Assembly (NCBI GenBank): GCA_021234155.1
Contig: JAJEKV010000064.1
Location: 1,490,001-1,554,000, forward strand
Reading direction: 5' to 3'
DNA: 64,000 nucleotides
Source: Isoetes taiwanensis
Taxonomy: Eukaryota; Streptophyta; Lycopodiopsida; Isoetales; Isoetaceae
The position numbers were made by a program, and so were the translations under genes. Of this stretch, positions 1-64,000 are shown in pieces. Within the stretch, counting starts at the first letter, position 1, and each line of letters starts with the position of its first letter. Below the pieces are notes generated by a model. The model ran no database searches. It was not told the DNA's origin and saw only the letters and a list, made by a program, of their open reading frames with translations.

Positions 1-863
1 TCAGATCAGAACATGTTTGGTAGAACATTTCTAATTTACATGTTCCTGATATTGGTTGCTCATTCCAGATTGGTTAAATTGTATCAGCTAATCTTAGTAC
101 CTTACATGCATTCTTAAGTCTGATTGACTAAGTCAGTTGTGGTAGCCACGGTCTTGCTATATTGCAGTTAGAAGACGTTTGGCAGTATCAAATGAGTGTC
201 ATGGATTGCCATGATTTTAGATCTGATTGTTGCTTAATAATATTTTTCATCTGATGTTCTAAATATATTCCGGATGTTTCAGACAAATAAGTTTTTTGGC
301 TTATCTAAGTATAAAACCAAGTGTGTCTGTCGACTTCCTGATTTCGGGAAATAAAGTGTTCATTTATGTACACAAAGTAGGCTTCCAATTATATAGGAGA
401 TAAGTAACTAGAAACATGTGGAAGAATATGTAAAAAAAATGAAAAGAAATAGTACAAAGCATGAAATCAATCTACACATTAGACCTATCCATGCATGTTA
501 AAACAACTTTACTACCCCCACTAGACAAAATGTGTCGCAAACAAACTGAATCAACCAATTTGAAATAACTAGTTCAAAATTCCAATTCCATTGTAGCTCA
601 CCAAAGCAACAAAAGCTAAAACGACATATTATATTCATTGTTGGTTGCCATTCCTCACATAGAAGCCACTATGGGACTGCAGCAAGCACTGTAATTGTTG
701 CATAACCCATTGGGGTTGTGTTATAGAGAATGTGTATATAGACTTTTCACGTATGATGATCACTTATGGATTTTTAATAGCTCTTGGCTCTTGAGAGAAC
801 TGAAGCATAAATATTTCTCTTCGATATTCAATGATATTCTAACACATGTTGGAAAACTTTCAC
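1..863. other. No gene recognised
   Basis: AT-rich sequence with no convincing coding frame, splice structure or transposon end that I can see. An open frame begins at 695 but its only notable content is the tandem repeat listed next. Confidence 0.5.
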
Positions 864-864
864 T

Positions 865-1045
865 AGGTTCATGTCATGACAAAGACATGGTTAGATTTTT
901 TTGGTTCGAAGGTTACACCAGGCCGGGAAAGAGAAATGTTTGCGGCGGCCAACTAGGTTCATGTTATGACAAAGACATGGGCAGATTACTTGGGTTCGAA
1001 GCTGACACCAGGTTGGGAAAGAGAAATGTTCGCGGCGGCCTTGGC
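865..1045 (+). repeat. Two-copy 90-bp tandem repeat
   Basis: Two adjacent copies begin at 865 and 955 (both open with aggttcatgt and contain gacaaagacatgg, ggttcgaag and gaaatgtt). In the plus frame they encode two similar 30-residue units (LGSC-DKDM...GKRNV-GG). The minus-strand FRA3-like frame ends inside this repeat. Function is unknown. The repeat may simply be a local duplication at the edge of the decayed gene. Confidence 0.75.
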
Positions 1046-2062
1046 CGCCGTGATAAATTTCTTGTAGTTATTAAGAGTGTTCCATGATAAAACAGGTTCT
1101 GGCATTCTGTCTTTGAGAACATCCACCTCCATTGACCATATTATTACTTTCTCATCTTTATATGCCTTATACAGAATCTTGTTTGCAGCATCTATGAATG
1201 TGCACAATGTAGACATCACAGTTACTGATGCCAATACAGCTGCATCAACATCTTCCAACTGGTTTCTTTTGTGATTACTAGCCTCGTTCACTGCCTTCTG
1301 TATGTTCCAAACTTTCAAAGATGCATCACAACCTGCCCATAATGTACTTCTTGTACACACCAATCTGCTTGTATTTTCTTCTGTTCTTACTGAGGAAGGC
1401 AGAAGATCCAAAGAAATAGGTGAATCTGGATCAACTGATGATTCACCAGGCACCTTAATTAGCCCCGTTCCACTCACAGCTACAAATTTTTCCAAGTAAG
1501 ATTGCGCTTCCTTTCTATTTGTTTCATGCTCAGAAGACTTGAGACTACCATATGATGAATCCTTTGTAGGTTCTGGCATCTCAAACTGATTCAAAGCAGA
1601 ATCATGAACACTGATGATCAAGATCCGATCTGCACATTCTGACCAAATGCTACTACAAACTCCATTAGGTGCGTCCCCAAAGCTCTCAAGAGCATTACAA
1701 AAGCTTTGTGCTTGTGGTTGCATCTGTGAAACAGGATTTCCATCCAGGCAATAAGGTGATTCCCCATTAAAATCTTCACCAAAGGCTCGTCTCATAATTA
1801 TCCTAGAGCTTTTCCTGATAGCTTGCCCAGTAGAAGTAGTTTGTACTGGTAACATGGAACTAGCCTTCATCACCACTTCTGCTTTTGATAATTCTAACGA
1901 AAGATTTGCACGAGCACTTTTGGCTGAAACATCCAGAGTCTTTTTATCTGCTTTAACATTTACCTCATCATGTTCTGCATTCCCAGTGTATGGTTCCTCA
2001 AATTGGACAGTTTTATCGCTCCTTGAAATCCATGTTTCTGACTCAAACTCATATTCTCCTCA
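986..2062 (-). pseudogene. FRA3-like type II inositol polyphosphate 5-phosphatase N-terminal WD40 fragment
   Basis: The frame is open on the minus strand from about 2060 (just below an in-frame TGA) to 986. Its C-terminal third resembles the start of plant type II inositol polyphosphate 5-phosphatases (FRA3, 5PTase12-14), which carry WD40 repeats ahead of the catalytic domain. Visible matches are the segment SGTGLIKVP with a following DPDSP (family: GSGGGTGIFKVP...HP.RP), the blade LWAGCDASLKVWNI (family: LWAG.E.GVRVWN), and later IDAANKILYKAYKDEKVIIW, which occupies the place of the next blade. The catalytic 5-phosphatase domain is absent. The first ~120 residues are not recognised. The frame is displaced by one base relative to the upstream frame at 1960-2730. 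I infer a decayed or captured gene fragment. It could also be a diverged host gene with unseen exons. Confidence 0.5.
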
Positions 2063-2730
2063 ATAGGATTGCCAGATGCATATGTGTTATGCTTTTTCAA
2101 TAAGTATAAGTGAAGATCCAACAACAAATTATTGACACGTTTTCTAAGACCCTCTGCCACAAAATAGTTACGCCTTTCTAACCCATCAAAGGAAAGACTG
2201 ACCTGTGTATATTGGTGAGAGAGTAGAACTACTAGCTTCTGAGATTTTGAGCTGATGTTGTTCACTTGCTTCAAGTATAATTTGAGAACTGCCTCTACAC
2301 CAGACAAACTCTGAGATAATCTTTCTACCATGAAGCTGTCCTTGTTGAAGTTTTTCCTCACAACATTGAATGCCAAACATAAAAGACAATCTTCTACCAC
2401 TTCTTCAAGCTCGTGCAAGCAATCTAAACCAAATGCCACATCATAAAAAGAACTGTGTGAATTCCGTGTAAGACCAAACAGTTGGAATTCTCTACCATGC
2501 TCAACAACTGCCATTCCTCCTTCATGAACTCCAAAGATTGTAAAAGCAATATATTCTGCTGTGTTTGCATTGTTACTGAAAGGATGACTGACTTCACCAC
2601 CTTCCCCCATTCCATTTAATGAACTGAACATGCATGGGCCGCAGAAACAAATGAGCCCAATCACAACCCATGTGAAGGGGCTATCGTATCTCCACGAGCT
2701 TGACTTCTTTGTAGATTTCTCCATATCCAT
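1960..2730 (-). pseudogene. UNC93-like (DUF895, MFS) first exon fused to unrecognised sequence
   Basis: The minus-strand frame starts at an ATG at 2728-2730. The first ~68 residues (2730 to about 2526) match the N-terminus of plant UNC93-like DUF895 membrane proteins: a short basic leader, YDSPFTWVVIGLICFCGPC as first membrane segment, then FSSLNGMGEGGEV and NNANTAEYIAFTIFGV (family: FCCPGMFNALSGMGGGGQ...NNANTALY..F.IFG). After that the family resemblance stops and about 185 unfamiliar residues follow without an intron. They include a leucine-rich, possibly helical part (ELEEVVEDCLLCLAFNVVRK) and end out of frame with the FRA3-like piece. UNC93-like proteins normally have about 11 or 12 membrane segments; here only one or two exist. 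Best read as a gene-fragment mosaic; a diverged unknown protein is the alternative. Confidence 0.5.
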
Positions 2731-2935
2731 GGAGCTTGAGGGCTCTCGAGTTCAATTCATCTGGACTCCGGTCCTCCACATCTATTTGATTCCCCGCCAC
2801 ATCCTCTCCTTGCATCCGGTGAAATAATTCTCTTTGCACTAAGCGCATAACGAATTGCCGTTAATACTCCTCCTCCTCATGGCGGTATTCCCATTAGAAA
2901 TTCCGCATCTATATCTTTGCCACGTTGAAGCCAAT

Positions 2936-3391
2936 TCATGCATGATCTTGAACAACTGCTTTAATGAGGCTTGCCGATACCCTCCAACCTTGGTCTCCAA
3001 ACTTGCATGCAAAATCCAAATCATATCCCTCTTGTTTCCTTGCTGCCATCGACCTCTTCATGGGATCTTTTCCGGTTCCTGCAGCTTGCCTTGCTACAAA
3101 CATCCAGAGCCTCCATGCCATATCTCCAGTGTCTCCTCGTGACCACTCAATGCTCCACAATATGCACCTGAAAATGACATATCTCCTCTCTGGCCATAAG
3201 ACCTCTCTTTTTAGCATCATAACCAAGTTTCTGGCAGCCTCTCCGAAGCTTTGCAAGCTCATCACAAGCCGATCCGGTTCTTTGCTACTCGATCTTTTCA
3301 CCTCTTTTGCTTGGTGTAGCACACCCATCCACACATAGGATATGGGACTCAAAGCCTCTAATCCTTCTTTACAGGTGGTAAGTGCTCGCAC
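2936..3391 (-). CDS. Hypothetical open frame, partial
   Basis: An open minus-strand frame of 151 codons with even composition and no low-complexity sequence, rich in Arg/Lys/Trp (for example RRYVIFRCILWSIEWSRGD). I do not recognise a family. The frame stays open upstream into the AT-rich motif at 3395-3480, so its beginning is probably cut off by whatever inserted there. It lies on the same strand as the UNC93-like frame 200 bases further on. It may be part of an older retroelement or of a host exon. Confidence 0.3.
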   Translation of the reverse strand: MRALTTCKEGLEALSPISYVWMGVLHQAKEVKRSSSKEPDRLVMSLQSFGEAARNLVMMLKREVLWPERRYVIFRCILWSIEWSRGDTGDMAWRLWMFVARQAAGTGKDPMKRSMAARKQEGYDLDFACKFGDQGWRVSASLIKAVVQDHA

Positions 3392-3394
3392 GAT

Positions 3395-3482
3395 AGAAGA
3401 TAACGCGTTATCAAATTGGGGATAACGCGTTATGCGTTATAAAAAAAAATAACGTAAAATAACGTATTATTTTGGGGCCACT
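3395..3482 (+). repeat. Left copy of an inverted ATAACGCGTTAT / GGGGCCA motif
   Basis: This stretch contains ataacgcgttat twice, further gcgttat/ataacgt repeats, and ends ttattttggggccac. The reverse complement of the same block occurs at 15203-15262 (ggccccaaaataacgcgttat followed by more gttat/gttagc repeats). The two blocks point toward each other across 11.8 kb and could be the ends of one mobile element. I could not find a clear target-site duplication. Confidence 0.5.
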
Positions 3483-3483
3483 T

Positions 3484-3620
3484 TTTTTCGACCCATTTTT
3501 TTTTTTAGCAGGGTTGCCTAACCCCCCTGCCCGATTTCCTGCATTCCTAGCTATGCCACGTGTCGTGACACATCAGCAAAAATTATTGCAGGCCGTTGGA
3601 TCTCCAATATTTTGCATCGA
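3484..3620 (+). repeat. T-tract plus conserved ~80-bp block (copy 1)
   Basis: A T-run is followed by agca(g)ggttgcctaac-cccctgcccgatttcctgcattcctagctatgccacgtgtcgtg. The same block recurs at 10896-10985 with only a few differences, and a looser relative (T-run then agca, ccacgtgt) sits at 5245-5315. It contains CACGTG, a G-box core. It may be part of a repeated 5' flank that travels with captured gene pieces. Confidence 0.6.
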
Positions 3621-6600
3621 CGGCCTGTAAAATTGGAAAATACCCTGAAAATCTGGTTGCCTTCCTTTGCGCAGCTGAATTCCTTCCGATCTCTTTATTT
3701 TACTTAAGGGAGCTATCAACGTTCCAGTTGGAGAGCTAGGTTGAGAAAGAATCGATCATCGTCGTTCTCGAAAGGTTAGGTGGACGGTTGCGCTTAGGAT
3801 AATCCCAAGATTTTATTTGCAGGCGTTGAGTGTGTTGAGTGTAGAAGACAACCACTTTTGGCCTTTCTTGCGTCATAGCCAACCTCCATACTTCATTGCA
3901 GGATCATTTAGGGTTGTTTACACAAATGAGTAAGATTTCATAGAAAATTGGCCCGCCAATTCAATGGAAAATTGCCCGGGCAAAATTGGCACTGCTAAGT
4001 TTTAAAGCTTGAGAGACAAAGATGCGTGGTAGTCAATAATATTCCCACGAACTTGCATCTGATTTGCGATCTTTGAAGCTTGAAGGATGAACATGGGACC
4101 GGTCTTAAGTGATATAAGTAGCCCCTTAAACAAACATCAAAGTTTCTTCATTTAAACCACTGTTACTTCATAGACCATCTCTCGAAATTTCCGAATACAA
4201 CTTCAGAAAGAATCAAATAACACAAATGGTAAGGTTCTTAGTCGTGGGTCTTGAGGGACACACTTGTGTGGATTTTTCGGCATTGAGGTAACTTTGTTTG
4301 CATTTTTCCTCTATTCGAAAATTAGGTTTTCTCTTATACTATGCAATTGGATGGCGAAAAATTTCTTGCATAGTTTTTGCCGCTTATGACTTTCCATTGG
4401 AAGAAAATATAATTCAAATTGAGAGAATGGTTGTTTTAGCTATGTAATTGATGGAGCTTTCAACATGGAAATATCATCCGGTCCGATCCGGCCGGTTGCT
4501 TATTTGATTAAACATCGGGGCCGCGATTAACAAAGTGAACTCAGGTATGCCTAGATTAGCTACTCTCTTCTTCTCCAGTGAAATCCACAGCCACCTGCTG
4601 GTCGTAACCTGTTCTATCTCATGTTGCATTTGTTTGCAGACCTTTGATCTGCCATAAAAGAACATATGAGTAGCCTTCCTTAAGATTTTTTTTGATGCAT
4701 ACAAAAGATGGCTGGAGAACCGATTTAGATTTATAGAAAGCATCCAACTAAATTAGTCACGTATTTGCAGCATTACGTAAAAAATTGAAGGAGCTCTTGC
4801 AAAGAAATCATCCTAGGGTGTTTCTTTCTACATGTTGCTTAGATCTAGCCTGAACATCCTAGTCTTAAAGATCTGCTTTATAACCTAGAATTAGACATCA
4901 AGCAGTAGGCATTTGAATCTACATCATGTTTATCCAAAAAGAATCTAGTTTGCTGCTCTCGTAACTGGTGTAACACTTCAGGAGGCAATTGACCTGACCC
5001 ATTTTGTGCCTTGTCCATAAGAATGTGCTATCTCGCCGGCAATATAATTTGCCATCTTACAGCTAGGCAAGTTTGATAGAATACCATCTACTGCAATTTG
5101 TGAAATGCTTGACTAAGATCTAATCCATAGCTTTGCTGCTGCACATTGATTTTGGCTTCTGCAGATTGATTCTATCTTAAAGATGCATATACGCAAAAAG
5201 CATGGAACCTAACTCTGAATCCTGCCATTGCTCTCTCCCGTTTTTTTTTTAGCACACCAGCCCTACCGGGCCTACAGCCTTTCCTCAAATTCTAGCCTAT
5301 CCACGTGTAATTTCCATCTCATCAAAATCTGATGTGCCTTATTTTCCACCATCAGATCTCTGCTTCTACAAATCTAAGGCCAGGGAAATTAGAAATTCGT
5401 AAAAATGGCACGGAGATGGGAAGAGTTAGGGAATACCTTATTCTTTGCGTCGAGGTTGTTCTAGTGATTTCATTTTGTGCCCTCCGTCTTTGTGACCTGT
5501 TCAGGGATTCAAAACTTTTCTTCAGGTAACAAAACCATCTATCCTTGCTTTTGACGACAGCCTCTCCTTTCCATTCTAGCGTGGACTCATGCATCTGAGC
5601 GGCATGAATCGGGTTTAGAGGTATGGGTAAATCGTTGCCCAAAAATCTCCTTTGCTCTGCAGGGTAAATCGATGCCCTCTGTGCCAAAACCTGTAGCATA
5701 AAATCAGGTTTACAGGGATGGGTAAATCGTTGCCCAAAAATGCCGTTTGAAAATCCTGCAGGTCTGCACATGTGAAGAGCAATTTTGTGGCCAGTTTAAG
5801 GCCGTTTTCCATGCTAAAACCATTCGGACATTTCACAGCTCCAAGCTTTCCTTCTTATTTTGCAGATCAATCCCCTAGTTCTTGCCTTTTTCCCACTTGG
5901 GTGTTTGTCCCTGATCCCAAATTCTAGCTTAAATTATTTTGTCTCGATTTCAAACTTCCCCCTTCCTCGCCATGGCAAAACGAGCCCTTCAATCTTGAAT
6001 TAGGCAAATGTGGTTCTGGGTTTTATGCCGTTGCAAGATCTTTGCAGTCCTTAGCCCTGAGTATTTAGAAATATGGCAAAAGTTGGAGCAGGGACCTTGG
6101 GCGTATGGTTGTTTGGGGTCTTTTCTCCGGCAACACATCGGCGTGGTTTGGAGCCTGGCTATGATGTGATCGCCTTTTCTTTTTGCGTGCCACAGTTCTC
6201 ATGTTATCTTACTGTCATTCGGAATACTGCTTTGGGATATAGAACAGACCGCTGCTGACTTCTTCTATTTCTACTTTTATGAATCGAGGGTTAACAAGGA
6301 ACGCCCGTTAAGCTGCGTTTGCATGATGCCATTTTTGAATTGATTCCAGGTCGTTTTCTTCCATCGCTCTGTGTATTTCCTGTTGTAAAATAATATCTTA
6401 GATTTCCAGGCACTACAGGGGCAGGTCTTTTTCCATCCAGCTGAAATGGATTTTGAAGCACGCGGTTAGATCGGAACTGCATCTGCTTAAGTGCAGCTTA
6501 TTCTTTAGCAACCTGCAACAGGTGTGTTAATCTATTTCTGTGTTTTGTTTTTTCAGTTTCAGTATCCCAAAGGTTTCTAAAGGGTAACAGAGCATATGCA

Positions 6601-8142
6601 TTAAAGATAAACTTCCAGTTAATCGTCTGCCGAATAAATAGTTGCATTTCTTAAACAGGTCATAGCGTATTCAGATCAGGAACATGACTTTCCTTCTCTG
6701 AGTGTTTCTTGATCTCCTTTATGAGTGTATGCAGGTCCTTGGTTGTGAATTAGCACAGATCAGAGATCATCTTACCTCTTTCACCCACGTATGCTCTTCA
6801 TCTTGATTTTGCAGCTGGATTTCTGTGGTTCAATACCACGATTTCTAACTGTTTGCCAAGACATTTTTACTGATGCCTTCTACTTTCAGACATGGTGATA
6901 TGACTTCGTGTATTTTCTGCTATCATCTTGTCATCTGATTAATTGATGCAATTCTGGAGAGTTGTTTATTTTATCATTCTATTTTAAGCTTTTCAATAGA
7001 AGTTTAATAAATGGTGGACAGTCATAAGACTGAATTGTTGAGATAATTTTATAATGACCATCTCATGTTGCAAGACGAAGAGGATAGGTAACTCTTCAGA
7101 ATGTATCTATGGGTTACTTTGAATAGATTGAAGATGAAGGATTTTTCTGATCTGCATCAGTTGATTGGGGCTGGAAAGGGGTTGGGATCTTCTTTTCAAG
7201 GTATTTCTTATGCCATGTTGGTAAGAACGTACACTCTGATGCAGGGGTATTCCGACATTACTTAGGTAGGAATATCTTGCCATATAGAAAATGGAAAAGC
7301 TACTTAATGCAAATATTATCCCCTTCTCTCCTTCTGGACATTGCCGTTTTGAGGCGGTGGATATAGCTGCTTTCAAATTAAGGGTTTTTTATATACTGCA
7401 AGAGATCAGAGCTACAGTTTGATTTTTTGGGTTAGTTTGCGTTATGGGCTAGAACTCATATTTATGATGATGTGCTTTTTGTGGTTTGTATTCTTGCATA
7501 TAAATGTTTGCAGAAAACATAATCTTCTAGAAAACATAATCTTCTGAGGTAGCTATCGAACTGCCTTTTTAGTTAGAGCTGACATCAACGTCTCCAGACT
7601 CTGTACATGGACAGGTATGTTATTTCCATCTGTTTTCCAACTTAGATTCTTTTGTCTGGCAAGGTTTTGCTGCAAATATAATGCTGAGCCAAGTGGCTTC
7701 AAGGACCAAACATATAATGCCAACTTTTGTTTACTTTCTTGTTTTGAAACTAGCATGCAGAATGAAATTTGCAGTCTTGTGTTCCTCTGCTACGTTCCTG
7801 CACATAATGAAGTATGACAATGTCTTCTATCATACAAATTGGACAACCCATTTTGAACCTTTCAAAACCACCAGAGGCGACTATATTTTTGCTAATGCAT
7901 GATGCGAATCACCTAATTGACCTCTGTGGTTTCAACAACCCTGGTAATACCACCCATACTTCATTGGCAAAGTGCCTAAATTGTGAGCATTAAAAAATCT
8001 TATTTAGCCATAGGCCAAGGCACTGATTGTATATTCCTTATAGTTTGTAGTTTCATAGACTTCTGTTAGTGCCTTCTAGATAGCCATAACAAAATTGCAT
8101 TCTCTCAGATCAATCCATGTGAGCAGATTAAAAATTGAGCAT
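3621..8142. other. Long non-coding stretch, no gene recognised
   Basis: Only short open frames are present and none resembles a known protein. Within it, a short duplication ggtttagaggtatgggtaaatcgttgcccaaaaat / ggtttacagggatgggtaaatcgttgcccaaaaat lies at about 5608-5645 and 5706-5741. The G+C-richer segments near 5330-5540 and 5940-6260 look like leader exons of plant genes, but no coding region can be assigned. Confidence 0.5.
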
Positions 8143-8209
8143 GGCGTACAAGTTGATTTTCATGATCCATATTTGATAGAATTGTTTATTCAATATTTTC
8201 TCCTGAAAT

Positions 8210-8404
8210 ATGATAATTGGATCGTACAGCCAACATGAAAAGGTTAAGAATGTTTGTCAGATTCTTAAGCAGATGCAGCCTCAAGAAATGCAGCCAGATG
8301 TCTTCACCTTTTCTCGGATTTTGTATGTGTCTACCTGATCACAAGCTTTTGGAGATGGTAAGTTCATATGTGCTGCCATTATCACCCAACAAATCCTTAA
8401 ATAG
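8210..8404 (+). pseudogene. PLS-type PPR protein fragment, copy 1
   Basis: Reading from the ATG at 8210 gives SYSQHEKVKN...ILKQMQPQEMQPDVFTFSRIL, which fits the pentatricopeptide repeat pattern of plant organelle RNA-binding proteins (YSQHG...AL.LF.QMQ..G.KPDVFTF..VL..C). It then reads on to SQAFGDGKFICAAII, corresponding to the start of the next repeat (LE.GK.IHA.II). An in-frame TGA interrupts it before SQAFG, and a TAG ends it. Only about one and a half repeats remain, so it is dead. The parent would be a multi-repeat mitochondrial or plastid protein. Confidence 0.7.
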
Positions 8405-8555
8405 CAGGTTACTTTTCTGAGCATAACATCATCATTTCACCATATTGTCCATTTCTGTTCAATTCAAGTTATTGGGCATCATTTGAGTGGCGTACAAGTT
8501 GACTTGCATGATCCATATTTGATAGAATAGTTTATTCAATATTTTCTCCTGGAAT

Positions 8556-8733
8556 ATGATAATTGGAGCATACAGCCAACATGAAAAGCTTAAGAAAGCA
8601 GATGCAACCTCAAGAAATGCAGCCCTATATCTTCACCTTTTCTCAGATTTTATATGTGTCTACCTGTTCTCAAGCTTTTGGAGATGGAAAGTTCATTCTT
8701 GCTGCCATTATCACCCAACAAATCCTTGAATAG
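8556..8733 (+). pseudogene. PLS-type PPR protein fragment, copy 2
   Basis: Same fragment as copy 1, in the second unit of the tandem duplication. An 18-base segment of copy 1 (ATGTTTGTCAGATTCTTA region) is shortened here, which shifts the frame. After the shift KQMQPQEMQP.IFTFSQILYVSTCSQAFGDGKF is readable. This copy retains TGT (Cys) where copy 1 has TGA, so the stop in copy 1 arose after duplication. Confidence 0.65.
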
Positions 8734-8812
8734 CAGGTTAATTTTTTGAACATATCATCATTATTTCACCATATTGGCCATTTCTGTTGAATTCAAGCTT
8801 ATTGGCATTATT

Positions 8813-10895
8813 GTTTTAATGCAAAAAGCACAGTGCTTCACAATACTTGGTTACAAGACTGGGCATCGTTTTACTGAGACCACAGGCTTGTATATCAGCT
8901 GGAGCTTACACGTCAATAATTTAATAAGGTGGAACTCTACAGTCTAGGTAAAACATTTCTTTAAGACATTAGACATTTCTTTAAGGGACTCAATAATTGC
9001 TGAGTTAAAAGACATTAGAGATGATGCACATGTAAGACTGTTGGATGAGCTTCCCTCATTTGGCACCACTTATAAACGTTACTTTATATATTGTAGCTAG
9101 CTAGCTTTGTTCATCAAGCCGTTTCTATTATTCCAAATTATGATTGAGTACATTGACACGAGGAGCATATCATGTTGAATGCTGTACACGAAGGTATCTG
9201 TGCTATACAGTTCAAATTGGTCCTAGGTTTGCATGTCAAAACCTTCATCATCAGACTTGTCGTTAGTTGTTGAGCTTACTTGTGCTTATGCTTGGTACTG
9301 TTTTAATGATTTTGCTAGTGATTTGTTCTTACCAATTTTCATGAGTTGGAGAGTTGGCTTTCTCATTGTTTAACCACCCAATTCACGTTCCTTGTTGTAG
9401 AACCTCTTGACATCAAAGTAATACGCGTGAGGAGGTGACATTGACATTTAGTTCCACAATAAAACTTGCTTTGCTTTCCTCATTATAGACATGACAATGA
9501 TATGCAAGAAGGTTTGTTAGTCGCTTCTCGTCTTTCTTATTCCAACGATTTTATTATGCTTGAGAACATACTTGTATTAAGAAGATCTGCAGAGCTTGTT
9601 GATATTTACCATAGTTGCATACAATCAGTTCCAAATGGTGGTTTTGAATGTGCTATATATTGAAGGCAATGCTGTAACGTGTTGTGTCTCTATGTCCATT
9701 GATGATGGAGCCTACTCCCGTAGGATGCTTTGCATGGTTGCGTTGGCGCAACTTCAGGCTGGCTTCATTAGACGCAGACACAAGCCTTATATCATATGGA
9801 GAGATGGCTGATATTTGTGAATGACAGGCAGCCATCTTGTCTCAAATATAAGCTTGTTGGAGTTTTGGAACACTAAAGGTGGACATTATATTGCATATAT
9901 GAGATTACAGCACCACCAATGTGATCAGAACAAGGGTCAGCTAAGATGTTCTTAGAGATGTACATGCCTATACTGAACCACCAAACTTGCACATACACCG
10001 TGTATTCAGGCAGGCAATGTGCTGTAAAAAATGATGGGTCGCTTTCATACATCCAGCCACCATAATCTTTTACCATGGTAAGAAACTATGCGTGTAAACA
10101 AGCCAATAAATCATGGGTTCTTAAAAATGTGCCTTTTATTGCCCATTACTTAGATCATTTGCACTGAATATAGTTACAACCTGCACATTGAGTATATCTA
10201 GCCTTGTGAGGTCTAGTAGCCTATGATATATCTTACCTCTTAAAACTCTTAAAAGTTATCATAAGCTTACGGATGGTACATGTACTCCTAGATTTGACTT
10301 GTCACTTGCAATGCCACATGGAACCACCTAAGCCCACAAGGGACCACAACAATTTTTTAAATATATAAGATATCTTTACCACACACACACACCCCTCCCC
10401 CTCCAAAATGGATGTTTAGCGAAAGTGGCAATAAAAAGGATAGCTACAAGACATACTAGTAAGAAGTGCCGACATTGTGGGGCACAAGTACGGATTTAAA
10501 ATAATTTGGCCAAATTTGATCTAAGCTATGAGTGCATGGCCCTTATGGGCTAGGCTACACACTCCACATGTATTACCAATGTATCGTCATCGATTGTATC
10601 ATCATCTTAGAATTTTCAATATAGTGTCCACATGTAATGTGTGTTTCGTAACTTCTTTACTTCTTCTATTGCACAACGGGCTGCTGTTGTGCCCACCTTC
10701 TTGGTAAACGGGAAATACAAGTTATTGACAAGACTTTACATAGACTCTCTAATTCTACAACATCATTTGCAACTGCTTACAAGCTGGAAACCCTAGGGTA
10801 ATTCGACAAGCCTAAATCAACTGCTCACAAGCCTAAATCTACTACCAAGCCTTAACCAATTTGACCTTGCTAAAGCCTTCTGGTGTGCCTTTTGC
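8813..10895. other. No gene recognised
   Basis: AT-rich sequence with no frame resembling a known protein. A short (CA)n tract lies near 10379-10392. Confidence 0.5.
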
Positions 10896-10985
10896 TAGTT
10901 TTTTTTTTTTTTTTTTTTATAGCAGCGTTGCCTAACTCCCCTGCCCGATTTCCTGCATTCCTAGCTATGCCATGTGTCGTGCCAC
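10896..10985 (+). repeat. T-tract plus conserved ~80-bp block (copy 2)
   Basis: An uninterrupted run of about 19 T, then atagcagcgttgcctaac, ctgcccgatttcctgcattc and ctagctatgccatgtgtcgtg, matching 3500-3565. It directly precedes the AAE14 exons, as if it were the 5' flank of the captured fragment. Confidence 0.65.
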
Positions 10986-11081
10986 GTCAGCTGTTTTCAT
11001 TTTTAGCCGTCCGATTCTTTATTTTCTGATCGTAGGATCAGGGAAATTAGAAAAGCAAGTATTTGTCTGCCGGAAACAGGC

Positions 11082-11557
11082 ACCGAATTTGTGCATCGTG
11101 TGCTTGCTCTCTCCCTAGGTCTCCGCAATTTGGGAATGCAGCACGGATCTCGCGTTGCCATAGCCGCTCTTAACAGGTTGAAGCTATACGTGACGTTAGT
11201 CCTTCATTTCATTTTTTATCAATGTGAAAATTTGCATCTTATTGGCTTTGATTCTCGATGCTGAATCTAATTTACCCGGTTTTCTCACTGCATATAGTGA
11301 CTGGTACCTAGAATGGATTCTGGCAGTGCCTTGTGCCGGTGGAATAATTGCGCCTTTAAATTATAGATGGGTATGGTGCTCTTTTGATTACTTCACACGG
11401 TTGAAGGATGTTGAAACATGCCTTTTAACCCATGTTATAGAGTGTAGAAGAAGCTAGTGCTGCTATACAAAGAATTTCTGCTAGCATTTTGGTGATAGAC
11501 GACCACTGTCTACCCTGGTGTGAGATGCTTCGAAAGAGAGAATCATCAGAGACAGAT
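11082..11557 (+). pseudogene. AAE14-like 2-succinylbenzoate-CoA ligase, N-terminal three exons
   Basis: Three exons splice in frame. Exon 1 (about 11082-11176) reads TEFVHRVLALSLGLRNLGMQ then GSRVAIAALN. The junction AACAG|gt...ag|TGAC gives Asn-Ser. Exon 2 (11298-11370) reads DWYLEWILAVPCAGGIIAPL then NYRW. Exon 3 (11441-11557) reads SVEEASAAIQRISASILVID then DHCLPW. This matches plant AAE14 (plastid/peroxisomal OSB-CoA ligase of phylloquinone synthesis: EFVDGVL...NSDLFLEWLLAV..GG.VAPLNYRWS). The ATP-binding P-loop, AMP-binding core and C-terminal domain are missing. A TAG follows at 11558, where DNA polymerase lambda sequence begins in another frame. The exact splice sites are preserved, so it was copied from genomic DNA, not from mRNA. 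Confidence 0.8.
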
Positions 11558-11560
11558 TAG

Positions 11561-12594
11561 TTTTGAGCTTACTCTTGTTAAAGGAACTCCAGAGAGCCCA
11601 CCTGGTAAGAACCCAGGGTTTGCAAAAAAGACAGGATTATTTGGTGGTATACGTGCCTTCTTTGTGGATGGGGGGATCAGTAAAGGTCGTTTGCAGGTAA
11701 GACATTGCCTTTATTTGCTCATGGTGGTGCCATGGTGGAAGTTAATTTGGCCTAGTTGCGGTGCAGATTTGGAAGTCCCGAGTTACTAGCCTTGGCGGTT
11801 ACGTGATAACATCAAAGGAAGAATTCAAGGATGGCATGACTCATATCCTTGCAATCAATCACGAATTTTTGGAAAAGGCTATAGACCTTTCCAAGTTAAA
11901 ACATTCCAGAGCACTGGTATATCAGAATTCCTTTTGGTACATGAAATCTTTCACAAATAAAAGTATTCTCGTTAAGTATTCGTATAAGCATCTATAACAA
12001 TTACCATCTGTAATTGGCAATTATATGTGTGTTTGCATACTGCATCATACTTCACTAACCATTGGCTTATGAGCTTTATTTTCTGTAGATATGAACTTGA
12101 AGATAACATTCCTACGATGTTTGGAGATTACGCATTTTTGTTATTCTGTTCCAGTCTATTATATCCTACGATTGGGTAGAAGATTGCTTAAAAGATGGAA
12201 GTATCTTACCAAGTATGCACTGCTTGACATCAGCATAGAAATGTCAGAACCCAGCATAAGAAATGCTACCATAGTAGGAAGTGATTCAGGAACTGGCAAA
12301 GAATTGCCAGAGGAGGTAACACAAAATACAAAAGATCCAAGAACTAGCCAGATTTGGCTAAAAAGGCACAATAAACAAGATGAGATAATGGTAAAGGTGA
12401 ATTTGAATAAGAAGCTCTGTCTTCAATCAAATGGTGGGAGAGACCACAATACAGATCACAGTGACATTGAGGCAGATCATGAGTTTGAAGAGTCTCCTGA
12501 TCTGAACAAGCATATCACAGGTCCTTTATCAGAACTATGCCACATATACGAAGATGTGTTAGGTGATGACTGGCGAGCTCTTACTTATCGAAAG
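11561..12594 (+). pseudogene. DNA polymerase lambda (family X) N-terminal BRCT exons
   Basis: Exon A ends at 11696 (GLFGGIRAFFVDGG...GRLQ|gtaag), exon B is 11767-11916 (IWKSRVTSLGGYVITSKEEF...MTHILAIN) and exon C is 12155-12594 (SIISYDWVEDCLKDGSILP...PDLNKHITGPLSELCHIYED...WRALTYRK|gt). This is the BRCT domain, Ser/Thr-rich linker and start of the 8-kDa domain of plant Pol lambda (base-excision and end-joining repair). The frame breaks in exon C: TAG at 12236, while the downstream part is open in a shifted frame. The lyase, palm and thumb exons are not found before 15.2 kb. The start lies against the AAE14 fragment, so this is a truncated, non-functional copy. Confidence 0.8.
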
Positions 12595-15198
12595 GTGCGT
12601 CCTTCAATTTTTTGCTTTTGGGTTATGCGATGTTCTTTTTCTGCTTTTTAGCTGCTTCGAGAAGGATTGCATGTTTCATTTGATGGCAATTTTTCCGGCT
12701 AAGCAAGATTTTCTGGAAGTTGAAATTGCATCCTGGTTATTTATTGCAAAGTTAACTTAGCAGTGGTTGAACATGATGTTTTGACTTTGATAAAAGATCC
12801 TATGGTTCTCTTTTGGAGGGTTTCCTTCCTTTTCCATTTTTAGTTTTCCTGATTTTGTTCTACGAGCCAACTCATTGTCAATAAAAATGACTGTATGACA
12901 CTCTCTACCAACCTTTTTTCCATCTTCAAGAGTTCCTGCTCATGATAAATGGGTCAAAATTGCACCATTTGCTGGACTCCCCTCTATCTGCAGATTATAC
13001 CAGTACTGACATGCATATGCAACTGCCATTTTTGAAGCTTTTAGTATATCAGAGACTCGAGAATAGTTTAATCCTGCAACAAACTGCAATCTACCCCGTA
13101 TAATAAAGAGATTGAAGCAAATGGATATCACCATGAAAGCAAGAGTGCCTGCAGTTATGTACCCCTATACGGGCTAGAATTATTGATGCTTTTGCCCATT
13201 AAAGGACTGAGATTTTGCTGTGAATCTAACAAGTGTTGTTCACTAATAGCATGGATCTTGTTTTCTGAACTGGTCCTTGCGGTTATTGGGTATTTTGCTT
13301 ATATTCCTTTGAGGAGTTATAGCACCTAAAGGAAAAGAATTATTATAGTGGTTGAGAGATGCTCTTCATGCTGTTAATACTCCTCTATAGACAATGCTTC
13401 AGACTTCAAATACCTCGGTGATGTTAATGGATAGATGCAAGAGATAAGGCCTACACATGAATATTGGATCTGCAAAAACAATTTATGTTAACCTTGCTCA
13501 CTATTATGAGATCATTGCACTCTGTAGCTCAAATTGATGTATTTTCACGATTTGATGACGAATATATTTGTCTCCTTCAAAAAAGAAAAAGAAAAACTAT
13601 TATGCTTTTGTCTCTTAACTATTGAATCCAATGGTTTACAAGATAATTTTCTTCATAGATGACACTTCCTCCTCTTTCCAAGTACATTATTTGACAATCA
13701 TGTTGTTTTTATTTGACAATCATGTTGTTTTCTAAAAAAAGTTAGCATGAGCATTAAGAAGTAAACCAATTTGACAGTCCATGGTCCTTCAAGCAACAAA
13801 TACAAACGCAATATTGATAAATTTAAGTTTGCCACCCAACCCTACATATGGTGTCGTTTTATTTCAAAATTTCCCATTAGCATGTATAAGCTTTCTAGAA
13901 GATCCTTCCGCCGATCTTCGAATTACCACGGACGAAAAACCAACGCGAGCCCGACTGCCTAGCCTTCTTCCCAACCCTGCAGTTCTGCTAGTTTCCTCTG
14001 TTTTTTTTTTCCTATGCTTCTCCTCCGTGTCTCCTTGGCGCCTCTGGTGCTAACGGCCGCCTGATTGCATCGAATCGAAGACGCGCGAAGAAGCAGCAGA
14101 ACAGAATCTGTGAGGAGCAGCAGGTCTGCTGGCTACAGCAGCGATCTTCTACTGCTGCTACAAGAATCTAAAACAGAGCCAGGTATGTTTCTTTCCATGT
14201 TTCTTTTGCTTGAGCTGCCCAAGTGGTGAAGGAGAACCCATCGTAAGGAAATAAGAGATGGATGGGCTTTTAGGACGTTCTCTGTTGATTCCAGAGTTTG
14301 GGGTTGTTCCTCAGTTACAAATTCTCAGTTTGCTTCTACCAGAGTTAAAGATGTTGTTTGTGATAGTATCAGAGACTCCTGCAACGGTTTAAGGTCTGAT
14401 GCGCCTTGGGATGTGGGAGGACCACCCATTGTGCCATTGTTTTTATCCATGTATAAAGATAAGGCAGTCATTTACAGGGATTTTTGTGGCACCACCATTC
14501 ACAAGAGAGGATATAGAGATGTTAATGCATCGTGCAGGATTGAATGAAGGGAATCATTTGCAATCTTAAATATATCGGGGATGGAATAAGCGTGTTCCGT
14601 GCTTTGGAGTTTCCAAATAAGAATAATGTTTTGGGGATGCAGGATAGGGGCCCTGTTCTTTTGGATCCAATGTGTGGGTCTGTCACCATACTGATTGAAG
14701 CCCTCATGGTGCGCTTGATCTAGTTCCATAACTAGTTTAATAGCATTACTTGTAATGGGTTTAACTGGTTACCCAGAGGATCCGGGGGCTGCCAGCTTTC
14801 CTTGGTTATAAATTTCCTTTCCTTGAATACTAATATTGAGTAGGAATCTCAATGATCCAAACACAGAAATTTGCAAACCAACCTTCTTGTTCTTGCAGAG
14901 ACAAATGTATGTTTTTGGGTTAATAGTAATAACAATTAAATTTATGTGCTACATTTTTATGGTGCTTATTTTGTTGCTACTTGAAGTAAAAATATTGGTA
15001 GATGTGGACTTTAATTGCGGGATAAGCTATGGACATGCGGATACATGAAGGGATTTACATTTAATTGGCGCAACCACGTTTTGGGTACTAAGATGAAGTT
15101 TCAAAGAGGTTAGAGTAGTCCGCAAAATTCTGATTCCATATTTGAATTCAAAGATGCTCGAATTAGTCAATAACAAGTTTCAATTTGTTAAAATTCGA
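12595..15198. other. No assigned gene; one exon-like open stretch
   Basis: After the Pol lambda piece no polymerase exon follows. Duplicated atttgacaatcatgttgttttt occurs at about 13688-13730. At about 14252-14547 a plus frame is open for nearly 100 codons without a start codon and ends ...VIYRDFCGTTIH, preceded by a good donor-like gtatgt at 14183. It could be an exon of another captured gene, but I do not recognise it. Confidence 0.4.
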
Positions 15199-15202
15199 TT
15201 TT

Positions 15203-15299
15203 TTTTTTTGGCCCCAAAATAACGCGTTATCACCTTGGCTGATAACTCGTTAGCCGTTATTTTCGCGTTAGCCGTTAGCTAACGAATAACTGCTAACTT
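15203..15299 (-). repeat. Right copy of the inverted ATAACGCGTTAT / GGGGCCA motif
   Basis: ttggccccaaaataacgcgttatcacc is followed by gttagccgttatt/cgcgttagccgttagctaacg repeats. It is inverted relative to 3395-3482. It abuts the open frame at 15300-15797, consistent with an insertion boundary. Confidence 0.5.
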
Positions 15300-15797
15300 C
15301 TAACTATGCATGCTAGCAAGTATTAGATAACTGAGTGCCATTTCAACCTTGCTTGCAAAAGCCCTCCCTCTGCTATACTTCTTGCAGCTCTTAGCAAGAA
15401 ATATATTGTCCTCTGTACTTAAAGACTCGAGCATATTTTTGCAACTTGGCACCGGCACCTTCATCGTTAGGTCTCTTGCTTGCATCTTGTCATCAAGCTT
15501 CACCCTTAGGTACCTCACTGCCACCAGCTTCTCCGACAGATTCCCTACTGTTATCAGTGTAATCTTCGACAACGTTGCTGGCATCTCTTTCGCAAGATCC
15601 TGTGAACTTGCATCATTCCATTTTCTTATTGCAACCCAAACCATATTCCAGATTGTCTCCCACAAAACTCTCATCTTGGAGACCATCGTAGGTTTGTCCT
15701 GCATATCTTTTGATCTATCTCGTGATCGAACTTTCAGGCCATGTAGACATTTCAAGGTCACTACTGACCTCCGCTTTCCTCCCTTTTGATACTCCAA
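15300..15797 (-). CDS. Hypothetical retroelement internal frame, truncated
   Basis: An open minus-strand frame of 165 codons begins just inside the primer-binding site and LTR at 15829-15964, where a retroelement would carry gag. The protein is basic and unfamiliar (VLWETIWNMVWVAIRKWNDAS; KSCKKYSRGRAFASKVEMAL). It has no zinc knuckle, protease or reverse transcriptase motif. The C-terminal end coincides with the repeat block at 15299, so the frame is probably cut off there. It may be a non-autonomous (LARD/TRIM-like) internal sequence that opened by chance. Confidence 0.35.
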   Translation of the reverse strand: MEYQKGGKRRSVVTLKCLHGLKVRSRDRSKDMQDKPTMVSKMRVLWETIWNMVWVAIRKWNDASSQDLAKEMPATLSKITLITVGNLSEKLVAVRYLRVKLDDKMQARDLTMKVPVPSCKNMLESLSTEDNIFLAKSCKKYSRGRAFASKVEMALSYLILASMHS

Positions 15798-15828
15798 GAC
15801 CTAGTGCTCTTCTCTCAAGGACCAACCC

Positions 15829-15964
15829 GCTCTGATACCATATTGAGAAACGAGAGTTGCAAAGCACTAGACACAAAGAAGACGAGAGTTTCTATTCATT
15901 GTCAAAACGAAATACAAATAGACGGGTCCCTTAAAGTTAGGAACAACTACTAAATGCTCCAACA
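15829..15964 (-). mobile_element. Short LTR (121 bp) with initiator-Met tRNA primer-binding site
   Basis: Read on the minus strand, a segment beginning TGTTGGAGCATTTAG at 15964 and ending TTTCTCA at 15844 is followed by ATA and TGGTATCAGAGC (15840-15829), the complement of plant initiator Met tRNA. TG...CA ends, small size and position beside the primer site indicate the 5' LTR of a TRIM-like or copia-type element. No second LTR was found to the left, so the element is broken. Confidence 0.7.
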
Positions 15965-15984
15965 AAATCTATCTACTCTCAACG

Positions 15985-17476
15985 GGTAGTAAACTGTCAG
16001 TCATCTTATTGTCATATCCCAACACTTATGCCAGTAATTATCAGTCTGATCTAATTGCTATTGGCGCCTTCGCCGCCTCGAAAAATGGCGTATTCTTTTC
16101 GGCCTCGGCTGGAAATAATGAACCATACAGGTACTCTGTAGTTAATACTGCACCATGGATTACAACTGTTGGAGCTGGAACCATTGACAGGTCGTTTCCT
16201 GCCACTGCTGTGCTTGGAAACGGAGTTACTTTTAAAGGCCAATCTCTGTCCAGTGGAAAAGGTTTAGAAAGTGGAAAAGGTTTAGAAAATGTACAGGCGC
16301 CTCTTGTTTACTTGGGTTTCTGTGGTTCAGAAAGTGTAAACTCTAGTGTGGCAAGTGGTAAGATAGTTGTGTGTGACAGTTACTATTCACTTTTATAAGG
16401 AATAAGGGTTTCAAAGGCAGGAGGAGTTGGCATGATTGTGGTGATGGATTACACTCTTGGCAATAGCACATTTCCTGAAAGCTATACCTTACCTGCAGTT
16501 GCAATTACCTACACAGATGGTTTTGAGTTGAAGATGTATATTAACTCAACACAAGCTCCTACTTCAACTATCAAGTCAGTATGGTACATTCCTCTACGCT
16601 AAACTTCCGCAGTGTGCCTTTACTTCTCTTCGGGGTTCTAACAGGATCAGCAAAGATGTGTTAAAACCCGATGTCATTGCACTGGTTTTAACATCCCGCC
16701 TCCTGATGCGGCATTGCATCCCCATCGTCCGCTTGATGATCACGGAAGAGTTGAGTATAATATAATCTCGGGAACCTCCATGTCATGCCCTCATGTCGCT
16801 GGCATTCTTTGCTCTGTTGAAAGCGGCTCATCCTTCCCGGAGCCCCTCGCTGCAATCAAATCGCCATCATGACTACTTCATACATATCGATAACATTGGT
16901 GCCAATATTTTTACGAGGCAACAACAGGGCCGTTTTTCTAGCGTTTTTACTTATGGATCGGGGACATGTGGATCCTCGAAAGCTCTAAATCTGGACTTGT
17001 CTATGATCTAACGTAACAAGATTACATCAATTTCCTATGTAGTTACTATATACGGTCAAGACACCTTTAACCATTACTCGAACTATTACATGTCATGTCC
17101 CCGCAATAGTACCTCCAGCCCAAGAGTTCAACTACCCATCCTTTCTTTGCGGTCTTCAACTTCACGACTTATTAAATTACAAGCAGCAGGTGAAGTCTCC
17201 ACCACCTTTGGAAGAGTGGTGACCAATGTGGGAAATGCCAATTCCACTTGTACTGCTAGTGTTGTAGCTCCGTATGAATTGAATGTCACGGTTAGCCCTC
17301 CTTTGCTTGCATTCACAGAGCTAAATCAGACCTTGAGCTTTCGTGTCCTGGTGACTGCCCCTGCCTTGGTTGAATGGCACTCCGATTTTAAGAGTGCGGT
17401 ATTGAGTTGGTCTGATGGGGTGCACGCAGTCCAAAGCCCAATCACACTCTTGATTTCCTACTACTATTCATCATGA
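15985..17476 (+). pseudogene. Decayed subtilisin-like protease (subtilase)
   Basis: A plant subtilase (secreted serine protease, S8A) lacking signal peptide, propeptide and the Asp and His parts of the triad. Readable parts in order: KNGVFFSASAGNN with the oxyanion Asn region, PWITTVGAGTIDRSF, the PA-domain region (GKIVVCDS; VSKAGGVGMIVVM; ESYTLPAVAITYTDG), then GTSMSCPHVAGI around the catalytic Ser near 16780, and the fibronectin-III-like tail (FGRVVTNVGNANSTCTASVV; FRVLVTAPALVEW; LSWSDGVHAVQSPITLLI). Stops and frameshifts lie between these parts: TAA at 16396, breaks near 16610-16720, 16830-17010 and 17030-17170. It is related to the intact gene at 39881-42133. The 5' end is cut by the short-LTR element. 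Confidence 0.9.
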
Positions 17477-17698
17477 TATGATATTATATTTACATGGTTC
17501 GTTCAATAAAAAAGAATGTGATTTGTAGATTCCAATCCCCACAGTACTGCACGACGGTCCAACCCTGCTACTTTAGTTAGCACACCTCTAGATACTACAA
17601 CACTATACCTTTGTTTGAATGATATAATAAAACAGCATGTTAGTGTGTGCCTTGTGATATGGTGTCTAAAAATGATTCTAAGGGACTTGCAAAGAAGG

Positions 17699-17741
17699 AA
17701 GACAGACAGATCGACAGATAGACGGACAGACAGACAAGCTT
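17699..17741 (+). repeat. (GACA)n-like microsatellite
   Basis: gacagacagatcgacagatagacggacagacagacaag: imperfect tetranucleotide repeats. Confidence 0.85.
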
Positions 17742-18119
17742 TGAGTGGGGCGATGACCAGAGGAACAATGCCGAGCTACTCCATAAAAATGAAATAATAA
17801 GCTATGCATAGGCAAGAGTAGGGGAGTGGCGACAACTTCTCATAGGGATAAAAAAAACCCGCATTTTTGGGTTTTCAAGGAAAATTGCCAATGACCTCAA
17901 AGATGCCTGAAGACCGAAGCAGCTAGAAGGATGTCGAAGCCGAATGCAATACGCAGCGAACCGAAGGACCTAAAAAAGGCCGCACGAGTGGAAAGTACAT
18001 GTTAATCGTTAGGAAAATATAAAAGAGGAAAGTGCACTGTGGGCGACCACCTAAAAAAAACACGACAAGTCATAAGCACCCTTGAGACATTAGTATTAAC
18101 AAAAAAATACATAGGAAAC

Positions 18120-18335
18120 AAGCGTCATCAATGGGTGGAAAAAGAAATCAGCATCATCCAACAGGTGAAAAATATATGTAGGTGAAAAATAAATAGCATT
18201 AAGTACCCAACGGGCGAAAAAAAGATAGCATCACCCAACGGGTGGAAAAACAATATCATCACCTAGCGGGTGGAGAAAAAATAATAATAGCATCACCAGC
18301 AGGTGAAAACAAATAGCATCACCTAGCACGGTAGA
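18120..18335 (+). repeat. Degenerate tandem repeat, AGCATCACC-AACGGGTG-AAAAA
   Basis: At least six imperfect units of roughly 30-40 bases built on (t)agcatcacccaacgggtggaaaaa. The spacing is variable. No coding frame. Confidence 0.75.
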
Positions 18336-20600
18336 CATATGTACAATGCATAGCTATACTTGAGAAGGAACTAAGAGAGGAATGGAAGGAGCAATGCACA
18401 AAGATGCCCCACATTAATTAGGCTAACAGAATTTAGCCCTTCAAGATTACTCTATCTGCTCTTAATAATCAATGCATGTATGTGTTGTCTTTCACAATAT
18501 AATGTAGTGGCTTCATATGTAACCTAACATAATGGAAAAAAAAGATATTTCCGGATTGGGACATGGCATGAAGCAGATTGATATGATTATATAGCAACAT
18601 AGTACTCAGTGAAGACAAATTGCTTGAATTTGTTGTGCTTGTTTTTTTACTTGGAATTTGTAGACTCATAAAATTAATGAAGACGCATTTAATTAAAGTG
18701 GGTCAGATCTTGATGTTTAGGTCTCAGGCTAAAAAATCATACTAAAAAAAAAAAAGTGTATTGAATGTTTGAATAGAATCACACATCATACACCAAGACC
18801 TGGGTCACTTGTTTTCCTCATAACTTTTACAAACCACGAGTTGAGAAAGTTTTCAAGCTTCTCAATATTATCTACCCTCATACAGTGCTAAAGCATGGAG
18901 GTTGCTCATAGTTTTTTCCATCTCCTTTTTGGGGATCTTTTGGGTCTCGTCCTTTGAAATGTGACAAGTTGGATATGACCATACCACACACTTCACCAAT
19001 TCCCTCCTTTGAGGATCAGCATGATTTGCCCTCCACTTCTTCTCCTAGCAGTCGGTGTATTGCTCCTTCAAGTTGCCCTTCTTGTGCCTTCCAATGGGCT
19101 CCCAATATTGAATTTGGAATCCAGGACGCAACTCCTCTCCATCAGGCATGGTGGTGGTAACATCAGAGAGTGCCACCCCTAATCATATTGGACAATCCTT
19201 ATCGTCAGGCCTTACTAGCACAAAGTATCCTTCCTTGATGTCCTTAAAAGGATCCCTTAGAGCCCATTGAAAATTTTTACTGGTGCCACAAATGTATTAT
19301 TTGCATTTGGAGGACGTGGCATCGATTATGGCTCGCAAAAGGAGCAGCATTTTGTTTTCTCTCGAGTAGACGCGAAACAGCAGCCAGATACACGGTGAAA
19401 GACATTATATCTATTTGGGCGGATTTGGTGCCAGTGTGTGATGGACCTTATGGTACCATGAGGAAATGCCCTCAAAGAATAGTCATATTTTGAAGCTAAA
19501 AATATGAAGCAACACTGGAGTGGCTCCTGTGCCATCAGTAAACATGAAATATGGTAAGCAGAGGATCTTGGCAAGGAAAACCAGCTTTTGAGCTCCATCA
19601 TTGCTCCTGTCTGATGGATATTTCTAACGATTTTTCCTATTTTATCTTTTATAGACAAAAATAGCATGTGGTGATTGATTTAATCGAAGTTCCCCGATCA
19701 AGGTAAATGCATCTGTATCTTTATTCATTCATTCCTGAAGTTTCTCCCCTTCAAGTTCTTGCAAGTTGTATAGATTTCTTCCGGCCAATGCACAGTTCTA
19801 GAATCCCCTTGTGAGGCAGTGTTCCTTTGTCAAAAACAGTCTTATGGACATGTATTTCAAATGTGATAGTATTTATGATTCTTGTAATGTATTTAATTCT
19901 CTTCCTGAATGTGTGTACGCCTGTTTTCGCATCTATGAAGTCCTCTGGAAGCCCCTTCCTTTAATATAAAACAGGTGCAGTTGCAGGTAATTGGCAATGA
20001 TTTTCTGTTCTGGCAGGTATGGAAGTTATGCCCCGTCAAGATGCACAAAAATCTTACTTTGAGGTAACGCCAACAGATTGTCATAGCTCCCTTAAACATT
20101 TCGATCTTCCTATTTGACTTATGCTTCCAATCTTTGTTCTTTTTTCTAGAAATCCTAGCTCCCCGTCCACCCCCTAGCAAACTCATTGTTCAGATATGAT
20201 AAAAATACATTATTGACATTACACCCCTCATTTGTGGTGTTATAGACACTGATGTTGTTGCTGCACAAGAATTGTGCAAGCTTTTGGTGTTTGCCACAGC
20301 TGAAATCACAATCTTTGTCAAACTTTCTCATTTTTTTTCTACATATTTAGAACCATAATCTGCATTGTAAATGTTTTCTCCTTGCTCTTCGAATTTTTAA
20401 TCTACCTTTAACAATGCATATCTGCAAAGACATATATAGAGCTAAAGAAATTGATGGCCACATAGTTCTGTTCTTTTGTCGTATATTCTGCAGTAAAATC
20501 TGAGTCACTGTGTTAGGTACTGCAACTGCTTTTTTGCAGTGACAACTTTCTATAGACAGTCTAGGACCATAAGCAGTTAGTCAGTATTTGCTTTTTTCAT
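18336..20600. other. No gene recognised
   Basis: Only short frames without family resemblance. The minus frame at 19326-19667 has no features that separate it from chance. Confidence 0.5.
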
Positions 20601-20626
20601 CTCTGAATATGGTCCCCAACTTAAAA

Positions 20627-22492
20627 CTATAACATCTGGGCAAAAATTTGGTTGTAGAAAGTGCTAAAAGATGTACCCACCTCTGCCTCTTGCTCGTCAA
20701 CTTCGAGCTTAACGACATAGGCCACTTGCTCCTTCTTTATGCATCTAAGTAACTTCTTACTAGACATGCATTGCATGATTGGGGTGACCTCTTTACCTGT
20801 TATCTCAATGATCTTGCCATCTGACGTCGTTAAGGTTACTTTTCGCTTCCCACAATCATTCACAGCTCCAGCCCATCCAAGGTATTCTATGCCTATGATC
20901 AAGTCGTACTTGCCGATGTTCATCACTTCTGCTCCCATTCCAATGTTGATACCTTGCAAGTCTATGTCGAAGTTGATCCTCTTCTCTGCTGTGTTTTGGA
21001 TTGCCCCACTTGCCAACATAACCTGTCTAGGCTTGGACTTCAAAGGCTTCAGCTTCAACATCTCTACCATCCTTGGCGAAGCAAAATTGTGGGTACTCCC
21101 TGTGTATATCAACACTATGAAGGACTTGGCCCGGACTTTCCCAATCGTCGAAATGACTTGGTATTGGCTCTTAGCATTCTCAGAGTCAATAGCAGCAAAG
21201 ATGTGGTACTCACCCTGGACGTAGTCTCGAGCATCTTCTTCATCGATCTTCAGGGGTGTCTCCCATCCTCCTAGCTCTGCTAACGCCGCATTCATCGCAA
21301 ATGGGCAGTTATATGTCCGATGTCCTGGCTGGAAGCACCTGAAGCGCAACTGCTTTTCAATACATTCCTGTCTCTTCTCCTTGGGGATGGACTGTAAGAA
21401 ATGCTTCACTGCTTTGGAGTAGTTTGAACCACCTGCTTGCTCCTTATCCTTGAAGCTGACCTGCTTCTTGTCCTGCTTGCCAAAATTTGCATTGCCTTGC
21501 TTTCCATAATTTGCATTGTACTGAGGTCTGGCAGCTGCTGGGCTTGTTGCTCTTGGGCTGTAGCTTCCTGTAGCCCTCCCCTTGTCCTGATAGTATTGTT
21601 GCCTCTGCCCACTTCCTTGAGGTCCTCTTCCTTGTAAGTTCACTGCTTTAGACTCTGCTTCTGATACTGTTCTGGGGTTTATTGCTCTCATCAGCTTCCT
21701 GATCTCCTCTTCGGTGTACTTCTGAACTGTCTTATTGCCCTGCTCCAACTTGTAGAACTGTTGCATCATATGGCACTTGTGTTTTCTCGGCACGTAATGA
21801 CGCTTACATATTTTGAAGAACTTCTTAAATCTGCAGCTATCTCTGCTTAACCCATGGGCTTTGGCATAGCCTTTCCACCAAATTCTGGCTGCTCCCTTGA
21901 GGTTGGCTGTTGCTATCCTGCCCTTGTCCTTATCCTTCATGCTATAAGCATTCCCATACTCCCTGATTTCGTCCAACCAAGCCTCGGCTTCCATTCCAGA
22001 CCTATTGTCCCCTGAGAATTGTTCCAACTTCCTGGCTTTCCACACGTTGCTCAGTGCCGAGTCGACTTTCTTCTGGTAGTCGGCTTCCATTCTGCCCCTA
22101 TCATGATTGGGACTCTCGCGGCGGTCCTGCCGATCGTTCTCCTGCTATTCAGATTCGGAGTTGGAGTCGGAGTCGGAACTAGAGTTGGAGGAATCCGTGC
22201 TAGGTGATCTCCTTCTCCGGCTTCTCTTCTTTGCTTTGTCTGCTCTGTCAGCCGGTGTTTGAGGTAGTTGGACATTTTGGTCTGGTCCCATTGCTGCCGC
22301 CCTTGCCAGCAAAGATCTTATTTCATGGATATCCGATCTTATTTGCGATATCTCTTCTTCTGGGGTTGGTGCCTCGAACTCTTGGAACAGGTTTCTTGGT
22401 TGAAACTGCCTTGCAGGTGTCTTCTCTTCCTGAGGTTGTCTATCTTGTTCCACATTCCTGGGGGCTCTAGCTGCATACACATTAGATTGCAC
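20627..22492 (-). pseudogene. Ty3/gypsy gag-protease, damaged
   Basis: The N-terminal gag part (22492 to 22145) is acidic/Ser-rich (RRRRSPSTDSSNSSSDSD) and ends in a stop. The main frame (22090 to 20627, 487 residues) has the gypsy capsid pattern (AEAWLDEIREYGNAYSMKDK; GAARIWWKGYAKAHG; QQFYKLEQGNKTVQKYTEE), a Gln/Gly-rich linker, a zinc knuckle near residue 250 (RFRCFQPGHRTYNC) and an aspartic protease near residue 330 (YTGSTHNFASPRMV). Two key residues are changed. The knuckle lacks its first Cys (Arg instead), and the protease catalytic Asp of DTGSTHNF is Tyr. Reverse transcriptase does not follow; sequence homology stops near 20600. The element was therefore dead or trans-dependent. Confidence 0.85.
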
Positions 22493-23654
22493 TCTGAGGA
22501 TTAGGGGGGATTTTTCTTGGAGGGTTTTTTTTATTGGTTAAGAGGGTTTTTTTTTTCTTATGGACGAAATTGTAAACAATTAGTGGCATCAGAAGGTAAA
22601 TAAAACAATCTTGACACACTTTTATTTAATGAACTATATGGAAAAAACATAGCAAACTAACATGTCTCAAAGGATTGATTGTAGGACATCAAATGTAAGT
22701 ACAGGTTGGATGATGTCGATTAACAACTTGGATCTTGCTTTAATATCCTTACAAGGATATACATTATATGCTTGCATGGAGTATATTGCTTCTTCATTGT
22801 TCGAGCCTGAAAATCTGCACAAGTGCATGCTGGATATTTGCAAATGCTGACCTTGTAAGTCTCATTTGGCCGTCTAATGCAATAGTCAACATGTGCGTAC
22901 AGACTGGCCAATCCGCAGGTCTAGCTGGCACATGTACTATATTGGTAGAGGGATACCATGTGTGTTGCATATGATCGGGGCAGAACCAAAACCTTTGTAC
23001 GACCTCCCTTCCATTTGCTTTCCTTGCACCTGTAAAACATGGTGGTTCAGTGGATTTCGTTATAATCTTATTGATATAGGAATTACATTTCCTACCATTT
23101 GGCCCCAATCTTCCTTGGCATTTGACTCTACTACCTAGCTCAGTTCTTCTTATTGCCCACTCTTGTTTAGCCACATCAAACTCATGAACTACGTATGTTG
23201 CTTCATCAAATACTATATTACGTCGTGTTGATGCATCACAAGGCAACCAAAATTAAAACACTACATGGTTTTTCTCATGTTTGTGACCATAAAACCATTC
23301 TCCAAAACCAATACATGTAAGTGGGTTGATATCATTAAAAACCATATATGGCTAAAGTACGTGGTATGCATAGGGTGTTCGTTAAGGTGGTTTTTGGACA
23401 TGTTTAATAACTATAGTTTAATGTAGCTCTTCATGTAAATGGTTTATGAATGTGGTATTTGACATTGTAATTATAGGTGGTTCGTATGTGGTGTTCAATA
23501 TGGTGGTTTTTTAATATGTTTAGTAGATATAGTTTAACATAACACTTCATGTATATTCTTAAATGTTAAACTATCACGACTAAATGTTGTGGTAAGCTTG
23601 AATAGTTCGATTCATAAGTCACCATTGGTTGGTGGTCCACAACCTTTCATGTTT

Positions 23655-23960
23655 AGTGCATTGAAACCATAAATAGTTTACTAGTAAAACGCACTAGCTT
23701 CTTAATGTCTATTTTGAAACCATAAATGGTATAGTAGTAGAATACACTAGCTTCTTAATGTCTATTTAACTTAGTTAAAGTTATAAATCACTAGTGTTTT
23801 GTTGATCAAAGCATTCCAAATTATTTTATTATAACACCTTTATTATATTACAGCTTTACATGTAGTGGCATTCATAATCACTAGTGTTTTCTTGTTCAAG
23901 ACATTTCAAGTTAGTTAATTAACACCTCGTTATAATGTAGCTTTACATGTATTGATTTAT
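23655..23960 (+). repeat. Nested tandem duplications inside the 4.2 kb transposon
   Basis: A ~53-base unit (aaaccataaat...cactagcttcttaatgtctattt) occurs twice at 23664-23767. A ~90-base unit (ataatcactagtgttttnttg...agctttacatgta) occurs twice at about 23784-23958. Confidence 0.75.
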
Positions 23961-25159
23961 CTGATAAATCATCAAATACTTTCCATTTATAATTTGACGT
24001 GGCATGGGTTTTGCAATCAACATCCTACACTTTGGGGCCAAGGAATCGAACCTCAGATCAACCATACCCCATAAGTGACATGTGAACCCTTCATGCGAAG
24101 GGACTATTCCCCACCTCTTTTATACATTAGCTAATGATACTAGGAAGCACGTAGTGGAGCTTTTGCTCCTTGAATTTCAAACATTAGCAGCCAAATCTTC
24201 AAAACTGAAGGCATTCCATTGTGCAGCTTCAATATTCTATGATAAGGTCTATGACAAGCACTCATCAATAGCACTAGTATATGCAGAAATCGATATGCAT
24301 TAGTTGCTTAGAAGTCCTTCCTTGAATCACCTTCTTTCCACACAGCCGTAGGATCATCACCATTTGTCTGTGATGCTTCATTTTCGAGAACCAATAGGGA
24401 TCAACTTCTTCTTTGGTCACCTACAAGAAAGAGGTTCAAAATACATTATTCAACGTGCAGTATATGCAATAAAACAATTAATTATTGACAGCAAGAAATG
24501 ACCACTCTAGCTAAAAAAATGCATACCAAACATGTAGAGAAATAAAGATGCAGGACAGGGTATTAAGAGCATAGTTGTCCCATATACATGGACACAAATG
24601 GAAAAGAACCATAAAATGCTAATTCTATTCCTGACAATACCCTGATGATAAACAAACTAGAGAAATAAATATGCACAACGAGGAAGCCATCTCAGATACA
24701 CAATATGTCCGTCAAGAAATCTCATTTCTTTGTTAAAATCTTGATACAACAAGTTCTTGGCTTCTACACGAAATACAGCATCCTCTATGACGATACTCTG
24801 CAGAATTGAAAAATACAAAAATTGCTACAAATGAAGGTATAATTCTCTTTACCTTTCTGCTGCATCTGCATCATGATCCCGTCCATGACAAAAATGGAAA
24901 GGATATGTTTGATAAACCCCACGGATTTAGAAACAGAACAGCCGGATTTGGTGCAGAGGCATCTTTGGTGCAGAGGCATGGGCACAAGGAAACGATTTGG
25001 TAGATAATAGGGTGGATCCGGAACAGACAAAGCCAAGAAAGCCAGAATAGAGAAAACAGAAAAGCATAGAATCTCTCCACGCAACTGGCTGCCGGCTTCT
25101 ATCTTGCACATGCTGTTATCTTGCTGTTGGAAGGAACATGCCACAGCCGGATCTTGCAG

Positions 25160-25450
25160 CCTGATCGCAGCCGCAATCCTCCTGCTCCACATCCATTTCT
25201 TGAAATTTCGGCTGCAAGACAAAAGAAAATCCGGCTGCAAGGGCTGCCGCCATCCTCCTGCTCCACATCCATTTCGATGCAATTCTTCTGGCTGCACATC
25301 CATTTCGATGCAAACCCTAACCCTAAACATGTTTCGTTTGTTTTTTTTTCTATTTTCTTGAGGGTTCTGATGACCTAGGTTTTTTTCTATTTTCTTTAGG
25401 GTTCTGATGACCTAGGTTTTTCTATTTTCTTTAGGGTTCTGATGCCATAT
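25160..25450 (+). repeat. Short direct repeats, possible captured leader
   Basis: cctcctgctccacatccatttc occurs at about 25179 and 25254, with the shorter ctgcacatccatttcgatgcaa following. A 40-base unit (tttttctattttcttnagggttctgatgacctaggt) is repeated three times at 25344-25445. Aaaccctaaccctaaac at 25314 is a plant telo-box type motif. G+C content is higher than in the rest of the transposon, so this part may be captured from a host gene leader. Confidence 0.6.
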
Positions 25451-28400
25451 TCTACTTTCATCATTTCCAAATACTTCTAGATTATCATGGTTGTATGCAG
25501 AGGGAAGACAATATCATCTTGAAGCAATGCATAGCCATGCACTTTATACCCTGCTCTTGCATATTCTTGAAGCAATGCATAGCCATGCTGCCATCCTCAT
25601 TCATTCCATATTATGTAATAGTTATCCAAGGCACCAATGTACTACCTAAAACAAGATCCATATAAAGTGCCCTTTGTGCAACCTCAATAGGTATGTATGT
25701 TTCTACCCGTCTTTAGCAGCAGAGTACACCATTGAGCTACATCTTCTCAAATAATTCTGATGCATGCCCCTCAAATAACTTTTCAGCATATCCCACAATA
25801 GGCAATAGGTGTGTGACATGAGATATTAATTAAATTTACAAGGCATCTTAAGCTTCTAAGTTAAGCCCCATTTTTGGCATATAAAGTGTTCCTCAAAGTG
25901 AGACCATTTTCCATTATATTAATGCATATTTGGTGGCATATATCCATGGCTCCCCATTTTCCACTATCTATCTAACGTATATTTGGTGGCACGTGTCTAT
26001 AGCTCCCCATTTTCCACAATTTCTTAGACGGAACATAAGCTCGACAAAGATCCTGGATGGATATCAATGCTTCTAAATCAAATCCATAATCCACGCACAA
26101 CGCAATTATAGTGGTCCACGGATTGAAAGTTTGTGAGTGATTTGCAGATTTTTGAGAATGAACTTGAGATTTGTATCTCACGTTCATTCTTCATAATACT
26201 AGAGCTCTCAGAAGTCGCATTTTTTAACAAGATGCCTAGCAGAAATAGGGAGCAATTCGAAAAGCATTGAATGCACTCCTAAATGTAGGGTCCATTCCTT
26301 CTATTCTTCATTAGGAGAAAGGGATATTTTAGATCCAATACCAAACTATCGATCTATCTCTAAAAATCTCTACAAATTGTGTTCAAACAAGCAATCTGAA
26401 ACAAAAACCTTGCAAGTGTAACTTTCTTGCATATCCTCTTGAATAGCTAAGGCGGTACCTTTTCATGGTTTCTGTTGCAAATTTGGCATACCTTCCACCC
26501 TTGAATGTTCTCGAGTTGCAAATGTATATGGACCATTTTGCACATGCTTGTCGGATTGCAAAACAAAATGCTTACCATTTTTTGTTGGGTTTCCTTTGCC
26601 AAAAAGGATTCTTGACGGTCTTGATGCCCTAAATGCAAAGTTGGCCTATAATATTGCCATTGTTCTAGCTCAATCAAATTAATGCTCGGTTATAAGGGGG
26701 GATGCGAAGGCATTTTTATCAGAATCTTTTGATTTGCATGGTCACACGATCAGAATATTGGAAGTCTAGCAGTATAAATAAAGCCACATCATATTTTATC
26801 ACTTTAACAGACACAAGGATATGCTAAGAATCAAAATAATGTTTCACCTCAGTTTAGGCAAGTCTGCTAAATTACTAAAGACTATATCTATAGTGGATTG
26901 ATAACGGTTACTTATGACAATTGTTTTTTGGATCCCTTAAATGAGTAACTAGTATGGATAGCTGCATCCTTTTAGGTGATACCTATGAATGATTACCCCA
27001 AGTAACTCTGTATTGAAAACTATGCTACAAACTACAACCATTTTTTGTAACATACATTGTGATAATAGAAAACTAGCATAAATGACCACAATGGCATTTA
27101 AATTGGTATAAAAAACCACGTTATGGACTGTTTCAACTTCTCCAAGCCATGTGACAATTGAAAACCAAGGTAAACAATCATTGCCATCTTTAAAGTGACG
27201 TTGAAAACCATGTTATAAACCATTGTCAATTTAATAAACTAGGCTATGCTAAAAAACCAACATGAATGACCACCACGATGCTAGAAACAATGTAAAAAAC
27301 TAATAACGGTTCTAATCAACCATGCTATAACAAAAAATCAACATGCATAACCATGTACTAGTTATGAAAACCACTATGTTATGTGGTTTTTATTAAGAAT
27401 AAAATGTTTAGCATAAAAAACCATATCCATAGTGGTTTTTCAGTGGTTTATTATAGTGGTTAAATTTTTGGGTGCCTTGCATCCACTCTAACTCTAGCTT
27501 GAGTATGAGCCGGCTTATCTGGACGATGACTTCCTGATCCCATGTCTCTATTGTACTCAGAACTATCTCTAGTTCGCTTAAGAATTGTTTCGTTGTTTCC
27601 TCCAGAACCTGGATCTGTGGGGCGGATTCCAGTATGCAATATAGTTGAATTGACTGCATTAACACAAACTGAAGGACTTACATTGCTAGTAGCAGGAGTG
27701 CCTAATCTTCGAATCAATGTAGCCAATCCAGGACCCGTGCCAACAAAGTTATGTTCTTTATGTGCTTTGCACGTTGCACTTTGTAATACAGCTTCTGTCA
27801 GATCATGTAGACAAGCATCATACAAGCTTATCTTATTGACATAATCTCTTGATGCTAACCAGCTGGCATGCCTAGATTCAGATAAATTTGTGTTTGGTAT
27901 TTGAGCTGCTGCGACTAGATCAACATCATCATGCATGAAATTACCCCATCTACTAGCTCTTTGGTGCCACCATGCAAGCCAAGATCCCAATTCCGGTAAA
28001 TCTCGTGGATTAGCTCTCCCTGGCCACCAAGATATAATATTTTGATATGCTCTTTCAGCTTCCTCTACAGATGCTGCTAATCTCCATGCCCTGCATAAGG
28101 TCAAATGCTCTTGCCTATGTTCATGAATAATAAATTTATTTGTATGTCTCTGTAGACACTGCTCCCAATGAAATTGGCAGCCACGTTCTCTTCCTTCCAT
28201 TGGCTGACCATCATTAAATACCAGGCGAATGGCATTCCAATTAGCTTGAGCTTCATCAGTCATAAATCCTCTAAATTGGGCTGGCTTCGAGCTCTTCAAC
28301 AACATTACATTATTTAGCTTCTTCCAAAACTTTACTTGTGAGGCAGTATCTTCAGTTTTCATCTCACATGTTGCTATTATCAATAGACAACGCATACTGA

Positions 28401-29999
28401 AAATTAAAGAAAAAAAGAAGAAGTAAATAACTGTTTGTTATCCAATTCCCTAAAATGAATAAGAAGTCCAAGAAGTACCCGAGATCATAAACATGACAAG
28501 CCAAAGTTGTCCATCCAGATATACGTTTAACATGGTCAAAATGAATCCAAGCATTTTCCAAGTCACCTCCAGGGCGCATTCTATTGACAAGCTCGACGCC
28601 AGATCCAGGACCAGTTGTGGACATTTTGAATATATAACATCGACCAGTATGTTCGTCATGAAGTTGGTAAGGAAACTTGGATCCATGAAAAATTTGATAT
28701 TTGCAGTACTGCTTTAAGTAAAGAATCTTTCCAATCTCATCTTTCCGTGTGGTGTGACACTCTAGTGTCTTATTTATCCATTGACGTATCCTTTATGAAT
28801 AAGAAAAAAGTAGTCCAATATTAGAAGAGATACATTTTAAATTACCAATGTCAAAAGGGATCTATAATAAGAACAATACCTCCGTTTGTAGCAACAGAGA
28901 GGCTCTAGTTGTCTCAACAACCCATCAATTTTTTCTCTGTCCCAAGCCTCCTTTGTTGATATCAAGTTATTGATTGTTAATTCCATGGCAACCTCCTTCT
29001 CTATTTCTTTTGGCCCTTTCTTAGCAACAGATCCACTAGACTTTGATTGAACCATTTGCTGCATTTGCACCAGTTCTTTACGACTTGGTAGAAATCTAAT
29101 AGGATGTTCATGTTTTCTGACATGAAGAGCCAATCTAGTGTACCTAGAATTGTCAGGCAATACATAATATATTATACATTGGCATAATGCGATGCAGGAA
29201 GGTTGTTCATCACAATATTCACAAGCCAGTACACCTGCATCCTTAGACAACGGGCCAATAGTAGGTTGCTTTTTCAGGGTTCCCTTCCACTGGACATCAT
29301 TTGCAAAACCTCTAGAAAGAAAGTAATCACAAATAGGATTCATGCATCTTATATGTCCACAACATTTGGAATATTTAACGACACCATCAAATGCTTGACT
29401 TGTTTTCTCTGGTTTGCTCCAAATGTATGGGTCCATCTTGCGATCCATTCCAGTCATGGACTTGAGCACAACAGGAGGCAATTCAAATACCATAGTACCA
29501 TTATACTGAGATGGTAGATATTCTACTTCTTGTGCTATCTGTACTGACTCACAGATTTTTTTCAACTTACTAGTTCCAACGCTCCAAAAGATTGACTCAA
29601 ACGTTGATAGAGGCTTCTTCGACACACCTCGATTAGGACTTTCAATCAATATGGGTGCTTCAGGAGTGCTGATACAAATGGGTGTACCTTCTACAGAAAC
29701 AAAGTGACCATTTACTGCAAAAGCTTTGTAGATAGCTTCACCCCTGTCATTGATAATCTCTTGAAGTCGTAAGGATCTACCTTCTTGACCATTGAAGGAT
29801 TGAATTACACATAGCCCTGCTGATTTAAATTGAAAACTATCACAAAGCCATTTTCTACTCATACAAAAAAGATTCTCAAACGCTTTCCTGGTGAAGTGAT
29901 GATAACATCAGTTTCGGTGAAGGCCAGAACATCGCATTCGTTTAGATCCATGGAAAGGTCAATAGAAAACTAAGATCAATGCCACACTTCACTTTAACG

Positions 30000-30300
30000 T
30001 TGTCAACGGATTTGTCATACGGATTTGCCATAATCATAAGAAAGTATACTCCTTTAATGTTTGTTGACAATAATGGATGCATTAGTGTTGGCAATAACGG
30101 ATTTGTCATCCATATGGAATATGGATTGTAGTTATGAATGCCCGCCATAATCATAAAAAAATATGCTCCTTTAATGTTCGTTGAAGTGCAATAGTGGAAT
30201 ATATAGTGCAATAGTGGATGTTCGTTGAAGTGCAATAGTGGAATATATAAATAGTGGAATAGATAGTGCAATAGTTGAAGTGCAATAGTGCGAAAATACG
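30000..30300 (+). repeat. Direct repeats of GTTGAAGTGCAATAGTGGAATATATA
   Basis: Several copies of tgaagtgcaatagtggaatatata-like units at 30182-30295, and a longer duplication (gccataatcataa-aaa-tat-ctcctttaatgtt) at 30027-30063 and 30146-30180. These sit just upstream of the MULE transposase start and may be part of its terminal region. Confidence 0.65.
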
Positions 30301-30530
30301 ATGTATCCACAAAGAAAAGCAAAGTTATTGGAAAGGATATTTTTGAAAGCATTTTTAAGAGACGAAACATTTTTGAGACAAAGATAAAAAAAAAAGGCAA
30401 GAAACGAAAGCCATCTGGAAGCTTGGTCCTACTGCTCAGAAGTCTGCTCCGACACTCGAGGTAGGAATCCAGATTTTCAGCCCACATGTTTGGAATCGCC
30501 CAAGAGTAATAGAGCAAAAGCAAATAAAAT

Positions 30531-30786
30531 CATGGCTAATACTTCTGGCACCCAGGATCTAGAAACATTGCTAGAAGAGGATATCCATGGAGGAGACAAT
30601 GAGAAAGTACAAATCGAAGACAACAAAAATGATGCATCAGAGCCAGATGTGCAGCAAACTCATATGTTGGAAGATCCGATTCCAAAACCACAACAGGAGT
30701 TGGCAAGAAAGAGGCAGCGCAAATCAAAACATCATGATGCAAAACTTGCCACATATGAAAGTTTTTTATTGCATTGGTTTGTTTGA
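30531..30786 (+). CDS. Hypothetical acidic/basic open frame, partial
   Basis: From the ATG at 30531 a frame of 84 codons reads MANTSGTQDLETLLEEDIHG, continues acidic, then basic (ELARKRQRKSKHHDAK) and ends LATYESFLLHWF. The composition (hydrophilic start, then nuclear-localisation-like cluster) is typical of transposase or gag N-termini. It stops where sequence behind the H3-like cassette begins, so it is probably truncated. No family is recognised. Confidence 0.35.
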
Positions 30787-30889
30787 TGATATAGTTGTGG
30801 GGACAAAATATATCAAAGAACACGCATAATGATATAACTTATATTCATAAAGTGCAATAAATTCATAATAAAGAGAGAAAAGTTTTAAT

Positions 30890-31268
30890 CTATTCTTGGA
30901 ATCTTCTATATGCCGGGTTGTCTTCCAAGAATTTCTTTACTTGGGCTGCGCCAACTGTTCTCCCCAAGTTTCTAAGGATGTTGGTGGGCGTACCATCTTG
31001 GAGTGCTGTCACCAGGTCTTTGATCCTTCTATCCGACGTGTAGGCTGCAGTGACGACCAACCTGCCATGTTTGGAGGCAGAGAAGGTCTACCAGAGAAGG
31101 TCCTATCTTGGCATGGAACTCGGTCATGATCTCTTGGTAAAAAGGTGTGGCATTTATGGTGGCATCCACATCGATCTCCTTTTGGAAAACAGTGAAGATC
31201 GAGTTGATGTCAGCCTCAGCCACATGAGCAGTGGCGCTGTACCATCGCCTGAATGCAGAAGTGGCCAT
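30890..31268 (-). pseudogene. Small unknown gene downstream of the H3-like frame
   Basis: The ATG at 31268 lies in a good context (catcATGGcc) and is the first ATG after a TATA box. The first frame reads MATSAFRRWYSATAHVAEAD, INSIFTVFQKEIDVD and PFYQEIMTEFHAKIG. Within about 31060-31090 the frame shifts by one, and the second half reads SKHGRLVVTAAYTSDRRIKD, LVTALQDGTPTNILRNL and VKKFLEDNPAYRRFQE before TAG at 30890. The product would be about 125 residues, mostly helical and without a signal peptide or membrane segment. I do not recognise it. The own promoter, same strand and position 620 bases behind the H3-like stop suggest both belonged to one element. Confidence 0.5.
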
Positions 31269-31371
31269 GATGCTGATGCTGCTAGGGTTAACAAACAGAT
31301 CTGGAAGCGCCTCTGGGAGCTGATAGATCGCCTTGAAGTGAGGAGTGATGGAGTAGGATGCAAATGAGGCT

Positions 31372-31425
31372 TGTGGTCATATTTATAGGCAAAACCCTAA
31401 TCTGAGAAATTCTTAGGGTTTGAGA
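31372..31425 (-). promoter_or_regulatory. TATA box with two telo-box motifs
   Basis: On the minus strand AAACCCTAAGAATTTCTCAGATTAGGGTTTTGCCTATAAATATGACC places CTATAAATA (31387-31379) about 110 bases ahead of the ATG at 31268, with a telo box (AAACCCTAA) and its inverse just upstream. Plant telo boxes are common in leaders and promoters of cell-cycle and translation genes, and histone genes are S-phase regulated. The regulatory link is inference. Confidence 0.55.
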
Positions 31426-31891
31426 ATATCTATGCCTTCAAGGTCCTGCTATGCAATTGACAGGTAATCTAGGTTGAAGAGTACCTCCTGATGATCTTAT
31501 CTAATTTGGAGGTACTTGGGATGAATTTGGGTCATTTTGGTCTGACCACCCACACAATGCACGAGAGGCTCTAAAATTACAATCTAAGGATGGGATCCTA
31601 CTTATCTTGCCGAGTTAAGGTGGTTTGTGCCCTTACTTTCTACATTTGGACAAGTCTAGACATAGATCAGTGGCCAAACACTCACATAGTGCGCGAGAGG
31701 CATTCTCAAAACTTTTGGAAATGCTCCTGGCGCAGTCTATGAGGGGTAGGGTCCAAAATAGTGACTTTTTTCCAATTTAACTAATTCCAATTGCACATGC
31801 CGTTATTACAACCTCATTAAACACAATATTACACTTCACAACGTGATCAAAACATATTTACATTCACAAAGATTTTTACAGTTACATCAAG

Positions 31892-33045
31892 TTAGCAATC
31901 TTCCTTCTTTATGAACCTAGCTAACTTCATGTCTCTCGGCATACAAGTGACTCTCTTCGCATGGAGAGCACATGCTAAGGAATCTTCGAAGTGCTGGACC
32001 AGCCTTTGCTCTGTTGCCTCCTGCAATGCAAGTAACATGTCATCTGTTACTCTCTTTGTCTTGTCAAATTCTTGCAGGATTTCACGGGTGAGTCTTGCAA
32101 AGGCAGCTCTTGGAATCAGCAGTCTGTAGCTCCTCTGAAAATGACGAATCTCCCAAGCTGCTCTTGCAAAGTAGGAGTCCGCTTTTCTCCTCATTGGTTT
32201 CTTCGGTGTTATTAGTCTCTCCGGGGGCGGCTTCAGGGTATTCTTCTTTGTCGGCCTTCCTCCCTCCACGTACGTCACCTTATTCGCCTCGTAAAATTTC
32301 GAGCACTCCTCGTACATCTTCATGTACTCATTGTACTCCTTCAACTTCTTCCTGTACTCCCGCTCGTGCTTGAGTACAAAGGATTCCCGAGCCGGTCTGC
32401 CCTTCTTTGGTTCAGTTGTTGGCTTTGGCCACTTCGGGTTTGGAGGTGCTGCTGCAGATTCATCCTCCTCCTCCTCTGGGATTGAAGGTCCGGAATCTTC
32501 TGTTGGGCGGGGCACTCTTGACGCATCCTCATCCAAGTCTATGTCCGATGAAGACGACGGTGGCCTGTCGGCTCTCGCTCCCTTATGCTCACCCCTTTTA
32601 CTGGTGTTGACTTTGTCTTCCTCCGGGTTTTCTTGGGCATTTTGGGGTCCTTCCCTTTGGCCTCCTTCAACTTTTGCTGCTCCTCCCTTTGTCTTTTGCG
32701 CTCCTCCCTCTCTGCAATTGTCTTCCTCTTCGCTGCTCTCTTATTCTTGGCCATTTTCTTCAGTCGACGTGCTAGTTCTTCTGGAATCGGCTCGCCCTCC
32801 TCGTCATCCTCTTCCTGGTCATTTCCTTGATCCTCAGGGTTTTCTTGATCATCTGGCTCCTGGATTTGATCTTGGGCGTCCTCCTGTTGTTGGTCTCCTT
32901 CCCCAACATCTGGATTAGGGTTAGGTTTTTCTGCATGTCTGGCTCATTCTTCAGCCTCTCTGGCCTTCTGTTGAGCTGCAAGGACTTGGGCGCTGGTATA
33001 ATTGTCGGGCATAACCACTGAAGCAGTTTGTTTGGTGCGGGCCAT
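31892..33045 (-). pseudogene. Histone H3-like protein with H3 tail start, long charged insert and C-terminal H3 fold
   Basis: The ATG at 33045 opens MARTKQTA, identical to the first residues of histone H3. It is followed by VVMPDNYTSAQ, an acidic Gln-rich segment (QEEDDEEGEPIPEE), a Lys/Arg/Glu-rich helical segment (MAKNKRAAKRKTIAEREERK), a Ser-Asp stretch (SSSSDIDLDEDAS), a Lys/Glu segment, and then a complete H3 core at 32206-31895. The core matches H3 alignably and without gaps: WEIRHFQRSYRLLI, FARLTREILQEF, MLLALQEATEQRLV, HFEDSLACALHAKRVTCMPR, then DMKLAR. The Cys of the alpha-2/alpha-3 region (CA.HAKRV) is kept, and loop 1 has no insertion, so it resembles ordinary H3 more than CenH3. 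The total is about 385 codons against 136 for H3. This copy has an in-frame TGA at codon 34 (CGA to TGA would explain it) and a one-base frameshift near 32595. No intron is evident. Confidence 0.85.
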
Positions 33046-33142
33046 GTTTTGAAATATGTCAATCGCCTTCTGGGCGCCTAAAAATTGCCTTCTTGGCCGG
33101 AGAGCAGCTAGCTAGAGAAGAAAGGTGAAAATGAAGAACCCA

Positions 33143-34479
33143 TCCCTTGGGACTGTCCTAGCTGTGGAAGCATGAGTAAACATAAGCACATGACATTAAT
33201 ATATCAACAGAGTCACCTCGAAAGGTGACTACACCATAACATACATGTAATAGCACATCAATAACATCATCATCACATCGGGAATCCTACCCAATGGCTC
33301 AGACTCCAGGGTATGGACTGACGGCTTGGGCCTCCAGAAGTCATTGCAGACAGAATTCATAAGAACGGATTAGGCTGACATAGAAACATGGCTGTTGGGT
33401 CCACTCCATCCGCCCCTCCCGTGCACACTTTGCAGAGTAGATTGAAGAGTCTAGGGACCGAACCGTAGCCTGTCGGGTGTGTAGCCAGAGGGGCTACTGT
33501 TGGGTTGCATCTCCCCAGCCCGATGAGGCAGGAGGAGAGTCTCCTCCCCTTCAGAGGCATGCATGCCCATCACAGGCAGCCAGAGGGCCACTGCCCGTAT
33601 TCGACTTGAACCTCATTGAAGGTGACGCATCACCCAAGAGGTGTCGAGCTCATGCCTTGCCCACACGTTGTGGAAAACCATTAAGCCTAGCCTGCTAAGA
33701 TCCCCGGTAGGCTTTACACACCAGAGGGATCAATCAGTGATGGGACAAGTCCCCCTTATTCCACCGGTCTAGCCCCGCCACTCACAACCAGGCGGGCTCT
33801 TGTACACGGGCCGCACTAATTGGGAATTAATGACATCTGCTACAGAAGGTTTCAGTGTCTCTACCCCCCTTCCCACATACACAGGAGAGCATAGAATGGA
33901 AAATCATCATCATCAAAGAACTGAAATACTGAATAAGATCTAATCTATCTTACCTAACCTACGTTATGGCTGGTGATCTTAGGATCTACAAGGCTGCTAA
34001 GACTGATCTAACATACTATCCTAGCTCATTGCGTGCTAAGAGTCAGCTTTGCACAACAGAATCGCATGTTACCTGATCCTTGGCTGGCTCTAGCCCCCCG
34101 AATCGCGTCCATGCCTTCGTTCTTGCTGAAGACAGCTGCTCCTCAGGAATCTATTGTGCAAAGACGACTCAACAACGCCTGGCAATGCGGAATGGCAGCT
34201 TACCTTGGCGGAATGGCTCAGGGAATCCAAAATGCGAAAGGGTTTTCCCTTTTGTTCCTTATACATGAAGTTTTAGGGTTAGGTTACAAGGAACCAAATG
34301 GGGTATTGCCACTTGGCAAGGTGTTTAATTTCATATGTTTAATATACATGTGCAACATACGAGGTTGTCCCCTAGGAGCAACACTTTACGGCTCTCAAGT
34401 ACTTGTCATGGTGACATGTACGTGTGACGTGGCAGTATAATATATGTATTCGGACCGTATGTTATACTGGAACGTCACA
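33143..34479 (-). mobile_element. Truncated gypsy-family LTR
   Basis: On the minus strand the LTR starts TGTGACGTTCCAG at 34479, directly after a polypurine tract. Most of 33143-33880 matches 47188-47935 (shared landmarks: gactgacggcttgggcctcca, ccactccatcc, gaggcaggaggaga, cacccaagaggtgtcgag, gggaattaat, ctctaccccccttcccaatacac). The LTR at 47022 extends about 166 bases beyond this homology to a TG end. Here that terminal part is replaced by the leader of the H3-like frame. A TATA-like tgtatattaaac lies about 140 bases in. Confidence 0.7.
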
Positions 34480-34492
34480 ATCTCTCCACCTT
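34480..34492 (-). promoter_or_regulatory. Polypurine tract
   Basis: AAGGTGGAGAGAT on the minus strand immediately precedes the LTR TG. Such tracts prime plus-strand synthesis and mark a 3' LTR, so the internal region of this LTR's element should lie to the right. Confidence 0.6.
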
Positions 34493-34795
34493 GGATTGAT
34501 GCTGTCCTCAGCATCACGCGTCTCCCCACCTTGGAAACATGCATACCCTGCAATACATTTGATGCATATAATTTTTACAAGACAATCACCCCAAGGTAAT
34601 ATTTATGTTTAATTTTCATAACACATCCTTATCATACTATGATGAGGGGACCTTTCACCCTCTTACTTTATCATCTATTATTCACAAAAACTTGTGATTT
34701 ACACCATTATTATAATCATAGTTCCAAAATTCTCTAATTAAGGTTCCATTTGTTCTCCTTGCAACACATTATGACAAAACATGTGTTGCAAGTCT

Positions 34796-36467
34796 GATCT
34801 TAAAATAGGTCTTCATAAAACCTGCGTGTCCGGCTATTGGGCTATTGTGTGTGTCATGGAGTATCAACTTCCTGATTCTTGATGACTCTGGTACACACAA
34901 TTTATTTTTATGGTACAACAGGTTACCTTCCTTCTAAAAATACTTGAAGGTTTCCCTCTCTTTGTCCATTCTTGCCTCCTTAGAAAGACTTGCCCATGCT
35001 TCCTTGAAATCTCGGTCTAGAGGCAATGTCTCTTCTATCTTCTTGTCAAACTTACTGATGAGTGTTGATATGGCATTGCTGTGGACTCTCGTCGTCAAGG
35101 GATGCCTTGAGAGCGCATCCACAACCACATTGAGCTTGTCTGGCTTGTACACAATGATAAAGTCGTACTCCTCCAGGAACTCCATCCATCTCCTTTGCCT
35201 CAAGTTGAGATGTGGTTGGGTGAAGACGTATTGTAGACTTTGATGGTCCGTATCCAATTGAAACTTCCTTCCCAATAGATAATGCCTCCATATTCTCAAT
35301 GCTCTCACCACTGCTAGCAACTCCTGATCATGGGTTGGATAACGCGTTTCGGCATCATTCAACTTCCTTGAATCATACGCTACCACCCTCCCTTCCTGCA
35401 TCAAGATCCCTCCTGTTGCAATCTTGCTGGCATCTATTGCCACCAACTTATCTTTCTCTGGATCAGACAACATTAAGACTAGCGCAGTCGTTAAAGCTTC
35501 CTTCAACGTCTCAAATGCTGCATGGGCCTTCCTTTGCCAATGACTCGCCCAATCTTCTATTTTCTCCTCTTTGATGAGGTCTGTTAGTGGTCTTGCTACC
35601 TTTGCAAAGTTCTATGAACTTCCTATAATACCCTGCTAAGCTGAGGAAGCTCCTGACTTCATGGATATTCTTTGGTGCCGGCCAATCAATTACCACTTCG
35701 ATCTTTGCAGGGTCGGTGGAGATCCCTTCTGCTGTGATCACATGCCCCAAGTACTTTACCCTTTCTATCGCGAAGTGACACTTGGATAGCTTCGCATAAA
35801 GTTGATGCCTTCTCAACTTTTCAAGTACCTTCCTCAAGTGTTGAGCATACTCCTCTAAGGATTTGCTGTAGACTAGAATGTCATCAAAGAAAACTATGAT
35901 GAATGTATCTAGAAATTCGCGAAAAACATCGTTCATGAGCCTCATGAAAGTTGCTGGAACGTTGGACAATCCAAATGGCATCACTGAGAACTCGTAATGG
36001 CCATATCTCGTCCTGAAAGCAGTCTTATGGATGTCCTCTTCCTTGATTCTGATCTGATGGTAGCCTGAACTCAAGTCTATCTTGGAGAAAACATTTGCTC
36101 CTTGCAGTTGATCCATCAAGTCATCTGATTGAGGTAGCGCCTACTTGTTCTTGATGGTGTGCTTGTTCAATTGATGATAGTCAATGCACATCCTGAGACT
36201 TCCATCCTTCTTCTTGACAAAGAGTATTGGCGCTCTAAATGGAGAGACACTAGGTCTTATAAACCCTAGGTCTAGCAACTCCTGCAATTGCTTCTTCAAT
36301 TCCGTCAACTCCTGAGGTGACATTCTGTAGGGCGCCTTACTTGTTGGCTTCGTTCCTGGCTCAAGTGCTATTTCACACCTGGAAATAGCCCTGCATATGT
36401 GGAAAACGTGAGGGAATATCTTTAATAAGTATTGATGGTGCATTTGGAAAAGGTGCTCGACTCCCAA
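34796..36467 (-). pseudogene. Ty3/gypsy reverse transcriptase-RNase H polyprotein, damaged
   Basis: Order on the minus strand: RT palm start ([40 protein letters not shown]), a TAG at about 36139 where the family has Tyr (NKYPLP), then [40 protein letters not shown], the catalytic FFDDILVYS, and GYYRKFIE. A one-base frameshift near 35610 follows. RNase H is next (VAIDASKIATGG, HDQELLAVV, LDTDHQSL, VVDALSRH). A stop at 34934 is followed by an in-frame remnant of the integrase zinc region (LYHKNKLCVPESSRIRKLIL; GHAGFMKT), ending near 34796 in unrelated sequence. At the 5' side, a SINE-like piece interrupts the polyprotein at about 36455. Not functional. Confidence 0.9.
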
Positions 36468-36612
36468 CTAGAAGGTTGCGAGTTCAAACCCTGCTCTGTG
36501 GGCTTATCCGGGTAACGTCAATGAAACTCCACAACTTTATCAGGAGCATTAGTCAGATTCGCAGCAGGCTCCCAGTTTCCATCACTTGGTGAGTAACCTT
36601 AGCTCAACTGGT
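36452..36612 (+). mobile_element. tRNA-derived SINE fragment, rearranged
   Basis: aggtgctcgactcccaactagaaggttgcgagttcaaaccctgctctgtggg resembles the anticodon-to-T-arm half of a tRNA, including a box B (gagttcaaaccct, about 36482). A separate box A-like ttagctcaactggttc sits at 36597. The order (B before A) shows that the tRNA halves are split by sequence between them, so this is a broken or circularly arranged SINE. It lies inside the gypsy polyprotein. Confidence 0.5.
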
Positions 36613-37450
36613 TCTAGATCCACAAACTCCACCTCCTCATCTTTTCTTCCTGTTATTGGAGGCTGGATCTCAGTGTAGGTCCCTTTGACATCCCCAACAC
36701 TATTCTGCTCCGAGTTCTTCATTTTCATCAGGAAATGACTCACAGGAACTTATTCTGGTCCTGATGAAACTGATCTTGTCTGTGTCTATGTCAACTGACA
36801 CCACATTATTCCCCTAAGCACAATTTCATTATTTTTGGACAATACCTGAATTTATGGACCAATTTTTTAATGGTCGCAACAATGACTCTTTTTCATACAC
36901 TAATTGACATTCTGTGAGTGCTGTATATGCCTCAGCAGCATGCACGGGTATCTTGATAGTATTGGGTATCTTCTTCTTGTTTGATGACTCCCAAGCACAG
37001 TCGATAGTCTCCAGTTCTATGCGCCTACTAGCAGTTGTTGGCCTCCATATTTTCTTCCATCAATTGGCATAATTAGCTGGGTATACTTGGTTCCTCACAG
37101 GCACTGGCTCCCAGACCAGAATAGTCTCAAAATTCTCCTTCTTATCATCCATTTGTGGCTCTTCAGTAGCTAGACCTACCCAAGTTGGACACAAAACATC
37201 ATCCGGGCGTGCCATAATAAACATCTTCAAATCTCTGTATGGATTGAATTCTGGTACAGGTTTGTCCTTCCATAGACCGACATAGGGATGCTAGCAATGG
37301 GTTCCACCACTACCGCTACATCTGGTGGAGCACATTCCTGCCTAGTGTGTGGCCATAAGTCATCATAAGTAGCTCGACAGAAACCATCTCCGGCAGTTCA
37401 TATTGGTGATTCAGAATATGAGACTTACTCTAGTCGTAGGAAGTCTGAGG
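36613..37450 (-). pseudogene. Probable upstream part of the gypsy polyprotein, heavily decayed
   Basis: On the minus strand short stretches read like retroviral protease-to-RT linker sequence (for example KIPVHAAEAYTALTECQLVY near 36950), separated by many stops. The position directly upstream of the RT fits. Nothing more specific can be identified. Confidence 0.35.
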
Positions 37451-39850
37451 CTACTTGGTAGCTTTGCACATAGGGACAATTTATCCTTTGGGCTTTAAAC
37501 TTGTACCTCAGTCTGATGTACTTGTTTTCATGATTTAATGATGATATATTCTGTTGGAGAAAGAACAGTTGTTTTCATAATTATTAAAGCTATTAATGAC
37601 AATTTCCAACTACAATGTTACTCATCAGCCAAGATTTAAGAAGGCCGAAGGAATGCAGAAAGTGCCAAAAGCTGATATGGGCCCAAGTAAGCGGAGCTAA
37701 AGGCACGGGCAAAAACAGCCTTCGCTGTTTGAGAATCTGTCTCAGAGATATTTGCAACATGTACTTAAATTTTATTAAAAAAATATTGGACTTCAGTTGG
37801 GCAATTGTTTTTAACTCTAATAAATGATGTCTTCTACATAAGAAGTGGTTTCGTATCTTTCACTGTCCTATAAAAGAGGATGAAGCTCCGGATTACCATA
37901 CCATTGTACAAAATTCCTTGGATGTTTCTATCCTTCTACAACATGTCGATAGTGTACCGAATCTTACAAAATGAGATTTTTTTGCAAGTTGTGGAGCTCA
38001 TTCCTGTCAATGCCAAGAGTCTTATCTCTAAATTAGTGGCCTTAAAATTTTTCATTCTGCGGAGCTATGCCAGATGTAACATGATGCTGATTACTGATTT
38101 CTTTACTAATGATAGCTCTATCTTTAGAAATGCGATAAAGTTCTACAAGTTCTGGATCTCTGCCTTCTGCAGATATACATGTTTCAACTTACAAGTTGAA
38201 GAAAGTATGTCGACTTGTTTTTCCTGTTTTGGAGGTCGGCTATGGCACAAAGATCTTCTTGAGCGTCTTTGAAGCCCTAAAACATGATACAATCTTGCTA
38301 ATGCATCTATGAATAAGCAGCAGAAAGGTCGTGTTTTTGTCAAAATGTTTGCTTTTAAGGTGGCAGACACATGGACATGTAACAAGATGGATATAGTGGA
38401 TGTTTACAGTATGGAAGGACGATTTCTTGGTCGTAAAACAATACCCAACATCAAACCTATATATAAGTTCCTGTATAAAATATGTCAAGAAAAAACCAGT
38501 TTTTCAAAGTTATTCAATACTAGCGAAGCAACTTTTTAAGTTGGGGATTGAAGCTAAAAGATGTTAAAAATGCTTTAAAGTGCTAACTAATTGGGTTGAG
38601 TTATTACTGTCTGGCCACATTATTGTGTGAAGCAAATATCTAGATATGAAGCTTTGATCAAACATATGAATGGACTAACAGCAAAACAGTTTAAGCGTTT
38701 TAACAACAAAATAGTTGGAAGCATTTTTACATATTTGAAGCCTTTGCAGCTGTCAGTTATTACTTTATTACTTGGCGCCCACATGCTGGAATATTTTGCA
38801 CCCATGCCATGAATGTTTGTCCTGTGTCATTGTCAATGAAGCTGAGCTTGAGCAGGACCATGGGAATATCCAACAGGCAATGTAAGTTCATATCATACAA
38901 GCTTGCAAACACAATCTCAACCAGAAGTTAGATTTGCAAATATTTAACAAAAAGCAAAGACAACACTAAAACCCCTTAATTGCAAAATTTCGCGTTCTAC
39001 CTCTCCCATGACCGAGTTGTTGCCTTCTATTATGTTGTTATGTGGATGAATCAATCTCATACTCTATTACAATGGAGAAAGATGCATGCCTACTTTTCTA
39101 TGCATTTTCCATGCTTGCATTTTCCATGCTTGCTTTTCCACGCATTTGTGCGTGTTCAGACTTACAAACTATGGGATTCCTTAGACTATATAGTTTTATT
39201 ATAATTGCGTTTTGGGCATTTTTGCGATCACCGCATATTCACTTGTGTATGATGACATAATACCATTGAACCCGACCTTAAGCTGCAGCTAAGCTATTAA
39301 GTTCTTTGTCAGTGGCATCAAAGTTTCTTTCCTGCTACCATACATTGAACCGAATGCTTGCAGATAAAGTTCTCTTGAACGAGATACAAAATACAAAATA
39401 TTTTGTCCTTCAGTTATGCAACACTTCCACTAATATTAAATTGCTCCATTTCCAACCTTTGCCTATGCCTTTTCCAATAACATTATGCAACACTACAGGG
39501 GGAATTCGTAGTGCTTTGGCACCTTGCTTTTTTAAAGATGGGTAGATAGCAGTGTGTGCCGAGTTCCTAGGAACACTAGCATCCTACCTGTTGAAATCAA
39601 GAATTTCCGATAGAGAAAAAAAATTCCAAGAAGTTTTTCGGTCAAAATCCGTGGGTTTCTTTATATTTTTCCAGATGAAATCTAGTTTTCATAGGCCACT
39701 TCTGCCTAGCATAAATTATACAGGAAATATACTTCTTGTGCTTTTAGAGTTTGGCCTACACTGGTAGATAGTTTAGGAACTGATTGTCTTGGATAATTTT
39801 ATGTGAAGAACAGAATGGTCATTTATCCATCAAAACCATAAAAAACTGTC
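37451..39850. other. No gene recognised; AT-rich 3' flank of the subtilase
   Basis: Several plus-strand frames of 60-130 codons exist (for example 37880-38272), but their composition is AT-driven and none resembles a known family. A short repeat tgcattttccatgcttgc occurs near 39100-39130. Confidence 0.45.
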
Positions 39851-39880
39851 CGAGATTTTGAAGGATGATTTTGGAATTTT

Positions 39881-42133
39881 CTAGTGATGATGTTTCGGCA
39901 CGTTAAACAGGATTGTGATTGGACTTCGAATTACGTGCCTTCCTCCATCAGACCAAATTAGGGCTCCACTCACGAAAGAAAAGTTGGAGCTTTGGTCCGG
40001 AGTGGTCGCCCTTACCTCCACATCAAAGCCTAGTATGCGATCGGCATCTGAAAATACAAGCACAGGTGGGTTTACCGTCACATTCGTTCCATCCGGGGCT
40101 ATAACAATCGCACTGTAAGTTGAACTGTTATCGCCCACATTTGTCACTTTTCTTCTAAATATGATGGATTCAGTATCAGATATAGAATTAAACACAGCGG
40201 TGAGAGATGGGTAGTTGAATTCATCAACACCCGACGTTATGTTAGGGCACAAGACAGGAAATGTTTGAGTGATAGTTGCAATATCTAAAAGGCTATAGTT
40301 ATGCGCACATAGAAAGTTGATGTAGAGATCATAAACAAGACCAGGAGTGAGAGCTTGTTGTGGGTTAACATGTCCTGATCCATAGGCAAATACATTAGCA
40401 AATAGATCTGTTGATCCATCAGATATATTGCTGCCAGTATTATCATTGGAATAAGCTGTGGTCATGATGGCTGATCTAATGGCAGCAGGGCTCCAGTCAG
40501 GATGAGCAGCCTTGAGTAAGGCAGCAACTCCACTTATGTGAGGACATGCCATGGAGGTACCTGAATCTATGTTGTACTCAACTCTTCTGTTGTCAGCAGA
40601 CACTGATAAGGGCGAACCAGTCCCTGACCATGCTGCTAAAATATTAAAACCAGGAGCAATAATATCAGGTTTTAGCACATCTGGATTTACCCTACTTGGA
40701 CCTCTGGAAGAGAAATAGACCACCTGCGGAGCTGGCTTTAATCCAATATATGTTCCAATAAAACTGAAGGTAGCAGAAGGAAGTGTGGTAGAATTAATAT
40801 ACTTTCTTAATTCTATTCCCTTTGCATGTGTAACTGCTATTCCAGGTATTGTGTAACTGATAGGGTATATGCTATTCCCTGCAGCTAATGGCATAATTTC
40901 GATCATGCCTATTCCTCCTGCTTTTGAAACTACATTGCCCAGGTAAACCGAACGACCGCGTCCACATAATACTAGTTTTCCTCTCACTTGGTTGGGATCT
41001 AAACTTTTTGAGTCACATTTACTAGAATAAACAAGTGGGAATTGTTGGTTTTTCAAGCCTTCTCCCCCATATAGTGATTGGCCTTGAATTATGTCCCCTG
41101 TTCCAAGCACCATAGAAGCATCAAATGATCTATCTACTGTGCCAGCCCCAACAGATGTAATCCATGGTGCAGCATTGCTAACAGTCCCAAGTTTTGGTCC
41201 CAAATTTCCCGCTGAAGCTGAAACAAAGACTCCATGCTTCATTGCAGCAAAGGTAGCAATTGCAGTGAGGTCAATTGCATAGGGAAGATGGCTGCTATCA
41301 CCCAAGGAAATAGAAATAATATCCACTCCATCTGCCACAGCCTGGCCAATTGCAGCAAAAATATCAGAATAATAGCAACCGAACTCCCCCTCTCCCCAGC
41401 AAACTTTGTATATGGCGATTCTAGCCTTAGGGGCCATTCCTCTAGCAGTGCCCTGTGCAAGTCCAAAAAAGCTTGCATTTGGAACAATACTTCCAGCTGC
41501 AATTGAAGCAGTATGAGTTCCATGGCCATTGCTATCTCTTGCAGATTTATAATCAGTGCTCCAGTTAAGGTCCTCAAATGAGGCCTCGTATCCCTGGAAA
41601 TAGTATCTTGCCCCTATTAGCTTTTTGTTACAATGTGAGGAATTAAATTCAGCGCCAGGCTGACAGATTCCTTTCCACTTCTGAGGTACTGGCCCCAAAT
41701 CCGTGTCCCTAAAGCTTGGACTCTCAGGCCATATGCCACTATCCACTACCCCAATTATTACATCATTGCCGAAATCAGTTTGAGGCCAAATTCCAGAAGA
41801 TGAAGTGAGAGACAGGAATTCTGGTGTATGTGTGGTGTGGAGTTCCATCAATTGGTCTTCAAACATGGCCACAAATCCAGGCATTTTTTGCAGTGCAGCA
41901 ACTTGGGTTGGAGTCATGTGAGCTGAAAATCCATTGAAGGCTGTGTTGTAGATGTGTATCAACTTTGTTACACCAGAGGAATATAGTTGCTTACATTCAG
42001 ACAAAACTGCTGGCATTTTCGTTTTGTCCATCAAGATGATATAATGGGGCAGGTCTAGTGCAGACACTACAAGGACTACAAGGGACAGGGTTAGTCCCAA
42101 TACATGCAAGTATTTGCTTGTGTGTCTGTCCAT
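39881..42133 (-). CDS. Subtilisin-like serine protease (plant subtilase), intact
   Basis: 750 residues, single exon, ATG at 42133. Residues 1-25 form a signal peptide (LGLTLSLVVLVVSA), so the enzyme should enter the secretory pathway and act in the cell wall. An inhibitor_I9 propeptide follows (HYIILMDK...IYNTAFNGFSAHMTPTQVAA; about 30-103). The S8A domain has catalytic Asp131 (VVDSGIWPES), His204 (NGHGTHTAS), oxyanion Asn310 (SASAGNLGP) and Ser527 (GTSMACPHISGV). The protease-associated domain is inserted around 345-460, and YFSSRGPS is at 473-480. The fibronectin-III-like C-terminus spans about 645-745. Many N-x-S/T sites are present. Length and order equal a typical plant subtilase; no stop or frameshift. 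The absence of introns is common in the SBT1 group, but I cannot assign a subgroup. The decayed relative at 15985-17476 shows past duplication of the family here. Confidence 0.96.
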   Translation of the reverse strand: MDRHTSKYLHVLGLTLSLVVLVVSALDLPHYIILMDKTKMPAVLSECKQLYSSGVTKLIHIYNTAFNGFSAHMTPTQVAALQKMPGFVAMFEDQLMELHTTHTPEFLSLTSSSGIWPQTDFGNDVIIGVVDSGIWPESPSFRDTDLGPVPQKWKGICQPGAEFNSSHCNKKLIGARYYFQGYEASFEDLNWSTDYKSARDSNGHGTHTASIAAGSIVPNASFFGLAQGTARGMAPKARIAIYKVCWGEGEFGCYYSDIFAAIGQAVADGVDIISISLGDSSHLPYAIDLTAIATFAAMKHGVFVSASAGNLGPKLGTVSNAAPWITSVGAGTVDRSFDASMVLGTGDIIQGQSLYGGEGLKNQQFPLVYSSKCDSKSLDPNQVRGKLVLCGRGRSVYLGNVVSKAGGIGMIEIMPLAAGNSIYPISYTIPGIAVTHAKGIELRKYINSTTLPSATFSFIGTYIGLKPAPQVVYFSSRGPSRVNPDVLKPDIIAPGFNILAAWSGTGSPLSVSADNRRVEYNIDSGTSMACPHISGVAALLKAAHPDWSPAAIRSAIMTTAYSNDNTGSNISDGSTDLFANVFAYGSGHVNPQQALTPGLVYDLYINFLCAHNYSLLDIATITQTFPVLCPNITSGVDEFNYPSLTAVFNSISDTESIIFRRKVTNVGDNSSTYSAIVIAPDGTNVTVNPPVLVFSDADRILGFDVEVRATTPDQSSNFSFVSGALIWSDGGRHVIRSPITILFNVPKHHH

Positions 42134-43320
42134 GAGGATGAATGCTTGCCTTGTCCCGTGCAGAGAGCAGAATGTTTAGTTTGGCCTTGAGCTGTCGTAG
42201 AAAGCTTTTTAGTAGTTATCTTGTAGGCAAAATATGTATGTCAACATGTAAAGATTAATTTAATTGCAAAGGATCACAACCAAAAAGAGTTAGGATGGAG
42301 TATTCTAACGATTGTGTTCTCTTGGAAATTAAAGTATTTAATTTATATTATAAATATATTTATTACAAAATAGATTGGCTAAAATTCCAATAGTTGAATC
42401 AACATTGCGTGAAAATCCACTATTACACTGTACATATGAGAGATGGTATAATTACAATATTGCCCCAAGGGGTACCTTTAAAGGAATGAAGATGCATAGA
42501 TTAACATCCGGCAAAAAGATGTCATCCACGTAAAGAGGAATAGAATAGAGTAGAATAGAATAGGCTTTTAGAGTTGAAGATGAAAAGAGTTTAGTGGAAG
42601 GAAGGAAACATATGCTTTCTAACTATTCTATTGCTATGGCTTTCCTAACCTAGATTTTGGCATATCCAATGGAATATGCCACATGAAGGGTGTCTTCATT
42701 CTTCATTTTAGAATTGACAAATAGATTTTTTCCACACGCATACCTTGATCAATTTTTGTGGATCAAGTTTGGAGTGTTAATTGCAACTTAAACCCCTATA
42801 TGCTTTTCACATTTATCCGCGAATCAGGTTCGAATTGATTGTTTAGGCATACTTTTTCCCATTTTATTTTGATTTTAGATGGATGGATAGATATATATTA
42901 TTTTAACGTTGTTGGGGACCTTACAGTGGGCCATGGGACAAGTCTATACATCGTCCCTAATGCACTATATGAAAACATTCTAGTGACCATTTTTGTCTAG
43001 TAGTGGTTCATGATATCTTCTATCCTTATTCTTGCATAATTTCACTTTGATGGTCTAATGCAAATTTGACTACCAGTTAAGTGGTATCAAGTTCTCCACT
43101 TTTTTAAATCAATATCTTAATATTTTGATCAAGAGAACTGCGTATATCGAAGAACTGGGCCTTCTAAGGTGGCAATGCATCAAAGACACAAAATATTATC
43201 CTTTTTATAAACGGACAAGAGAAACCAATAAGATGAAAAATAAAAGTCCTAGTGAAATTTGGACCATTTAGGGGGGTAAATAGCAAGTAATTCCGAGAGA
43301 AGTTGCAAAAATGGTCAATC
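42134..43320. other. Subtilase upstream region, no other gene
   Basis: On the minus strand the first 200 bases carry AT-rich words (for example ACATATTTTG near 42236) but no unambiguous TATA box. A short gaatagaatagagtagaatagaatag repeat is at 42538-42565. No gene is seen. Confidence 0.45.
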
Positions 43321-43345
43321 GCCAAGGACTTTCGACTCTATAGAT

Positions 43346-44454
43346 ATGCACTCGAAGATCCAATATCTTTCGTTGAGGTTAGTGGACTTGAAGATGCTAC
43401 TTACTAATTTGGAAGAGAATCTCACCGATGATACTTTCTTGTTTTTAGAAGCCCTAGAAGAAAATCTCTTGAATGCAAAGCAGCTGCTAGACTCCTTCTC
43501 TATAGCATCAGGTTGTTTTCTCAAGTGGAGCAAGTGTGCAGCCATTTGGCCACTAGATGAGCCTCTTCCGGCTCATGTTGCCGCTTTTCCTTTGACCATT
43601 GTGCTTGTTGAGTCCTCTTCAAAGTTGCTGGGTGTTCCAATTGGGGTGTGCACCTCATCCTCGAATATTTGGGATGAGATCCTACTCAGTCTAGACAAAC
43701 ATTTGAGATGGTGGAAAGTTAGTAAGCTCTCCATGGCAGGAAGAATTGTCGTAGCTAAGCCAGTGCTAAGCAGTACCCACATTTATGCTGCATCGGTGTT
43801 GTTAGCCCCGGAATTGAAGCTAGCAGAGCTATCAAAAATGGTGTGAAATTTTGTCTGGGTGGCAATGAGGAAGGGGCAAATGTCAAAGTAGCTTGGAGGA
43901 AATATTTGAGATCCAAGTCACATGGAGGACTATGAATGCTTGACTTTAAGCTGCACATCAAGATCTTAGTTTACAAGTTCATGTGGAAAATCCTTCGGCA
44001 GGAGTCGAAGTCTCCAGGCCTTGAGCTCTTGAAACAATCACTAACTCACTGTATGCCATGCGAAAAGCCCTCCCATAAAGCAGATTTACCATGGGTCATG
44101 TTTTATAAATTGAGGCCCTATGCAGGAGCCTCGCCATTTCTTAAAGAATTGCTAAAAGCTTGGGAGACAGTTAAAGTTTTATGGCGCTTGGACATCAAAA
44201 ATTGTACCTTAGTGTTTATGCCAGTGTGGTGGCTGCAAGTGGAAACCAACAGAGGCTGCGTGCCACTTTCTTTGGTGGTGAATAAAAGAACTCAAAACAG
44301 ATGGATTGTGGCAGGTATCTCTTGTGTTGGAGACTGGTACCGATGTGGCGTGCGGCGCTCATGGGAGTCATTTCAAAGCGAGTTCGTGAAATCACGGGAC
44401 AAACGAGTTTGGGAAATAGTATTGGCCAATATACCAACCTATGTTTTTCCATAG
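43346..44454 (+). pseudogene. L1-type LINE ORF2, C-terminal remnant
   Basis: The first frame (43346-43846) reads the end of a plant LINE reverse transcriptase: AKQLLDSFSIASGCFLKWSK, LGVPIG, then LDKHLRWWKVSKLSMAGRIV (family: ..F...SGL.+N..KS...LGVP.G...W..+..+...KL..WK.+.LS.AGR..L...VL.). After a frameshift near 43845 the second frame (43936-44454) reads KILRQESKSPGLELLKQSLT and WVMFYKLRPYAGASPFLKEL, also present in the minus LINE at 62.7-64 kb. 5' truncated and frameshifted, so dead. No poly(A) tail seen. Confidence 0.8.
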
Positions 44455-46570
44455 GTAGGTGCTTTTTGCCTACCCCGTGAAAATCTTGATAAATAACATT
44501 TTGTTTCAAAGGCATACAAGATTCTGCATATGAACGAAATGATGAGCGTGTAATGTGCGATTTATAACTCTGCGAGAGTTGAACGGTAAATAATCGAACA
44601 ACGTTATATGGAAGGGGATATAACGATGTATGATGTCGTGAGCATTGAGGTTAGATAGTTAACTAGAAGGAGAATTGAGGTACGAAGAACGAACATATTG
44701 AGGTAGGTGATATAAAAGATAGATGTATAGACTATACATGATCATCGTTTAGGACCGTAGTCTGTCAAAAAGTGACACTGAAGATATAATACATAAGCAT
44801 GCACAACATTGGTCCTCGGTGGACCATAGCCTATAGGGCAGAGCAGTGCAAAGAGAAAGCATATATCGCACGAGAACATGGGCCCCTAATGGCCCTTAAG
44901 AGAAGCTGCAGGCACCAAGGTAAATGCCTCTAGCCTACAGAATTACAAGAAATCAATATGTGCAAATTAATTTATATGTTGTGGTTGAAGCGACCACCCC
45001 CTTTGAAGAAGAAAAATGAAGAAGGAGAAACCTATCATGCCTAAGGCTTGCCATCCGTCTTGGCATAAGGAATGGTAATGTTCCCATTATAGTCGTAGAT
45101 GAAAGCATCCTATCCTATCATGCCTATATGCACATCCCCATTTCTAGAATGCATCTAGCCCGATCCCCGCTGCATGAAGGGTGGCCTACATGATCCCTGC
45201 CTGATCTAAGATTCATGAGATATTCTGTCGAAGCCGAAGTTGATGGCATCATTGTTGGCGCATGCGTGACGTTGTTGCAGGAAATCCAGGTAAGCCTCAA
45301 CAAAAATCCTACTTGAGGAGTGATGTTGGTCGTTCAACCATGACCATTAGACATCAAGTGGGTGACAGTTTATGGAAGTCCCGGTGTTACATTCGTGGTG
45401 ATGAGTTCCGCAATGGTTAGAAGTCTTCTAGAATCCATATCTCACTTTTTTTATTTCACTATACTGATCAATCCATACCTCTCATTACTAGACTATTCAT
45501 TCATGTTATACTCTTATAGATATACATTGCAATCCCACTATATCGTGGTATACCTAATTTAGAAATCATTCTTTGTTCACACACACATAGCTGGTTATAT
45601 ATTATACACGGGCATAGACATAGACAGCTTCTATTTCTTCTTTTAATATAATACACACTTATAATTCTCGCACTGTTTAGTACAAACTCATTCTAATCAT
45701 ATTAACTTCTGTCTATATATCTATTATACTCTCCCTTCACTTTACAATTTGTTTTATTACAGTCTAAACTAATTTAATTTTGTATCAAAATTTTATTTTC
45801 TTATCTCGTTACAGTTCTAACAACTCATATATTGCTATCCTCAGTGTTTTATATGCCCATCACATTTATACTTATCCTTTAATACAATTATATATTGCAC
45901 TATATCTCACATTTTGAATGGCAATACCCCTCTGATATGTTTGCACAATTTCAAAGAAGTAGGGATCAATTTGGTACAGGTGATAGAGCATAATTTTGTT
46001 GCGTTTAGGAGTGGTATGCCCAAGCTTTTCCTTTGGCTCAGCCTTAGAATCTATGTCCCGTGGAGGGCACGTGCAATTTGGTAGTTGAAATGCAGAGTTT
46101 TCCCCATCCCCGAACTATAGTTCTCGCAAATGCTGGTTTTCAAACTAACCTCGAGATGAATGGACTCTTCCATCTCCAAGCGACAATTCAAAACTTCGTT
46201 AAAAAGAATAAAGTACAGTTGAACACAATTTTTTACCTTAAAACTTTGGTAAACCTTGGCCAAAACACTTTCGCCCCAGCTAGAGTCGCATCAGGATGGT
46301 GCCAATGGATTCGGCCAAGAAAATGGCCCCAATGCCAGAGAAATCAACTGATTGAAGGGCAAAAACTTTGACTTTGCCAAGTTTTGCTTGGCCGGAATGC
46401 TTTTTCCGTGTCTAAAATACCCTTGGCAACGTGGCGGCCGTGGATTGAATTGGTACGCTTCATATTCTAAAGTCAGACATCATTTAAAGCTTCCAGTTTC
46501 GACCATACGCGTGGACATGTTGGACTGAATATCAGTTGGTGATTCTAGAAGCCCAGATAATCAATGGCAA
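44455..46570. other. No gene recognised
   Basis: AT-rich sequence with no family resemblance in either strand. The 45360-45900 part is strongly pyrimidine/AT-rich. Confidence 0.5.
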
Positions 46571-46581
46571 TTCACGGCTTG

Positions 46582-46962
46582 CAATAACCTTGTTAGACAT
46601 CTAATTGCTAAGAATGTGAATGGCCAGTATTCGCCTGCAACTATGCCACGTGTCCTTATCTGTGAGTATTACTGATCTCAGGGGAGGAGGGATAGCCATT
46701 ACATAAGCACAGAGGTGATCCTGGATGATAGGATATCCGCAATCGATATTGTCCTCTGATATCAACTGCAAGTGCATGATCCCGAGGGTGGGAATCCACG
46801 TCAGGTCGGACGTGGATCTCGGAGGTCGGGATAATTGAGGGCTCGCGATAACCTCGCTAGCCATCTAGCGACTAAGGATGTGGATGACTAAGATCCATCT
46901 GCACTGCAATTACACCATGTATCTTTATCTCTGGGCGTTTGTGATAGTGGAGGTAGAGATAG
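46582..46962 (+). repeat. Two-copy duplication with ~260-bp period
   Basis: cttgcaataaccttgttagacatctaattgctaagaatgtg...gagggatagcc (46578-46695) matches ctcgcgataacctcgctagccatctagcgactaaggatgtg...agagatagcc (46842-46962) with many substitutions. The copies contain ctatgccacgtgtccttatct and ttacaccatgtatctttatct respectively. Confidence 0.7.
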
Positions 46963-47021
46963 CCGCAGCTGATTTGGTTTGCCAATACCCGCCATCATGC
47001 AGGCCCATGGCTAGAGGATAG

Positions 47022-47935
47022 TGTGATGTCCCCTGCTCGTATACGATGCTCCCATCGTATAGCACTGGGGTTCATCCATCCTGTCAACGCCCTCGCTGAC
47101 ATGATGACGTGCACCTAACATCAGATCCTTGCTAACAGACAAGAATCCAATGGGGAAGGATGGATGTGTCATTCATCCCATCTCCCTTGGGACTACCTAG
47201 ATGTGGAAGCACATCAAACATGAGCACATAACATCAAATAACATGCATATCCACCTCGAAGGGTGGCTCACCATAATATAACATTTGTAACAACAACATC
47301 AGTAACATCAACATAAGGGGAATCTTACCCAAGACTCAGACTCATGGGGATTGACTGACGGCTTGGGCCTCCATAAGTCAATGCAGACATAATTCATGGC
47401 AAATGGATTGAGCTGGCATAAGAACATAGTCGTTGGGTAGTCCACTCCATCCCCCCCTCCTGTGCATACTTTGCAGATAGACTGATAAGTCTTAGAGCCT
47501 GACTATAGCCTGCAGGTTGCATAGCCAAAGGGGCTACTGCTGGGTTACATCTCCCCGGTACCCGATGAGGCAGGAGGAGATCACTCCCCACCAGAATATG
47601 CATGCCAGTCACAGGCGGGCTATAGAGGCATTGCTCATCTATGACTTCAACCCCATTGAAGGTGATGCATCACCCAAGAGGTGTCGAGCCCATACCTTGC
47701 CCACACTCAGTGGCAAATTATTAGGCATAGCCCACAATGTTTCCAGGTAGGCTTTACACACTAGAGGGATCAACTGTAACCGGACAAGTCTTTCTTGTCA
47801 GCCGGTCTAGCTCCACCACCTACAGCCAGGCGGGCTCTTATGCACAGTCCGCATTAATTGGGAATTAATTAGGCCATCTAGGTACATCATCTACTAAGGC
47901 TTTTAGGGTCTCTACCCCCTTCCCAATACACAAGC
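47022..47935 (-). mobile_element. LTR related to 33143-34479, truncated
   Basis: On the minus strand it ends ...GGGGACATCACA at 47022, the counterpart of the ...GTGTCACA end at 59247. It runs to about 47935, where similarity to 33880 stops and a CACTACTACAAAAA sequence begins. No primer-binding site follows the end at 47022, so it is a solo or broken LTR cut by another insertion. Confidence 0.75.
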
Positions 47936-48920
47936 ACTACTACAAAAATATGTAGCACAATAACAGGGGGTTACTTTTAGATTTTTATACGCTTTTTCAC
48001 ATGGTTTTTCTATGATTTCGTTGTTGTATTCGTTGAGGTGTACTAAATAGTATTTCTAGAGTGCACCATTTATGGGCCATTGATTTTCGTTGGTGGGAAC
48101 AATCCGAGGGTTGTTGTCTTTCTCTGCATGTGTTTGTGCATGAACACTGCGCATGTGTATGCATGTGCATGTGCACATGCATGTGCATGTGTGTGCATGT
48201 GCATGTGTATTGTGCAAGTGCAAGTGCAAGTGCAAGTGCAAGTGCATGTGCATGTGTGCATGTATGTGCATGTGTGCATATGCACGTGTACTTGCCCTTA
48301 TTGCCGGAGTGAATTTTACTACCACGAGATGGATTTTTTGCTCACACTTACAAAGGTATTTGTTTTTTAATGTTTCTTCAGTTAGCATAATGTTTTTTTT
48401 TACAAGGTATTGGTTTCCTGATTCTACAATGTAGTGCTGCAAAACCCCCTTTTGTTTCCTTCCTAAGATTTGCTGCAGATTCAAGTTTAGGCCCTCTGTT
48501 TGCTTCCAACTCTTGGATATTCCCTGGCTGCCGATTGTTCATAGTAGCCAGCCTTTAGCTTCAATCAACAAATGGATTCGTATGCACACGACATGCGGAT
48601 TATTCCACGCCCTTTTCCATGTCACGTGATCACCAAACAGTGGCCACAAGAATGCATTTATATTGTAGGTTTGGAACTTTAATCAAACCGTAAGGTGAAT
48701 CATGCATTACCTTTAAGCTAGAGATGGAGCATCCAAAATCATATGGATTGATAAACAATGGTGTCATTGTGAAAGATAGATAGAGATAGATGTATTTTTT
48801 ACGTCGTAGCACAAGCCAGCATCCTCTAGGATATACGACGCTCCCTCTTCAAGGAGCACCACCCCCTACATATAGTTGTAGCGGAAGTAACAATATGTAG
48901 CATAATAACAGGGGGTTTTC
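47936..48920 (+). mobile_element. Possible CACTA-type end and short direct repeat
   Basis: cactactacaaaaatatgtagcacaataacagggggtt at 47936 starts with the CACTA(C)TACAAAAA signature of En/Spm elements. The word atatgtagca-aataacagggggtt recurs at 48893-48918. Direct orientation argues against a simple TIR pair. The identity is tentative. Confidence 0.4.
48125..48296 (+). repeat. Alternating purine-pyrimidine (TGCATG)n / (GTGCAA)n repeat
   Basis: About 170 bases composed of gcatgtgcatgtgtgcatg words with a core of five gtgcaa repeats near 48213-48242. Alternating purine/pyrimidine runs can adopt Z-DNA, and CATGCA is the plant RY core. Long frames on both strands here are artefacts of the repeat. 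Confidence 0.9.
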
Positions 48921-49229
48921 TTTGTGTTGCAAACTTTATGACTTCCAGAATAAGGGATCAATCTGCTCTATCTTTATGGTAAATTTTACTTATGTTCTAT
49001 TTGTTTTATTGTGATCAAATTCAAAAGCTACAGGTGATGAAAGCCTCAAATGAATTCTAGTTTTTTTCTGGTTTGAATTCTAAAGTTTTTGTCACACCTG
49101 GGGGCGTCCTAAGGCCCCGGAAGGGCCAAAAAAAATTTTTTGCAACACAAACCATTAACATCCAACATATAAAAATTAAATCCCCCAATACATAACAACC
49201 AACACATAACAACCATTGACATTAACAAT

Positions 49230-49668
49230 CAACACATAACTACCATTGACATTAACTAACACAACCATTGGGTCCAACACATTTAAATTAAAATCCCCTT
49301 AAACCCCTTTGGTTTGGGTGCATATTCACACGGGGGTGACGAGGAGGGGCCGAGAGCCTTCATAATTGTATTTTGCACGTACGAAATCAACACCATATAG
49401 TATTCTGCTTGAAATCTTATAGTATTTTGCGAATCTTGTTATACAGTATAGCAAATTTTGTACTTGCATACCCCACAAACGAGGAACTTTATGTACGGTA
49501 TAGATTAAGGAATAAGGGGCGAATATGCCTATCCAACAGCTCTCGTTGCCCGGAGTCACCCCCCGTGTGAATATGCACCCAAACCAAAGGGGGTTTAAGG
49601 GGGATTTTAATTTAAATGTGTTGGACCCAATGGTTGTGTTAGTTAATGTCAATGGTAGTTATGTGTTG
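49230..49668. repeat. Long inverted repeat (about 111-bp arms, 214-bp spacer)
   Basis: The left arm 49230-49340 (caacacataactaccattg...cacgggggtgac) is nearly the exact reverse complement of the right arm 49555-49668 (gtcaccccccgtgtg...gttatgtgttg). Differences are a few single bases, mostly extra G or C in homopolymers. The spacer has no gene. Additional aacacataac-accattgacattaac repeats lie just left of the arm. This fits a foldback/MITE-type element able to give a hairpin RNA. Confidence 0.9.
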
Positions 49669-49831
49669 GTAGAAATGGCACAAAAGTGACCTTTATGCTC
49701 CGCCCTTTTATGGAGCATAAACGTCACCTTTGTGCCATTTGGGGAGCACAAACGTCATAAATGGCACAAAAGTGACGTTTATGCTCCGTAAAAGGGCGGA
49801 GCATAAAGGTCACTTTTGTGCCATTTCTACC
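49668..49831. repeat. Nested palindrome (73-bp arms, 18-bp spacer)
   Basis: Arms 49668-49740 and 49759-49831 are complementary with about two mismatches. Each arm is itself internally inverted: atggcacaaaagtgac-tttatgctccg appears twice per arm in opposite directions, so the unit occurs four times. It begins exactly where the preceding inverted repeat ends. Confidence 0.92.
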
Positions 49832-49899
49832 TATTTTTTAAGAGTGTGCATAGAATAGAACTTTTATAATTTCTACACTTAATATTCACAAAAAGTTTT

Positions 49900-49985
49900 A
49901 AAGTTTTTATGACTTAAAGGTTCGTTTCGTCTCCTTGCAACACATTATGACAAAATATATGTTGCGAGTCTTCGCGGTGCGACCC
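49900..49985 (+). repeat. Segment shared with 34700-34796
   Basis: aaggttcgtttcgtctccttgcaacacattatgacaaaatatatgttgcgagtct matches aaggttccatttgttctccttgcaacacattatgacaaaacatgtgttgcaagtct at 34740-34794. In the earlier copy it abuts the broken integrase, marking the edge of an inserted or deleted piece. Confidence 0.65.
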
Positions 49986-50712
49986 TCCTGCCCCTTAGAT
50001 TGTTCTATTGGCCTACAGGTCCAATACTACGTTAGTACACATTTATTTCTTATAAAGATGGTTATTAGGGAACCACCCATTTTAATTACAATTAATTTAA
50101 CTACATGGATGCAAGACTAATTTCCTGGCTTAGGAAGAGGATGCTTCTTCCATCGTGGCCGTGGAGACAGTGCCCTGTAATGCTTAGGATGATGTCTAAT
50201 GCCTACACCTTTCGTCGCCCTTGGCGTGGAGGATGGCATCCTCCCCGTAGTCGGCATAGACTAGAGGTGCTTTCCTATCAATGTATGAGCCTGTATGACC
50301 TCTTATCTCTCAGTTTTGCCTACTTCCATTTCGTCGGACGTAAACTTTTTAATCTACCTTCCACTCATCTATCGGTTCGGTGTCGACTACTTCGGTGCGA
50401 GTCGACCTTACATGTATATACTTTACAATTGCTATACTTATGATAAGATAGACAAATTCTTATTATATTTACCAGGACCCTATGAAGGTTACTTAAATGC
50501 CTTTGGAAGGAATTACATCCTTACGAAGATTGAACTAAGATTTTATGTAATTATTATCTTACTTTATCGCGATACTAAGATATCTACATAACACAAAACA
50601 ATCTATGCAGTTATTGTGAACATAAAATTTATCCACAAGACATTAAAGCTTATGATACATGTCCTCATAAAGTGCTATCAATGCCCTGCAGAATATTATA
50701 CTTATTAAGTAT

Positions 50713-50813
50713 ATTATTCGGGGATGTGAACCCCTAAAAACCACATAAATTATATAAGCTTAATAAGCTTATATAATTTATGTGGTTTTTAGGGGTTCAC
50801 ATCCCCGAATAAT
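50713..50813. repeat. Perfect 101-bp palindrome (50-bp arms, one central base)
   Basis: attattcggggatgtgaacccctaaaaaccac... is mirrored without mismatch by ...gtggtttttaggggttcacatccccgaataat, centred at 50763. Complementarity stops abruptly at both ends. A perfect snap-back with essentially no loop is unusual in old plant DNA and points to a recent element or to selection for the hairpin. Confidence 0.95.
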
Positions 50814-51191
50814 TTAACTAAGAGCTAGGCTACTAGCTCGTTCCTAGATATGAATGCAGGCAATTGATCACGGCATAAAGAAATTATGCTTTTCCCATCA
50901 TGCATTCTATCTACATTCAGATGCAAAGCCTCTCCCCACCTTAGTTGTCGCACCTGCTAAGACTAGAATACATCCCCCTCCCCATTGAGCCGGTGTCGAC
51001 TAATTTGGAGACGACATGGTCGTTGCATTACTTCCATTAATTCCCTCCCCCGATGCAGTTGGCTATCGTGACCAGTCTTGCATGTTGAAGATCACATGGA
51101 CGTTAGCGAAGAAATACACACAAGACATGGGCAAAAAGGGAAGGGGACCCAGAGATACATGGTAAATGTTCGGGCCGAAAGTGTACATAAA

Positions 51192-51640
51192 AGTTTTGCG
51201 GATCAGAGAGATTCAACCTCCGCCGCACACCAGTATAGCGAGGTCCAGACAGAGTAATAAAGAAACAACGTCTTCGCTGGCGCAGGACAAAGAACACATA
51301 AGCTAAGGTACCAGCATAATATCCCAAAAACATGAGTAACAGAGGATCGCAAGATCCAAAGAGTAAAAGGCGGACGGAATAAGATACGGGACAGAGAGGC
51401 TCAGCCTCCGCCATACACCAGGATAGCGAGGGCTAGACCCACCAACTGGTAAATCCGGACCACTATAAACTCGACAAATCGCAAAAATCGCAAAAGTTGC
51501 GTAAAAGCATGTTGCGAGACCAGAAGAGTATAAAGCTGACCGGAAAAGTTACGGACCCGAGAGGTTACACCTCCGCCGTACACCAGGATAGCGAGGGGCC
51601 AAAAACCCACCAACTGGTATCCGGACCACTAGACACTCAA
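51192..51640 (+). repeat. Three tandem ~165-190-bp units, likely 5' UTR monomers of the non-LTR element
   Basis: The block gagag-g-t-a-cctccgccgnacaccaggatagcgagg occurs at 51206, 51394 and 51559. Units two and three also share ggcggac/gctgacc-ggaa-aag-tacgg before it and aacccaccaactggta-atccggaccact after it. They directly precede ORF1 of the non-LTR retrotransposon, as promoter monomers do in some L1 families. Confidence 0.8.
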
Positions 51641-52209
51641 AATACAGGGAAGAACAGCAAAATACAATGAAAAAAAGGGGCTGACCCTGATACGCAGGAC
51701 CAAATATCTGGGCCAAGGAAGTTATGACCTTTCAACTAACTCCTCGGAATACTACTAAAGGACATAGAGACAACTACCGAATCCCATAACATGGCGGGAG
51801 GAGATCACTCATAGCGAAATCATCATAGAGAGACACCCAAGGGACGAAACAAAATAAATGATGGGGCAGGGAATAATTAAGGGGCCATCCCAATACTTCG
51901 AATTCAAAAAATGGGATTAACGGTGATAATTTTTGAATTAGAGGACCGTTCAGTAACGCAATATATAAACCCAATAGAGTAAGGATACCAACCCTTCCCA
52001 ATCGAAGTTGGTAGCGGCGCTCAGTACAAAAGAAGAATCCGCGGCAGCAGAATAATCTGCGGCGCCGCAAAAAAAACTCAAGAGCAATGGCGGAAAAAGC
52101 AGCAGCCTCGGCAAAGAAAAGAAAAACGTAAATGGCAAGGATACCGTAAGTCAAGCAAGACCTCCAAGATTTTCGCCGATGGACAGTATCCGAGTCCGTA
52201 ATCCCTCGT

Positions 52210-53056
52210 ATGGATGCTCTCAACACACTAGCTGAAACGGCCAACCGTAATACGGTAGCCATCTCCAACATGGACGTGAGGATAGAAGGGGTGGAAAAGA
52301 CAAGTGAGGAGATGCAAAGGCAGATGAACGAAATTGAGGAGGAAAAAGCCAAGATCCGAAAAAGGTTGGTTGAATTAGAAAAAGGAAATGTTGAATTGGA
52401 TGCATGGGAATCATTTGATAGGATAAAACCGCATATCATGGAGTATGAGGAACAGAATAGAATTAAGCATGACGTTAGGCTGATAGGGGTAGCAGAGAAA
52501 CCTAACGAGGACACATATCGAGTTACTGCAGAAGTGATAGAGACGGTGTTCAAGGAGCATCGGAGCGTCATTGTCAAAGCAAAGACGATCGTGACAATGG
52601 AGGGGCAGCGAGGCATATAAACCCCGACTCTCGTGAGACCCGACAAACAAAGAGAGAATATCGCGACGACGGCTCCAGTCGAGAAATGGGATCATAGTTC
52701 AGGAAGCTCTAACAATCATGCAACGACAAGGATTGCACAGGGAACTAGCCAAAGCCAGGGAACTAAATCAAGCAGGAATACAGGCAGGGGTCAAGAATGG
52801 CAAGGTGTTCCTACACAAGAGGACACGAGAATTTGATGGGCCAGGACAAGGACAGAAGGAGGGAATGCCGGAACCAGGGAAAGCGACCAATGTGGGGAAG
52901 GAGAACATCAACCCAATAATGATACCAACACAAGGGCAGGAAAACAGACATCGGGGGAGCAAGAATGTTAATAGCTCTCGAGGTGAGCCAACACAGAGAG
53001 GGAGAAAGAAACGAAAAAAGGGGAAGGCACAATCGAGGACCCTCGGGGAGCGGTAG
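52210..53056 (+). pseudogene. Non-LTR retrotransposon ORF1 (coiled-coil RNA-binding type), frameshifted
   Basis: The first frame (52210-52620) has a coiled coil (VEKTSEEMQRQMNEIEEEKA, KIRKRLVELEKGN) and then HDVRLIGVAEKPNEDTYRVT, which reads like the RRM start of L1 ORF1 proteins (L+I.GIPE...N). After a break near 52600-52710 the second frame (to 53056) reads IMQRQGLHRELAKARELNQA and KNGKVFLHKRTREF, reminiscent of the L1 ORF1 C-terminal domain, followed by a basic tail (RGRKKRKKGKAQSR). Such proteins coat element RNA and act as chaperones. At least one stop/frameshift is present. Confidence 0.6.
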
Positions 53057-53163
53057 CACAACCCCCCCGCAGAAGGACCGGGGGCGACCGAGAAGAATGG
53101 TGAACGAAGCGTAACAAAACAGAAACCCCCAGAGGGCAACCGCGAGGAAGGAGACGCCAAGAT

Positions 53164-54602
53164 ATGGTACCGAACCGCGACTGGTACCCGTGGGACGACG
53201 GAGAGAGGCTTGAGGGAGCACACAGCAGTGACATAATATGCCTAGTAGAGACATGGGAGCACAACATAAAGAGGCTACCGGAGGAGGAGGGCTACCAGCT
53301 ATTCACCTGTTGGAAAGATAAGAATTTCAAAATAGGAAGAGGGAGTGCAGGCCCTAGCCCAGTATGTCAAGGAGAATGTAGCAAATGGTACATGTATTTT
53401 ACATTCTGGATGTCAATAAAAGATACATGGTACTTAGTATTCAATTACAAAATAAAAAAGATCTAATACTTATCATAGCATATTACCCACCGAGTAGTGA
53501 CAAACTAGAACTGTTAGAATTAGGGGAAACCATGATGAAGTGGAAGGAACAGGGACCAATGATACTAATAGGAGATCTAAACGCCAGAACAGGTCAGGAG
53601 CAAGCGCAATACACAAGCATAGATGAAACAAATGGGAAATGGAACCAAACAAAGAAGATCAAAAGAATGGAAATGTAATTTAACCGAGGACAAGGCTGAA
53701 ATCAATGCTAAGGGAGAACTGCTGCTCGAAGTATGCACAACCACAGGGGCTATCATAGCGAATGGGGCACAACGATGGACAGGATCAGGGGAATTCACAA
53801 GTCAGAACGCACATGGGAGAAGTATAGTAGATTACGTAATACTGAATGAACATGCAGCAGGCATAGTATCAGAAATTGCGGCCCTAGAATGGCCAATTGG
53901 GAGGAGGGAGAGTCACAGGCCCATGCAGCTGACAATTACAGTGGGGGAACAACCGAAAAATGAAGAACAGCATATACAGGAGAGAGACAAGGGAAAGCTG
54001 AAAATACATTTCCAGAACAAACACGCAGACACGTTCGTGCAAGCCATCAAAGAAGAAATGGGAAAGTGGAAATGGGAGGAACACAGGGCAGATGAGAATG
54101 GAGATGCGCTCAATGACATAGCAGTGAAAGTGGCATTAGAAATTTTCGGGAAAAGAAGGAAGAGAAAGGAAAATAATGCCTTCAAATCTTCAATATGGTA
54201 CGATGATGAATGCAAGGAACAGAGAAGGAAAGTCAAGGCGCTTAGAGGTAAGGAAACATATCAAAAGGAAAGAGCGATATACCTGAAGTTACTGAAAGCA
54301 AAGAGGAATAAGAATATGATGCAACATCAATGGGGACTGGCCAAGCTAATCAAAAAACAAGCCCGCAAGTTCTGGGGTGGATTTAAAGAGAAGAAGCAAG
54401 GGAATAGGGGAGGTGAAAACACACAAGGTAGCATTGGAGCAGCCGGATGGGAGAAATATCTTGAAAAATTATATAAGACAGGGGCATCTCCAGCACCAAT
54501 ACCTGAACTGCAAATGATAGACCGACCGTGCTTCAATGTACAGGAAGTGATGACAGCATTGAATGGGATGGCCAATAACAAGGCCCCGACTTATACGGAT
54601 TA
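53164..54602 (+). pseudogene. Non-LTR ORF2: apurinic-type endonuclease and start of reverse transcriptase
   Basis: The endonuclease is split over three frames: SSDIICLVETWEHNIKRLPE (53164-53466, corresponding to the ..E.W family block), then LILIIAYYPPSSDKLELLEL and PMILIGDLNARTG (53385-53678), then RSIVDYVILNE in the long frame 53623-54603, corresponding to the final S-D-H block. The linker is rich in Lys and Glu (GKRRKRKENNAFKSSIWYDD, typical ..WW..EC). It enters the RT with VQEVMTALNGMANNKAPTYTD, the family's KAPG.DG.. block, and meets TAA at 54602. Frames are broken at 53460 and near 53670. Confidence 0.8.
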
Positions 54603-56393
54603 ATCGGTGGAAGTACTAAAATGTGCGCATACCACCATTTTAGTAAAGCAGTGACGAGAGATATTCAATGGTATAATACACACAGGCTCCCTACGGATGG
54701 GCATACAACAGGGGTCATACCCCTACACAAGGGGGAGTAAACAGAACCCCTGAAACTACAGGACAATAATGGTAAGCTCCATTTTCGCAAAATGGTATGG
54801 GAAGGTCCTAGACAATAAATTAAAGCAATGGGCGAGGCAGGAATTTGAGAGCACAGGGCAAGGTGCTTGCACTGTAACACTCAACAACAGACCATCTAGT
54901 AACTCTCCTGATACTAATAGAGCATAACAGGGCCACGGAAAGAAAGTGATATGCCGGACTTCAAAAAAGCTTTTGACACAAGACCAAGGGAAAAGCTCAT
55001 ACACGAGGCTCATAGACATGCAGCAATTCGAGAGACATGGTAGGAGCAATTAAGCGAGATTGTACTATAATGTATATGCAAAGATAGAAGAAGAAGGAAA
55101 GGCAATAAATCAAGCTGACCGGAGTCAAACAGGATGTCCTTTATCCCCAACACTGCTTTGGAATATATATAGATGCCCTACAGGATTTTATAGCGTATCG
55201 AAAGAAGGGGACGGACGCCTTACACTTGGGGAACCAAGGTACCTATCATGTTATATGTCGATGATTTGGGCATGATGGCCACAAAGAACAAGGGAATGCA
55301 CAAAGGTTCTTTGAAACTACTAGAGATCTTCCGTGAAAAAGACAGGGGCTAATAAAGTGAATCTTACAAAACCAAAATAGTCTTTTTGGTAACAGGAATA
55401 GTCACAAGCCGCTCAAATATCTAGGGACGTAATTAGAAGAAGCAACAGAGTACAAATACCTAGGGTATGATACGACGCGCACGTGAAATGGGCTAAAGGG
55501 GCAGATGCTAGATTCCAAGCAAACATAGGAAGCTACTACAATATGAAAACTTCGCAATAGAAACGTAATAATAGACTGAAAATCAAATGCTACCGCTTCA
55601 AAGACGGTGAATGCCACAACGCAATCAGACGGGCGTAAGCCCGGGACCGGGTTACAGACAAGAAGTGGGAAAACAAGAAGGTATTTTTCGCATACCGCAT
55701 AAACAGAATTCAAACCGAGAGCAAACACGCCATTGACAATTATAGTGTATGAGACAGACGTAAACCTATGGAAGTGAGAGCATGGGAAAGGACCATCGAT
55801 ACATCATAAGAAATAATGCGTGGGAAGTCGAGAAGTTAGCGAGCATCGCAATCAACGAATCAGCAAGGGCACACATCACCACAAGCAAAGTGGGTGGTTT
55901 AGGGATGTAGCAATATGGACAAGAGAAATGGGGATGAATCTGAGGAACCGATCGATGAAGGCCAATGGAATGAGGAGGGCGTAAAGCTACGCGCATGGCT
56001 ACGTAAACACAGACCTAAAACACTCGCTCATGTCAATATTCAATCCGAGCGGGCGATAGGACAACAAATGTACCAAGATAACATGCTTGGAAAACGGAGA
56101 AGAGATACCTTAGCAAAGTTCAGGATGGGGTGCCATGATCTGAGAATTGAAAAGGACAGGTGGAGGAAAATAGACAAACAGACGTACTATGCGTAATCCG
56201 GGATGTAATGGAAGTAGAGGACGAAAGCCACATGCTTAATGAATGTCCAACATACATAGACATCAGGGAAAAGTACATGAGAGTAAGATGGGGACAACTA
56301 GTACATGCCATAATGGCAAGGACAGAAACAATGAGAGATCTGGCAGATGCAATACGAGAGAGAGCGAATCGCATTAACCGAAACACACACTAA
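54603..56393 (+). pseudogene. Non-LTR ORF2: reverse transcriptase and C-terminal Cys/His region, decayed
   Basis: The RT is readable only in short pieces: QTGCPLSPTLLWNIYR (55108 region, family GCPLSPTLFN+YI..), YVDDL-like TYHVICR.FGHDG near 55255 with the DD block lost, and TEYKYLG-like text near 55445. The C-terminal part is clearer: RRRDTLAKFRMGCHDLRIEK (56100) and CVIRDVMEVEDESHMLNECP then TYIDIREKYM (56190-56285), the Cys-Cys...His-Cys pattern at the end of many non-LTR proteins. Dozens of stops and shifts make this an old copy. Confidence 0.75.
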
Positions 56394-56735
56394 CAAAAAG
56401 GGCTTACGATATGAGTTGCTCAAGAGGCAAATCATAGATGCCCACTAAATGTACAAAATTTTAAAGTCGCTTTGATATAGACGCACACCAAGACGCCTAG
56501 ACGCAAACAAAGTAGGGTGCCGGCATTAATAGGAAAAAGTGAGCCTTCAGAAAAGGCTACAACAAAACAGCGTGATGAGCTAGTAGCCCCCATCAGGGAG
56601 CTCGCCCATGCTACACAAGTCCAGAGGCCTCAGGGCACAAGGGACAATAATGTATTCTATTCTATTCTATTCTATTTGTATACTCCATCTGCTTTGGCTA
56701 CTTGTGGAAGGGACTCTATTCTAAGGGTCGACTAA
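56394..56735 (+). mobile_element. 3' end of the non-LTR element with (TATTC)n tail
   Basis: Non-coding 3' sequence ends in tattctattctattctattctattt at 56652-56677. A short microsatellite in place of poly(A) is typical for several non-LTR clades outside plant L1. Confidence 0.6.
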
Positions 56736-57520
56736 TTTGATGCCGATTCAATAACTAAAATGCAGGTGGGTTTTGTCCTAAGATTGAGTCCCCACTTTCT
56801 TCATAAGAAAATGGTCCTACACCTCTCCAATGGCGTTAAACAATGCACCCTATCCCCCGAATTGATGTTGCGCCTAACGTCATAGCTATTCTATCTACCT
56901 TAAGAGGTTATATGCTTTTTATCTAACGCATTAATTTATTAGCCTTAGCTAAAATATTTAACCATCTATGATGGATGCAGCCATCATGTTTAACATATCT
57001 ATCCCTAAGCGCTGTGTTATTGAATTATTTAGAACAATTCTAAACTGCAAGGTTTTGTCATCCTGACCATTCCTTTTGTCTCAAAAAAGACTATGTGATT
57101 AATATACTTCTTATTTTAGAGGTGCCTTTCATGTACTATTCCATTTTATATTCTAGAGATTCCCCCTTTCTTAGTTATTTACTCTCTTGAAATATTCCTA
57201 TCAATTGAATTGATGTCATCATACAAGTTGCCCGGACTTGTTAGATTACTTCTTTTTATTCGGTTGGATTATTCCTTGGAGGTACTAGCTTTATACATGG
57301 TCAACAAGTATCCTAGTAATGATTCCTTCTTAGTGAGGTGATAAATTTCATTAAGTGGTTTCAATATGTTGGATGTTTGTTAACAATTGTGTATAATTTT
57401 AGCTACTGCTATGCATTTCCTTCCCAATCTGATGCTTAGCTCAACTTGGTGCAATCCTTTCACAGAATATCTAGAATTGCCTTCCAATCCCATTATGGAT
57501 GTTGTCATCCATAAGCCTAT
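56736..57520. other. No gene recognised
   Basis: AT-rich sequence between two retroelements. No frame with family resemblance. Confidence 0.5.
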
Positions 57521-57782
57521 TGTGACGCTCCCCACTAGATATACGACGTCCGGTCGCACATCTCGTGGGAAATCCCCCATCCAGCCCTCTGGCCGCATGG
57601 GCCCTCTATTTATCCCACATCCAAGATATCCCCAGTGCGGGAAGGGGACACGGAGGTGCCTTGACGGCCTTCCCATATGGGCTTCTATAACAGCGAAAGC
57701 ATAACATAACATCAACACTAATACTAAATAATACAATCAACTACCTCAAAGGGTAGCACATCCATACTATTAAAGATACAAA
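57521..57782 (-). mobile_element. Partial LTR end (copy of 59247-59505)
   Basis: tgtgacgctccccactagatatacgacgtccggtcgcac and the following 240 bases match 59247-59505 closely, then similarity stops. It is in the place expected for the 3' LTR of the element whose 5' LTR is 59247-60847, but lacks most of the LTR. It may instead belong to a second, related element. Confidence 0.75.
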
Positions 57783-58496
57783 GTTAACTTTATTGAAACA
57801 ATCAACTTGTTATTAGCTACTTATTACGTCATATAGGCTATATTTGTACCTATACAAAATTATATAGCCTTTTACTTATCACCATATATCCATAACATTA
57901 TCACAACAGTTATTAGTGAAGTCTAAAATCTATGACTCATGTCTTCTCGTAATGTGTTCCCTCATCCATGCTCCCCTTCACTGGCCTGTACAAGTAGCAT
58001 GTTACATTAGTTTAGTTAATAAGTTTGTGGTTTTAGGGGACCACCCCGCTTACTACCTCCTTGAGCGAATACTAGCTCAAGGTTACCTCTACTACCTTGC
58101 ACTCGATCATGGCCCTTAGGATTTGAGCTTAAGGACCATTGAAGATGATCCTATCATCGCCCATGGTCGGGTGTTACCTTGTACAAGATCCCCTTGATCG
58201 TGTACACCTGCAGCGCCCCATGCCCCTGGGGGTTTAAGCTAGGGAACGTCTCAACGCTCCCATCACCGCGCATGATTATGCATACCTCATCATGACCCCC
58301 TATGGTCATGTGGACGTGCCCTGCATCGTGGCATAGAGATCATCCGAGTGATGGTCCCATCATCGCCCATCATGCTACGCTCCTCTTCACATGACCCTTC
58401 CGGTCATGCGCACTCTTGGTGCGTGCTAGCCTAGAGAACATCCCTGGGATTATCTCATCATTGCCTACACTCCAAGATTCTTGCGTATGCACCCTA

Positions 58497-58898
58497 CTAG
58501 CATAGAATGCATACGCCTTCCTGCACATACACTAAGACATAACAAAGCTTAGCTAAAGCACCTGACAGGTTGGCGTCGACCAATTCAGAGATGACTTGGT
58601 CGTCGAATTGCCTCATGAAGTCCGGGTATTGCTGCTCCTCTTGGCTGGGCGAGGGCGTGCCAAGCACGATCGTTTCGCCCGTTCGCTGTGTGGCCTCCGA
58701 CGAGCTGCTAGGCGCCTGCTCATGGGAAGAGTGAAAGGTTTCGTTCGTGGAGCCGGACGAATCGTGCTGCTCTTCGTCCTCCCTCCCGGGCCTGAGGTGC
58801 TCCGGGATCTTCTTGCTGCTCCCTGCTGCTATCTTCGCCATGCTGGGTCTCTGTCTGGGGCTCCTATATTTCTTGGTTGTACATTTGGTGCGAGCCAT
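58497..58898 (-). CDS. LTR-element first ORF beginning MARTK, gag position
   Basis: The ATG at 58898 lies 336 bases inside the primer-binding site of the 59247-60847 LTR, so the frame is in gag position. It begins MARTKCTTKKYRSPRQRPSM, basic like the H3 tail, then reads GSSKKIPEHLRPG (compare H3 GGVKKPHRYRPG). A Ser/Glu-rich segment (SSGSTNETFHSSHEQAPSSS) follows, then EEQQYPDFMRQFDDQVISEL and an end at 58497. No histone fold, zinc knuckle or capsid motif is visible in the 133 residues. Whether the H3-like start is descent or chance is open, but it echoes MARTKQTA at 33045. The frame is complete to its stop but may be truncated relative to its parent. Confidence 0.5.
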   Translation of the reverse strand: MARTKCTTKKYRSPRQRPSMAKIAAGSSKKIPEHLRPGREDEEQHDSSGSTNETFHSSHEQAPSSSSEATQRTGETIVLGTPSPSQEEQQYPDFMRQFDDQVISELVDANLSGALAKLCYVLVYVQEGVCILC

Positions 58899-59233
58899 AT
58901 CTTACGGTCAAGGAAATGGATTAGCTTAAGCTGGAGATCAAAAGAGAGTGATTTAGGGTGTGTTACGGAGAGTGGGGCCCTAAAATGATATTTAAAAAGG
59001 AAAAGATGCTCTTAAGATCTACTCCAATCTTACTAGAATATTAATTTGACTCATTCTTTTTCCCTGCATCTATAATTTGGCCTAAACTTTATGAGCCCAC
59101 TACTTAGAAGAAAAAAATTTCCCCCATTTTTCGAGGTTCCATGCTGGGATTTCCATTCCATACTCTACTAGGCTGGTTAGACTACTTAGTCAGAGATATG
59201 GTCAGTGCTAGCTCTTGGTCAACCAAGAACATT

Positions 59234-59245
59234 GCTCTGATACCA
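59234..59245 (-). promoter_or_regulatory. Initiator-Met tRNA primer-binding site
   Basis: TGGTATCAGAGC on the minus strand, one base after the LTR end at 59247. It defines 59247-60847 as the 5' LTR and the element as minus-strand. Confidence 0.85.
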
Positions 59246-59246
59246 T

Positions 59247-60847
59247 TGTGACACTCCCCATTAGATATACGACGTCCGGTCGCACATCTCGTGGGAAATC
59301 CCCCATCCAACCTTCTGGCCGCATGGGCCCTCCATCTATCCGCACCCAAGATATCCCCAGTGCGGGAAGGGAACACGGAGGTGCCTTGACACACTTTCCC
59401 TATGGGCTCCTATAACAGCAGAAGCAAAACATAACATCAGCATTAACACTAAATAATACAATCAACTACCTCAAAGGGTAGCACATCCATACTACTAAAG
59501 ATACATCGAAGATAACAACTTGCCATAGCTCCTACCCAGGCTCAGACTCATAAGGTAAGTAGACTGACAGTAGGGCCTCAAGATAGAGCAGACCGAGATA
59601 TGGCAATGGCGGGGCTGGCTATAGATAATGGCTAGGGTTGACCACTCCATCCGCCCCCCCTGTGCATACGTTGCAGACGGTCTAGATCAGGCTCTGGCGT
59701 GACTATAACCTACCAGATACTTAGTCTCATGGTATCACCCATCGAGACTACTCCGGGTTGCACCTCCTCGGTCTGATGATGTAGGAAGGGTTCCATCTCC
59801 CCTTCTCGAGGTCTAGTGGTTCCATGGGCGGCTAGAGGATCATGGCGACACACAATTCATACCCGAATGAACTTCCCAAAACAAGAGCCAGGCTAACACC
59901 TGCAACTCCTGAGGGTCAGGGCGACACCATTGACCTAGGAAGTGTCAGACTCATACCCGGCTACACGAAGTGACTGACTATAGGCCTAGCCCTCTATGGG
60001 TCTTCAGTAGCTACGCTCAGCAGGGACCTCCCTCCGCTTTGCCACTAGCCTCGTCGTATGATGCTAACTCACTCCATAGCCCCTGTAGCCGGTGGGTTCC
60101 TATGCACAGACCGCATAATAATAGGAACTAAGGGGTCGGAACTAGAAACATCATCTAGATAATAGCCACTAGGTCTCTAAACCCCTTCCCAATACACAAG
60201 GGGTGCAACATGATCAACCAATATCGTACATCAACATAACATGATAAATAATGAAGATACATTCAAGCCTAATCACATCCATCTAACTTTACAGTTAGGG
60301 TTCACTTGATTAGGTTTCCAAACCTAGACTAGGGGTTCTAGGAAGGCTCTACTAGCAAGATATAGAATCCTAGGCTCTAGATGATCTACCTATGAAGCTA
60401 CTATATATACCTGCTCAGGACGAACTTCCTCCAACTTCTGGGGTCTCCATGACTCAATGATGAGTCGAGTGATTCCTCCTCCTCCTGATGAGGGTACTGC
60501 CTTGGGGTTGTCGATCTGAGCTATGTCGCAACGAACTGTGTTTGAAACGGAGTTTCGAGCGAACAACAGGTCTCAAGGCAGGTGGGACCAAAAAGTGGCA
60601 TAGGGTTAGGGTTAGGGTACTTATAGGTTAGGGTTCCATGTCACTGCCATGTGGTTCCAATGGGTACTTCCATGTGGTGGGTACCCACTAGGTTGAGCCC
60701 AGTGGAAATGGCCTTAAGCCTAAGGTTGGCTAAGTTATGTAAATAACTTAGCCATGCTCTCTTTTCCACTTATAATATATAGACTTGTATGGTGATGAGG
60801 CCTAGAAATATACATATTTATGACATATATTTCCAGGGAACGTCACA
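59247..60847 (-). mobile_element. 5' LTR (about 1.6 kb) of a minus-strand LTR retrotransposon
   Basis: Runs from TGTGACGTTCCCTGG (60847, minus) to ...GGGGAGTGTCACA (59247), both ends in the same TGTGAC/GTCACA inverted form. Landmarks (ggctcagactca, gactgacag-agggcctc, ccactccatccgcc, tgtgcata-gttgcag) are also in the LTRs at 33143 and 47022, so all three belong to one broader family. It contains gggttagggttaggg (60605), a telo-type repeat, and a TATA-like tataatatataga near 60770. Confidence 0.85.
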
Positions 60848-62065
60848 CCTATCCTACTCGACTATAAGATCGTAGCTCCTCAATCTTGCTAGTAGCTCAT
60901 TCCCTCGTTGCCTTCTTGAAGTAGTAAGGTAATGTTCTTTCGAGTTGCTCGAGACTCCGGGCTCTTCCTCGATGTAGAGGTCAACTTTGTTCATTAGAGG
61001 CCTCCCATTGCTGGTGGTTTGATGGCGTAGCTAACCACTTGAAATATTCTATGTCACTTCTCAAGGGCCTGAATTTGGTTTCATTGACAACATCCTCCAC
61101 GTTGAATTCTTCATCTTGGCGGCTAAAGGATGCCTCTGGATCAGATATTGTTGTGATACTCCATTTATGTCTCTCATGTCGGGTCCTTCTCTTGTCGATA
61201 GCATGTTGTCAGACGAATGTTGAGGCTATTGATTGCTTGACCCCATCCGAATTTCCCGGCATCTCTTCCTTTTGATATGTTACACTATGGAAGGGAGGGA
61301 ATAACAAGGGAAATATATATGCAAGGCATATAGCTTACACAGTTACAAATACTACTAAAGCTATTAGGTTCCCCTGGTACCTCAAGTTGCACATATACTC
61401 CATGGCCGTGTTGTCAATGTTCCTCCCGGTGCGATGGTGTTTATGATTTGTATTCTCCTATTTGTACATCAGCTCGTGCTCGACTGGTAGACTCTTTGAT
61501 ATATTTGAACTCTCCAATGTTTGTTGGCTACGGCACCACACTCTTTGCTTCCCACTCTAACTAAGGATGTGACAGTCGTTGATGCTTCGGCATTCCGATC
61601 TGCTTCCTAATCTTGATCTTGGGCATTAATTGTTCCCTCTCCACAATTCTAAAGATCTTTGGAGATGCCTCTTGAAGTTGTGCGCTATTTCTTTGGCTAG
61701 ACTCCTAAAGAGTTGTTTTCTTCGTTAGTTGCCCTTCGAATTGTCGATCCTTGGGTTCGCCAAGTTGCATTCGAGACCCTGATGAGGTTTCTAGTTGAAT
61801 CGGCGATTCTTCAGGTCGGTTTGCCTAGTCGCTTCTCCATCGAGGTTGCAACCTTACCTGTTGGATCCCCTCGATTTGATGGCTTAGACGTTGTTGCGTT
61901 CTAAGGTGCTATGCTGCCTTCTAGTCTTGTGCTACCTTCTAGTTGCACTTGATCACGTTCCACAGTTTCAAACCTCATGTTGCCTCTATCATTCCTTCCC
62001 TCGTGTCGGAGATACGTTTGGCTTCTCCTCTTCTAATTGTTGGTAGGAGTACTTGATGAAGTCAT
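60848..62065. other. No intact gene; possible decayed retroelement frame
   Basis: On the minus strand near 61130-60990 an open stretch (ISDPEASFSRQDEEFNVEDV; SDIEYFKWLATPSNHQQWEA) looks protein-like but is not recognised. The plus frames at 61039-61275 and 61713-61904 are probably its shadows or chance. Confidence 0.4.
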
Positions 62066-62260
62066 CACTACAATAGAATAGGGTCTTTTTCGTCGGGTAT
62101 AGCGTCAAGGAAAGTGACGCTATGTGTATTCTCAAACTCCCACTAAATGTCACGAGGTTGACGCTAAAAGTACTATACTTTGATGTCGCATGGGCGTCAA
62201 TTTTTGCGTCAAGTATTGCGTCATGGCCACATAACGCAAAAATGACACAATGACAACATT
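62066..62260 (+). mobile_element. CACTA-type terminal region
   Basis: CACTACAATAGAATAGGGTC at 62066 is followed by several gcgtcaa / gtgacgct words in both orientations (tagcgtcaaggaaagtgacgcta at 62099), the usual picture of a CACTA end with subterminal transposase-binding repeats. The other end is not seen within the window. Confidence 0.55.
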
Positions 62261-62670
62261 TGTGGCAAGTGCATAACATGTTTGTGTCAAGCTTGTATCC
62301 ATGTTATTCAACAATTGTATCATATTGTGTATTGTATTAGTGTCGACTACGTAACAAAATTGTTACACCATATTCACATCCTTAACTTTAGAAGGTTGAC
62401 GTTCTTTGCATCGTATTTGCGACTCTCTTATAACATGTTTCTTTATCATTTTGTTATGCAATTATAGCAAGCATATTTTATTCTTATAACGTGATTGTGA
62501 CTTTTATAATGTATAAATATGACAAACTAGTTTCGCTTTTTGTAATAAAATTGTGTCAATATTGAGGCCTTTTTGTGACATGTATGTGTCAATTGTATGC
62601 GTATATATGATACCATAAATGTCAATTTTATGTCCAAATTACAAGTCTTCTTTGTGGTGATTCTACCTTC

Positions 62671-64000
62671 AATTTTTTTTTTTTTTGAAGAACGTGATTT
62701 ACTTCATATTATACACTCAAAATATTACAAACTACTTCCAGAAGTAAGAAATGTCCCTGAAGCATCAATCACTTTTAGATGATCACTCCATATTGGAATT
62801 TTAATACGACCAGGCCAATTGGAGATCTGAAAGCAATTATACAACTTCTTACGAATTTCTTGAAGCACCACCTGAAAAGAAATACGCTTATCATAAAAGA
62901 CCTTTTTTCGCCTTCGCTTCCATACACTCCATATTAGCCAAGACTTTGCCATGTGAAATGCAATCCTTTTAGAAGCAGTCCACTGATTTGGATAAATACC
63001 CAAAAGAAAGTCGCGACTATCCAAAGATACTCCAAAGAGAATGCGGCCGGGACCTAAGACTACTCACCATTTCGCACACAAATATAAACAAAGGTCTCCA
63101 ATGTTTCAATGCAATCGCTCACACATTGGGCAAAGTGGGCTTACTCCCCGCTTAAAGCGATGAACCATCTCATTAACTCTCAAAGAGCGATGAATCACCC
63201 GCCAAAGTAGAACATTTACCTTTGGAGGATTATATTTAGACCAAACAAGGTTCCGGATGGATTGCCATTGAGAAGGCAAAGTCCGTAAAGTGCCATTTTC
63301 GAGAAGGTGATAAAGTATTTGAGGAGGTAAGCAATCAGAGCATGAACCCACTAGCTTCTTGCCTTCTTTAATACCTTGAACAAAGTTCCAAAGATCTCTT
63401 GTTACCCACCTTCTTAATTAGAGGAAGAGCACTTGCTACATAAGCCCATATAATTGATATCTTTATCCAACAATCCATATGTCTCCTAAAACCATTGCCA
63501 AGGAGCAATGTCAATACCAAAATACCACGTTCAATAGAAATAATACCGCTCTCTCCTCCACCTCGCTTGGGAATGCGCATGCATAAATTCGACAATAACC
63601 TGGGTGTAGTTGTCCATGAGTATACAAAGGCAACCACGGAAGGGGAAGATGCCCGGAGACAAGCTTCCCAATCAAATGTAATCACTGTTTGGACTACCTT
63701 CCAGCCCGAAGCAAGCCTTTCAGTACTGGAGAAGCATGTGAAGAAGCTTTCAATGGATATAACAATGCCCAAGGGAGCTCAATTCTCACACCTCGCTTAT
63801 GAAAAACCACACACTTCTTTACTGGTTGTTTAAGTAACTTCATACCTGGTGATGCACAATCATCTTTCAACAAACTGAACAATAGCTTAGAAGCTAAGAC
63901 CTTACCCTGTAAAGAAAGATCCAACATACCAAGACCTCCTTGTTGTTTAAACAACATACATTTCTTCCACGCCACCTTCACAGTGCCTCCTTGATCGGTA
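62671..64000 (-). pseudogene. L1-type LINE, 3' part of ORF2 with poly(A) tail
   Basis: Runs in from the right edge. From 63981: VAWKKCMLFKQQGGLGMLDL then LASKLLFSLLKDD (post-RT region, related to the plus LINE at 43.9 kb), a frameshifted middle (63772-63368), then the zf-RVT domain: VWSKYNPPKVNVLLWRVIHR...SPLCPMC (63351-63106), then VWKRRRKKVFYDKRISFQVV (63024-62725), typical of the plant LINE C-terminus. A run of about 17 T at 62673-62690 (A on the element strand) is the poly(A) tail. Several frameshifts. The 5' end lies outside the window. Confidence 0.85.

What the first reader, a model, noticed from the sequence alone, without database searches (positions are those of the whole stretch)
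31892..33045. An oversized histone H3-like gene: H3 tail start and H3 fold separated by a ~270-residue charged insert
Seen: the reading frame opens MARTKQTA, exactly H3 residues 1-7 after Met, and closes with a gapless H3 core (HFEDSLACALHAKRVTCMPR). Known: H3 is about 136 residues. CenH3 variants have longer tails but do not keep ARTKQTA and usually have a longer loop 1. Inference: this is a novel H3 derivative that could be H3K4-readable/modifiable and enter nucleosomes while carrying a long charged arm. I know of no described protein with this layout, but I cannot search. This copy is broken by one TGA and one frameshift, so a living copy should be sought elsewhere in the genome.
Basis: partly seen in the sequence, partly recalled or inferred. 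Interest (0 to 1): 0.93.

Follow-up and report, generated by a model that had tools for sequence, protein, structure and literature searches.

The report
Broken long-tailed histone H3 variant gene
The window holds one broken gene for a histone H3 relative that keeps the first eight letters of H3 and its folded core but has about 270 mostly charged residues between them, a layout close to that of plant centromere histones but much longer.

Summary
On the minus strand a frame opens MARTKQTA (33045), runs through a charged region with one in-frame TGA (32946-32944) and one frame change, and ends in a genuine H3 fold (32203-31901; Pfam Histone E 3.7e-21; 48.5% identical to a typed plant H3). MARTKQTA is expected 1.4e-6 times per window by chance. 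MARTK, hypervariable tail and divergent H3 fold is the CENH3 plan; a tail of about 280 residues is what stands out. CENH3 membership is not established: PGTVAL, the longer loop 1 and introns are absent, and of 25 columns that separate typed H3 from typed plant CENH3 the core sides with each at 6. It lies behind a truncated retrotransposon LTR; a second MARTK frame also follows an LTR of a related family, so a transposon link stays open. No other copy could be sought: the protein search was off and the genome search did not complete 11 of 11 times.

The parts
32947..33045 (-). first 33 codons, MARTKQTASVVMPDNYTSAQVLAAQQKAREAEE; H3 residues 1-8, then no H3 match
32944..32946 (-). in-frame TGA stop
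32620..32943 (-). charged segment in the frame of the ATG, acidic then basic; 30 D+E and 26 K+R in 108 residues
   Evidence: no Pfam family above its cut-off, best PDB match E 0.31, both for 32539-32943
32542..32740 (-). zone in which both frames are open; the frame change lies in it, by the protein text near 32620-32555
   Evidence: exact place is inference
32207..32578 (-). second charged segment, in the frame of the core; 25 D+E and 24 K+R in 124 residues, with a predicted helix
   Evidence: helix at residues 117-152 of the 282-residue piece in a low-confidence single-sequence model, mean pLDDT 51.8
31901..32203 (-). H3-type histone fold
31892..31894 (-). stop codon that closes the core frame
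33046..33142 (-). 97 nt between the last clearly LTR-like base and the ATG; possible 5' leader
33143..34479 (-). LTR that starts TGTGACG; 33143-33883 is 78% identical to 47183-47932; its last ~150 nt are missing or too diverged to recognise
   Evidence: start read by eye
34934..36467 (-). Ty3-type reverse transcriptase (35514-36140) and RNase H (34934-35611) frames that end before the LTR; 36141-36467 looks like more of the same by eye; a purine-rich stretch just before the LTR makes it look like a 3' LTR
58500..58898 (-). second MARTK frame of the window (MARTKCTTKKYRSP...), no H3 fold; about 350 nt behind an LTR and the sequence TGGTATCAGAGC

Best explanation
A decayed, single-exon copy of a fast-evolving histone H3 variant whose layout is that of plant CENH3 (MARTK start, hypervariable tail, divergent H3 fold) but with a tail of about 280 residues. 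The living protein would pair with H4 through its H3 fold and replace H3 in a subset of nucleosomes, most likely centromeric ones, while the long acidic and basic tail acts as an interaction arm and the free ARTKQTA end can be read or modified like the H3 N terminus. This copy makes no full-length protein. Shown: layout, H3 fold, two breaks, no intron in the coding stretch. Inferred: nucleosome entry, centromeric role, function of the tail, origin as a retrocopy.
For: H3 fold. MARTK is a start of green-lineage CENH3, and the CENH3 N terminus is the one domain that cannot be aligned among close genera. Of 6 columns fixed differently in 3 H3 and 3 plant CENH3, the query has the CENH3 letter at 3 (proline of LLIP, the A two further on, the T of RWT/RYT), the H3 state at 1, neither at 2. 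Long branch, 1.08 substitutions per site. Columns that H3.1 shares with 4 CenH3s are kept in 27 of 38 cases, other columns in 21 of 59, Fisher p 6e-4.
Against: PGTVAL, called defining for CENH3, is absent, and loop 1 has the H3 length. Over all 25 columns in which the two typed groups share no letter the query sides with CENH3 at 6, H3 at 6, neither at 13: no net lean. Described CENH3 genes have introns (7 exons in cereal alpha and 4 in beta genes; 7 exons in cotton); this copy has none. The tree does not place the query. The one search test disfavours neutral decay from canonical H3 but neutral decay from a CENH3 would pass it too. A neutral simulation leaves no stop in 319 of 3000 runs, and 987 of 3000 runs have substitutions at least as conservative as observed, so long-lasting selection is not proven. 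The comparison sequences were typed from recall. The tail matched nothing.
Confidence: 0.45

Rival explanations
1. A divergent non-centromeric H3 variant derived from canonical H3 that gained a long charged insert after residue 8.
For: Best BLASTP score is to H3.3 (85.1 bits; H3.1 83.2; rice CENH3 80.1), H3-length loop 1, MPRD like MPKD of H3. 4 of 15 columns fixed in H3 and varying in CENH3 are H3-like, 2 CENH3-like, 9 neither. H3.1 genes are intronless in switchgrass. MARTKQTA matches H3 one residue further than the Chlorella CENH3 start and three further than MARTKH.
Against: CENH3 letters at 3 of 6 fully diagnostic columns; core only about half identical to H3; tail residues 9-36 gone.
Confidence: 0.28
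2. A transposon-borne protein: an LTR element family whose protein behind the LTR starts MARTK, one member of which carries a captured H3 or CENH3 fold.
For: Both MARTK frames of the window (2 seen, 0.018 expected; pattern 0 in 100 shuffles) lie on the same strand 97 and about 350 nt behind LTR sequence of related families; the 58898 frame also has TGGTATCAGAGC before it. LTR capture of genes is common: 672 in rice, 1343 in sorghum (passages).
Against: The LTR before the H3-like frame has reverse transcriptase and a purine-rich stretch before it, so it looks like a 3' LTR; its end is lost and I see no primer-binding site before the frame. No remainder of the LTR was found on the far side by self-comparison or with the ends of the two other LTRs. 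The two MARTK proteins share nothing beyond MARTK.
Confidence: 0.18
3. Chance: an unrelated MARTK frame in front of a randomly placed processed H3 pseudogene.
For: Only one copy known; two breaks; next to a transposon; the neutral simulation does not exclude decay.
Against: MARTKQTA expected 1.4e-6 per window; the stretch in front stays open over about 280 codons but for one TGA and one shift; neutral decay from canonical H3 disfavoured.
Confidence: 0.05
4. An endogenised histone of a large DNA virus.
For: A viral single H3 with a tail 35 residues longer than that of H3.2 is described (passage).
Against: No relative confirmed in two scans of viral contigs, which reach close relatives only, or in 50,697 phage records; 'ARTK' does not occur in the viral-histone review.
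Confidence: 0.02

Closest known systems
Plant CENH3 (CENP-A family)
   Same: MARTK start; tail that cannot be aligned; H3 fold about half identical to H3; LLIP-x-A and a T before the ALQEA helix
   Different: tail of about 280 residues, where whole CENH3 proteins of 151-172 residues are given in the passages read (Arabidopsis 178 by recall); no PGTVAL; H3-length loop 1; no introns
Canonical and replacement histone H3 (H3.1, H3.3)
   Same: MARTKQTA; loop 1 length; FED, HAKRVT and LAR motifs
   Different: tail residues 9-36 absent; about 250 extra residues; core about half identical
Nematode CenH3 (HCP-3, HCP-3L)
   Same: H3 fold behind a divergent tail with many motifs (passages)
   Different: tail lengths and starts were not seen in the passages; animal lineage
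LTR-captured plant genes
   Same: intronless copy directly behind LTR sequence
   Different: no second LTR and no primer-binding site seen next to it

Membership tests
Plant CENH3 | N terminus MARTK(H) | tested here: met
   MARTKQTA; CENH3 starts in passages. Position 6 is Q, as in Chlorella, not H
Plant CENH3 | H3-type histone fold | tested here: met
Plant CENH3 | PGTVAL at the start of the fold | tested here: not met
   ADSYFARAAW at that place; motif named as defining
Plant CENH3 | longer loop 1 than H3 | tested here: not met
Plant CENH3 | residues that separate CENH3 from H3 | tested here: inconclusive
Plant CENH3 | multi-exon gene | tested here: not met
   no intron in 1154 nt; 7 exons in cereal alpha genes, 4 in beta genes, 7 in cotton
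Plant CENH3 | sits in centromeric nucleosomes | not testable with these tools
   needs ChIP or imaging of an intact relative
Histone H3.1/H3.3 | full conserved tail and near-identical core | tested here: not met
   tail 9-36 absent, core 49 and 50 of 100
LTR element with a captured gene | gene between two LTRs behind a primer-binding site | tested here: not met
   one truncated LTR, in front only
Any of these | other copies in the same genome | not tested

The most novel reading that the evidence does not exclude
A retrotransposon lineage whose proteins imitate the H3 N terminus (MARTK close behind the LTR), one branch of which acquired a complete H3 or CENH3 fold and so encodes its own nucleosome-entering histone, for example to mark or reach centromeric chromatin.
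Probability: 0.1. Interest if true: 0.85.

Novelty: new variant of a known kind. Interest (0 to 1): 0.42.

Why it matters
A CENH3-like histone with a tail several times the usual length would be a strong test case for what the fast-evolving tail does, and if it is carried by a transposon it would tie centromere evolution directly to mobile elements. As a single broken copy it is a lead, not yet a protein.

Tried and rejected
Viral contigs scanned with the 282-residue piece, the core, two transposase-like pieces and the neighbouring small gene: none of 13, 11, 2, 12 and 10 pattern matches confirmed; each scan used six short peptide patterns and reaches close relatives only. Prokaryote contigs: none of 51. 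Phages (core) and plasmids (282-residue piece): no match. tRNA 0 and Rfam 0 in the window. NCBIfam and PHROGs gave nothing above cut-off for the H3-like piece; archaeal histone came at E 0.0023, below its cut-off. Structure prediction from single sequences was too poor to use (mean pLDDT 51.8 and 66.0, pTM 0.24 and 0.28), so no fold search was made. A mutator-type element carrying the gene (frames at 29907-27460) was considered: the inverted repeats in 24000-40000 that enclose both are 20-29 nt at 72-86%, no better than expected noise to my eye; weakened, not excluded. A neutral simulation ran on a misaligned pair and is void; one search replaces it and is inconclusive. Ten paper searches showed no long-tailed plant CENH3 and no transposon-borne H3 in the titles and abstract starts listed; four listed only the top 20 (of 27, 584, 157 and 24), and the library misses most subscription journals. 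Of 15 papers I saw passages found by term, of the others only listings; none was read whole.

Full report
What is there. On the minus strand a frame starts ATG GCC CGC ACC AAA CAA ACT GCT (MARTKQTA) at 33045 and reads 33 codons to an in-frame TGA at 32946-32944; the same frame then stays open to 32542. A second frame, shifted by two, is open from 32740 to a stop at 31894-31892 and ends in an H3 fold. The best PDB match is H3 with E 3.8e-20 over residues 179-280 of 282; Pfam names it Histone with E 3.7e-21.

Is it more than chance. By base composition MARTKQTA is expected 1.4e-6 times and MARTK 0.018 times in the window, both strands. Two MARTK starts are present, at 33045 and 58898 (all arginine codons); the 15-base pattern with CGN arginine occurs 2 times, and 0 times in 100 shuffles.

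What the tail is. Between MARTKQTA and the fold lies an acidic then basic stretch (30 D+E, 26 K+R in 108 residues) and a second mixed stretch (25 and 24 in 124). The piece 32539-32943 matches no Pfam family above its cut-off and no PDB chain better than E 0.31. H3 tail residues 9-36 have no counterpart: tblastn of the typed whole H3 finds at this place only 1-8 and 37-134.

What the core is. The tree leaves it unplaced on a branch of 1.08. In 25 columns the 3 H3 and the 3 plant CENH3 share no letter. In the 6 of these that are fixed on both sides the query has the CENH3 letter at 3, the H3 state at 1 (the CENH3 tryptophan near the end is missing), neither at 2. Over all 25 it sides with CENH3 at 6, with H3 at 6 and with neither at 13. 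Loop 1 has H3 length and PGTVAL is missing. This is a mixture, and I do not file it as CENH3.

Why CENH3 still matters. Passages in papers show the reverse for the green lineage: MARTKH and PGTVAL are called the motifs that mark CENH3 (PMC9842635); antibody peptides give MARTKHPVARK for poplar (PMC11288735), MARTKQTKPSPSKRGA for a Chlorella CENH3 (PMC11005252) and MARTKHFSS for Chionographis (PMC10264360). A maize paper prints a tail that begins MARTKHQ but labels it the maize H3 tail (PMC4814585); by recall it is that of CENH3, and I do not count it. The CENH3 N terminus is called the only domain that cannot be aligned among close genera (PMC4308911). So MARTK, unalignable tail and divergent H3 fold is a known plan. 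The length is not: cereal alpha CENH3 proteins have 159-172 residues in all (PMC8603533), rye forms 166 and 151 (PMC5732303). Broken CENH3 copies are known too: cowpea has two partial CENH3 pseudogenes (PMC7738545).

Was it alive. Columns that typed H3.1 shares with 4 CenH3s are kept in 27 of 38 cases, other columns in 21 of 59 (p 6e-4; two other choices of comparison gave 9e-4 and 3e-4). That speaks against neutral decay from canonical H3, but a decayed CENH3 would pass the same test. A neutral simulation to the same identity leaves no stop in 319 of 3000 runs, and 987 of 3000 runs show substitutions at least as conservative. So a long life under selection is plausible but not shown. The coding stretch has no intron, unlike the CENH3 genes described in the passages read, which fits a retrocopy or an intronless variant.

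Surroundings. Before the gene lies an LTR (34479-33143) with Ty3-type reverse transcriptase and RNase H upstream and a purine-rich stretch just before it, so it looks like a 3' LTR. Its part 33143-33883 is 78% identical to 47183-47932, and 33285-33436 resembles 59530-59677 (72%). The roughly 150 bases that should close it show no clear likeness to the other two LTRs. The third LTR (about 60847-59247, read by eye) is followed by TGGTATCAGAGC, which I recognise from recall as an initiator-tRNA primer-binding site, and then by the second MARTK frame. That both MARTK frames follow LTRs of related families is either a coincidence of a transposon-rich region or a hint that the H3-like gene travels with, or was captured by, such elements. 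The evidence does not decide.

Verdict. A confirmed broken H3-family gene with a very long charged tail; most likely a CENH3-like variant, here as a dead copy, with a plain H3-derived variant as the closest rival. It is a new variant of a known kind if living copies exist. The organism is not known to me; the subtilases, the Ty3-type elements and LINE-like frames suggest a land plant (inference).

Noticed in passing
58500-58898 (-): Second MARTK frame (MARTKCTTKKYRSPRQRPSMAK...) behind an LTR and a primer-binding-site-like sequence, with a CAG-GTGC inside it that looks like a splice donor; a piece 91% identical to the end of that LTR lies at 57519-57780, so the element seems short and non-autonomous.
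   Followed up: partly
30890-31267 (-): Small broken gene behind the H3-like one: MATSAFRRWYSATAHVAEAD..., one frame change, TATA-like sequence upstream by eye; no Pfam match for 31029-31376, none in NCBIfam for 30893-31087, best PDB E 0.5, best PHROG E 0.053.
   Followed up: partly
27460-29907 (-): Frames that look by eye like a mutator-type transposase with a zinc-finger-like C-C-H-H stretch; no Pfam family above cut-off.
   Followed up: partly
39881-42175 (-) and 15922-17476 (+): An open 764-residue subtilase frame (Peptidase_S8 E 6.6e-51) and pieces of a broken relative in the opposite orientation (fn3_6 E 3.7e-20).
   Followed up: no
49230-49831 and 50710-50816: Inverted repeats: 49555-49668 against 49230-49340 (97%), 49668-49831 with itself (89%) and 50710-50816 with itself (97%).
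   Followed up: no
20627-22144 (-): Ty3-type gag and aspartyl protease frame.
   Followed up: no
986-2059 (-): Frame with a match to the inositol-phosphatase beta-propeller family PF23754, E 2e-11.
   Followed up: no
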